From NCBI GenBank assembly GCA_021845865.1, contig JAJZVC010000022.1, forward strand, positions 1 to 45,926: 45,926 bases of DNA, written 5' to 3'. Below the pieces are notes generated by a model. That model did not search any database. It was not told the origin of the DNA and saw nothing but the letters and a program-made list of their open reading frames with translations. A program made the translations under genes and the position numbers. Source of the DNA: Pseudomonadota bacterium (lineage in GTDB: Bacteria; Pseudomonadota; Gammaproteobacteria; Burkholderiales; UBA9220). Below are positions 1 to 45,926 of this stretch, in pieces; the stretch's first letter is position 1, and every line of letters begins with the position of its first letter.

Positions 1-170
1 GCGATGCGGGCACGTATCTTCAGGTAAATACTGTTCACCGATCGCACCGAAAGTCCGGTCAATTCGGCTGCATTCATCGCCGTGAAATCCAGGGCAAAAC
101 ACCGTACAACATGCCTGAATTTAGCTTCGCTGATTTTAGAACGGCGGCAATATCTGTTTTTAATAACCAT
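1..170 (-). CDS. IS1595-family transposase, N-terminal part (runs off the window)
   Basis: Reading the minus strand from an ATG at 168-170 gives 56 uninterrupted codons to the window edge. The peptide begins MVIKNRYCRRSKISEAKFR and continues with a CFALDFTA segment, AAELTGLSVRSVN and IYLKIRARI. This matches the N-terminal region typical of IS1595-type transposases: a basic start, an FALDLTA-like helix, then a helix-turn-helix that contacts the element ends. The catalytic part would lie beyond position 1 and cannot be judged, so I cannot say whether the element is intact. It transcribes away from the polysaccharide genes. Family assignment rests on motif recall from a short peptide. Confidence 0.72.
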   Translation of the reverse strand, partial: MVIKNRYCRRSKISEAKFRHVVRCFALDFTAMNAAELTGLSVRSVNSIYLKIRARI

Positions 171-171
171 A

Positions 172-212
172 TTAGGAAGTTATCACACCTTAACAGGTGC
201 TTTGCTTCCTAA
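172..212. repeat. Nested inverted repeat at the 5' end of the transposase gene
   Basis: TTAGGAAG (172-179) pairs with CTTCCTAA (205-212). Inside it, CACCT (186-190) pairs with AGGTG (195-199). On the minus strand this lies immediately upstream of the transposase ATG, and the only ribosome-binding-like sequence there, AAGGTG, is within the inner stem. It could be a structure that limits transposase translation from read-through transcripts, or part of the element terminus. The repeat is seen; its role is inferred. Confidence 0.5.
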
Positions 213-240
213 AACCATAAAATAAATAAGGGGAAATGGG

Positions 241-813
241 ATGGGTTACCCCTCTAAACGAGTGTTGGATTTGGTGCTGGTATTGCTAGGATTGTTGATT
301 ACTTTTGTGCCAATGTTGATAGTGGCGCTAGTGGTTAAGTTGACGTCCCGTGGCCCTGTGTTGTATTGGTCAGATCGGATTGGAAGGGATAATCGCGTAT
401 TTTGTATGCCAAAATTTCGGACTATGCGGGTAGATACACCAGCAGTGGCAACACACTTGTTGGGAGATCCGCGTCATTTCCTCACCCCGGTCGGGGGATT
501 CCTTCGCAAAACTAGTTTGGATGAGTTGCCGCAAGTCTGGAGCGTCTTGGTCGGGGATATGAGTTTGGTTGGACCGCGCCCCGCACTATTCAACCAGGAT
601 GACCTGATTGCTTTGCGCACAACAGCTGGGGTGCATCGGTTAGTGCCAGGCTTGACCGGATGGGCGCAGGTAAATGGGCGGGATGAGCTGCCTATTCCGC
701 AAAAAGTAGGATACGACACTGCTTACTTGCGCGACATATCATTCAGGCTAGATATCAAAATACTGTTCCTCACAATACTTAAAGTATTGCGACGTGAAGG
801 CGTGTCGCACTAA
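241..813 (+). CDS. Bacterial sugar transferase (undecaprenyl-phosphate sugar-1-phosphate transferase, PglC-like)
   Basis: This 190-residue protein belongs to the small monotopic phosphoglycosyltransferases, which move a sugar-1-phosphate from a UDP-sugar to undecaprenyl phosphate and so start a repeat unit on the inner membrane. It has one hydrophobic N-terminal segment (about residues 8-32), the PKFRTM motif near residue 60, [12 protein letters not shown] near 90, the SLVGPRPAL motif and the [13 protein letters not shown] segment near 140. It is the PglC-sized form, without the extra N-terminal domain of WbaP/WcaJ-type enzymes. An AAGGGGA ribosome-binding site ends 6-7 bases before the ATG. 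It precedes a 4,6-dehydratase gene by 16 bases, which suggests the initiating sugar is a 6-deoxy-HexNAc such as QuiNAc, FucNAc or a diNAc sugar. The specificity is inference. Confidence 0.9.
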
Positions 814-829
814 TAAGGGAGTAGCCATA

Positions 830-2779
830 TTGCAGCCGGACAATAAGCTGTTGGTATCAAGGCTGTTGTTATTGCCGCGTAATGCCAAGCGATTGATCAT
901 GGTGCTTGCTGACGCAATATTGCTTCCGCTCGCGCTGGTTTCCGCCATCATGCTGCGCCATTATCCATATGTGCCCGATCTATCGGCAATGAAGTGGATC
1001 TTTTTCGTACTTCCCCTGGTGACTATTCCCGTCTTTGTGCGCCTTGGGTTGTATCGTGCCGTTATCCGATACATGGAAGACAAGGTGGTAATCATTGTCC
1101 TTGCCGGCGTGACAATTTCCACAATGTTGCTAATTACCATGTCGTTGTTTGCTGGGTATGTACCCACGCTATCTCGCGCAGCATATGTGTTGTTCTGGGT
1201 ATTGGCTTTATTGTACGTGGGGGGAAGCCGCATGGTGATCCGAGGTTACCTCCGGCGCCATGGCGGTGGAAGTAAAGGGGAGCCGGTGGCCGTATATGGG
1301 GCAGGGCGGGCTGGTGTGCAATTAGTCCACGCATTACGCATGGGACATGAATTTCGACCGGTGGCAATATTCGATGACACTATAGATTTGCACGGTGCTG
1401 AAGTTGCTGGTCTAAGCGTACATCCGTTGGCGGATATCGCTGAAGTGGTGGAAGATTTTGGTGTGCGGCAGGTATTGCTTGCCATTCCATCGGCCTCCAG
1501 GAAACACCGAAAAGAAATTATTGGAAGCCTGGAGCGTTTGCACCTCCAAATCAAGACGATTCCCTCCCCATCGGAGATAGCTTTAGGTCAGGCACGTATT
1601 GATGAAGTGAGGCAGGTTTCCATTGAGGATCTTTTGGGGCGTGAGCCTGTTGCTCCTAACGAAGCACTGTTGGCCGCATGCGTTCGCGATAAGGTTGTGA
1701 TGGTGACAGGGGCGGGCGGATCTATTGGTTCCGAATTATGTCGGCAGGTTTTGCAACTAAAGCCTATCCGGTTGGTGTTGTTCGAGATTTCCGAATATGC
1801 GCTTTACTCCATAGAGCAAGAATTGCGGCGCATGGCGGGAGTGCAAATAGAAATTATCGCTATCCTGGGTTCGGTGACTCACCGTCGTCGATTGGAAGCA
1901 GTGATGCGTGTCTTTGGTGTGCAGACGGTATATCATGCTGCGGCCTACAAGCATGTCCCCCTTGTTGAGCATAACGTGATCGAGGGCGTTCGTAATAATG
2001 TTTTCGGCACATGGGATGCCTCTCTAGCTGCGGCAGCGGCTAATGTGGAAACCTTTATTCTGATTTCAACCGACAAAGCAGTGCGCCCAACGAATGTGAT
2101 GGGGGCAAGTAAGCGCCTCGCCGAACTGGTGTTACAAGCCATGGCACAGAGAAGAGGGGGGCCACGTTATTGCATGGTTCGTTTCGGTAACGTTTTGGGA
2201 TCGTCTGGCTCAGTAGTGCCGCTGTTCGAACATCAGATTCGTCATGGGGGGCCGGTCACAGTAACCCACCCAGAAATCATTCGTTATTTCATGACAATTC
2301 CCGAGGCGGCTCAACTGGTTATTCAGGCGGGAAGTATGGGAAAGGGAGGGGAAGTTTTTGTGCTCGATATGGGACAGCCAGTAAAAATTCTTTCTTTAGC
2401 GAAGCGCATGATTCACCTCAGTGGATTTACTGTTCGTGACGCTACTAATCCTGAAGGGGATATTGAGATCGTCTTTACTGGCCTGCGCCCGGGCGAGAAA
2501 CTATATGAAGAACTTCTTATAGGGGGCGATGTGACCGGCACCCAGCATCCCCTCATTATGCAGGCTACTGAACGCAGCATACCACTTTCTGAGTTGGAGA
2601 CGTCGTTGCAGGTTTTGGATGACGCGTGTCATGCTTTCGATTGTGGTGCTGTGCGTGAATTGTTGCAAAAGTTGGTGGAAGGCTATTCGCCACAGGGGGG
2701 AATAGAGGACCATCTCTGGAATGTGGCAGGTTCTTGTGAAGTGGCCACTCAAATTATCGGTGAGCAACAGTTGCACTGA
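830..2779 (+). CDS. Membrane-bound nucleotide-sugar 4,6-dehydratase, WbpM/PglF/FlaA1 type
   Basis: About 649 residues with the layout of WbpM/PglF: four hydrophobic segments in the first 130 residues, a Rossmann-like domain beginning VAVYGAGRAG, then a C-terminal extended-SDR dehydratase domain with GAGGSIGSELCRQ. The usual Tyr-x3-Lys of SDRs is replaced by Met-x3-Lys (NVMGASK) after STDKA, as is typical of this dehydratase subfamily. The reaction would be UDP-GlcNAc to UDP-4-keto-6-deoxy-GlcNAc, on the way to QuiNAc, FucNAc or bacillosamine-type sugars. I chose the TTG at 830 because AAGGGAG lies at 815-821. A GTG at 794 is in frame and would overlap the upstream gene by 20 bases. The companion reductase or aminotransferase is not in this window. 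Confidence 0.9.
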   Translation: MQPDNKLLVSRLLLLPRNAKRLIMVLADAILLPLALVSAIMLRHYPYVPDLSAMKWIFFVLPLVTIPVFVRLGLYRAVIRYMEDKVVIIVLAGVTISTMLLITMSLFAGYVPTLSRAAYVLFWVLALLYVGGSRMVIRGYLRRHGGGSKGEPVAVYGAGRAGVQLVHALRMGHEFRPVAIFDDTIDLHGAEVAGLSVHPLADIAEVVEDFGVRQVLLAIPSASRKHRKEIIGSLERLHLQIKTIPSPSEIALGQARIDEVRQVSIEDLLGREPVAPNEALLAACVRDKVVMVTGAGGSIGSELCRQVLQLKPIRLVLFEISEYALYSIEQELRRMAGVQIEIIAILGSVTHRRRLEAVMRVFGVQTVYHAAAYKHVPLVEHNVIEGVRNNVFGTWDASLAAAAANVETFILISTDKAVRPTNVMGASKRLAELVLQAMAQRRGGPRYCMVRFGNVLGSSGSVVPLFEHQIRHGGPVTVTHPEIIRYFMTIPEAAQLVIQAGSMGKGGEVFVLDMGQPVKILSLAKRMIHLSGFTVRDATNPEGDIEIVFTGLRPGEKLYEELLIGGDVTGTQHPLIMQATERSIPLSELETSLQVLDDACHAFDCGAVRELLQKLVEGYSPQGGIEDHLWNVAGSCEVATQIIGEQQLH

Positions 2780-2871
2780 ATTAAGGTGATGCCTCGCAGC
2801 TTTTCGTGTTAGGTACAATATGCCATTACTTGGCTTGAAGCGATTTCTTACATTATTTGTTGGGAAAAAAT

Positions 2872-4158
2872 ATGCCACTAAACAGAAAAATTTCCGTTGT
2901 CGGTCTTGGTTATGTGGGTTTGCCTGTTGCTGTTGCTTTCGGCAAGACTCAACGGACAGTGGGATTCGATATTAATTCGCTACGCATCGCGGAGCTGAAA
3001 AGAGCTTACGACCGGACGGGAGAGGTGGCAGATGAGGATCTGAAGGCGTCCGATATACTTTACACCGATCGAATTGAGGATTTACGCCAAGCCGATTTCC
3101 ACATAATTGCGGTACCCACCCCGGTAGATGATGCGCATCAGCCGGATCTGACTCCTGTGTTTAAGGCATCTGAAACTGTAGCTAAGGCTCTAAAGAAAGG
3201 GGATGTCGTTGTTTATGAGTCTACAGTATATCCAGGTGTAACGGAGGAGGAGTGTGTTCCGATCCTGGAACGCGTATCTGGCCTAAAGTGCGGTGTTGAT
3301 TTTAAAGTCGGTTACAGCCCTGAGCGAATCAATCCCGGAGATAAGGAGCACACCTTTACCAAAATACTAAAAGTGGTGTCTGGCCAGGATGACGAGAGCT
3401 TAGATATTGTTGCAGAGGTATATGGTTCAGTGGTGACGGCTGGAGTACATCGTGCCTCCAGTATCAAGGTGGCAGAAGCCGCAAAGGTTATTGAAAATAC
3501 TCAGCGGGATCTAAATATCGCGCTAATGAATGAATTAGCGGTCCTATTTGATTATATGGACATTGATACAAATGCGGTATTGGAGGCAGCAGGAACAAAA
3601 TGGAATTTTTTGAAATTTAAACCAGGTTTGGTTGGAGGGCATTGCATCGGGGTTGACCCATATTATCTGACATACAAAGCAGAAAAGCTTGGGTATATTC
3701 CCCAGGTGATCTTGGCTGGTCGACGCATCAACGATGGTATGGGCAAGTTTGTTGCTCAGCGTACTATCAAGGAAATGGTACATGCTGGTCACAACATTCT
3801 GGGGGCCTATGTAACGATACTGGGGCTGACGTTCAAAGAGAATTGCCCAGATTTACGGAACTCTCGGGTGGTAGATGTTATCCGTGAGTTGGCGGAGTAT
3901 GGTGTCAACATCCAAGTTCATGACCCCCTGGTCGATGCCGAAGAAGCGCGGCACGAATACGGTATTGATTTGTGTTCTTTTGATCAGCTGAAGCCTGCGG
4001 CGGCAGTGGTGCTGGCTGTTTCCCATAATGAATTCAGGGCGTTAACTCCTGCATCTATGAAGACAATGTGTCACGGTACGCCAGTACTGATGGATGTTAA
4101 GTCGCTATATTCAAAGGAGGAGTTTGAGGCCGCTGGTTTCCGTGTGTGGAGGCTGTAA
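2872..4158 (+). CDS. tviB: UDP-HexNAc 6-dehydrogenase (TviB/WbpO family)
   Basis: A 428-residue member of the UDP-glucose/GDP-mannose dehydrogenase family, oxidising C6 of a UDP-HexNAc to a uronic acid with NAD. The N-terminal Rossmann motif is [12 protein letters not shown]. The central region carries the catalytic Cys in [12 protein letters not shown] (about residue 260). The C-terminal domain has [14 protein letters not shown]. The overall sequence resembles TviB/WbpO, which make UDP-GalNAcA or UDP-GlcNAcA. The ATG at 2872 has GGGA ten bases upstream; an in-frame TTG at 2857 is less likely. Its stop overlaps the next start by one base, so the two are probably translated together. The 92-base gap before it contains no clear promoter. 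Confidence 0.9.
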
Positions 4159-5201
4159 TGGTGGGGAAATACGCGACGCTGCGGGAAGAGCTTTCGGCGC
4201 GTCCCCGAACTTGGCTGATCACAGGCGTCGCTGGCTTCATTGGATCCAACTTATTAGAAACCTTGTTAAACATTGGGCAAACGGTTACAGGGTTGGACAA
4301 CTTAGCAACGGGCAAGCTTGCCAATCTGGAGGAGGTTCGTAGGGAGGTAGGAGAATCGCGCTGGAAGGCGTTTACCTTTATCCAGGGGGATATCCGCAAT
4401 TTTGACGACTGCCGCATTGCCTGCGCTGATGCAGATTACGTATTACACCAGGCGGCCCTAGGATCAGTGCCTCGTTCCCTTGAAGATCCGATTGCAACCA
4501 ATGAGGCTAACGTCACTGGTTTCCTCAATATGCTTACAGCGGCCAGAGAGGCCAAGGTGCGGCGCTTTGTTTATGCTGCCTCAAGTTCTACCTATGGTGA
4601 CCATCCGGCGTTACCGAAGGTGGAGGATCAGATTGGAAAGCCACTATCGCCTTATGCTGTGACGAAATATGTAAATGAGTTGTACGCTGAAGTATTCGCA
4701 CGATGTTATGGCTTTGAGGCCATCGGCCTACGCTATTTTAATATTTTTGGTCGTCGCCAGGATCCGGACGGGGCCTATGCGGCAGTGGTTCCCAAGTGGT
4801 TCGCCGCCCTTTTGGGTGGCGAAACTGTTTATATTAATGGTGACGGAGAAACTAGTAGAGATTTCTGCTACATCGAGAACGCTGTCCAGGCGAATTTGTT
4901 GGCGGCTTGTGCCACTGAGCGTGGGGCGGTCAACCAAGTATACAACGTCGCAGTGGGTGATCGTACTACCCTTAACCAATTGTATACGATGGTTAGGGAG
5001 CGGGTGGTAAAGGTGAGGCCAGAGGCGGGAGATAACGAGCCGATCTACCGGCACTTTCGCGCTGGCGACGTGCGCCACTCCCTGGCAGACATTGGCAAGG
5101 CTCGCCGCTTGCTAGGCTACGAGCCAGCCTATACTGTGCAAGATGGGCTTAAGGAAGCGGCCGAGTGGTATATTCAACGGTTCTGTCCCGAACAGGCTTA
5201 A
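4158..5201 (+). CDS. wbpP: UDP-N-acetylglucosamine C4-epimerase (WbpP/TviC type)
   Basis: This 347-residue extended SDR looks very close to WbpP of Pseudomonas O6 and TviC of Vi antigen clusters. It has [19 protein letters not shown] at the NAD site, [11 protein letters not shown] near residue 100, [11 protein letters not shown], the active-site Tyr-x3-Lys in [14 protein letters not shown], then [12 protein letters not shown] and [13 protein letters not shown]. It interconverts UDP-GlcNAc and UDP-GalNAc. With the preceding dehydrogenase it forms the known pair that leads to UDP-GalNAcA. The ATG overlaps the upstream TAA (TAATG), and GGAGG at 4148-4152 sits five bases before it. Its TAA and the stop of the opposing gene share the TTAA at 5198-5201, leaving no room for a terminator between them. 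Confidence 0.92.
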
Positions 5202-6256
5202 TCGCTTACCAAACTGGCTTTTTGCCGCAATTCTGCAAACCCTTCCAATGCATCGTCGACACTGATATCGCTGACCTCATGGCTTGGAGGCTGGAGTAAA
5301 ACATAGGGTACTCCCCAGGGGTGCCAGTGGCTACTTTCTGATTTTCCAAAAAAACATAAGATGGGTTTGCCCAGGCCGGCCGCTAAGTGCATGGCACCGC
5401 CATCACTGCAAATTATGGCGTCACACAGGGAAAGTCCGGCAATCAATTCTTGTAGTCGATGGGTGGGGTAGGCAGTGACCGGTAGTTTGTCTAATGCCTC
5501 CATAATTTCACTGGCTTTGTGATCATCACCGGGGTGTAAAGGGTTCCATTCGTTTCCGGGTGACCAGAAAAGCACAAAAGCCACCCCCATAAATTGCGCT
5601 GACAATGTATTGATCAGCTTGATAAAATTCTTTGCTGGCCAACGTTGGCTGGGCTTGCGCGAACTGATATGGATACCGATAAGTAGCTGTTTTCCAGAAC
5701 GGCCGAGTAGAGGGCGTATTTTTTCTACCATGGCCGGGTCAGGAAAAACCCTGAGAGTGGGCGGTGGTGGAGCAATGCCTAAGGGAGATAGGAGATCAAA
5801 GACATCTTCTACTTCATGGGACTCGCTTCGAGGGGTATAAGGAACAGGGTAATCTATGCCGGGAATATTACGTTTTCCTGCATTTATATAGCCAATGACT
5901 TTTTTAGGCTGAATTATTCGTACCATTTTCAGTACGCGAGGAGCGGTTTGGGGGGGGGCCACCAAGATGATGTAGTCGAAATGTTTTTTGCGTAACTTGA
6001 TTAAGAGTAGAGCTCGCTCCCAATAGACGCTGGCTACACTTTTTCCTTTTGGTCGGTGCTTGGCCTTTGTGTACGCATAGATGGAATCAATATCGGGATT
6101 GTTTTCTAGCGCAGCTAAATTATAGCTATTAACCAATGCGCAAATTTCGGCAAAGGGAAAGTGGGCCCGTAGTGCGCTGAACAGTGGGGTAGTGCAGACT
6201 AAATCACCAATATTATCCCGCCGAATAACTAGAAATTTCAGTCTGCTATCGTTCAT
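5198..6256 (-). CDS. GT9-family glycosyltransferase (heptosyltransferase-like)
   Basis: A 352-residue protein of the ADP-heptose:LPS heptosyltransferase fold (GT-B). The N terminus reads [19 protein letters not shown], the acceptor-domain start of GT9 enzymes. The C-terminal donor-binding motif [22 protein letters not shown] lies near residue 300, and [18 protein letters not shown] marks the start of the second domain. It would transfer a sugar, perhaps a heptose, on the cytoplasmic side. The start at 6256 overlaps the end of the upstream ligase gene by 11 bases. In-frame extension up to 6310 is open but lies wholly within that gene. The DNA is AT-rich like its neighbours and unlike the LPS-core operon further right. 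Donor sugar unknown. Confidence 0.82.
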
Positions 6257-7526
6257 TTTTTTCAGTTGCTTTTTTTCGGTTGGTCTCCAAAACGCCAAGC
6301 ACCATGCCAACTAGTGTCCAATAGAGGAAGGCATTATGGCTGACAAAAAAGTCGTCGGTCATATTCTTCATGAAGACACCGACAGACATCGTGCTGGCTG
6401 CTAAGGCATATACCCACAGTGAGCCACTAGCATGTAGTGTCCGGCGGGGCCAGAGGAAAAAAAGCGACGAACAATAAAGCATAAGGAAGGCCAGCATTCC
6501 AGGAATGCCCATTTGAATACCTTTGTTGAGAATCATGTTGTGGGCATGCTCCAACCGAAATTCTTTGGGAAAATCGGAGTTGGCGACAGTCATTACCGTA
6601 CGTCCAAACCCCATTCCATGAAATGGATGCAAAAGGATGTCATTGATAGACCAGGACCATATATCCCAGCGAATATCAGAAGAAGTCGAGCGAATACTCA
6701 AAACGGAGTTAAGTAAATAGCTAATTAAAATAATAGAAACAGCAGCAATAAAAATAGTTTTGAATATACGGTAACCCCGCTGCTGCATTGCGATAAAGGT
6801 ACTGGCAAAAATGATTTCAACTATTGCGGTTATCAATCCCATGCGGTTACCGGTTAATAGTAGAGCCAACAAATTTAGAGCGAGAAGGAAAATAAGACTG
6901 GAGCCGCTCCAGTGCCGCGCATGCAATCGTTGGAAAGTATATGCAACAATAAAAGGAAGGGTCGTGATTAAATAAGTACTAAGATTGCCCACGCCATTGT
7001 AGAGAGATTTTCCGTCCCCAGTATTGAGAAGGAGACCATCAATAACGCGCCAGAATGGAGCCTGCCAAAAAGGGTCGATGGCCGTAATTTTATGAAGTAT
7101 TGCGGTGATAGTAAGAATATTGCTGACAATAACCACTAAAATAAGCTTTTCGAGACTCTCGATATTTCGTACCCAAGAAGCGGTGAGCATTAAGGTAAGG
7201 ATGCCATATCCTATTTCCTTCTTGATTTCGCCCAATGACCAGAAGGGAGAGACGGCGTGGAACAGGGAAAAAAACGCTATGGCTCCGTATAGTAGCCATG
7301 GTGTCATCAGTGGAAAATGTAGGCGCAGTCGGTGCCGCCAAGCGCACCAGAAAGTAATGCCACAGAGCAAAAAGAAAGCTAGATTTCGAACGGCAATGGT
7401 GTGGCTGATGGGGAGAACCAAGAGGTAAGCTGCCAGCAACAAGAAGGCTAAACAGGAAACAAACTTTCCACTGCCGGCAGGAAAAGTCGAAAAACAAATG
7501 GGATGGCGAGAAGGTAAGTCGGCCAT
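6246..7526 (-). CDS. O-antigen ligase/polymerase family membrane protein (Wzy_C domain)
   Basis: A 426-residue polytopic membrane protein with roughly ten or more hydrophobic segments. A long periplasmic loop of the Wzy_C/WaaL kind ends in EHAHNMILNKGIQMGIPGM near residue 330, with an RSTSSDIRWDIW segment before it and GMGFGRTV in between. This His-containing loop is typical of O-antigen ligases, which join undecaprenyl-linked glycan to lipid A-core, but related polymerases share it. Sequence alone does not separate ligase from polymerase or protein glycan ligase. No convincing ribosome-binding site precedes the ATG at 7526. It is first in a two-gene minus-strand unit with the GT9 gene, divergent from the CMP-ulosonate cassette. 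Confidence 0.8.
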   Translation of the reverse strand: MADLPSRHPICFSTFPAGSGKFVSCLAFLLLAAYLLVLPISHTIAVRNLAFFLLCGITFWCAWRHRLRLHFPLMTPWLLYGAIAFFSLFHAVSPFWSLGEIKKEIGYGILTLMLTASWVRNIESLEKLILVVIVSNILTITAILHKITAIDPFWQAPFWRVIDGLLLNTGDGKSLYNGVGNLSTYLITTLPFIVAYTFQRLHARHWSGSSLIFLLALNLLALLLTGNRMGLITAIVEIIFASTFIAMQQRGYRIFKTIFIAAVSIILISYLLNSVLSIRSTSSDIRWDIWSWSINDILLHPFHGMGFGRTVMTVANSDFPKEFRLEHAHNMILNKGIQMGIPGMLAFLMLYCSSLFFLWPRRTLHASGSLWVYALAASTMSVGVFMKNMTDDFFVSHNAFLYWTLVGMVLGVLETNRKKATEKNER

Positions 7527-7688
7527 AGGGTATGTATATTTGGGATGAGCTTAAATTATAAGGCTTAGGACAGGAGAACTAATTTGTATTCCTAATTGGC
7601 CAAACTTTTTTGAGTTATATGGAGCACTGCTGTAACATAGCCCCCCTTAGTTGCCTTTAAAATTAAGATACGCAATAACTTTCTTAGT
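7527..7688. promoter_or_regulatory. Divergent intergenic region between ligase gene and ulosonate cassette
   Basis: 162 AT-rich bases with genes leaving in both directions. For the plus strand, TTGAGT (7610-7615) and TAACAT (7633-7638) are 17 bases apart and could be a sigma-70 promoter for the cassette, with four of six matches each. For the minus strand, TATAAT is present as its complement at 7555-7560, without a good -35 hexamer. I see no clear hairpin or operator. Confidence 0.4.
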
Positions 7689-8882
7689 ATGCATCTTTCT
7701 TCTGCAACGGTCGCAATTATACTGGCTCGAGGCGGGTCAAAGGGCATCCCTCACAAGAATTTGATCGATTTTGCAGGTAAGCCGTTGTTGGCTTGGTCCA
7801 TTCTCCAGGCGCGTGCGGCGGAGGCAGTGGATGCAGTTTACGTTTCCTCGGATAGCGCGACTATCCTAGATGTTGCGGCAAAATATGGTGCCCGTCCTAT
7901 CCAACGTCCTGACGAGTTTGCTACCGATACGGCCACTTCGGAATCCGCTTTGCTGCATGCTCTGGATGTGGTTGCTGGCGAGCGGGGGAGGGAGCCGGAG
8001 TGTGTTGTCTTCCTGCAGGCTACTTCGCCTCTGCGGGAGCCGTCGGACATCGATGGCGCTATTGACGAGTTCCGGGCCCAGGGGGCGGATTCTCTCTTTT
8101 CCGACGCGGTCCTCGACGATTTTTGCGCCTGGGAGGAGGAGGGCGGCGTCCTGAGGGGTAAGACTTTTGACCCTTTTAACCGGGGCCGGCGCCAGGATCG
8201 CAAGCCTTTATATTTGGAAAACGGCTCGATCTATGTATTCAAACCTTCGCTCCTGAGGGAGAAGGGCAACCGGTTGGGGGGTAAGATTGCTCGCTACTCC
8301 ATGCCCTACTGGAAATCCTATGAGATTGACAGCGTCGAGAACATCGAGCTGTGCGAGTACTACTTCCGCAAGCACCTGCTGTCCGCGTGGCGTGGGTGGG
8401 GGGATGGGATAGCGGCATTCCAGCCGGATCTAATTGTCTACGATTTCGATGGGGTGATGACTGATAACCGGGTGCTGGTGCTTCAGGATGGCAGCGAGGC
8501 TGTGCTGGCGAACCGTGCCGACGGCTGGGGGATCGGTCAGTTGAAGAAGGCCGGTTTTAGCCAAATCATACTTAGCACCGAAACCAATCCCGTGGTTTCC
8601 GCCCGAGCAAAAAAGCTTGGCCTCGAGGTGCTGCAAGGTAGCGGCGACAAGCGGCGCGATCTTGCTGCTTATTGCGAGACAAGAAATATCCCTCTGGATC
8701 GGGTGTTGTACGTCGGCAACGACGTTAACGATCTGGAAGCCATGCATACGGTCGGTTTTCCGGTGGCGCCGGCCGATGCTCATGCCGAGGTGTTGGCCGT
8801 GGCAAAATACGTCACCAGGGCACGGGGCGGAGAGGGTGTGGCCAAGGAGCTTTCCGAGGCCCTTCTGGCGCCCGCAGCCTAA
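7689..8882 (+). CDS. neuA: CMP-ulosonate cytidylyltransferase fused to a KdsC-like HAD phosphatase
   Basis: A 397-residue two-domain protein. Residues 1 to about 230 are an acylneuraminate cytidylyltransferase: ILARGGSKGIPHKNL at the CTP site, then QATSPLREPSDID. This half makes a CMP-activated keto-acid sugar. Residues from about 246 form a HAD phosphatase of the KdsC/KDN-9-phosphate type: DFDGVMTDN with the two catalytic Asp, LSTETN, GSGDKRRD with the motif III Lys, and GNDVNDLEAM. All four HAD motifs look intact, so the protein probably removes the phosphate from an ulosonate-phosphate and then loads it with CMP. The same domain order is known from vertebrate CMAS. The phosphatase implies a phosphorylated intermediate, as in Kdo and KDN synthesis. 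First gene of a ten-gene run. Confidence 0.88.
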   Translation: MHLSSATVAIILARGGSKGIPHKNLIDFAGKPLLAWSILQARAAEAVDAVYVSSDSATILDVAAKYGARPIQRPDEFATDTATSESALLHALDVVAGERGREPECVVFLQATSPLREPSDIDGAIDEFRAQGADSLFSDAVLDDFCAWEEEGGVLRGKTFDPFNRGRRQDRKPLYLENGSIYVFKPSLLREKGNRLGGKIARYSMPYWKSYEIDSVENIELCEYYFRKHLLSAWRGWGDGIAAFQPDLIVYDFDGVMTDNRVLVLQDGSEAVLANRADGWGIGQLKKAGFSQIILSTETNPVVSARAKKLGLEVLQGSGDKRRDLAAYCETRNIPLDRVLYVGNDVNDLEAMHTVGFPVAPADAHAEVLAVAKYVTRARGGEGVAKELSEALLAPAA

Positions 8883-8908
8883 TCTACTACGTACTGCAGA
8901 GGAAGTTC

Positions 8909-9763
8909 ATGGCCATTTTTGTAATCGCCGAAATCGGCATCAACCACAACGGCAGCCTCGACATCGCCAAGCAGCTCATCGATGTGGCGAAGGAGGCAGG
9001 AGCGGATGCGGTCAAGTTTCAGAAGCGCACTATTGACCTAGTCTACACCAAGGAATTTCTTGATTCCCCCCGGGAAAGCCCCTGGGGCAAGACCCAGCGC
9101 GCCCAGAAGGAGGGGCTAGAGTTCAATGCTGAGCAATTCCGGGAAATCGACCGCTACTGTTGCGAAAAGGGCATCGAATGGTTCGCTTCCGCGTGGGATA
9201 TGGAAAGCCAGAAATTCCTGCGCCAGTTCGACCTGAAGTACAACAAAATCGCCTCCGCCATGCTGGTGCACGAGCCTCTGCTACGCTTAGTGGCTGAAGA
9301 AAAGAAGCACACCTTTATTTCCACCGGTATGAGCGATATTAGGCAAGTCGAGCGCGCCATCGATATTTTTCGGGAGGCCGGCTGTCCTTTCGAGCTGATG
9401 CACACCATTTCTACCTATCCGATGGACGACGAAGATGCCAACCTCAATCGCATCAAGGCGCTGCGCGAGCATTTCGGCTGCGATGTGGGTTATAGCGGCC
9501 ACGAGGTAGGGCTGGCCGTGTCCTATGCGGCGGCAGCTTTGGGCATCACCTCCCTCGAACGCCACATTACCCTGGATCGCGCCATGTATGGTTCCGATCA
9601 GGCCGCTTCGGTGGAGCCTTCGGGATTCCGCATGATGGTAGGTGCGGTGCGCAAGATCGAGAAGGCCATGGGCGATGGTTGCCTGGAGATGAATCCGAAG
9701 GAGGCGCCCATTGCGGAGAAGCTGCGGGCGCATATTCCTTTCGAAAGCGAATACACGAACTGA
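8909..9763 (+). CDS. neuB: NeuB-family ulosonate synthase, short form without SAF domain
   Basis: A 284-residue TIM-barrel synthase that condenses an aldose (or aldose phosphate) with phosphoenolpyruvate to give an alpha-keto acid sugar. Landmarks are IAEIGINHNGSLDIAKQLID, AVKFQKR, FISTGMSD, MHTISTYPMD, GYSGHEVGLA and ERHITLDRAMYGSDQAASVEP. The His residues in GYSGHE and ERHITLD match the two metal ligands of NeuB. Typical NeuB, LegI and PseI proteins are about 340-350 residues, with a C-terminal antifreeze-like SAF domain that reaches into the partner's active site. This one stops just after the barrel, with no sign of a frameshift. The usual PDH near the end reads SDQ. These differences suggest an unusual substrate. 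Confidence 0.85.
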   Translation: MAIFVIAEIGINHNGSLDIAKQLIDVAKEAGADAVKFQKRTIDLVYTKEFLDSPRESPWGKTQRAQKEGLEFNAEQFREIDRYCCEKGIEWFASAWDMESQKFLRQFDLKYNKIASAMLVHEPLLRLVAEEKKHTFISTGMSDIRQVERAIDIFREAGCPFELMHTISTYPMDDEDANLNRIKALREHFGCDVGYSGHEVGLAVSYAAAALGITSLERHITLDRAMYGSDQAASVEPSGFRMMVGAVRKIEKAMGDGCLEMNPKEAPIAEKLRAHIPFESEYTN

Positions 9764-9774
9764 GGGGGGCGGCG

Positions 9775-10758
9775 ATGGTTAGCGGTCGCGTAGTATGGAT
9801 GAACGGTAAGCTGGTGCCGGAGGCGGAAGCGAAAATTTCCGTCTATGACTCAGCCCTCATGTTCGGCGATATGGTGTTCGAGATGACCCGCTCCTTCGGC
9901 AAGAAGCAGTTCAAGCTGCGGGAACACTTGGAGCGGTTGTACGCTGGCCTCAAGATCCTGCAGATTCCGGTGGGCATGACCATTGATAAAATGGAGCACC
10001 ATTGCTTCGAAGCCATCGAGGCTAACGAGCACCTGTTCGGGGACGACGACGAGCACCGCCTCATGATCGACGTTTCCCGCGGCACTCTCGGTATTTACCA
10101 AGGGGTGGAAGGGCTGCACAAGGGGCCCAACGTCATCATCGCCGACTTCCCCTTGCGTTGGACGGTGGCCGGCATGGGGCACCTGTTTGACACTGGCATC
10201 AACGCTATCATCACCTCCCAGCGCGCCATCCCCGGATCCCTGCTGGACCCGAAGATCAAGAACCGCAGTCGAATCCACTACCTGATGGCCAACATCGAGG
10301 CCTCCAACATTGCCGGCGATGATAACTGGGCACTGCTGCTGGACCCGGACGGCTTTATCGCCGAAGGTACCGGCGACAACTTTTTCATCATCAAGAACAA
10401 CACCATCATCTCCCCGGAGGGGCGCAACATCCTGCGGGGAGTCTCCCGTGCCTACGTAATGGAGGAGTTGGGCCCCCAACTGGGCATGAAGGTGGTGGAG
10501 AAGAACATTGAGCCCTACGACGTCCACACCGCCGACGAGGCCTTCATGACCGGCACGCCGTTCTGTATGCTGCCGGTGACCCGGCTCAACGGCCTGCCCA
10601 TCGGCGACGGCAAGGTGGGTCCGGGGTTCCAGGCTTTGCTCGACCGCTGGTCCGGCAACGTGGGGGTAGATATCGCCCGGCAAATCAAGGCGTGGAACGC
10701 CAGCGAATCCGGGGCTGCTTCGGATGCCCCGACCCCGTACCGCTTCAAGAAGAAGTGA
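9775..10758 (+). CDS. Class IV PLP aminotransferase (branched-chain/D-amino-acid aminotransferase-like)
   Basis: A 328-residue fold-type IV PLP enzyme. It starts MVSGRVVWMNGKLVP, followed by the SVYDSALMFGDMVFE segment usual for the family. It has an IKNRSRIHYL segment with a candidate PLP lysine and the signature EGTGDNFFIIKNNTIISP, then LRGVSRAYVMEE and TGTPFCMLPV. Known members act on branched-chain amino acids, D-amino acids or aminodeoxychorismate. Sugar aminotransferases are normally fold type I, so one inside a sugar cassette is unexpected. It may aminate a keto-sugar intermediate or supply an amino acid for an N-acyl group. The ATG at 9775 follows GAGGGG by seven bases; longer in-frame starts lie inside neuB. 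Confidence 0.85.
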   Translation: MVSGRVVWMNGKLVPEAEAKISVYDSALMFGDMVFEMTRSFGKKQFKLREHLERLYAGLKILQIPVGMTIDKMEHHCFEAIEANEHLFGDDDEHRLMIDVSRGTLGIYQGVEGLHKGPNVIIADFPLRWTVAGMGHLFDTGINAIITSQRAIPGSLLDPKIKNRSRIHYLMANIEASNIAGDDNWALLLDPDGFIAEGTGDNFFIIKNNTIISPEGRNILRGVSRAYVMEELGPQLGMKVVEKNIEPYDVHTADEAFMTGTPFCMLPVTRLNGLPIGDGKVGPGFQALLDRWSGNVGVDIARQIKAWNASESGAASDAPTPYRFKKK

Positions 10759-10771
10759 CCCGGGAGGGACG

Positions 10772-11347
10772 ATGAAAGCGCAAGTTCAAATCGACCTGCA
10801 AAGTGCCCTGGCCGTGCACCAAGCCCTCGCTCAGGATGAGGCGCTGCAGGGCCAGCTGGTTGAACTCGCCGGCTGGTGCCTGGACGCCCTGCGCCAGGGG
10901 GGGAAGATTTTCTTCGCCGGTAACGGCGGCAGCTTTGCTGACGCCCAGCATCTCGCGGCGGAATTCGTCTCCCGCCTCCAGTTCGACCGGGCGCCCCTGC
11001 CTTCCATTGCGCTGGGCACCAACAGCTCCTCCATGAGCGCCATCGGCAACGACTACGGCTACGACCAGGTGTTCGCCCGGGAACTGCGGGCCATGGCGGG
11101 CCCCCATGACGTGTTCGTGCCTATCACCACCAGCGGCAACAGCCCCAACATCCTGGCGGCGGTGGAGGTGGCGCGGGAACTCTCGATCCGCACCATGGGC
11201 TTCACCGGCGAAGGCGGCGGCCATCTGGGGGATTTTTGCCCCTGCCTGCGAGTGCCCTCCCGCCGCACCGAGCGCGTCCAGGAAGGCCACATCCTGCTCG
11301 GCCACATCCTGTGCGGGCTGGTGGAAACCGCCTATTTCAAGGGCTGA
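10772..11347 (+). CDS. SIS-domain phosphosugar isomerase, GmhA-like
   Basis: A 191-residue single-domain SIS protein close to GmhA, which converts sedoheptulose 7-phosphate to D-glycero-D-manno-heptose 7-phosphate. It has AGNGGSFADAQHLAAEFV near residue 50, TTSGNSPNI near 110, and RVQEGHILLGHILCGLVE at the C terminus. The Glu of AAEFV and the first His of EGHILLGH match the GmhA catalytic pair. It is not KdsD-like, since it lacks the CBS domains and the KdsD phosphate-loop sequence. In this cassette it could make the aldose phosphate used by the NeuB-type enzyme, or it could be an ordinary heptose-pathway gene serving LPS core. The ATG at 10772 follows GGGAGG. Confidence 0.85.
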   Translation: MKAQVQIDLQSALAVHQALAQDEALQGQLVELAGWCLDALRQGGKIFFAGNGGSFADAQHLAAEFVSRLQFDRAPLPSIALGTNSSSMSAIGNDYGYDQVFARELRAMAGPHDVFVPITTSGNSPNILAAVEVARELSIRTMGFTGEGGGHLGDFCPCLRVPSRRTERVQEGHILLGHILCGLVETAYFKG

Positions 11348-12216
11348 TGCCGCCCGTGACTGCCTGTTATCTCTGCGGCGGCACCGTCCACCGCGAACGC
11401 CCCGGCAGCGTGCGGGATGCGCCCGACCTCAAGGTGCTCGAGTGCGACGCCTGTGGCTTGGTGTTCCTGTCCTCCTTCGGACACATCCGCGCCGACCATT
11501 ATGAAGATTCCGGCATGCACGGCGACCAGCCCCTGCCGGTGGCCGACTGGCTGCGGGAGGCTGAGGGGGACGACGAGCGCCGTTTCCGCTTCCTCCAGGC
11601 CCGGCTGCCGGGCAAACGGCTGCTGGACTTCGGCTGCGGCGCCGGGGGGTTTTTGCTCAAGGCTCGGGAACTGGCGGTCGAGGTGGCGGGAATCGAGCCG
11701 GAGGCGCGGCTCCAGGCCCACTTCGGACAGGCCGGTGTGCAGGTGCGGGGTGGTTTGGACGACGTTGCGGGGACGGGCCGGCGTTTCGATCTGATCACCG
11801 CGTTCCACGTGGTGGAGCATCTGCACGATCCGCGGAGCATGCTGGCTCGGCTGGCGGAATTGCTGGAGCCGGGGGGAGAGTTGATCGTCGAAGTGCCCAG
11901 TTCCGACGATGCATTGTTGACCCTGTTCGACTGCGACGCTTTCCAGCATTTCACCTACTGGAGCCAACACCTGTTCCTGTTCAATCCCCACACCCTGGCC
12001 GACCTGGTGCGCCAGGCCGGCTTGAGGTTGCGCTGGAGCAAGCAGGTGCAGCGCTACCCCCTGTCCAACCACCTCCATTGGCTGGCCCGGAGCAAGCCCG
12101 GCGGCCATCAGAAATGGGCCTTTCTCGACAGCGCTGCCCTCGACGACGCCTACGCGGCCCAACTGGCATCCCTGGGCCGGTGCGATACGCTTCTGGCGGG
12201 CATCGGCCGCGACTAA
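11347..12216 (+). CDS. SAM-dependent methyltransferase with N-terminal cysteine cluster
   Basis: A 289-residue class I methyltransferase. The first 40 residues contain two Cys pairs (CYLC and CDAC), a likely zinc site resembling that of sugar C-methyltransferases of the TylC3/NovU group. The SAM-binding motif LLDFGCGAGGFLL is near residue 95, followed by an acidic loop (GIEPEA), AFHVVEHLHDP and LEPGGELIVEVPS. The start overlaps the upstream stop (TGATG). Sugar C-methyltransferases of this type usually act on keto-sugars, but they are longer, about 400 residues, and this one lacks their C-terminal part. It may therefore methylate a sugar or an N-acyl group. The exact target cannot be read from sequence. 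Confidence 0.8.
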   Translation: MPPVTACYLCGGTVHRERPGSVRDAPDLKVLECDACGLVFLSSFGHIRADHYEDSGMHGDQPLPVADWLREAEGDDERRFRFLQARLPGKRLLDFGCGAGGFLLKARELAVEVAGIEPEARLQAHFGQAGVQVRGGLDDVAGTGRRFDLITAFHVVEHLHDPRSMLARLAELLEPGGELIVEVPSSDDALLTLFDCDAFQHFTYWSQHLFLFNPHTLADLVRQAGLRLRWSKQVQRYPLSNHLHWLARSKPGGHQKWAFLDSAALDDAYAAQLASLGRCDTLLAGIGRD

Positions 12217-12231
12217 ACTAAGGACTCTGCA

Positions 12232-13062
12232 ATGAATTATCCGGCAAATCCCCTCGGCGTCATGGAAGGCCGCCTGCTACCCAAGTACCAGGGGCGCTAC
12301 CAGGCACACCCGGTGGGCTACTGGCAGGACGAGTTTCCCCGGGCGGCGGAAGCGGGGTTGGACTGCATCGAATTTATCCTCGACTACAACGACGCCGAGG
12401 CCAACCCCCTGCTGCGCCCGGATGGTCCGGACGAGATTCTGGCGGTGTCGGAGGCGAGCGGGGTAAAGGTATACACCGTCTGCGCCGACTACTTCATGGA
12501 AGCGCCGCTGCACCATCCCGACCAGGCGGTCGCCGCCCACAGCCAGGAGATGCTGCGCCGCCTGCTGGCTCATGGCGGGAAACTGGGGCTGACCGACATC
12601 GTCATTCCCTGCGTGGACCAGTCCACGATGGCGGATGCCGCCGCCCAGGACCGCTTTGTGCAGCGCATGCAGCCCCTGGTGGAGGAGGCCGAGAAGGCGG
12701 GTATCAACCTGTCCCTGGAAACCGATCTGGCGCCCCAGCCTTTCGCCGATCTGCTATCCCGCTTCGATTCCCGCCGCGTGACGGTGAATTACGACACCGG
12801 CAACAGCGCGGCCCTCGGTTTCGATCCGGCGGAGGAGCTGGCCTGCTATGGCGGGCGCATCTCCGACATCCACATCAAGGACCGGGTCCTGGGCGGCGGC
12901 TCGGTGGTGCTGGGCACCGGAAACACCCAGTTCGAGCGCTTCTTTATGGCCTTGCGCCCCTTGGACTACCAGGGCCCCTTCATCATGCAGGCTTTTCGCG
13001 ACGACGAAGGGGTGGCGATATTTCGCCAGCAGTTGGATTGGGTGCGTCAGCGCTACCTGTGA
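12232..13062 (+). CDS. Sugar phosphate isomerase/epimerase-like TIM-barrel protein (AP_endonuc_2 fold)
   Basis: A 276-residue xylose-isomerase-like TIM barrel. It has GVMEGRLLPKYQGRYQAHP at the N terminus, DCIEFILDYNDAE, VKVYTVCADYFMEAP, SLETDLAP, NYDTGNSAALG, DIHIKDRV and MQAFRDDEG. Glu, Asp, His and Glu/Asp residues at the strand ends give the usual divalent-metal site of this superfamily, which includes hydroxypyruvate isomerase and ketose 3-epimerases. Similar proteins are known in nonulosonic-acid and flagellar-glycan clusters, mostly unassigned. Here it probably isomerises or epimerises a sugar intermediate. It starts 15 bases after the methyltransferase gene. Confidence 0.75.
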   Translation: MNYPANPLGVMEGRLLPKYQGRYQAHPVGYWQDEFPRAAEAGLDCIEFILDYNDAEANPLLRPDGPDEILAVSEASGVKVYTVCADYFMEAPLHHPDQAVAAHSQEMLRRLLAHGGKLGLTDIVIPCVDQSTMADAAAQDRFVQRMQPLVEEAEKAGINLSLETDLAPQPFADLLSRFDSRRVTVNYDTGNSAALGFDPAEELACYGGRISDIHIKDRVLGGGSVVLGTGNTQFERFFMALRPLDYQGPFIMQAFRDDEGVAIFRQQLDWVRQRYL

Positions 13063-13072
13063 AGGATAAGGG

Positions 13073-13846
13073 ATGGATCTTGGGCTGAAAGACAAGCGGG
13101 TCCTGGTTGCCGGCGCCTCCCGGGGCATCGGCCTGGCCGTTGCCGCGGGTTTCCTGCGGGAGGGGGCCCGGGTGGCTATGCTGGCCCGCTCCGCCGGTCC
13201 CCTGGACGAGGTCCTATGCCGCCTCCAGGAAGAGTATGGCCCGGAGCGGGTGCTGGCGTTTCCCGCCGACTGCTCCGACGCGGCGGCATGGCCGTCAATC
13301 CTGGATCGCATCGGCTCTGCCTGGGGCGGGCTGGACGTGGCCATTGCCAATGTGGGCGACGGCCGCGGCCCCCAGGAGGCCTTGCCGGACGCTGAGCGCT
13401 TCGCTGAGGCCTGGGGCAGCAATTTCAGCGCAGCAGAAGCCACGGCCCGCGCCACCCTGCCCCTGCTGGAGGCAAGCGGCGGCTGTCTGTTGTTCGTCTC
13501 CTCCATCGCCGGGCTGGAATACATCGGCGCTCCCACCGACTATTCGGTGGCCAAGACCGCACTGGTGGCCCTGACCAAGCAGATGGCCCGGCGCCTGGCT
13601 CCCCGGGTGCGGGTCAACTGCCTGGCCCCGGGCAACGTTTATTTTCCCGGCGGCAGCTGGGATGCAAAAATCCAGGCCGACCCCCAGCGGGTGGAGGCGC
13701 TGATCCAAGCCACCGTTCCCATGAAGCGTTTCGGTACGCCGGCAGAGATGGCGGACGCCGTCCTCTTCCTGTGCTCCGAACGCGCCGCCTTCATTACCGG
13801 TTCCTGCCTGGTGGTGGACGGCGGACAGACCGTGGGACTCCATTGA
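13073..13846 (+). CDS. Short-chain dehydrogenase/reductase (FabG-like), first of a pair
   Basis: A 257-residue classical SDR. It has the NAD(P)-binding motif VAGASRGIGLAVA, AIANVGDG in place of NNAG, the catalytic Ser in LFVSSIAG, and the Tyr-x3-Lys in YSVAKTALV. The C terminus reads AAFITGSCLVVDGGQT, as in the FabG group. The active site is complete. It would oxidise or reduce a hydroxyl or keto group of a small substrate. Its position ten bases upstream of a second SDR and inside the ulosonate cassette suggests a sugar or sugar-phosphate substrate rather than fatty acids. Nothing in the sequence fixes that substrate. Confidence 0.82.
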   Translation: MDLGLKDKRVLVAGASRGIGLAVAAGFLREGARVAMLARSAGPLDEVLCRLQEEYGPERVLAFPADCSDAAAWPSILDRIGSAWGGLDVAIANVGDGRGPQEALPDAERFAEAWGSNFSAAEATARATLPLLEASGGCLLFVSSIAGLEYIGAPTDYSVAKTALVALTKQMARRLAPRVRVNCLAPGNVYFPGGSWDAKIQADPQRVEALIQATVPMKRFGTPAEMADAVLFLCSERAAFITGSCLVVDGGQTVGLH

Positions 13847-13856
13847 GAGGATAAGA

Positions 13857-14678
13857 ATGAGCGAATCCCTGTTTTCCCTGAAGGACAAGGTAATTGTCAT
13901 CACTGGCGCAGCCGGCCTACTGGGCCGCCATCATTCCGAAGTGGTGGCACGGGCCGGCGGCGTTCCGGTGCTGCTTGATTTGTACGCGGGGCCGGTGGAG
14001 GAGTTGGCCAAAGACCTGGAGCGCCGCTACGGCGTCGCCGCTTCCGGTTTCGCGGTGGACATTACCCGTGAGGCGGAGATCGAGGCCAACTGCACTGCGG
14101 TCCTGGCCCGCTATGGCCACATCGACGGCTTGGTGAACAACGCTGCTAACAATCCCAAGGTGGAGGGTGACGGCAGCAAGAACTTCTCCCGCCTGGAGAA
14201 CTTCCCCCTGCAGGTGTGGGATGCCGACGTGGCGGTGGGGCTAACCGGCGCCTTCCTCTGCGCCAAGCATTACGGTGCAGTTATCGCCCGTCAGGGGGGA
14301 AGCATCGTCAACATTTCCTCCGATCTGGGACTTATCGCTCCCGACCAGCGGCTCTACCGCAAGTCCGGGCTGCCGGAGGACCAGCAGCCAGTGAAGCCGG
14401 TCACCTACTCGGTGGTGAAATCCGGTCTAATCGGACTCACTCGTTATCTAGCCACTTACTGGGCGGACCGTGGTGTGCGCTGCAATGCCCTATGCCCTGG
14501 CGGTGTGGAAAACAACCAAGACCCTGCCTTCCTCAAGGAAGTCTCCAGCCGTATCCCCATGGGCCGTATGGCCCAGCCCGATGAGTACCAGGGAAGTGTG
14601 TTGTTTTTACTGTCTAGTGCTTCCAGTTACGTGAATGGAGCAGTCCTTGCGGCGGACGGTGGGCGGACCACCTGGTAG
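13857..14678 (+). CDS. Short-chain dehydrogenase/reductase, PtmA-like, second of a pair
   Basis: A 273-residue SDR with VITGAAGLLGRHHSEVVARAG at the cofactor site, LVNNAANNPK, SIVNISSDLGLIAPD, the active-site YSVVKSGLIGLTRYLA and an SPGG-like CPGGVENNQDPAFL. The AAGLLG cofactor loop, the IAPD insertion and the ENNQDPAFL segment resemble PtmA of Campylobacter, an oxidoreductase tied to legionaminic acid synthesis on flagellin. This is the strongest gene-level link between the cassette and nonulosonic-acid chemistry outside neuA and neuB. The assignment is from remembered family features; an alignment would be needed to tell it from other SDRs. Confidence 0.78.
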   Translation: MSESLFSLKDKVIVITGAAGLLGRHHSEVVARAGGVPVLLDLYAGPVEELAKDLERRYGVAASGFAVDITREAEIEANCTAVLARYGHIDGLVNNAANNPKVEGDGSKNFSRLENFPLQVWDADVAVGLTGAFLCAKHYGAVIARQGGSIVNISSDLGLIAPDQRLYRKSGLPEDQQPVKPVTYSVVKSGLIGLTRYLATYWADRGVRCNALCPGGVENNQDPAFLKEVSSRIPMGRMAQPDEYQGSVLFLLSSASSYVNGAVLAADGGRTTW

Positions 14679-14726
14679 TAAATGCGCACCGCTAACGACC
14701 AATAACCATCTCAAGAAAGCAATCAC

Positions 14727-15590
14727 ATGAACATCAAATTGAATCTTGGTGCAAGCCCAATCTGGGAAAAGGAAGGGTGGCATATTCTGGATCACAAAAT
14801 CACGGCGTCTGAAGGATACCGAATAGCCGGGGATGCTGTCGCGATGGATCTACCGGATGAATCTTGCGATGTTGTGTTTTGCTCCCATGTTTTCGAACAT
14901 ATTCCCCATATCCGCCTACCGCTACTTTTATCGGAAATCAATCGCGTTTTGAAAGTGGGAGGAGTGCTTCGTATCTTGACTCCCGACCTAAAGCGCGTGG
15001 CAAAGGCTTATGTGAGTGAAGACATGGATTTCTTCAGGGAAGCCAAGGAAGAAGATCCTAGTTTGAGAACTGATTTGGGTTTCGGAGGGATGCTGATGAA
15101 CTTCATCGTTTCTCCCGGACAGGATACTATCTTGCTAGATCGGAATGCATCCGAGTTTATCGCCGGCTATGCCCATCTTTATTCCTACGATTTCGAGATG
15201 CTGAACATCATGCTGGGGCGGTTGGGTTACAACAATATCCGGCAGTGCGGATTCTGTGATTCTAAAATCGAAGAAATGAAAGAGCCCCTGCATGTTAACA
15301 CCTTGCCGTCGGTATGGGAAAACATGAACCCAGATTTTTACCGTAAACACGGCTTAAAACATGAGTTGGTGAACGGCAAATATGTCATTGATTTCAAGGT
15401 GACCGGTTTTGATCGAGATCCCCTGACGTCACTCATTATCGAATGTGAAAAGGGCCACTTTGTAAATAAGGAGGAGGCGCACAATTTCTTTAACCTCAAA
15501 GGGGATAATTACAACCGCTATGCCTACAGTTTGCTCACCGACGAACGTGTGGTGGATCGACTGAACCAGTGTGGCATCAAGCATCCATAG
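14727..15590 (+). CDS. SAM-dependent methyltransferase (Methyltransf_11 type)
   Basis: A 287-residue protein with a compact N-terminal methyltransferase domain: IKLNLGASP at the SAM site (a variant of the GxGxG loop), VAMDLPDESCDVVFCSHVFEHIPH around residues 42-65, and LSEINRVLKVGGVLRILTPDL. The rest, from about 130, has no motif that I recognise and may shape the acceptor site. Such proteins are frequent in O-antigen and capsule clusters. Base composition falls in AT-richness towards that of the first 7 kb, unlike the GC-rich genes just before it, so this gene and the next may have a separate origin. It is 48 bases from the SDR, the largest gap in the run. Confidence 0.78.
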   Translation: MNIKLNLGASPIWEKEGWHILDHKITASEGYRIAGDAVAMDLPDESCDVVFCSHVFEHIPHIRLPLLLSEINRVLKVGGVLRILTPDLKRVAKAYVSEDMDFFREAKEEDPSLRTDLGFGGMLMNFIVSPGQDTILLDRNASEFIAGYAHLYSYDFEMLNIMLGRLGYNNIRQCGFCDSKIEEMKEPLHVNTLPSVWENMNPDFYRKHGLKHELVNGKYVIDFKVTGFDRDPLTSLIIECEKGHFVNKEEAHNFFNLKGDNYNRYAYSLLTDERVVDRLNQCGIKHP

Positions 15591-15603
15591 GAAGAAGGCA
15601 CCG

Positions 15604-16503
15604 ATGGTGGATATGAAGGCGCTAAAGCGGGCAGTATTGCCCCCTTGGCTGCGCTATTTTGCCAAGTCCTGGCGTGCACATCGGAAACTGAATTCGATTG
15701 TCCGCGAGCATGGCCTGCCACCCCTGGAGGCCAATCCCCTCCTTCCTAGGAAGCATTCCGATACGCTTTTTATCCTGGGAAGCGGGGCGTCCGTGCTTTC
15801 CTATACGCCGGAGCAGTGGGACATTATTTCCCGCCATGATACGCTGGGGTTTGATTATTGGGCACTCCATTCCTTTACACCGACATACTTTGTTCTCGAA
15901 CTGGCAAAAATAGATTGGCACTTGGAGTGCATGGTCCAAAATTTCGCTGCGCGGCCGGAATACTTCAAGAATGCGCAGGTTTTTCTCAAGGACGTGGATA
16001 GGCACGATTTGACAACCATCCGGCAATACATCCACATTCTGCGGCGTTATGTTGGTTCTCTCGAGCTATTGTGGGATGCAGAGATACCGGTCAATACTGT
16101 GAACGAATTTGAAGGGGCGTTGGTTTGGCTGGACCGGCTTGGCTGTTTTTCCAATAACCATTCTTGGGCTGTACCGAGGAATCGGGCCTCTCTGTTTCTC
16201 CTTGTCAACCTTGCAGCTCGAGCAGGCTATAAGGACATCGTGCTGTGTGGGGTGGACCTCAACAATACGGATTATTTCTTCCGTTCTCCAAGCTATCTTC
16301 CCCCTGCCAATGGGATATGTATTCCCCCCGTCTACCAGTCAGGTCGCGTCCATAAGACCAATGATCCGCAATATGGTCAAATGACGATTGCGGCGCTACT
16401 TGACACATTCGACCGCGTAGTCCTCCAGCCGAGGGGCATTACATTGAGCGTGGCCAAATCCTCTTCGGCCCTATACCCACGCTTTCCTGCCTACTTCGGT
16501 TGA
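15604..16503 (+). CDS. Putative CMP-sugar transferase or MAF/GT42-like protein
   Basis: A 299-residue protein with no assignment I can make firmly. After a basic N terminus it has TLFILGSGASVLSYTPEQWD (about residues 55-74), then a DTLGFDYWALH segment. Near residue 210 it has NRASLFLLVNLAARAGYKDIVLCGVDLNN, and later a His in GRVHKTNDP. The order of a GxGxS glycine loop, an alanine-rich helix, GYK-I-L-GVD and a downstream His matches the layout of GT42 sialyltransferases (CstI/CstII) and of MAF/DUF115 glycosyltransferases that use CMP-nonulosonates. It is therefore a candidate for the enzyme that transfers the product of this cassette. The ATG at 15604 follows AAGAAGG; a GTG at 15571 is in frame. 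Its end overlaps the convergent gene by 13 bases. Confidence 0.6.
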   Translation: MVDMKALKRAVLPPWLRYFAKSWRAHRKLNSIVREHGLPPLEANPLLPRKHSDTLFILGSGASVLSYTPEQWDIISRHDTLGFDYWALHSFTPTYFVLELAKIDWHLECMVQNFAARPEYFKNAQVFLKDVDRHDLTTIRQYIHILRRYVGSLELLWDAEIPVNTVNEFEGALVWLDRLGCFSNNHSWAVPRNRASLFLLVNLAARAGYKDIVLCGVDLNNTDYFFRSPSYLPPANGICIPPVYQSGRVHKTNDPQYGQMTIAALLDTFDRVVLQPRGITLSVAKSSSALYPRFPAYFG

Positions 16504-17663
16504 CGGTCGGCCATCCTTCCTTTGGCGGCTAATTCATCGAAGTGCTCCAGATAGCGCTGTACCGCGTAGTCGTTGCGAAAGCGTGCCAGAAATTCGTCGT
16601 CGATGGGAGGATATTCCCGCAGAGCGGCACGAATGTTCGCTGTCAGGCCCGAAATTTCCCCCACCGGTGACAGGAATTGGGCGAATTTTCCGATGAGGAT
16701 TTCACTTGGGCCGGTAGGACAGTCAGTGCTCACAACGGGGGTGCCGAGGATCAGCGCCTCGATCAGTACGGTGGGAAGCCCTTCGCTTTCTGACGACATG
16801 GCAAAAAGGGCGGCGTTTTTCACCCACGGATAGGGGTTCTTTTGGAAGCCGGTGAAGATAACTCGGTCTTCCACTCCCAGTTTTTTCACAATAGCCTTTA
16901 GATGGCGCAGATAAGCCTCTTCCTTTTCGTCCGTGGTGCCGCCCACCAGAACTAGCTTATGGGGGACGCAGGCTTCCAGCCACGCGTAGATCAGCAGTTC
17001 CTGATTCTTGCGGCTGCTGATGCGGGCCGAGTAAACGATGTAAGGTTCGTCAGGTACCGGTGTGGGTTCTTCACTGCGGCGACGCAGGCCTTCGAAGTCG
17101 AAGGGATTGTAGATGACCGTGATGGAAGCCGGACGAAGCCCGACGTCTTCCAGCAACTCTCGCTTCATGGCCTCGGTGATGGCAACAATATGCCGGCTGT
17201 CGTAAATACGGCGGAATTTTCGCGTCCAGCGGAAGAGGCGCACGGCACGTTTGAGCCCAGTCTTGCTACCAAGTTTACTGGCGAGGAAATGAAGCATCGA
17301 ATTCCGGTAGCGGATGAATACGTTGGGCAAGCGGGCTATGCCCGAGAGGCGGTCCATTTCCTCCGCATTGGAGATGAAGAAGTCGAAGGGTTTGCCGTCC
17401 GCTTCGATGGAGGAAACGATATTCCTAAGGCGGCGTGCAAGCAGCAGTTTATTGATTGGCCGGGACCGGCTCAGGATACCGTCCTCCGATAAGGCATAGA
17501 TGTGGCGGCCGGCGACATCGTGCTCGATTTCGTTGCGGGCGATAATGATATGCACGTCGTGGCCGAGTTCGGCGAACTTGTCGGCAAAGTTGAGCGCCAT
17601 TCGCTCTGCTCCACCGCCGATGAGGGAGTCCACCAGTAGACCGATACGCTTCGTCCGGCTCAT
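16491..17663 (-). CDS. GT4-family glycosyltransferase
   Basis: A 390-residue GT-B fold glycosyltransferase. The N-terminal domain opens IGLLVDSLIGGGAERMALNFA. The C-terminal nucleotide-sugar domain has YSARISSRKNQELLI, VIFTGFQKNPYPWVKNA and the E-x7-E motif in SESEGLPTVLIEALILGTPVVST. It would add one sugar to LPS core or O-antigen in the cytoplasm, with retention of configuration. It is the last gene of the minus-strand run and overlaps the preceding gene by four bases (ATGA). Its 3' end overlaps that of the convergent 15604-16503 gene, so the two transcripts are antisense there. Donor and acceptor unknown. Confidence 0.86.
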   Translation of the reverse strand: MSRTKRIGLLVDSLIGGGAERMALNFADKFAELGHDVHIIIARNEIEHDVAGRHIYALSEDGILSRSRPINKLLLARRLRNIVSSIEADGKPFDFFISNAEEMDRLSGIARLPNVFIRYRNSMLHFLASKLGSKTGLKRAVRLFRWTRKFRRIYDSRHIVAITEAMKRELLEDVGLRPASITVIYNPFDFEGLRRRSEEPTPVPDEPYIVYSARISSRKNQELLIYAWLEACVPHKLVLVGGTTDEKEEAYLRHLKAIVKKLGVEDRVIFTGFQKNPYPWVKNAALFAMSSESEGLPTVLIEALILGTPVVSTDCPTGPSEILIGKFAQFLSPVGEISGLTANIRAALREYPPIDDEFLARFRNDYAVQRYLEHFDELAAKGRMADRQPK

Positions 17664-18679
17664 GAATTTGCTTTTCTATCCAACGGGGACAACGCCGCTT
17701 GCACGCGATCCCACACGATGTCTACGCCGATTTCTGCCATGGAGGGTTCAGGCAGGGCATCCGGATTCTGGTTGGGATGATCCAGGTGGTAAAAACATGG
17801 GTGATCCAGTGGGCCGAAAATGCGGCTGGGGCAGCAACTATGATAGAGCGCCACCATGGGGCGGCCCAGGCTGCCCATGATGTGGGTGGGCCCGGTGTCC
17901 ACGCCTAAGTAGAGATCAAGTTCGTTCATCAAAGCCGCAGTCTGGCGCAGGGTGAGGTGGCCAGCGAAGAGACTTGATTGTTCCGGAAATTGCCGATGTA
18001 TGGCTTCGGTACGGCTTTTTTCCACCTCGCCACCAAAAATCAGGAAATAGGCGCTAGGATGATGTTTCAGGATACGTTCACATATGGCGATAAAATTTTC
18101 CAGCGGCCAATCCCGATAGGCCTTGGTAGGAAAACTCGAGACTTGCAGGCCGATAAGTGGGCTATGTGGGACGGGGAGATTTTCGAGAATGTGGCGTGCC
18201 CAAGCTTTTTCTTCCACGCTCACGGTATAGACTAGCCGCAGCCCGGCAGGAGCAATGCCCATGGCAGCCGGTAAAGTTAGTTGTACTTCAACCGCGTGCA
18301 GAGAACGGGGCCGGGGCGGTTCCACGACCCGGTAAAGGCGGTTATCCAGTTCAGGGTCTCCCTGCCGGAAGGCAACCACTTTCCGGGCCACTCGCAGGGC
18401 ATATTTCACCAGAGCCCGGTCGAAGCCATAGACGAAGGCCAGTTCGTAGCGTTTGCCTTCGAATCGCCCCATCCACGGTGCGCGGTTCTTGGTGATGGTG
18501 CCGATATGCCGAATGAAAGGAAGATGGGCGAGCACTTCCACCCGCTTGGGATGCCCTAGGCAGGTGATTTCCGCATTCGGGTGGGCTGTGGCGATGGCTC
18601 GAATGGCGGGGGTTGCCAACAGGGTGTCGCCAATGCGGGATACGTTGATGACCAGAATGCGTCGAGTGGAAGAACTCAT
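17660..18679 (-). CDS. GT9-family glycosyltransferase (heptosyltransferase-like)
   Basis: A 339-residue protein of the heptosyltransferase family. Landmarks are ILVINVSRIGDTLLATPAIRAI at the N terminus, GLQVSSFPTKAYRDWPLENF at the domain junction near residue 190, and YLGVDTGPTHIMGSLGRPMVALYH near residue 260, the GT9 donor-site motif. The sequence after CCPSRIFGPLDHP resembles WaaF/WaaQ-type enzymes. I start at 18679, where ATG overlaps the deacetylase stop by four bases; an in-frame extension to 18754 lies within that upstream gene. It likely adds heptose or another sugar to the core. Confidence 0.84.
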   Translation of the reverse strand: MSSSTRRILVINVSRIGDTLLATPAIRAIATAHPNAEITCLGHPKRVEVLAHLPFIRHIGTITKNRAPWMGRFEGKRYELAFVYGFDRALVKYALRVARKVVAFRQGDPELDNRLYRVVEPPRPRSLHAVEVQLTLPAAMGIAPAGLRLVYTVSVEEKAWARHILENLPVPHSPLIGLQVSSFPTKAYRDWPLENFIAICERILKHHPSAYFLIFGGEVEKSRTEAIHRQFPEQSSLFAGHLTLRQTAALMNELDLYLGVDTGPTHIMGSLGRPMVALYHSCCPSRIFGPLDHPCFYHLDHPNQNPDALPEPSMAEIGVDIVWDRVQAALSPLDRKANS

Positions 18680-19491
18680 GCTTCCCCTCGAAGCTTGCTG
18701 TACAGTCCCCCAAGGAATGGGCTGGAATAGATGAATATTCTCCGCTCCAACCATTTGTCCGTCCGATCTTTAGTGACTAGGCGGCCAATGTCGGTGGGTG
18801 GGGTGTGGCGGGTATTGACGTGTTTCCGGGTGGTGTACAGGGCCTCGAACCCCAGTTCCTGCGCTACGCTGACGTAGTCGTGGTCGAAATAGCCCTGGGG
18901 CCAGCACAGGTGCCGATCATCTCGCCCAAGTTTTTGCCGCAACGTATCGCGGGAGGAGGCCAAGTCCTGGGCCAGGGCAGCGCGGCGGGCGGCAGGATCG
19001 GCGACGGTTTTGTCCCAGCGGGCATGGCTGTGGGTATGGGAATGGATCTCCACGGAGCCAGCGGCCTCCATGGCCTCAATCTCTGACCAGCGCAGCATCA
19101 CCTCGTCGGCCCTGCCCTCGGCGATGGCAACTTTGCAGGCCCGGTGGTCGGGGCAGAGGGGGGGGCTGGTCGTAGAGCGTGCTTGGCCGTTCCCGACCCA
19201 GCCAGTGACGGCAAAAATAGTAGCCTTGAGACCCAGTTCCCGCAGTACCGGGTAGGCGTAGACGTAGTTGTCCAGATAGCCGTCGTCAAACGTGATGAAC
19301 ACGCTTTTGGCTGGCAGGTCGTATTTCCCCAGGAGGAATTCCAAGAACTCGTCGGCGCCGATGGTCTGATAGCCCCGGGCTGCGAGGGTTTCCATATGGT
19401 TGCGGAACGTGGCCGGGGAAACAGTCACTAAGCCGGGGTTCGGGCTCACGTGGTGGTACATCAGTACCGGCACGGCACGGGCGTGACTCAT
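18676..19491 (-). CDS. Polysaccharide deacetylase family protein (CE4/NodB), no signal peptide
   Basis: A 271-residue NodB-homology protein. Motif 1 is SVFITFDDGYLDN near residue 65, with the catalytic and metal-binding Asp pair. Motif 2 is VEIHSHTHSHARWD near 150, with the metal His residues. LCWPQGYFDHD near 198 resembles motif 3. The protein starts MSHARAVPVLMYHHV, directly at the first strand, without a signal peptide or membrane anchor, so it should act in the cytoplasm. It probably removes an N-acetyl group from a lipid-linked or core sugar during assembly, rather than from peptidoglycan. ATGA overlaps on both sides place it in the LPS operon. Confidence 0.85.
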   Translation of the reverse strand: MSHARAVPVLMYHHVSPNPGLVTVSPATFRNHMETLAARGYQTIGADEFLEFLLGKYDLPAKSVFITFDDGYLDNYVYAYPVLRELGLKATIFAVTGWVGNGQARSTTSPPLCPDHRACKVAIAEGRADEVMLRWSEIEAMEAAGSVEIHSHTHSHARWDKTVADPAARRAALAQDLASSRDTLRQKLGRDDRHLCWPQGYFDHDYVSVAQELGFEALYTTRKHVNTRHTPPTDIGRLVTKDRTDKWLERRIFIYSSPFLGGLYSKLRGEA

Positions 19492-20627
19492 TGATGGGCC
19501 CCCTTTTGCCGCAACTGTTCCTCAAACAGTTGTTCAGTGTGGTCCAGCATGGCTTGCAGGCTGAATTGGGCGAGGGCGTGCTGCTTCCCTTTCGCACTCA
19601 ATTGAGCCGCTCCATTAGGATCGTCGGCAATGCGCGCGAGAGCCGTAGCCGTGGTTTCAGGGTTTTCGGGCGGTACCAGCAGACCCGTATGTTCATGGAT
19701 CACCAGTTCTGGCACACCACCCACTGCTGTCGATACTATCGGCAAACCCAGGCCTAGGGCTTGGGTCACAGCCTGGGGCACGCCCTCGGAGCGGGAAGTG
19801 AGTAACAGGACGTCGGCAGCGGCCATTAGGTCGGGGATATCTTCCCGGTGGCCGAGAAAATGCACCTGCTCTCCCAGGTTCAGCTGAGTAGCCAATTGCT
19901 TCGTTTGCTCCTCCATGGGGCCTTCCCCGGCCAGCACCAATTGAGCAGTAGGGTAGCGGTCGAGAAACAAGCGAAAAGCCCGCAACGCAATTTCATGGCG
20001 CTTGACCGACCGAATGATGCCCACCATCAGCACCAGGAAGGCGTCGGAGGGAATGCCTAGTTGTTGCCGCATCTCTTGCTTCGTGCGGAGGGGGGCGAAG
20101 CGGTCGAAGTCGATGCCGGTTGGGATGCTGACGACCTGTTCGGGAGGAAAACCGCAGCCTTCCACCAAGTGGGTGCGCATGATTTCGCCACAACTGACGA
20201 TTCGGTCAGCCAGGTAGTGGACAAAATTGAGCCAGCTACGCTTGAGCGGAATGTCCAGGTGCCGGGTGCGGACCAGCAGAGGGGTGCCGGCAAGCTTGGC
20301 GGCAAAAGCGCCGATCCAGCTGTCGACGCCACTGTGAGTGTTGACCACTTGGATGCCTTCACGGCGCAGGTAAAGGGCGAGTGGCAGGATGGAGCGCAGA
20401 TCCAGTTTGCTGCCCATAGGCAGAAACAATATGGGAATGCCGGCTTCGGCGGCCTTAGTGGCGATTTTGCAGTGGGGGCGGGTGGCCAGCACAACGTGGT
20501 GGCCCCGCCGAGCAAGGCCCTCCATTTCACTAACGATTCTTCGCTCCTGGCCTCCCCAACCGTCAGACCATTCCGTGTGGAGAATGCGCAGTTTGCTTGA
20601 GGGCATCTCCGGTACTTGCGTGGTCAT
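19488..20627 (-). CDS. GT4-family glycosyltransferase
   Basis: A 379-residue GT4 enzyme. The N-terminal domain has ILHTEWSDGWGGQERRIVSEMEGL, and NTHSGVDSWIGAFAAKLAGTP lies near residue 95. The C-terminal domain has SIPTGIDFDRFAP, VGIIRSVKRHEIALRAF, VHFLGHREDIPDLMAAADVLLLTS, then SEGVPQAVTQALGLGLPIV. In the last motif the second Glu of the usual E-x7-E pair is Gln, a known variation that can still be active. It is translationally coupled to msbA upstream and to the deacetylase downstream by 4-base overlaps. The order suggests it acts on a core or lipid A-linked acceptor. Confidence 0.85.
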   Translation of the reverse strand: MTTQVPEMPSSKLRILHTEWSDGWGGQERRIVSEMEGLARRGHHVVLATRPHCKIATKAAEAGIPILFLPMGSKLDLRSILPLALYLRREGIQVVNTHSGVDSWIGAFAAKLAGTPLLVRTRHLDIPLKRSWLNFVHYLADRIVSCGEIMRTHLVEGCGFPPEQVVSIPTGIDFDRFAPLRTKQEMRQQLGIPSDAFLVLMVGIIRSVKRHEIALRAFRLFLDRYPTAQLVLAGEGPMEEQTKQLATQLNLGEQVHFLGHREDIPDLMAAADVLLLTSRSEGVPQAVTQALGLGLPIVSTAVGGVPELVIHEHTGLLVPPENPETTATALARIADDPNGAAQLSAKGKQHALAQFSLQAMLDHTEQLFEEQLRQKGAHQ

Positions 20628-22384
20628 TGGCTTCCCGCCATGGCGCTGAATTGGATGCGGTAAAGATTCGCGTATACACCGTTCCGGTCGAGCAGTTGGT
20701 GATGAGTGCCCATTTCGACGATTTCACCTTTCTGCATGACGACAATACGGTCCGCTTTTTCGATGGTGGATAGGCGATGGGCGATAACGATGGTGGTGCG
20801 GTTCCGCATGAGGTTCTCAAGGGCCGCCTGCACGTGGCGCTCGGATTGGGTGTCTAGAGCAGATGTAGCTTCGTCAAGAATCAGGATTGGAGCGTTTTTC
20901 AGGATCGCTCGGGCGATGGCAATCCGCTGGCGCTGTCCGCCGGAGAGTTTGACGCCGTTTTCGCCTACAAGGGTATTCAAGCCTTGTGGCATGTCGCGGA
21001 TAAATTCCATGGCGTGGGCTGCTTCGGCGGCGACGACGATTTCCATTTCTGTGGCCATGGCTTTGCGACCGTAGGCGATGTTGGCACCGACGGTATCGTT
21101 GAACAGAACCACATCCTGGCTGACGAAGGCGATGTTGTCTCGTAGGTCGCCCAAGCGAACGGTTTCGATATCGTGGCCATCCACCAGTATCTGGCCTTCG
21201 GTTGGATGGTAGAAACGAGGAATCAGATTCACCAGGGAGGTTTTTCCGCTGCCGGACTGGCCAATGAGGGCGACAGTTTCTCCAGGTTCGATTTTCAAGG
21301 AGAAATGCTTAAGGGCGGGGGCTGCAGTTTCGGCGTAGCGTAGGCTAATGTTTCGGAACTCGATGTTTCCTTTCGCCCGTTCAATGCTCAGTGTTCCCTG
21401 ATCGGGTTCGGACTCCAGATCAAGGAATTCAAATACAATTTCCGCTGCTGCTAGCCCTTTTTGCAGAGATTCGCTGACGCCTGTGAGGCGCTTGATGGGT
21501 GCTAGCAGCATCAGCATGGCGGTGATGAAAGATACGAACCCCCCCACCGTAGTCTGATTGTCGCCGGATTGCAAAGTGGCAATGTAGACGATAAGGGCCA
21601 GGGCGACAGCAGCCAGTAATTGGATGAGTGGGACATTTGCACCGGCTGCGATGGTGTATTTCATGCTGAACAACCGGTTGCGGTTGGTCGCTTCGTGGAA
21701 GCGGCGCTTTTCGTAATCCTGGCCGCCGAAAATCTTGACCACCTTGTGTCCCCCCAGGGATTCGTCCAGCACATGGGTGATGTCGCCCATGGAGCGTTGG
21801 AGGCTGCGGCTCATCTCCCGTAGTCGGCCACTGAACAGCTTGACGATGATGGCGATCAGGGGGGCCATGACGAAGGTCACGATGGTGAGTTTCCAATTCA
21901 GGTACAAGAGCCAGCCAAGGAGGCCGAGAACCGTGAAGGAATCCCGCACTAGGACAGTGATGACGTTAGTGCCGGCGGACGTTACCTGACTCACGTTGAA
22001 GGCGATATTGGCTATAACCGTGCCCGACGATGCATTGTCGTAGTAAGGGGTTGGAAGGGTAATGAGCTTATCGAACATGAGGTTGCGCAAATCCGTCACC
22101 AGTCGGGTAGATACCCAGTTAACGGCGTAATTGCTGATGAAGCTGAAAATGCCGCGAATCAGGAACAGTCCGACCAGCAGGAGGGGAACAAGCTTGATGA
22201 GCGTCTGGTCGCGGTTGACAAAACTGCCATCCAGCATCGGTTTAAGCAGGGCGGGTAGCGCGGGTTCTGTGGCGGCGACAGCGATGGTGCTCAGCACAGA
22301 AACGGCGAAGATGCGCCAGTAGGGCATGATGTAGCGCAACAGGCGCAAATAGAGGGTACGGCTGTTCAGTTCGGGCTGGGTCAT
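20624..22384 (-). CDS. msbA: Lipid A export ABC transporter, permease/ATP-binding protein MsbA
   Basis: A 586-residue half-transporter: six hydrophobic segments in the first 310 residues, then an ABC domain. Walker A is IGQSGSGKTSL (about residue 375), the Q-loop lies in AFVSQDVVLF, the signature is LSGGQRQRIAIARAI, Walker B is ILILDEATSALD, and the switch His is in VIAHRLST. Length and motifs are those of MsbA, which works as a homodimer to flip lipid A-core across the inner membrane. Its location in a core glycosyltransferase operon supports this over a drug exporter. It has ATGA overlaps on both sides. Confidence 0.93.
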   Translation of the reverse strand: MTQPELNSRTLYLRLLRYIMPYWRIFAVSVLSTIAVAATEPALPALLKPMLDGSFVNRDQTLIKLVPLLLVGLFLIRGIFSFISNYAVNWVSTRLVTDLRNLMFDKLITLPTPYYDNASSGTVIANIAFNVSQVTSAGTNVITVLVRDSFTVLGLLGWLLYLNWKLTIVTFVMAPLIAIIVKLFSGRLREMSRSLQRSMGDITHVLDESLGGHKVVKIFGGQDYEKRRFHEATNRNRLFSMKYTIAAGANVPLIQLLAAVALALIVYIATLQSGDNQTTVGGFVSFITAMLMLLAPIKRLTGVSESLQKGLAAAEIVFEFLDLESEPDQGTLSIERAKGNIEFRNISLRYAETAAPALKHFSLKIEPGETVALIGQSGSGKTSLVNLIPRFYHPTEGQILVDGHDIETVRLGDLRDNIAFVSQDVVLFNDTVGANIAYGRKAMATEMEIVVAAEAAHAMEFIRDMPQGLNTLVGENGVKLSGGQRQRIAIARAILKNAPILILDEATSALDTQSERHVQAALENLMRNRTTIVIAHRLSTIEKADRIVVMQKGEIVEMGTHHQLLDRNGVYANLYRIQFSAMAGSQ

Positions 22385-23463
22385 GGGGTGGATGCAGGAG
22401 GGGTAACAATGTAGGGCTCGCCGATGACGTCGAGCAGGCGCTGCATCTTGTCCCGGTAGCCTTCGAAGGTCAAGGCTTTTTCATGGCCGTTGCGCGCAAT
22501 GTCTTCCCGCTTCGGATCATGGGCAAGATAGAAGAGGACCTTCTCCCGTAATTCCGCTGGCGAGGAGAAAGTTTCAATTTCGTGTCCAGGGTGGAAGTAG
22601 TGTTCCAACTCCGGGGAGGCGTCAGTCAGGAGGAAGGCGCCAGTTGCTGGAACATCCAGCACCCGCAAGTTGAGGCCGGTTCTTCCTGGATCCCAGGAGG
22701 AGATATTGAGCACGATCTTGGATACGTTGTACAGATAGTTCAGATCTTTTCCCCATATCTTGCTTGCTTTGACCTTTCCCCTCAGACTACTTTTGCGGCG
22801 CCATTTGCGCCAGCCGGGGCCATAGATTTCCAGCGGTAGATCAGCGATAGCCTGGAGCATCTCCTGTCGCCGCCGGCTCCAGCCGCCGACGAAAACGATG
22901 TTGTGTTTGGAAGTGCCGCAAGCAGAGAAGGGGTGATAGAGGTTGCGGTCGATGCCTAGCGCGGGGAGATAGTTGATGCGGTCTTCCCGGCCATAACCAA
23001 ACTGGTGGATGCAGAAATAATGGTCATAAATGCGGGCATCTTCCAGCATTTCAGTCGTGGCTCGAGGGTCTTTTACCCACCAGCCCACCGTCTTGCGAAC
23101 GCCGTAGCGAGTTTTGATGTTGTAAATGGTTTCGGCATCAAAGCTATTTCCCCGGATGACCAGAAGAATGTCGGGGCGAAAGGCGGCGACTGCTCTTTCC
23201 AATTCGGATTGGCGGAAATTGTGGTTGCCCCAGCGGGAGTGCGCCGAGATGTCAAAGGACTTGAATCCAAAGGCGTGGACCAGTTTGTTGATGTATTTAA
23301 GGAAAAATAGATTTATCCTGCTTTCTGCCTGGCTATTGAAGCAGCACACTTCCCAGCCCAGTTCCCGTAGGCCGGCAGCACAGGAGTCCCCAAGGGGAAT
23401 GGTGTCTTTGCCGAAGAAATAGCTGATCAGGATGCGGGGCTTGTGTGGACCTTGGGGGTTCAT
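22381..23463 (-). CDS. CgeB-like glycosyltransferase
   Basis: A 360-residue protein resembling the CgeB/spore-maturation-type glycosyltransferases found in polysaccharide clusters. It has ILISYFFGKDTIPLGDSC at the N terminus, AFRPDILLVIRGNSFDAETI near residue 95, TVGWWVKDPRATTEM near 125, and NIVFVGGWSRRRQEML opening the second domain near 190. The C terminus has NISSWDPGRTGLNLRVLDVPATGAFLLTD, the region where this family has its donor site. It is likely a GT-B enzyme of unknown donor. No Shine-Dalgarno sequence is evident before the ATG at 23463, and a 120-base gap separates it from the upstream gene, so it may have its own promoter. Confidence 0.75.
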   Translation of the reverse strand: MNPQGPHKPRILISYFFGKDTIPLGDSCAAGLRELGWEVCCFNSQAESRINLFFLKYINKLVHAFGFKSFDISAHSRWGNHNFRQSELERAVAAFRPDILLVIRGNSFDAETIYNIKTRYGVRKTVGWWVKDPRATTEMLEDARIYDHYFCIHQFGYGREDRINYLPALGIDRNLYHPFSACGTSKHNIVFVGGWSRRRQEMLQAIADLPLEIYGPGWRKWRRKSSLRGKVKASKIWGKDLNYLYNVSKIVLNISSWDPGRTGLNLRVLDVPATGAFLLTDASPELEHYFHPGHEIETFSSPAELREKVLFYLAHDPKREDIARNGHEKALTFEGYRDKMQRLLDVIGEPYIVTPPASTP

Positions 23464-23583
23464 TGCGCCAACTGTGTTTTTTCGGGTGATGCGCTGTTAG
23501 TGTAACGTGCCGAAGGAATTACATTAAACGGGAATTTTGCCAGAAGAGCCGGGCAGACGAAAGCACGGGAAACCCCACCAGAG
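23464..23583. other. Intergenic gap inside the LPS-core run
   Basis: These 120 bases are the only sizeable break in the minus-strand series between the waaG-like gene and the CgeB-like gene. On the minus strand there are AT-rich hexamers such as TGTAAT and TACACT that could act as -10 elements, without a convincing -35. I see no terminator hairpin. It may hold an internal promoter for the msbA-containing half. Confidence 0.3.
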
Positions 23584-24732
23584 TCAGCGGTCCCTGCTTT
23601 CCAAAATCTGGCCGTAGAATGCAGTAAGCTCCCCTGCCATGGCTTCAAGGGTCATGCCTTCTACCGTCTGACGAGCTGCCGCGGTCATGGCGGGGCGGTG
23701 TTCCCGTTTCAATATCTCGGCCATGCCTTCTGCGAAGCCGGCTTCGTCCAGGGCATCCCGTACAAAACCATTTATACCGTTCTGGATCAATTCAGCTGCC
23801 CCGCTTTTGGTGCTGGTCAGCACGGGCAGACCACTAGCCATCGCCTCCAGGGCCACGTTGCCAAAGGGCTCATAAAGAGTAGGGAATACTAGCGCATCCG
23901 CTGCGCCGTAAAAGGGACGGACGTCTTTTTGCCCTCCAACGAAGCGAACCCGTTCGGCTATCCCTAGGCGCGCAGCGTGACGGACAAAACGCTCTGCATG
24001 CTTGTCCTTCCCCACGACCAGGAGACAGGCTGTGGCCGGTAGGCGTGCTAGGGCGCCGAGTGCGATGGCCAATCCCTTGCGCTGAAACCCCGAACCAACG
24101 AACAAAAACAGAGGGGCCTCCGCCGGAATATCGAAAGACTCTCGAATGGTATGTCGGTATTCTGCTGCCAGGGAGGGGTGGAAACGAGTAGTGTCCACGC
24201 CGTTATAGATGACATGGAGCTTATCTTCTGGAATGGGGTAGTGGCGCTGGATATCTTCCTTCACCATGTGCGAAATGCAGATGACCGCTTTCAGAGATGG
24301 GCTGGTGAACAGCTTCTTTTCCGCTTCCAGCATATAGCGGTGGTAGGGGTTGAAGGTTACGCTTAGTTGACCGAGGGGGGTGAGCACTCGGCGGCGCTGG
24401 GCTAGCCATTCCCGGTGGACGCCATCCCCTGCCCTGTACACATCGCAACAGGCGATGCGCTCGTGGGACTGGACGAGGTCGAAGTATTGGTTTTTGAGTT
24501 CGCGGCAGACGCAACGGGCGAAGCTCCAGTCGCGCCAAAGGCTACCAAGGTAGGGAGGATTGCAAATCAAATGTTCCTCTTCTTCCACTGTCTCCCAACG
24601 GCGGGTGATCATTGTGACCGACGTTCCTTCTTTGCCCAGCGCTTGCACGGCACTTGCAACAAAGCGCTCTGCTCCCCCGAAAGGGGTGTAGCGCTGGCGG
24701 ACAAGGGCGAGGCGGAGCGGCTTCACGGACAC
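23584..24732 (-). CDS. waaG: WaaG-like GT4 glycosyltransferase (LPS core)
   Basis: A 382-residue GT4 enzyme with strong WaaG/RfaG character: LALVRQRYTPFGGAERFVASAVQAL at the N terminus, VQSHERIACCDVYRAGDGVHREWL near residue 95, ISHMVKEDIQRHYPIPEDKLHVIYNGVD near 165, LFLFVGSGFQRKGLAIAL near 210, and the E-x7-E motif in YEPFGNVALEAMASGLPVLTS near 300. WaaG adds the first outer-core glucose (or another hexose) to heptose II. In this organism the sugar could differ. The start overlaps the 3' end of the upstream waaQ-like gene by ten bases. Confidence 0.88.
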   Translation of the reverse strand: MSVKPLRLALVRQRYTPFGGAERFVASAVQALGKEGTSVTMITRRWETVEEEEHLICNPPYLGSLWRDWSFARCVCRELKNQYFDLVQSHERIACCDVYRAGDGVHREWLAQRRRVLTPLGQLSVTFNPYHRYMLEAEKKLFTSPSLKAVICISHMVKEDIQRHYPIPEDKLHVIYNGVDTTRFHPSLAAEYRHTIRESFDIPAEAPLFLFVGSGFQRKGLAIALGALARLPATACLLVVGKDKHAERFVRHAARLGIAERVRFVGGQKDVRPFYGAADALVFPTLYEPFGNVALEAMASGLPVLTSTKSGAAELIQNGINGFVRDALDEAGFAEGMAEILKREHRPAMTAAARQTVEGMTLEAMAGELTAFYGQILESRDR

Positions 24733-25808
24733 TGGAGCAGTTCTTCGATGGCGACAAGCACATTTTCTACTTTGATGGCAGTAAGACAGTCGCTTTGTTT
24801 GCTGCCTCCGCAGCCATCATTGCCGCATGGCCGGCAGGAATGACCGGATGTCAGAACGCGGTGGGCCGTCATCCAAGGACCCCATTCAATTTCTCCACTA
24901 GGGCCGAATAGGGCCACTGCTGGGGTTCCCATGGCAGCTGCAATATGCATGGGTGCGGAATCCACGCCGACGAAAACTTTTGCTCGGGCCGTTAGGGCTG
25001 CAAGCTCCTTCAGGGACAGCTGTCCGGAAAGATCAGTCACTGGCCGGGAAAGACGGCCCAGAATGTCACTGATGGTTTTCAGTTCTTCCGACGCTGGGGC
25101 AGCCGTGACGATGATGGCATGCCCCTTTTCCTGCAAGGCGCTAATCAGGGCGGCAACCTGTGTAGTTGGCCAGCATTTGAAGAACCAGCGGGATGCAGGG
25201 TGGATCAGGATGAAATTCCGTTCCACTAAGCTATGTTTCGCCAACAGGCTGGAAATAGTGGCCTCAGCTGCTTCTCCGGGGGTCAATATCAAGCGTTTTT
25301 CGTTTTCGTCGGGGTGAAGGCCAATGCGACGCAACGCATCCAGGTTCACTTCTACTGTGTGTCGACTATTGCCATGGGAGGGCATGGAAAAAAGGTGGCT
25401 GAAACTGCTTTTCCAGAACCCTCTGGCGCCCGTGTATCCCTGGGCGACGCCGTGGCGGGCTCCGGTTAGGCGCTTGATCCAGGCGCCCCGTGGGTGGGGG
25501 GTGAGGTGTATAACAAGGTCATACTGTCTGCCTTGCAGGTCAGACAAAAGTCGCCATTCTTTCCGGAGTTGGCCTAATGGACCGAGTTTTTTCCAGTTCC
25601 GGTCCACGGTGTGAACCTGGCTGATGGCCGGGTGCAGGGTGAGCATCTCGGCCGTGTCCCGGTACACCAGGGCATCGATTTCCAGGTGGGGGGCGTGGTT
25701 CTTCAGCACCGTGAATACCGGCGAGGTGAGCAGCACGTCGCCGTGGTGGCGCAGTTTGGTGACCAGTACCCGGCGGAGGGATTGCAGGTCGATGGCGTCT
25801 TTGAGCAT
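24723..25808 (-). CDS. rfaQ: WaaQ-like heptosyltransferase III (GT9)
   Basis: A 361-residue GT9 protein. It has RVLVTKLRHHGDVLLTSPVFTVLKNH at the N terminus, the LRHHGD sequence being typical of RfaQ. YDLVIHLTPHPRGAWIKRLTGA lies near residue 95, FILIHPASRWFFKCWP opens the donor domain near 195, and FVGVDSAPMHIAAAMGTPAVALFGPSGE is the GT9 donor motif near 270. WaaQ adds the side-branch heptose III to heptose II. Being the first gene of the minus-strand LPS-core unit with the WaaG-like gene second fits that role. The ATG at 25808 is followed 89 bases away by the divergent cobO. Confidence 0.9.
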   Translation of the reverse strand: MLKDAIDLQSLRRVLVTKLRHHGDVLLTSPVFTVLKNHAPHLEIDALVYRDTAEMLTLHPAISQVHTVDRNWKKLGPLGQLRKEWRLLSDLQGRQYDLVIHLTPHPRGAWIKRLTGARHGVAQGYTGARGFWKSSFSHLFSMPSHGNSRHTVEVNLDALRRIGLHPDENEKRLILTPGEAAEATISSLLAKHSLVERNFILIHPASRWFFKCWPTTQVAALISALQEKGHAIIVTAAPASEELKTISDILGRLSRPVTDLSGQLSLKELAALTARAKVFVGVDSAPMHIAAAMGTPAVALFGPSGEIEWGPWMTAHRVLTSGHSCRPCGNDGCGGSKQSDCLTAIKVENVLVAIEELLQCP

Positions 25809-25833
25809 GGGCGAAGGATAGCAATGTTTCGTC

Positions 25834-25852
25834 CGCTCCCCAATGGGGGGCG
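25834..25852. other. Short GC-rich hairpin between divergent waaQ-like gene and cobO
   Basis: CGCTCCCC (25834-25841), the loop AAT and GGGGGGCG (25845-25852) can form an eight-base-pair stem with one T-G pair. No T-run follows on either strand, and the flanking genes diverge, so it is not a terminator. It may be an operator or a chance structure. A TATTAT (25863-25868), 30 bases before cobO, could be its -10 element, but no -35 hexamer is at the right distance. Confidence 0.3.
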
Positions 25853-25897
25853 GGAAAACCGCTATTATGACGGCAATTCACGGGAGGTTAGAAGCCG

Positions 25898-26497
25898 ATG
25901 GGCAGCGACAGCGGTTACAGCGAACGGATGCGGCGCAAGAAAGCGGTGGTGGACGCCAAGGTGGCCCGGGCGGACCGGGACAAGGGCCTGCTGCTGGTGC
26001 TGACCGGCAACGGCAAGGGTAAGAGCAGTTCCGGTTTCGGCATGGTGGCCCGGGCCTTGGGGCATGGCATGAAGGTGGGAGTGGTGCAGTTCATCAAGGG
26101 AGCCGCCTCGACGGGAGAGGAGGCGTTTTTCCGCCGCTTCCCCGGCGAGGTGAGCTATTCCGTGACCGGCGAAGGCTTCACCTGGGAGACCCAGGACAGG
26201 GAGCGGGACCGGCGGGTGGCGGAGCAAGGCTGGGAGAAGGCGGCCGCCCTGCTGGCCGACCCGGAAATCGGCCTGGTGCTGCTGGACGAACTGAACATCG
26301 TGCTGAAGTACAGCTATCTGGATTTGGACAAGGTGCTGGCGGACATCCGCCTGCGTCCCCCCATGCAGCATGTGGTGGTGACCGGCCGCGGCGCGCCGGC
26401 GGAACTGGTGGCGGAGGCCGACACCGTCACCGAACTGTCGGTGGTGAAGCACGCTTTCCAGGCCGGCGTCCGGGCCCAGAAAGGGGTCGAGTACTAG
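25898..26497 (+). CDS. cobO: Cob(I)yrinic acid a,c-diamide adenosyltransferase
   Basis: A 199-residue CobA/CobO/BtuR-type enzyme that transfers the 5'-deoxyadenosyl group of ATP to cob(I)alamin or corrinoid precursors. It has a P-loop LVLTGNGKGKSSSGFGMVARALGHG near residue 30, VVQFIKGAASTGEEAFF near 65, LVLLDELNIVLKYSYLD near 128 with the DELN motif, and VVVTGRGAPAELVAEADTVTEL near 155. Residues 1-25 are basic. GGAGG lies 12 bases before the ATG. It stands upstream of the cobalamin riboswitch, so its own transcript would not carry that switch unless a second one exists elsewhere. Confidence 0.94.
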   Translation: MGSDSGYSERMRRKKAVVDAKVARADRDKGLLLVLTGNGKGKSSSGFGMVARALGHGMKVGVVQFIKGAASTGEEAFFRRFPGEVSYSVTGEGFTWETQDRERDRRVAEQGWEKAAALLADPEIGLVLLDELNIVLKYSYLDLDKVLADIRLRPPMQHVVVTGRGAPAELVAEADTVTELSVVKHAFQAGVRAQKGVEY

Positions 26498-26519
26498 TTG
26501 TGGTAGAATTTCCTCCGCG

Positions 26520-26706
26520 TAACAGGTGCCTGCCTGGCCATCCGGTCGGCAGGTTAAACGGGAAACCGGTGAGTTCTCCTTGGAGGACGAATCCGGTGCT
26601 GCCCCCGCAACGGTAAGCGAGTGTGGGCGCGCCAACAAGCCACTGCGGCAACCAGCCGTGGGAAGGCGGCGCGTCAAGTTCTCGCGAGCCCGGATACCGG
26701 CCTGGA
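26520..26706 (+). promoter_or_regulatory. Cobalamin riboswitch controlling btuB and the downstream cob genes
   Basis: The conserved blocks of the B12 riboswitch occur in order: AGGTGCC at 26524-26530, GGTTAAACGGGAA, CCGGTG, GCCCCCGCAACGG, the B12 box GCCACTG at 26639-26645, GGGAAGGCG, and GCGAGCCCGGATACCGGCCTG ending near 26704. In the bound state it is expected to reduce expression of the btuB operon. TAGAAT at 26504-26509 is a possible -10 element just before it, inside the space after cobO. About 120 bases separate it from the btuB ATG, where GC-rich segments could form the expression platform. No T-run terminator is obvious, so translational control is more likely. Confidence 0.95.
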
Positions 26707-26825
26707 ACGGGAGCGGAAATACCGCGGGGTGACGGTAAGCCAGCATGGCCTGAGCGCCATTCCGGGTATTTCCATTGTTGACGAATACGGCATGCGGGGA
26801 TGCGTGCCGCCACATGGAACCCGAA

Positions 26826-28640
26826 ATGAAACACAGCCTCAAGCTGGGCCTGGCTTCCCTGGCCCTGGTCAACGGCGCTTTCGCCGACGAGCCGCCGACC
26901 TATCAACTCAACGACGTGGTGGTGACCGCCACCCGCACCCCCCGGCCCCTGCGCAGCCTGCTGGGGGACGTGACGGTGATTTCCGCCGAGCAGATCAAGA
27001 ACGCCGGCCAATCCACCCTGGTGGAACTGCTGCAATCCCAGCCGGGGGTGGAAATCACCAGCGCCGGCGGCGCGGGAACCACCACCGAGGTTTACCTGCG
27101 GGGGGCGGAAAAGACCCACACCCTGGTGCTGCTGGACGGCATGCGCGTCGGCTCCGCCACTTTCGGCGTCACCGCCTTCGAGCGCATTCCCCTCGACCAG
27201 ATCGAGCGTATCGAAATCCTGCGTGGCCCCGCCAGCCACTTGTATGGCTCCGAGGCCATCGGCGGCGTGATCCAGATTTTCACCAAGAGCGGCCAGGGCA
27301 AGCCGCGGCCGAATTTCACCGTCGGGGCCGGGGCCTACAACACCCAGACTCTCAGCGGCGGCTACGCCGGCGAAGTGAACGGCACCCGCTTCAGCGTCCA
27401 GGCGGACCACGAGGAAAGCGACAGCTTTTCCGCCTATTCGGAGCGGAACGCGAAATACGCCAACCGGAACCGGGATGCCGACGGCTATCGCAATTCCAGC
27501 CTGTCCCTGAAGCTGGCCCGGGCCCTGGCGGAGGGCCAGGAAATCGGGGCCAACTTGTTCGGCAGCGTCGGCCGCATCCATTACGACAGCTTCACCACCA
27601 CCACGGATTACTACCAGGACCAGGTCCTCAGCGCCTTCGACGTCTACAGCAGGAACCGCCTCAGCGCCGACTGGCAAAGCACCCTGCGCCTCGGCGTCGG
27701 CAGCGATCACTACAACGACTACTCGCCCAGCAAGGCCGTCTATAACACCGACCAGAACCAGTTCAGCTGGCAGAACGACATCGCCCTCGGGCCGGATTCC
27801 CTCCTCCTGGGGGTCGAATACCTGGACCAGGCGGTGGACAGCACCACCAACTACGCCGTCAAGAGCCGCACCGTCCGCTCGGCCTTTGCCGGCTACCAAG
27901 GGAGCCGGGGCGACCACAGCTTCCAGTTCAACGTCCGCAACGACGACAACTCCCAGTTCGGCGGCCACAGCACCGGCTACGCCGGCTATGGCTACCGCTT
28001 CAGCCCCGAGTGGCGGGCCTCGGCCAGCGTGAGCACGGCCTTCAAGGCGCCCACCTTCAACAACCTTTACTTCCCCAACTCCGGCAACCCCAACCTGCGC
28101 CCGGAAAAGGCGCGCAACAAGGAACTCGCCCTCCATTACGACCGGGGCCTGCACCACTTCAGCGCGGTGTACTTCGATAACCAGGTGAGCGACCTCATCA
28201 ACTACCCTGCCCCGACCTACGTCATCAGCCAGATCCAGCAGGCCAGCCTGAAGGGGGTCACCCTGTCCTACCAGGGGCAGGTGGGCGGCTATCGGCTGCG
28301 GGCCAACTGGGACGCGCAGAACCCCGTCGACGAGGCCAGCGGCCATCTCCTTATCCGCCGGGCGAGGAATCACGCCACCTTCGCGGTGAACAAGCGCGTC
28401 GGCGAGTGGGACCTGGGCGGGGAGTGGCTGCTGTCCTCCGAGCGCTATGCCGACGACGCCAACACCCAGCGCATGGGGGGCTACGGCCTGGTGAACTTCA
28501 CCGCCAGCCACGCCCTGGGGGCGGACTGGACGGTGCGGGCCCGGGTCAACAACCTGTTCGACAAGTTCTACGAACTCATCCCTGGCTACAACACACCGGG
28601 GGCCAACCTGTTCGTCAGCCTCAACTATCGGCCGCGCTAA
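26826..28640 (+). CDS. btuB: TonB-dependent vitamin B12 outer-membrane receptor
   Basis: A 604-residue outer-membrane receptor for cobalamins and other corrinoids, powered by TonB. It has a signal peptide of about 20 residues ending GAFA-DEPP, a TonB box in LNDVVVTATR, a plug domain (VTVISAEQIKNAGQSTLVELLQ, GVEITS, VYLRGAEKTHTLVLLDGMRV, LRGPASHLYGSEAIGGVIQIFTK), then a 22-strand-type barrel ending in VNNLFDKFYELIPGYNTPGANLFVSLNYRPR-type sequence. The final residue is Arg rather than the usual aromatic. I start at 26826 because the signal peptide begins there and GGAA precedes it. In-frame ATG 26814 and TTG 26775 are alternatives. Regulated by the upstream riboswitch; ten bases separate it from the next gene. 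Confidence 0.93.
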   Translation: MKHSLKLGLASLALVNGAFADEPPTYQLNDVVVTATRTPRPLRSLLGDVTVISAEQIKNAGQSTLVELLQSQPGVEITSAGGAGTTTEVYLRGAEKTHTLVLLDGMRVGSATFGVTAFERIPLDQIERIEILRGPASHLYGSEAIGGVIQIFTKSGQGKPRPNFTVGAGAYNTQTLSGGYAGEVNGTRFSVQADHEESDSFSAYSERNAKYANRNRDADGYRNSSLSLKLARALAEGQEIGANLFGSVGRIHYDSFTTTTDYYQDQVLSAFDVYSRNRLSADWQSTLRLGVGSDHYNDYSPSKAVYNTDQNQFSWQNDIALGPDSLLLGVEYLDQAVDSTTNYAVKSRTVRSAFAGYQGSRGDHSFQFNVRNDDNSQFGGHSTGYAGYGYRFSPEWRASASVSTAFKAPTFNNLYFPNSGNPNLRPEKARNKELALHYDRGLHHFSAVYFDNQVSDLINYPAPTYVISQIQQASLKGVTLSYQGQVGGYRLRANWDAQNPVDEASGHLLIRRARNHATFAVNKRVGEWDLGGEWLLSSERYADDANTQRMGGYGLVNFTASHALGADWTVRARVNNLFDKFYELIPGYNTPGANLFVSLNYRPR

Positions 28641-28649
28641 GGAGCACAT

Positions 28650-29453
28650 ATGAAATTCCGGCTGTTGGGTGTCTTGCTGTTGCTGGTGTCTCCCCTGGCC
28701 TGGGGGGGCTGCCCGCGCATCGTCAGCCAATCCCCCTACATCACCCATACCCTGGAGTGGCTGGGCCTGCAGTCCTGCATCGTCGGCGTCAGCCGCTACG
28801 ACACCTTGCCCCTGCCCCACACCGGCGGAGTGATGGACCCGGACCCGGAAGCCATTGCAGCGCTGAGGCCGGAACTGCTGCTGACCTCCGACTGGACGGC
28901 GGAGGACGTCTTGCGCCAAGCCACGCCCCCGGGGGCGAAGGCGCTGCGCTTGCACGGTTTCCAGACCATGGCCCAGGTGGAGGAAAATCTGCGTCTCATC
29001 GGCGAAGCGGCCGGCCTGCCCGACGCCGCCCGGCGCGCCGAGGCTTTCGCCCATGACTGGCGCGAAAGGGCGGCGGCGGTGGACGGCCACGGCATCCGCG
29101 CCCTGCTCCTTTCCGCCTGCGGCGGCAGCCCCTATTCCTTCGGCCGCGGCTCCTGGCTGGGGGACTTGTTCAGCGCCGCCGGTTTCGAGGTGGTGGGGGG
29201 CGACAAGCAGATCATCCATTTCTCCGCCGACGGCGACCTGGGCGAACTGCGGGCGGCGGTGAAACAATACCGCCCCGGGGTGATTTTCGTCTTCGAGCAC
29301 AAGGCACGGCCCGCCTGCAACGCGGCCCTGGGCCGGATGGGGGTCAAGCTGGCGCTCCTCGACGGCGATCTGTTCCTCCATCCCGCCCCGGTGCTGCTGC
29401 AAGGGTTGGACGAACTGGCGGCCAGGCGCAAGGAATGGGAGGCCAAGCCATGA
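28650..29453 (+). CDS. btuF: Periplasmic corrinoid-binding protein, BtuF-like
   Basis: A 267-residue protein with an 18-20-residue signal peptide (LLLLVSPLAWGG) and the class III substrate-binding fold of BtuF. It has RIVSQSPYITHTLEWLGLQSCIVGVSRYDTLP near the N terminus, VMDPDPEAIAALRPELLLTSDW near residue 70, FQTMAQVEENLRLIGEAAGL near 110, and GRGSWLGDLFSAAGFEVVGG near 165. It should hold B12 in the periplasm for BtuCD, but no BtuC or BtuD gene is in the window. The Cys after AWGG does not fit a clean lipobox. Its stop overlaps the cobU start by four bases. A second, different BtuF-like gene closes the operon at 35678-36754. Confidence 0.85.
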   Translation: MKFRLLGVLLLLVSPLAWGGCPRIVSQSPYITHTLEWLGLQSCIVGVSRYDTLPLPHTGGVMDPDPEAIAALRPELLLTSDWTAEDVLRQATPPGAKALRLHGFQTMAQVEENLRLIGEAAGLPDAARRAEAFAHDWRERAAAVDGHGIRALLLSACGGSPYSFGRGSWLGDLFSAAGFEVVGGDKQIIHFSADGDLGELRAAVKQYRPGVIFVFEHKARPACNAALGRMGVKLALLDGDLFLHPAPVLLQGLDELAARRKEWEAKP

Positions 29454-29965
29454 AGACGCTGATCCTCGGCGGCGCCCGCTCGGGCAAGAGCGCCCTGGCG
29501 GAGCGGCTGGCGGAGGAATCCGGCCTGGCGGTGACCTACGTCGCCACCGCCACCGCCGGGGACGCGGAGATGGCCGAGCGCATCGCCCACCACCGCTCCC
29601 GCCGCCCCGCCGCCTGGACCCTGGCGGAGGAGCCGGTTGCGTTGGCCCATTGCCTGCGCCGCCACGCCGCCCCCGACCGCTGCCTGCTGGTGGATTGCCT
29701 CACCCTGTGGCTGGCGAATAGCCTCGGCGACGAGGAAACCTTCCAGCGGGAGCGGGCCGCGCTGCTGGAATCCCTCCCCGGTCTGCCGGGGCGGATTATC
29801 CTGGTGAGCAACGAGGTGGGCATGGGCATCGTCCCCCTGGGCGAGCTGTCCCGCCGCTTCGTCGACGAGGCCGGCCGCCTGCACCAGGACCTGGCACGCC
29901 TGTGCGATCAAGTGGTTTTCGTGGCGGCGGGCCTGCCCCTGATGATGAAAGGAAATTTCCCATGA
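29450..29965 (+). CDS. cobU: Adenosylcobinamide kinase/adenosylcobinamide-phosphate guanylyltransferase
   Basis: A 171-residue CobU/CobP. It has the nucleotide-binding loop [18 protein letters not shown] at the N terminus, [26 protein letters not shown] with the His that carries [14 protein letters not shown], and [25 protein letters not shown] near the C-terminal third. It phosphorylates adenosylcobinamide and then attaches GMP, giving adenosyl-GDP-cobinamide for nucleotide loop assembly. ATGA overlaps join it to the binding-protein gene before and to cobT after. The length is normal. Confidence 0.95.
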
Positions 29966-31020
29966 GTCTCGATTGGCTGGCTTCGCCGGCGAAACCCCTC
30001 GATCAGGCCGCCCTGGACGCGGCCCGCGCCCGCCAGGGCCAGCTCACCAAGCCCCCCGGCTCCCTCGGCATGCTGGAAGACATCGCCGTCCGCCTGGCGG
30101 GGATGCAGGGGCGGGAAAAGCCCGAACTGGAGAAGGTGCGCATCGTCGTCTTCGCCGCCGACCACGGGGTGGCGGCGGAAGGGGTGTCCGCCTTTCCCCA
30201 GGCCGTCACCGGCCAGATGATTCTCAACTTCGCCCACGGTGGCGCGGCCATCAGCGTCCTGGCGAGGGAGCAGGGGGCGGAGCTGGAGGTGGTGGACGTG
30301 GGCAGTCTCGCCGAGCTGCCGTACTTTCCCAACGTGGTGGTGCGGAAGGCGGGCTTGGGCACCGCCAACTTCCGCCGCGCCCCGGCCATGAGCGAGGACC
30401 AGCTGGAGGCGGCGCTCCAGGCGGGCCGGGACGCCGTGGAGCGGGCCCTGGCCGCCGGCGCCCGGCTGTTCATCGGCGGCGAAATGGGCATCGCCAACAC
30501 CAGCGCCGCCACGGCCATCGCCTGCGCCCTTCTGAACCTGGAGCCGGAGGCCCTGGCCGGCCCCGGCACCGGGCTGGACAACGCCGGCGTGCGCCACAAG
30601 GTCCAGGTGATCCGGGAATCCCTCGCCCTGCACCAGGGGGCGATGACATCGCCCCTGGAAGCGCTGCGCCACGTGGGGGGCTTCGAAATCGCCGCCCTCT
30701 GCGGCGCCTATCTGGCCTGTGCCCAGGCGGGCCTGCCGGTGCTGGTGGACGGTTTCATCGCTTCGTCCGCCGCCCTGGTTGCCCTGCGCATCCAGCCCGA
30801 GGCGGCGGGCTGGCTGTTCTACGGCCACGCCTCCGCCGAGCCCGGCCACGCCCGCCTGATGGCGGCCCTGAACGCGCGCCCCCTGGTGGACCTTGGCCTG
30901 CGCCTGGGGGAGGGCAGCGGCGCCGCCGTGGCCCTGCCCCTGCTGCGCCTGGCCTGCGCCCTGCACAACGGCATGGCCACCTTCGCCGGGGCCGGCGTGG
31001 CGGGAAAGAGCCATGCGTGA
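29962..31020 (+). CDS. cobT: Nicotinate-nucleotide--dimethylbenzimidazole phosphoribosyltransferase
   Basis: A 352-residue CobT. Landmarks are the [16 protein letters not shown] motif near residue 30, [22 protein letters not shown] near 70, [19 protein letters not shown] near 175, [16 protein letters not shown] near 210, and [18 protein letters not shown] near 315, whose Glu is the catalytic base in Salmonella CobT. It makes alpha-ribazole phosphate from nicotinate mononucleotide and a lower-ligand base, presumably the dimethylbenzimidazole made by BluB encoded at 39342-40013. Its 3' end overlaps the next gene by eight bases. Confidence 0.96.
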
Positions 31021-31618
31021 GACCCTGATCGACCTGCTGCGCCACGGCGAGCCCGAGGGCGGCACCAAGTTCCGGGGCTGGGTGGACGACCCCTTGAGCT
31101 CCACCGGCTGGGAGCAGATGCGGGCCTCGGCCGGGGAAGCGTGCCATTGGGACACGGTGGTGACGTCGCCTCTCCTGCGCTGCGCCGAATTCGCCGCCGA
31201 ACTGGCCGACCGCCACCGCCTGACATTGGAAGTCGACGCCCGCTTCAAGGAAATGGGCTTCGGCGACTGGGAGGGCAAAACCCCGGCGGACGTGGCCCGT
31301 CAGGATGCCGCCCGGCTGGAGAAGTTTTGGCGCGACCCGGTGGCTTTTCCGCCCCCCGGCGGGGAAAGCCTGGCCGCCGTCCAGACGAGGGTGACGGAGG
31401 GCTGGCGGGACCTGCTGGCTCGCCACGCCGGCCGCCGGGTGCTGCTGGTGTGCCACGGCGGCGTCATCCGCCTGGTGCTGGCCCAGGCCCTGGGCATTCC
31501 CCTCGCCAACCTGTTCCGCCTTCATGTTCCCTTCGCCGCCCTGTCCCGGCTGCGGGTGGACGGGGAAGGGGAGAACGCCCTGCCGCAACTGCTGTTCCTC
31601 GGCGGGAGGGCGGGGTGA
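31013..31618 (+). CDS. cobC: Alpha-ribazole phosphatase (histidine phosphatase family)
   Basis: A 201-residue histidine phosphatase. The phosphohistidine motif is [13 protein letters not shown] at the N terminus; [19 protein letters not shown] lies near residue 50, [17 protein letters not shown] near 80 with the catalytic acid region, and [20 protein letters not shown] near 145 with the second His. Many proteins share this fold, but the position between cobT and cobS points to CobC, which removes the phosphate of alpha-ribazole phosphate (or of adenosylcobalamin 5'-phosphate). It overlaps cobT by eight bases and cobS by four (GTGA). Confidence 0.88.
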
Positions 31619-32340
31619 AACCCCTCTTCCTGGCCCTCCAGTTCCTCACCCGGCTGCCGGTGCCGGCCCAGCCCGCGCCGGAGGCCAGGGACTGGGGGCG
31701 GGCCGTGCTGTTTTTTCCCTTCGCCGGCCTGCTCCTCGGCGCCCTGCTGGCGGGAATCCAGTTCCTCCTCGGCGGCACGGCCCCGCTGCTGCAAGGGGCC
31801 CTGCTGACCGCGGCCTGGGTGGCGTTGACCGGCGGGTTGCACCTGGACGGCCTGGCGGACTGCGCCGATGCCTGGGTGGGCGGCCACGGCGACCGGCAGA
31901 AAACACTGGCCATCATGAAGGACCCCGCCAGCGGCCCCATGGGCGTGGCGGCGGTGGTCGTGGCGCTGCTGCTGAAATTTGCCGCCCTGACGTCTCTGGT
32001 TGCAAGCGGCGCCCTCTGCGCCCTGCTGCTGGCGCCCCTGCTGGGGCGCGGCCTCCTGCCCGCGTTGCTGCTCGCCGCTCCCTACGCCCGTCCCGGCGGC
32101 TTGGGGGAGGCCATGGCCCAGGCCTTGCCGCGCCAAGCCGCCGCCGTCCTGGTGCTGGCCGTGGCCGCCGCTGCCCTGGCCCTCGGCGAATGGCGGGCGG
32201 TCCTGGCGGGGGGGGCGGTGTTCGTTCTCCTGCGCCGGGCGGCCCTGGCCCGGCTCGGCGGCGTCACCGGCGACGTCCTCGGCGCGGCGGTGGAGCTGGG
32301 CGAAATGGCCGTTCTGGTGGCCCTGGCGGTGCGGCCATGA
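31615..32340 (+). CDS. cobS: Adenosylcobinamide-GDP ribazoletransferase (cobalamin synthase)
   Basis: A 241-residue inner-membrane enzyme that joins alpha-ribazole or its phosphate to adenosyl-GDP-cobinamide. It has [13 protein letters not shown] at the start, the metal-binding [15 protein letters not shown] near residue 75, and [14 protein letters not shown] near 100, with five to seven hydrophobic segments over the rest. The start is a GTG at 31615 overlapping the cobC stop (GTGA). The open frame extends far upstream, but only as a shadow of cobC. Together with CbiB it probably forms a membrane complex. Confidence 0.94.
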
Positions 32341-33239
32341 ACGCCGCCCTCGTCGCCCTGCTGGCCGTGCTGCTGGACCGCTGGCTGAAGGAGCCCCGCC
32401 GCTGGCATCCCCTGGTGGGCTTCGGCAGCTGGGCGAGGTGGCTGGAGGAACGGCTGCACGGGGACGCGGCATGGCGCGGCATCCTGGCCGTAACGCTGGC
32501 CATCATCCCCCTGGTCCTGGCGGTGGCCGCCGGGCTTCAATTTCTCGGCGCCCACGCCTGGCTGGGCAGCGCCGTCCTGCTCTATCTCGTTCTCGGCGCC
32601 GCCAGCCTGGGGCAGCACGCCGCCGCCGTGGCCGGGGCTCTGGAACAGGGCGACCTCGGCGGGGCGCGGGAGGCGGTGGGGCGCATCGTCAGCCGCGACG
32701 CCTCTCGGCTGGACGCCGCCGGCGTGAGCCGGGCGGCGGTGGAGTCGGTGCTGGAGAACGGCAATGACGCCGCCTTCGGCGCCCTGTTCTGGTTCTTCGT
32801 CGCCGGCGCTCCCGGCGCGGTGGCCTACCGCCTCGCCAACACCCTGGACGCCATGTGGGGCTACCGGAACGAGCGCTATCGCCGCTTCGGCTGGGCGGCG
32901 GCCCGGCTGGACGACGTGCTGAACTGGCTTCCCGCCCGCCTCACGGCCCTGACCTACGCCCTCCTCGGCAAAACCTCCGTTGCATGGCGCTGCTGGCGCA
33001 GCCAGGCCCCCGCCTGGGACAGCCCCAACGCCGGCCCGGTGATGGCCGCCGGGGCGGGCGCCCTTGGGGTGCGCCTGGGGGGGGCGGCCATCTACCACGG
33101 CCAAGTGGAGGATCGCCCCGCCCTGGGAGAGGGCAACGAGGCGTCCGCCGCCGACATTGGCCGGGCCGTGGGGCTGGTGAACCGCGGCCTGTGGCTGTGG
33201 CTGGCGGCCTACGGGCTGCTGGAGTGGGCCCATGCTTGA
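32337..33239 (+). CDS. cbiB: Adenosylcobinamide-phosphate synthase
   Basis: A 300-residue membrane protein of the CbiB/CobD family (CobD in Pseudomonas naming). It has [21 protein letters not shown] at the N terminus, [16 protein letters not shown] near residue 110, [18 protein letters not shown] near 140, and [18 protein letters not shown] near 170. It attaches (R)-1-aminopropan-2-ol or its O-phosphate to adenosylcobyric acid. The next gene supplies that side chain. ATGA joins it to cobS; it overlaps the next start by eight bases. Confidence 0.94.
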
Positions 33240-34212
33240 GCACGGCGGCGGCATCCTCGCGGCGGCGGCCCGCTACGGCATTCCGGCGCAGGACTGGCTC
33301 GACCTGTCCACCGGCATCAACCCGCTGGGCTGGCCCGTGCCCCCCGTGCCGTCGGATTGCTGGCGGCGCCTGCCGGAGGCGGAGGATGGCCTGGTTGCCG
33401 CCGCCCGCGCCTATTACGGCGCCTCGGCGCTGTTGCCGGTGGCGGGCAGCCAGGCGGCGCTCCAAGCGCTTCCCCTGCTGCGCGCCCCCTCCACGGTGGG
33501 GGTGCTGGCGCCCACTTACGCCGAGCACCCCCAAGCCTGGGAGCGGGCCGGCCACCGGTTGAAATTCCTGGATGCCGCCGCCATCGACGGCGCCGTGGAC
33601 GGCCTCGACGTGCTGGTCCTCGCCAACCCCAACAATCCCACCGGCGAGCGTTTCCCCCGCGAACGCCTGGAAGGCTGGCTGAAGCGGCTGGCCGGGCGCG
33701 GCGGCTGGCTGGCGGTGGACGAGGCCTTCATGGACGCCACTCCCGAAGCCAGCCTGGCTTCCCTGGCCGGGGCGCCAGGGCTGGTGGTGCTGCGCTCCCT
33801 GGGCAAGTTCTTCGGCCTGGCGGGGGCGCGGGTGGGTTTCGTCCTGGCCTGGCCGGAACTCCTGTCCCAGCTGGAGGAGCGCCTGGGGCCGTGGTCGGTG
33901 GCCGGCCCTGCCCGCTGGGCGGCGAGCCGGGCCCTGGCCGATTTTCCTTGGCAGGAAAAGGCGCGGGACGACCTGCTGGGCGCTTCCCAGCGGCTGGCTG
34001 CTACGCTTTCCCGCCACGGATTGAACCCGGCGGGCGGAACGGCCCTGTTCCAGTGGGTGCCCACTCCGGCGGCGGTTCCTATCCAGGACCGCCTCGCCCG
34101 GCAGGGCATCTGGGTGCGGCGCTTCGCTTCCCCCTCGGCCCTGCGCTTCGGCCTCCCCGGCTCGACGGAAGCATGGCGGCGGCTGGAAGCCGCCCTGGAG
34201 AGCCTGCCGTGA
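33232..34212 (+). CDS. cobD: Threonine-phosphate decarboxylase (class I/II aminotransferase fold)
   Basis: A 326-residue PLP enzyme. It has [14 protein letters not shown] near residue 22, [17 protein letters not shown] near 125, [16 protein letters not shown] near 160, and [20 protein letters not shown] near 190 with the PLP Lys. This is the pattern of Salmonella CobD (CobC in Pseudomonas), which turns L-threonine O-phosphate into aminopropanol O-phosphate for CbiB. At 326 residues it is a little short next to the usual 360 or so, but every core motif is present. A threonine kinase (PduX) is not in the window. Its stop overlaps the GTG start of cobQ. Confidence 0.92.
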
Positions 34213-35678
34213 GCGCCAAGACCCTGATGGTGCAGGGCTGCACCTCCGACGCGGGCAAAAGCGCCCTGGTGACGGCCCTGTGCCGCGTGCTGCGGCGCAG
34301 GGGCCTCAAGGTGGCGCCCTTCAAGCCCCAGAACATGGCCCTCAACAGCGCCGTCACCGCCGACGGCGGCGAAATCGGCCGCGCCCAGGCGGTCCAGGCC
34401 CGGGCCTGCGGCCTGGACCCTCATACCGACATGAATCCGGTGCTGCTCAAGCCCAACAGCGACGTCGGCGCCCAGGTCATCGTCCACGGCCGCGCCGTGG
34501 GCAACTTCGACGCCGTGGCCTATCACGAGCTCAAGCCCCGATTGATGGCGGCGGTGCTGGAATCCCATCGCCGTTTGAGGGAAGGCCACGACGCCATAAT
34601 CGTGGAAGGGGCCGGCAGCCCGGCGGAAATCAACCTGCGGGAGCACGACATCGCCAACATGGGCTTCGCCGAGGCGGCGGATTGCCCGGTGATCCTGGTG
34701 GCGGACATCGACCGGGGCGGGGTGTTCGCCCACTTGGTGGGCACCCTGGAGCTGCTTTCCCCCTCCGAGCAGGCGCGGGTGAAGGGCTTCGTCATCAACC
34801 GCTTCCGCGGCGACATCGCCCTCCTGAAACCGGGCCTGGACTGGCTGGAGCAGCGCACCGGCAAGCCGGTGCTGGGGGTGCTGCCCTATCTCCACGGGCT
34901 GTATCTGGAAGCGGAGGACGGCTTGGCCACCCGCGCCGCCGGGAACTGGAGCGAAGAGAAATTCCGGGTGGCGGTGCCCCTGCTGCCCCGCCTCAGCAAC
35001 CACACCGACTTCGACCCCCTGCGCCACCACCCCGGCGTCGCCCTGCGCTTCGTCGCGGAAGGGGAAAGCATTCCCGCCGCCGACCTCATCGTGCTGCCGG
35101 GGAGCAAGAACGTCCGCGCCGACCTGGACTGGCTGCGGGCCAACGGCTGGGAAGACGCCATCCGCCGCCACCTGCGCTTCGGCGGCAAGGTGGTGGGCAT
35201 CTGCGGCGGTTTCCAGATGCTGGGCCGGGCGCTCCACGACCCCCTCGGAATCGAGGGGCCGGCGGGCAGCAGCACCGGACTGGGCTGGCTGGAGATGGAA
35301 ACCGAACTGCGGCCGGAAAAGCAGCTGCGCCGGGTGGAAGGGCGGCTGGCATTGGATAACGCGCCCGTGGCGGGCTACGAAATCCACGCCGGGGTAAGCG
35401 CCGGGCCGGCCCTGGATTCGCCGGCGGTGAGGCTGGAAGGGCGCGACGACGGCGCCCTGTCGGCGGACGGGCGGGTGCTGGGCACCTATCTCCATGGCCT
35501 GTTCGACTTGCCCCAGGCCTGCGACGCACTCCTGCGCTGGGCCGGCCTGAAGGAAGCGGCGGCGCCGGACTACGCCGCCCTGTGCGAGGAAGGCATAGAC
35601 CGCCTAGCGGACGCGGCGGAAGAATATCTGGACTGGAAAAAACTGGAGGAGGTCCTGGGATGGCGAGGCTGCGTTTGA
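34209..35678 (+). CDS. cobQ: Cobyric acid synthase
   Basis: A 489-residue glutamine amidotransferase that amidates four carboxylates of adenosylcobyrinic acid a,c-diamide. The N-terminal ATPase domain has [33 protein letters not shown] and [20 protein letters not shown]. The C-terminal GATase1-like domain has [27 protein letters not shown] with the nucleophile Cys near residue 335, and GTYLHGLFD with the catalytic His. The GTG start at 34209 overlaps the previous stop (GTGA). Its TGA shares one base with the ATG of the following gene. Confidence 0.96.
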
Positions 35679-36754
35679 TGGGAAACGGATCAACCTTGCA
35701 CCCCCTCTCCCTCCGGGAGAGGGGCAGGGGTGAGGGATCGCGCCCGATAGAGCCCCAGTCGGCGCCCATTCCCTCACCCGGCTTCGCCACCCTCTCCCGG
35801 AAGGAGAGGGTTAAGTACGTTGGTTTCGGATCAATATTTCAGACCGGGGAGCAACAGCGGGGAGAGGGAAAATTCCACCGATATTGGTGGCCGATAATCC
35901 TGCTAACCCTGTTGCCCCAGGTCGTTGCCCACGCCGAAGTCACCGTCAAGGACGACCTGGGGCGCCAGGTGACCCTGCCCGCCCCTGCCCGGCGCATCGT
36001 CAGCCTGGCGCCGAGCATCACCGAAACCTTCTTCGCCGCCGGGGCCGGGAGCCAATTGGTGGGAGCGGTGAACTACAGCGACTACCCCCCGGCGGCCAAG
36101 GCCCTGCCCCGGGTGGGGCGCTACGACAGCGTGGACGTGGAGGCCATCGCCGCCCTGCGGCCCGACCTGGTGGTGATGTGGCAATCGGGCAACCCGCCCA
36201 GCACCCTGGGGCGGCTGGAAAAGCTGGGCCTCAAGGTGTTCGTCAACGAGCCCCGGCGCCTGGAGGAAATGCCGGCGACCCTGGAGCGTTTCGGCATCCT
36301 GGCGGGAAAGGCGAATGAAGGCGCCGCAGCGGCGGATGCCTTCCGCCAGCGCCTGGCCGCCCTGCGGGAACAATACCAGGGCCGCCCGCCGGTGCGGGTG
36401 TTCTACCAGATATGGAATTCCCCCATGATGACGGTGAACGGCGCCCACCTCATCAGCGACGTGCTGCGCCTGTGCGGCGGCCGGAACGTCTTCGCCGACC
36501 TGCCGGCCCTGGCGCCCACGGTGGGGGTGGAGGCGGTGCTCGCCGCCGACCCGGAAGCCATCGTCGCCAGCGGCATGGATTCCCGCCGCCCGCCGTGGCT
36601 GGACGAGTGGCAGCGCTGGCTGAAACTGGAGGCGGTGCGCCGTGGCAACATCTTCTTCATCCCCTCCGACATCATCAACCGCCACGCCCCCCGCATCCTG
36701 GACGGGGCGGAGCAGTTGTGCCAGGACCTGGAGCAGGCGCGGGGAAAGCGCTAG
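35678..36754 (+). CDS. Second BtuF-like periplasmic binding protein with a repeat-bearing N terminus
   Basis: A class III ABC substrate-binding protein. The mature part has VTVKDDLGRQVTLPAPARRIVSLAPSITET-like sequence, then LVGAVNYSDYPPAAKALPRVGRYDS, VDVEAIAALRPDLVVMW and NVFADLPALAPTVGVEAVLAADPEAI. This is typical of BtuF and cobalamin or heme/siderophore binders. A normal signal peptide (WWPIILLTLLPQVVAHA) is preceded by about 60 unusual residues, encoded by a palindromic repeat at 35702-35810 and flanking DNA. No ATG, GTG or TTG lies between the repeat and the hydrophobic segment. I start at the ATG at 35678, which overlaps the cobQ stop (TGATG). The true start could be ATG 35660, or a non-standard codon after GGGGAGAGGG near 35861. 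Confidence 0.82.
   Translation: MGNGSTLHPLSLRERGRGEGSRPIEPQSAPIPSPGFATLSRKERVKYVGFGSIFQTGEQQRGEGKFHRYWWPIILLTLLPQVVAHAEVTVKDDLGRQVTLPAPARRIVSLAPSITETFFAAGAGSQLVGAVNYSDYPPAAKALPRVGRYDSVDVEAIAALRPDLVVMWQSGNPPSTLGRLEKLGLKVFVNEPRRLEEMPATLERFGILAGKANEGAAAADAFRQRLAALREQYQGRPPVRVFYQIWNSPMMTVNGAHLISDVLRLCGGRNVFADLPALAPTVGVEAVLAADPEAIVASGMDSRRPPWLDEWQRWLKLEAVRRGNIFFIPSDIINRHAPRILDGAEQLCQDLEQARGKR
35702..35810. repeat. Palindromic intergenic-type repeat (REP/MITE-like) inside a coding frame
   Basis: Three nested pairings are visible: CCCCTCTCCC (35702-35711) with GGGAGAGGGG (35715-35724); GGGTGAGGG (35728-35736) with CCCTCACCC (35771-35779); and CCCTCTCC (35790-35797) with GGAGAGGG (35803-35810). Outer hairpins of the CCCTCTCC/GGAGAGGG kind are a common dispersed repeat in proteobacterial genomes, normally between genes. 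Only one copy is in this window. It could act as a transcription or mRNA-stability element between cobQ and the last gene. Confidence 0.8.
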
Positions 36755-36760
36755 GGATAT

Positions 36761-39202
36761 TTAGCGAGCCATCTCGAGCATCAATAACCGCTCAAACTCC
36801 TCGGCCGGAACGGGCCGGGAGAACAGGTAGCCCTGGGCGTAGTCGCAGCCCGCCGCCCGCAGCAGTTCGTATTGCTGCGGCGTTTCCACGCCTTCGGCCA
36901 CCACCTTGATGCCGAGGCGGTGGGCCATCACGATGATGGCCTCGCAGAGGGCGAGTTCGTCGGATTCGGCGGTCATGGGGCGCACGAAGGAGCGGTCGAT
37001 CTTGATGTAGTCGATATCGAAGCGCCGCAGGTAGGCCAGCGACGAGTAGCCGGTGCCGAAGTCGTCGAGGGCGACCTGGATGCCGTGGTCGCGAAAGCCG
37101 AGCAGCTTGCTCTCGGTCGCCTGGTTGTCCTCCACCAGCGAGGTTTCGGTGATTTCGACCACGATGCTGTCGCCGGGCAGCCCCAGCTTCCGCAGCCAGC
37201 TCGGCCAGTCCACTTCGCCGCTGCCGTTCTGGCGGAACTGGAGCGGCGATTTGTTGACGCTGATCTGAAATTCCGGCTGGAAACGGTCGCGCCACTGGCG
37301 CACCTGGCGGGCCGCCTCCTCGAACACCCAGTTGCCGATGTCCACGATCAGGCCGCTTTCCTCCGCCAGGGCGATGAATTCTCCCGGCGCGAGCAGCCCC
37401 CGCTCCGGGTGCTGCCAGCGCACCAGGGCTTCCGCCTTGCGGATGCGCCGGTCGGCGAGGTCGATGATGGGCTGGTAATGCACGCGGAATTCGCCGTTGG
37501 CGATGGCCCGGCGCAGGTCCCGCAGCTGGCGCATGCGGAACTGGGCCTGTTCCTGCATGCCTTGGGTGTAGTAGTGGCAGCCGTTGCGCCCCTGCTGCTT
37601 GGCGGCGTACATCGCCTGGTCGGCGTTCTTGAGCAGGCTCTCGGCGTCGGTGGCGTCGTCGGGAAAGAAGGTGACGCCGATGCTCGGCGTCACGAAGACC
37701 GTCTCGCCGCCGAGCTGGAACGGCTGGGCGAAGGCCTGGATGATGGCCTGGATGATGCGCTCGACGGTGGAGCCGGAGCGCAGGTCGGGCAGCAGCAGGG
37801 TGAATTCGTCGCCGCCGAGGCGGGCCACGGTGTCCGTCTCGCGCACGCAGCCCGAGAGGCGCCGGGCCGCCTCGCACAGCAGGAGGTCGCCCATGCTGTG
37901 GCCCAGGGTGTCGTTGATTTCCTTGAAGTGGTCGAGGTCCAGGTAGAGCAAGGCGAAGCGCTCTCCGCTGCGGTGCGACTTGCGGATTTCCTGTTCCAGG
38001 CGGTCGTTGAACATGCGCCGGTTCGGCAGCTCGGTGAGGGGGCAGAAATTGGCCTGGTGCCAGATCAGTTCCTCCGAGCGCTTTTTCTCGGTGATGTCGG
38101 CGAAGACGGAGATGTACTGGCTGACGCTGCCATCCGCGTTGCGCAGGACGTTGATGGTCTGCCACTTGGCATAGACCTCGCCGCTCTTCTTGCGGTCCCA
38201 GATTTCGCCTTCCCAGTGGCCGTCGGTTTCGAGGGCCTGCCACATGGCGCGGTAGAAAGCCTGATCATGGCGGCCGGAGGCGAAGACGCGGGGATTCTGG
38301 CCGCGCAGCTCGTCGAGGGTGTAGCCGGTGATGCGCGTCAGCGCCGGATTGGCGGCGATGATGCTGTTGTCGGCGTCGGTGACGACGACGGCCTGGTCCA
38401 TGGACGCCAGCACCGTGGAGGCGATCTGCAGCTGCGCTTCGTGCTGGATTTTTTCGGCGATGTCCTCGATGAAGACGAAAAGGCGTCCCCCGGCGATGTC
38501 CAGGCGCAGGGTGGTGACGATCTCCACCGGGAAGATGTGGCCGTCCTTGTGCCGATGCAGGGTGCGGAAGCGGTCGTGGCCCTGGCGCAGCAGCAGTTCG
38601 ATGTGGGCGGCCGTCTCCGCCGCCGACTCCTTGGCTTCCAGGTCCGTGATGCGCATCGTCAGCAGTTCTTCGCGGCTATAGCCCGAGAGCCGGGCGTAGT
38701 ACTCGTTGACCTCGAGCAGGCGCCCCGTGTTGTCGGCGAGCCAGAAGCCCGCGGCGGGCGTTTCCACGATGGCGCGATAGATGGCCTGCTGTTCGAGCAG
38801 CACCGCCTCGGCCTGCTTGCGCTCGGCGATGTCGCGGGCGATGGCGAGGTAGCCGCCGGTGGGCAGCTTGCGGGTGGAGAGTTCGGCGTGGAAACGGCTG
38901 CCGTCCTTGCGCACCAGCACCCACTCGCTCGACAGCAGTTCGCCCGCCCGCATCCGCGCCATGTGTTCGGGCAGCAGCGGCTGCTGTTCGGGGCAGACGA
39001 GGTCGGGGATGCCCAGGCGGGTCAGTTCGTCCAGGCGGTAGCCCACCTGCCGCAGCGCCGCCGGGTTGGCGTAGGTGTAGCGACCGCTGTCGTCGGTGCG
39101 ATAGACCCCGTCCTGGATTAGGTCGAGCAGTTCTTGGGAGGAGGCAATGGCTTGGCTGATCGGCTGCAAATTCTTCTCTTGCTGTTCTGTCGAATCGCCC
39201 AT
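36761..39202 (-). CDS. PAS-PAS-PAS-GGDEF-EAL cyclic di-GMP signalling protein
   Basis: An 813-residue soluble protein without membrane segments. PAS 1 spans about residues 22-130 ([19 protein letters not shown]), PAS 2 about 140-260 ([18 protein letters not shown]), PAS 3 about 260-380 ([27 protein letters not shown]), each ending in a PAC-type segment. The GGDEF domain (about 385-550) has DPLT-like [24 protein letters not shown] and an intact RLGGDEF. The EAL domain (about 565-805) has [24 protein letters not shown] and VVAEGVET. Both catalytic motifs look complete, so it may synthesise and hydrolyse c-di-GMP under PAS control. No heme- or flavin-binding residues can be named from sequence. 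It lies between two cobalamin gene groups, convergent with the BtuF-like gene. Confidence 0.93.
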
Positions 39203-39234
39203 GTTTTCAGATGTCGCCTGTAGAGGCTGTTTAC

Positions 39235-39275
39235 AGGTTAACCTAACTTATAAACAATCGCCGTAGGGTTGTCTA
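39235..39275 (-). promoter_or_regulatory. Sigma-70 promoter with a palindrome at the start site, for the GGDEF-EAL gene
   Basis: On the minus strand, TAGACA (39270-39275) and TATAAG (39247-39252) are exactly 17 bases apart and match five of six consensus bases each. The 10-base palindrome AGGTTAACCT (39235-39244) begins two bases after the -10 and covers the expected start site, which suggests a repressor operator. The leader to the ATG at 39202 is about 38 bases. The sequence is seen; the operator role is inferred. Confidence 0.65.
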
Positions 39276-39324
39276 CTTACGGCGGTCCGGCTATCCGTCT
39301 GGGCCGGCGCCCGCTGGCCGCCAG

Positions 39325-39341
39325 GCCGCCGCAAGGGCGGC
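39325..39341 (-). terminator. GC hairpin directly after bluB
   Basis: GCCGCC (39325-39330), loop GCAAG, GGCGGC (39336-39341) form a six-base-pair stem that starts at the base following the bluB stop codon. No T-run follows, so it would be a weak or Rho-assisted end, or an mRNA 3' stabiliser. It separates the ilvA-cobB-bluB unit from the GGDEF-EAL promoter; the rest of 39203-39341 shows only that promoter. Confidence 0.4.
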
Positions 39342-40013
39342 TCAGTAAGCCGTCGGCGTGCCGCCGGCCCCCTCCGGCCAGATTTCCTCGAACAGAACCT
39401 CTTCCCTCGGCAGGCGCTCGCCCCAGCCCTGGCTTTCCAGCAGGGGGGCGGCGGGGAATTCGGCCACCGGGCCGAGGCACAGGATCGCCACCGGCTGGGC
39501 GCCGGCGGGCATCGCCAGGTGCTCGGCCACCGCCTCGGGATCGAAGAAGGACACCCAGCCGAGGCCGATGCCCTCGGCCCGGGCCAGCAGCCACATGTTC
39601 TGGATGGCGCAGGCGACGGAGGCCAGGTCCATCTCCGGCAGGGTGCGGCGGCCGAAGACGTGGGGCTCCCGCCCGGGCATGAGGGCCACCACCAGCACCT
39701 CGGCGGCGTCCCGGATGCCTTCCACTTTCAGCTTCAGGAACTCGGCGGTCCGGGAGGGCAGCGCTTCCGCGGTGGCTTGGCGCTCGGCTTCGACGATGCG
39801 CCACAGGGCTTCCCGGTTGTCGGCGGCGGCGATGCGCAGGAAGCGCCAGGGCTGCATGTAGCCCACCGACGGGCCGTGGCGGGCCGCGTCCACCAGGCGT
39901 TCCAGCAGGCCATCCGGCAGCTTGCCGGGGACGAAGTGGCGGATATCCCGCCGCTCGCGGATGACGCGCTCGATGGCGGCGATGTCGGCGCCGGGATAGC
40001 GCTGGCCGGTCAT
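39342..40013 (-). CDS. bluB: 5,6-dimethylbenzimidazole synthase
   Basis: A 223-residue nitroreductase-fold enzyme that breaks down FMNH2 with oxygen to give 5,6-dimethylbenzimidazole, the lower ligand of B12. It has RRDIRHFVPGKLPDGLLERLVDAARHGPSVGYMQPWRF over residues 22-60, in the style of BluB rather than ordinary nitroreductases. The segment FGRRTLPEMDLASVACAIQNMWLLARAEGIGLGWVSFFDP lies near 125-160. Its presence implies an oxygen-dependent route to DMB and true cobalamin production. The ATG at 40013 overlaps the cobB stop by four bases. Confidence 0.94.
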   Translation of the reverse strand: MTGQRYPGADIAAIERVIRERRDIRHFVPGKLPDGLLERLVDAARHGPSVGYMQPWRFLRIAAADNREALWRIVEAERQATAEALPSRTAEFLKLKVEGIRDAAEVLVVALMPGREPHVFGRRTLPEMDLASVACAIQNMWLLARAEGIGLGWVSFFDPEAVAEHLAMPAGAQPVAILCLGPVAEFPAAPLLESQGWGERLPREEVLFEEIWPEGAGGTPTAY

Positions 40014-41310
40014 GGCAGGAACAGCCGGGCGGCGGCGCCCGGGTTGGAAGGAAAGTAGAAGTGCATGTAGGAGGCGGTGAGGCGGTTGAGGCGGTAGATG
40101 GCTTCGCCGCTTTGCCCGGCGGTTTTGGCCGCGAGGCACAGGGGTGCCAGGGGCGTTTCGGTGACGGAATAGTGGAAGGTGTGGCCTTGCAGCGCGCCTT
40201 CGGGAAGGTCGGCGCGGAGCAGGCCGAGGCCGGCCAGGCGCGGCTGCATGCGGGTGACGCCGGGCAGCAGGCCGAAGGCGGCGTGGCGCTCGCCGTCGGC
40301 GGTGTAAAGGGCCTCGAAGCAGGCCATCATGCCGCCGCACTCGGCCAGCAGGGGTTTGCCGGCGTCAACGTGGGCGCCCATGGCGGTGGCCATGGAGCGG
40401 TTGGCGGCCAGGGTTGGGCCGTGGAGTTCGGGGTAGCCGCCGGGGAGCCAGACGGCGTCGCAGGGGGGCAAGGCTTGGTCGTCGAGGGGGGAGAAGTAGC
40501 GCAACTGGGCCCCCAGGCCGGCGAGGCATTCCAGGTTGGCCGGGTAGTGGAAGCAGAAGGCGGCGTCCCGGGCGACGGCGATGGTGCGGCCGGCGAGGCG
40601 CGGCGGCAGGGCGGGCATCGGCGCCGGGGCGAAGTCCACCGGGGGCGGCAGGGCCGCGGCGGGGGTGGTGGCGAGGGCGTCGGCCATGCGCTCCAGGCGC
40701 TGCTCCAGATCGGCGATTTCGGCGGCGGGCAGCAGGCCCAGGTGGCGTTCGGGCATGGCGTCCAGGTCCCGGGGCAGGGCGCCCTGCCAGGCGATGTCCT
40801 CGGGCAGGGTGTCCCGGCACAGTTGGGCGTGGTGGTCGCTGCCCACGCGGTTGGCCAGCGCCGCCGCAATGGGCGCCCCGTCCCGGTAGTGCTTGAGGCC
40901 CCAGGCGATGGCGCCGAAGCTGCCCGCCGTGGCGCTGGCGTCCAGCACCAGCAGAATGGGCACGCCGAGGCGGCGGGCGAGTTCCGCCGCCGACGGCTCG
41001 CCGTCGTGGAGGCCCATCACGCCTTCGATCAGGATCAGGTCGGATTCGGCGGCGGCCCGGGCCAGCCGCCAGCGGGCGTCGGCCTCGCCGCACATGCGAA
41101 AGTCGATGTTCTCGCAGGGGGCGCCGCTGGCCATGGCGTGTATCTGCGGGTCGAGGAAATCCGGCCCGCACTTGAACACCCGCACACGGCGCCCCTGCCG
41201 CGCGTGGAGGCGGGCCAGGGCGGCGGTGACGGTGGTTTTGCCCTGGCCGGAGGCCGGGGCGGCGACGAGGAGGGCGGGGCAGCGCAGGGTCATGTCGCCC
41301 GCCGCCGGGG

Positions 41311-41314
<4 letters not shown>
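40010..41314 (-). CDS. cobB: Cobyrinic acid a,c-diamide synthase
   Basis: A 434-residue enzyme of the CobB/CbiA family that amidates the a and c side chains of cobyrinic acid (aerobic, hydrogenobyrinic) or its cobalt form. The ATPase half has LLVAAPASGQGKTTVTAALARLH, FKCGPDFLDPQIH and LILIEGVMGLHDG. The amidotransferase half has VWLPGGYPELHG, KPLLAECGGMMACFEAL with the nucleophile Cys near residue 325, and ASYMHFYFPSNP with the His. An ATG at 41314 overlaps the ilvA stop (ATGA); ATG 41293 is an alternative seven codons in. It and cobQ perform all corrin amidations between them but are on opposite strands. Confidence 0.94.
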
Positions 41315-42834
<1,520 letters not shown>

Positions 42835-42942
42835 GGATTCGGGCGGATTCGGCAAGATATCTCAAGGATTATACGGGATTTGAGAAAACGGCGGGTTGGG
42901 CTATCCTTACCCCCTTTGCACACAAGTAAAACAGGAACACAC
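42835..42942. promoter_or_regulatory. Divergent promoter region for ilvA and rpiA
   Basis: For rpiA on the plus strand, TTGAGA (42880-42885) and TATCCT (42902-42907) are 16 bases apart. For ilvA on the minus strand, a perfect TATAAT is present as its complement at 42868-42873, with a poor -35. The two transcripts would start within about 55 bases of each other. I see no attenuator-like leader for ilvA. Confidence 0.55.
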
Positions 42943-43608
42943 ATGACGCAGGACGAATTGAAACAGGCGGTGGCCCGGGCGGCCATCGAACATGTGCCCA
43001 GCGGGGCGATCATCGGCGTGGGAACCGGCTCCACGGCCAACTTCTTCATCGACGAACTGGGCAAGATCAAGAACCGCATCGAGGGCGCGGTGGCCAGCTC
43101 CGAGGCGTCCGCCAAGCGGCTGCGCGGCCACGGCATCGAGGTGCTGGACCTCAACAGCCTGGAAGAGGACCTGCCGGTGTACGTGGACGGCGCCGACGAG
43201 ATCACCGAGCACATGCACATGACCAAGGGCGGCGGCGGGGCCCTGACCCGGGAGAAGATCGTCGCCGCCTGCAGCAAGAAGTTCGTCTGCATCGCCGACG
43301 AGAGCAAGCTGGTGCCGATGCTGGGCAAGTTCCCCCTGCCGGTGGAAGTGATTCCCATGGCCCGGGGCTATGTGGCCCGGGAGCTGAAGAAGCTCGGCGG
43401 CGATCCGGTGCTGCGCCAGGGCTTCACCACCGACAACGGCAATATCATCCTCGACGTGCACAACATGAAGATCATGAATCCCGTGGAGCTGGAGAGCGCC
43501 ATCAACCAGATCACCGGCGTGGTGACCAACGGCCTGTTCGCCCGCAGCCCGGCGGACGTGTTCCTGATGGGCACGCCCAACGGCGTCAAGACCCTGACGG
43601 CGAAATAA
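42943..43608 (+). CDS. rpiA: Ribose-5-phosphate isomerase A
   Basis: A 221-residue RpiA that interconverts ribose 5-phosphate and ribulose 5-phosphate in the pentose phosphate pathway. It has [20 protein letters not shown] near residue 25, [29 protein letters not shown] near 80-110 with the catalytic Asp/Glu and Lys, and [23 protein letters not shown] near 120. Length is that of E. coli RpiA. The ATG at 42943 is the only start close to the AACAGGAA ribosome-binding sequence; an earlier in-frame codon at 42880 falls on the promoter. Confidence 0.96.
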
Positions 43609-43673
43609 ACCTGTAACAATCCTGGACTAGCCTCTCCCGGTTAAACCGAACTACCAAGCGCGAGGAGACCCCG
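43609..43673 (+). promoter_or_regulatory. Short rpiA-phoU spacer with a weak Pho-box-like sequence
   Basis: CTGTAACAATCCTGGACT (43611-43628) has the 11-base spacing of a Pho box but matches only part of each CTGTCA half-site, so PhoB control is doubtful. The palindromic CGGTTAAACCG (43639-43649) lies between it and the GAGGAG ribosome-binding site (43662-43667) of phoU. Confidence 0.3.
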
Positions 43674-44381
43674 ATGCTGCAAGAACATACCCTGAAGCAA
43701 TTCGACGCCGAGCTGGAGGCGGTGCGCTCCCGCGTGCTGCAGATGGGGGGGCTGGTCGAGGAGCAGATCACCAACGCCATCGAGGCCCTGTCCACCGGCG
43801 ACACCGACCTGGCGGAGCGGGTGGTGCAGGACGACCACCGGGTCAACGCCCTGGAAGTGGAGATCGACGAGGACTGCAACCAGATGATCGCCTTGCGCCA
43901 GCCCACGGCCAGCGACCTGCGGATGATCATGACGGTGGTGAAGACCATCACCGACCTGGAGCGCATCGGCGACGAGGCGGAGAAGATCGGCCGCATGACC
44001 AAGCTGCTCTACGCCAACGACCAGCTGGCCATGCCCCGCTTCACCGAAATTCGCCACATGAGCGACATCGTGGTGGACATGCTGCGCAAGGCTCTCGACG
44101 CCTTCGCCCGCCTCGATCTGGCCGCGGCGGCCCAGGTGGTCCGCCAGGACATGGACGTGGACAGCGAATACCGCGCCTCTCTGCGCCATCTCATCACCTT
44201 CATGATGGAGGACCCGCGCAAGATTTCCATGTCCATCGAAATCCTTTTCGTCATCAAGGCCCTGGAGCGCTGCGGCGACCACGCCAAGAACATGGCCGAA
44301 TACGTGGTGTACATGGTCAAGGGCAAGGACGTGCGCCACGTGGCCCTGGAAGAGATCGAGCGCGAGGCCGCGTCGGACTAG
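43674..44381 (+). CDS. phoU: Phosphate signalling complex protein PhoU
   Basis: A 235-residue all-helical protein made of two PhoU repeats. The first has FDAELEAVRSRVLQMGGLVEEQI and EIDEDCNQMIALRQPTASDLRMI, with TDLERIGDEAEKIGR. The second has MSDIVVDMLRKALDAFA, SEYRASLRHLITFMMEDPRKISMSIEILFVIKALERCGDHAKNMAEYV. The acidic E/D-x-x-x-D clusters bind metal. PhoU links the PstSCAB transporter to PhoR and switches off the Pho regulon when phosphate is ample. Here no pst or pho gene adjoins it; ppx follows instead. Confidence 0.96.
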   Translation: MLQEHTLKQFDAELEAVRSRVLQMGGLVEEQITNAIEALSTGDTDLAERVVQDDHRVNALEVEIDEDCNQMIALRQPTASDLRMIMTVVKTITDLERIGDEAEKIGRMTKLLYANDQLAMPRFTEIRHMSDIVVDMLRKALDAFARLDLAAAAQVVRQDMDVDSEYRASLRHLITFMMEDPRKISMSIEILFVIKALERCGDHAKNMAEYVVYMVKGKDVRHVALEEIEREAASD

Positions 44382-44383
44382 CC

Positions 44384-44402
44384 AGAGGGCGCAGAACCCT
44401 CT
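44384..44402 (+). terminator. Weak hairpin after phoU
   Basis: AGAGGG (44384-44389), loop CGCAGAA, CCCTCT (44397-44402) form a six-base-pair stem three bases after the phoU stop. No T-run follows, so termination would be partial at best. It lies in the 81-base phoU-ppx spacer, which also has an AT-rich stretch at 44412-44430 that may include a ppx promoter. Confidence 0.35.
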
Positions 44403-44462
44403 ATCCTCGCCGCTTTATTCAAACAATAATGCGGTCAGCGCTTGAGGGGAGGACGAGGGGAT

Positions 44463-45926
44463 ATGTCTGAGCAGGCAACACTTGCCGCCGTGGATCTGGG
44501 TTCCAACAGCTTTCGCCTGGAGGTGGCCCGGGTGGTGGAGCATCAGATCTATCCCCTGGATTCCCTGAAGGAAACCGTCCGCCTCGCCGCCGGCCTCACC
44601 GACGACAAGTTCCTCGAACCCGACGCCCAGGAGCGGGCCCTGGCCTGCCTGCGGCGCTTCGGCGAGCGCCTGCGGGGCCTGCCCCGCCAGGCGGTGCGGG
44701 TGGTGGGCACCAACACCCTGCGGGTGGCGAGGAACGCCCCCGATTTCCTCGCCCAGGCCCAGGCGGCCCTGGGCTTCCCCATCGACATCATCGCCGGCCG
44801 GGAAGAGGCGCGCCTCATTTACCTCGGCGTTTCCCACAGTCTCCCGCCCACGGACGAGAAGCGGCTGGTGGTGGATATCGGCGGCGGCTCCACCGAATTC
44901 ATCATCGGCAGCCGCCATACCCCCCTGGAAATGGAAAGCCGCTACATGGGCTGCGTCAGCTTCAGCCGGCGCTTCTTCCCCGACGGCAAGATCGCCAAGG
45001 CCAGCCTGGAGGCGGCGGAAATGGCGGCCCGCACCGAAATCCGCAATATCACCGTGGACATGAGTTCTTCCCGTTGGGACAGGGCCATCGGCTCTTCCGG
45101 CACGGCGAAGGCGCTGTCGGAGGTGCTGGTGGCCAACGGCCTAGCCGACGAAGGAATCACCGCCGAGGGCATGGCCCAGTTGCGGGCGCTTTTGCTCAGG
45201 GCGAAAGACACCGCGAAGCTGACCTTGGCCGGGCTCAAGGCCGACCGCATTCCCGTGCTGCCCGGCGGTTTCGCCATCATGTCGGCGATCTTTTCCGAGC
45301 TGGGCATCCAGCGCATGAGCATCTCCGACAGCGCCTTGCGGGAGGGACTGCTCTACGACCTGCTGGGCCGCATCGAGCACCACGACACCCGGGACGCCAC
45401 CGTGCGCCAGTTCATGAAGCGCTACCACGTGGACCGCAAGCAGGCCATGCGGGTGGAGGAGCTCTCCGCCGCCCTGCTGGAGCAGTTGGCGGAAAAGATT
45501 CCCCTGGACCTCGGGGCGGCGCTGCAGCTCCTGGGGTGGGCCGCCCGCCTGCACGAAGCGGGCCTCGCCATCGCCCACAATGGGTACCACAAGCACGGCG
45601 CCTACATCATCAGCAATGCCGACATGCCCGGCTTCTCCCGCGCCGACCAGGCGCGCCTCGGCATGCTGGTTCACGCCCAGCGCCATTCCCTGGGCAAGAT
45701 CGCCGCTCAGGTGAACGACCTTGCCGACTGGGCCATGGTCCTGGCCCTGCGCCTGGCGATCCTCTTCTACCGCAACCGCAGCGATGTCCGCCTGCCCCGG
45801 TTCAAGTTGCGCTGGAGCGGCAAGGGTTTCGTTTTGAGGTTGGACAAGGCATGGCTGGAGCAGAACCTGCTGATGGAAACCATGCTCGCCGCCGAGGCGA
45901 AGGAATGGAAGACCGTGGGCCTGGGG
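44463..45926 (+). CDS. ppx: Exopolyphosphatase, Ppx/GppA family (runs off the window)
   Basis: From the ATG at 44463 the frame stays open for 488 codons to the window edge without a stop. The N-terminal actin-like ATPase-fold domain has LAAVDLGSNSFRLEVARV, RVVGTNTLRVARNA, REEARLIYLGVSHS and LVVDIGGGSTEFIIG, the phosphate-binding motifs of Ppx/GppA. SDSALREGLLYDLL near residue 290 ends the catalytic core. The rest is the helical HD-like region seen in longer Ppx proteins (LLGWAARLHEAGLAIAHNGYHKHGAYII). It removes terminal phosphates from polyphosphate, or from pppGpp. Family members are about 490-510 residues, so only a few codons are probably missing. GAGGGGA lies just upstream. Placing it after phoU suits phosphate homeostasis. 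Confidence 0.93.
   Translation, partial: MSEQATLAAVDLGSNSFRLEVARVVEHQIYPLDSLKETVRLAAGLTDDKFLEPDAQERALACLRRFGERLRGLPRQAVRVVGTNTLRVARNAPDFLAQAQAALGFPIDIIAGREEARLIYLGVSHSLPPTDEKRLVVDIGGGSTEFIIGSRHTPLEMESRYMGCVSFSRRFFPDGKIAKASLEAAEMAARTEIRNITVDMSSSRWDRAIGSSGTAKALSEVLVANGLADEGITAEGMAQLRALLLRAKDTAKLTLAGLKADRIPVLPGGFAIMSAIFSELGIQRMSISDSALREGLLYDLLGRIEHHDTRDATVRQFMKRYHVDRKQAMRVEELSAALLEQLAEKIPLDLGAALQLLGWAARLHEAGLAIAHNGYHKHGAYIISNADMPGFSRADQARLGMLVHAQRHSLGKIAAQVNDLADWAMVLALRLAILFYRNRSDVRLPRFKLRWSGKGFVLRLDKAWLEQNLLMETMLAAEAKEWKTVGLG

Follow-up and report, generated by a model that had tools for sequence, protein, structure and literature searches.

A conserved fold-type IV aminotransferase family of ulosonic-acid cassettes, with a putative role in amino-ulosonate biosynthesis

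Sugar amination is normally carried out by fold-type I enzymes such as PseC and LegC. What, then, is the task of a fold-type IV enzyme encoded within a sugar cassette? The question was raised by the window, the whole stretch of 45,926 nucleotides from a Pseudomonadota genome analysed here. The original prediction had placed such an aminotransferase between a synthase and an isomerase gene and offered two uses for it: amination of an acyclic keto acid, possibly the ulosonate itself, or supply of an amino acid substituent. The following genes of the window were annotated.

2857..4158, + strand: TviB-like UDP-sugar 6-dehydrogenase (Pfam/NCBIfam matches); given as context, membership of the AT4 cassette not implied
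4146..5201, + strand: TviC-like UDP-sugar 4-epimerase (Pfam/NCBIfam matches); context
7689..8882, + strand: fusion of a CMP-sugar transferase (NeuA/PseF-like) with a KdsC-like HAD phosphatase (PF02348 and HAD matches)
8909..9763, + strand: short NeuB, PEP-dependent ulosonate synthase type, 284 aa, SAF domain not found (PF03102 only)
9775..10758, + strand: AT4, class IV (fold-type IV) PLP aminotransferase, 327 aa (PF01063, family alignments, model and PDB match)
10772..11347, + strand: SIS/GmhA-like ketose-aldose phosphate isomerase (PF13580; ATG at 10772; gmhA models below cut-off)
11347..12216, + strand: SAM methyltransferase MTx with a Cys-rich N-terminus (PF13489)
12232..13062, + strand: xylose-isomerase-like TIM barrel, TIM (PF01261)
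13073..13846, + strand: short-chain dehydrogenase SDR1 (PF13561)
13857..14678, + strand: short-chain dehydrogenase SDR2 (best NCBIfam match PRK09186)
14727..15590, + strand: SAM methyltransferase MT2 (PF08241)

Elsewhere in the window, positions 15571-16503 encode a protein without a Pfam match, relatives of which (37-57% identity) lie downstream of SDR2 in four loci (L035, L036, L043 and L046). Long overlapping frames occur on both strands in positions 26400-43000, for example 26427-29402 (-) and 26775-28640 (+).

The AT4 protein, its motifs and its paralogues

The AT4 frame starts with ATG and its only Pfam match at E 0.001 or below is PF01063 (Aminotran_4; E 4e-43, residues 34-270), which passed the gathering test with 148.3 bits against 28.5 and was covered over positions 2-222 of 223. 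An AlphaFold model (pLDDT 88, pTM 0.88) matched the archaeal BCATs 5mqz and 5e25 in the PDB with a Z score of 30.1. The profile, the model and the PDB match confirm that 9775-10758 encodes a fold-type IV aminotransferase, and its predicted location was also right, with the short NeuB gene before it and the SIS/GmhA-like isomerase gene after it. The structure leaves the substrate undecided, because BCATs, DAATs and (R)-amine transaminases fit the model about equally (Z 27-30); in this comparison of overall structures only, the (R)-amine transaminases 3wwi and 3wwh scored about 29, close to the BCATs.

A collection of genomes from 84,980 species was scanned with AT4 as the sole query, and of 128 loci the best 80, with identities of 55-87%, were kept. 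Motifs were counted in 81 proteins, namely AT4 of the window and those of the 80 loci. The PLP lysine K162, E197 and R54 were conserved in all 81 in the family alignment, the first two aligning with the Lys and Glu of BCATs. The substrate motifs, in contrast, differ from those of BCAT, DAAT and PabC and are nearly invariant within the family. AT4 has VFEMTR where canonical enzymes have VFEGIR, and DEHR at the YxR carboxylate motif; the register at this position is ExR by profile and phmmer alignments and RxM by MAFFT, and the Tyr is absent from 81/81 proteins in either alignment. The lysine is followed by KNRSR instead of the KSLNY of BCATs, with R166 in every member, and GTPFC replaces GTAAE or GTGAE, with P262 in 79 of 81. 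The C-terminal tail is conserved as well, Q303 and Y322 each being found in 80 of 81 rows with a gap in the remaining one. In BlasaTA (K155/Y159) the Tyr is described as contacting PLP, and R166 of AT4 takes the place of that Tyr (PMC10671532). The intact signature seen initially thus applies to the PLP machinery, whereas the substrate motifs of BCATs and DAATs have been replaced.

AT4 is distinct from the housekeeping class IV enzymes. It scored below every NCBIfam cut-off listed, including those of IlvE (TIGR01122, 174.5 against 245.55), D-amino-acid transaminase (TIGR01121, 95.8 against 277.45) and aminodeoxychorismate lyase, PabC (TIGR03461, 67.2 against 176.85). PF01063 occurs at four places in the same genome. 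One (L001) is IlvE, with 453.7 bits against the TIGR01122 cut-off of 245.55; another (L003) is above the PabC cut-off (269.8 against 176.85), and a third (L002) is DAAT-like yet below its cut-off (236 against 277.45). Clear orthology of AT4 to IlvE in a genome with no other ilvE would have refuted the original prediction, but a separate IlvE over the cut-off is present. An IlvE above the cut-off was also found in 32 of 40 AT4 genomes tested (40 of the 80).

Extent of the family and its linkage to NeuB and CMP-transferase genes

Among the best 80 of 128 loci, 20 named phyla are represented; five loci carry no phylum label and five are archaeal. The records are mostly metagenome-assembled, one (L039, Daejeonella sp. 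H1SJ63) bearing the title of an ordinary genome, and the taxa include Nitrosopumilus, relatives of Pelagibacter, and Prochlorococcus. One family alignment comprised 61 sequences and another 81. A quick tree built from 92 rows united all 81 AT4 rows in one group (SH-aLRT 98); the position of L006 is unsure because this tree was a quick one, its outgroup branches are long and its 11 outgroup rows were chosen. AT4 of the window fell within a group of seven rows to which Bacteroidota also belong (Daejeonella, at 81% identity). The branching is out of step with taxonomy, a point in favour of horizontal transfer. When 369 genomes of the class were searched, nothing outside the genome of the window scored better than E 3.7e-47, at 32% identity. 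Nearly all of the 29 in-class homologues (about 30-37% identity, L006-L034) carried ordinary BCAT motifs, and no NeuB was found within 1.5 kb of them where the contig allowed. Two plasmid relatives were found (34-36%), both from Skermanella; the relative with 35.5% identity lies outside the AT4 family, in a transport/catabolic setting. Three class IV matches to phages, at about 31% identity, came from Salmonella records; two of these carry a branched-chain enzyme annotation and the third has none.

The AT4 loci were selected by AT4 alone and not by their neighbours. The linkage expected of an amino-ulosonate biosynthesis cassette was observed in the window and, for NeuB and for a CMP-transferase of NeuA or SpsF type alike, in 72 of the best 80 of 128 loci; where AT4 is flanked by 4 kb or more on each side (56 loci), each of the two was present in 54. 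The two exceptions for NeuB were L108, with a 71% identical NeuB elsewhere in the genome, and L114, with only a 32% one. No NeuB was found at E 1e-10 or below in the assemblies of L102, L112, L080 and L087, which may be incomplete. AT4 of the window is linked in addition to genes for a HAD phosphatase and an isomerase. The NeuB proteins of the 72 loci were of three forms: 56 short (four of them cut by contig ends), 14 long and two of ordinary length. The short NeuB of the window fell below the cut-offs of the NeuB_NnaB and PseI models. The long proteins have about 615-618 residues, counted from the start of the match to the stop; Pfam, run on one of the 14 (L040), gave NeuB, SAF and a TIM barrel. 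At L040 6608-8500 and in 13 other loci a 630-residue NeuB+SAF+xylose-isomerase-like TIM fusion replaces the short NeuB, often beside a CBS-GHMP kinase.

Gene order was also recurrent among the best 80 of 128 loci. Immediately before AT4, the scored gene was a CMP-transferase in 36/80 and a methyltransferase (MT24 or MT2) in 12/80, and AT4 directly followed NeuB in 16/80 as well as in the window. TIM was the next scored gene downstream in 37/80. SDR1 lay within 4 kb of AT4 in 43 loci and SDR2 in 42; PRK09186, the best match of SDR2, is presumably linked to the flagellin-modification protein PtmA. Homologues of MT2 were within 4 kb in nine loci, directly upstream in six, and those of MTx were directly downstream in L101 and L110.

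Among 398 genomes of the phylum, AT4 (E 1e-70 or below) was found in three, that of the window included, and short NeuB (E 1e-70 or below) in 13. All three AT4 genomes were within these 13 and AT4 was absent from the other 10, so AT4 usually implies NeuB but not the reverse. The co-occurrence of AT4 with short NeuB in other genomes, suggested as a check at the outset, was thus found both among the AT4 loci and within the phylum, and AT4 therefore belongs to the sugar cassette. Mantel tests gave weak support for coupling of AT4 to NeuB: AT4 distances tracked those of NeuB weakly (r 0.27, n 51), with NeuB matches under 45% identity and short matches dropped so that 51 of 81 rows were kept. The values for SpsF, SDR2, SIS and TIM ranged from 0.44 to 0.59 (SpsF 0.59, SDR2 0.48). 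AT4 is a real, conserved and specific aminotransferase family of ulosonic-acid cassettes, previously unlabelled; in open-licence papers, no treatment of a class IV aminotransferase in NeuB cassettes was recognised.

One late branch of the family (SH-aLRT 96) lacks a nearby NeuB. It consists of AT4 at L102 334-1323, L112 2003-2992 and L114 9983-10984; the neighbours are genes of DegT, SDR, Zn-ADH and aldolase in L114 and URO-D-type genes in L112. These three proteins may act on another polyhydroxy substrate. A minimal trio of CMP-transferase, methyltransferase and AT4 was seen at L087 1236-3467, in a MAG labelled Actinomycetota, the assembly of which yielded no NeuB.

A proposed pathway and the competing reactions

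We consider it about an even chance, roughly 50%, that an amino-ulosonic-acid pathway has AT4 as its dedicated aminotransferase, acting on a putative substrate of that pathway. The isomerase would yield an aldose phosphate, which the short NeuB would couple with PEP, and the HAD domain would strip the phosphate. An oxidoreductase (the SDRs in the window; a radical SAM enzyme, PhyH oxygenase or Fe-ADH in other loci) would then expose a carbonyl away from the anomeric carbon, and AT4, with PLP on K162, would move an amino group onto it, the donor probably being an amino acid such as glutamate. The target of amination could be the free ulosonate or its aldose precursor, before CMP activation in either case. 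The neighbouring methyltransferase may modify the aminated product, and the NeuA domain would make the CMP-sugar for a surface polysaccharide built by the locus.

Oxidoreductases of alternating type are found beside AT4: SDR1/SDR2, SDR3, radical SAM-SPASM, PhyH and Fe-ADH. A gene for an SDR, radical SAM, PhyH, Fe-ADH or Gfo/Idh protein lay within 4 kb of AT4 in 71 of the best 80 of 128 loci, a count which is no independent test because these very loci furnished the list of partners and SDRs are widespread. Four of the nine loci without such a partner end within 600 bp downstream of AT4. A PhyH-type oxygenase gene directly follows AT4 in L092, L097, L106, L107 and L108, mostly marine genomes including Prochlorococcus.

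The content of the corresponding slot was compared in cassettes without AT4. Thirteen NeuB-match regions were fetched; two contained AT4 (L138 and L141), and 10 of the other 11 were gene-called, L142 being omitted as a short contig. In L132 and L135 the slot between the CMP-transferase and the TIM/SDR genes holds a 458-aa aminotransferase and a VOC protein. The L132 enzyme belongs to class III (PF00202), closest to 4-aminobutyrate transaminases, and L135 has the same layout. In L131 and L139 the slot is taken by an SDR, and in L143 a Gfo/Idh oxidoreductase adjoins SDR2; L133, L134, L136, L137 and L140 have other layouts or no clear slot. TIM, SDR1 and SDR2 occur in AT4-free cassettes too. Judged from gene content, these slots suggest replacement of one aminating enzyme by another at the same pathway step. 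Both kinds occur in tandem cassettes at L070 7572-13912, as NeuB-NeuA-methyltransferase-AT4 and NeuB fragment-NeuA-class III aminotransferase-VOC. More tentatively, a whole route could be envisaged in which a nitrogen-free ulosonic acid is built, oxidised and, shortly before its CMP activation, aminated in a late step by a fold-type IV enzyme, a class III enzyme being able to fill the slot, and which is shared horizontally across about 20 phyla.

In the first competing explanation, the sugar bears an N-acyl or amide substituent derived from a D- or L-amino acid or a different amino compound, and AT4 provides that compound. The nearest solved relatives of AT4 are amino-acid transaminases, and the constant co-occurrence could equally reflect such a supply. 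However, none of the 81 members retains the substrate motifs of BCAT or DAAT, and a class III aminotransferase occupies the same slot in other cassettes. A ligase or acyltransferase would also be needed, and none was seen among those recurring families beside AT4 that were annotated. This use, one of the two proposed originally, is accordingly less supported and appears unlikely.

The other use, amination of the C2 keto group of the open-chain 3-deoxy-2-ulosonate to a polyhydroxy alpha-amino acid, would agree with the classical role of class IV enzymes as alpha-keto-acid transaminases, with the NeuB product being an alpha-keto acid, and with those loci where AT4 directly follows NeuB. NeuA-type enzymes, however, activate the anomeric C2 hydroxyl. 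Amination at C2 would remove the anomeric centre needed by the adjacent CMP-transferase, so that the product could not be activated, yet this transferase is present in nine tenths of the best 80 of 128 loci and often immediately precedes AT4; nor would several recurring oxidoreductase types be needed. We regard this reaction as improbable. Because C2 amination would block CMP activation, the aminated carbonyl more probably belongs to another carbon of the ulosonate, or to the aldose prior to the NeuB step. Amination of another carbonyl, generated by a flanking oxidoreductase, or of a sugar precursor is a better fit than either original use.

Slightly less probable again is that AT4 is a fold-type IV lyase or racemase instead of a transaminase. 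The Arg at K+4 in KNRSR is shared with the PabC-like lyase of the genome (KHLNR), BCATs having Tyr there, but the other PabC-like motifs are not shared, the PabC score is well under its cut-off, and the enzyme in the same slot elsewhere is a class III aminotransferase. Finally, the chance presence here of a housekeeping transaminase (IlvE or DAAT), whether recruited or duplicated, was rejected as very improbable: AT4 is about 30-37% identical to BCATs and shares their fold, but it misses all family cut-offs, its genome has separate IlvE, DAAT-like and PabC-like genes, and the 81 members form one clade, NeuB-linked across many phyla.

If the amino-ulosonate reading is right, a conserved transaminase family would gain a function, and many uncultured and marine microbes with undescribed surface glycans would be predicted to make aminated sialic-acid-like sugars. 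Surveys counting only enzymes of the PseC/LegC type would then overlook a class of amino-ulosonates, and the family would be a source of fold-type IV transaminases with possible activity on polyhydroxylated keto acids.

Comparison with known systems

Compared with BCATs of the PRK08320/IlvE type (PDB 5mqz, 5cm0 and 5e25), AT4 shares fold-type IV, the PLP lysine and Glu, 33-35% identity and a Z score of about 30, but differs in VFEMTR, the loss of YxR, KNRSR, GTPFC and the conserved C-terminal tail (Q303, Y322). As a pathway, the system is probably one of amino-ulosonate biosynthesis with an enzyme of unusual fold, the reaction itself being predicted from sequence and gene context. With cassettes of KDN type, represented by the KDN 9-phosphatase model NF058599, it has in common NeuB with a HAD phosphatase and a CMP-transferase; the HAD domain scored 85.1 with that model, under the cut-off of 180, and the AT4 cassette adds an aminotransferase, TIM and SDR genes. 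With legionaminic and pseudaminic acid cassettes it shares NeuB, CMP-transferase and the amino-sugar theme. There, fold-type I enzymes (LegC, PseC) aminate nucleotide-sugar precursors, whereas no DegT-type aminotransferase was found by Pfam among the annotated window genes from 2857 to 14678, and only 9 of the best 80 of 128 loci had a scored DegT homologue at a distance of 4 kb or less from AT4. The proposed logic resembles that of the KdnA/KdnB route to 8-amino-Kdo in Shewanella, in which the free ulosonate is likewise oxidised and then aminated. In three of the best 80 of 128 loci, NeuB and AT4 have an Fe-ADH gene as neighbour; one of these Fe-ADHs matches PDB 5k8c, named Kdo 8-oxidase, as one of 32 matches and not the best, so the likeness is not specific to KdnB. 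The aminotransferases of the two routes differ in fold, KdnA being of fold-type I and AT4 of fold-type IV.
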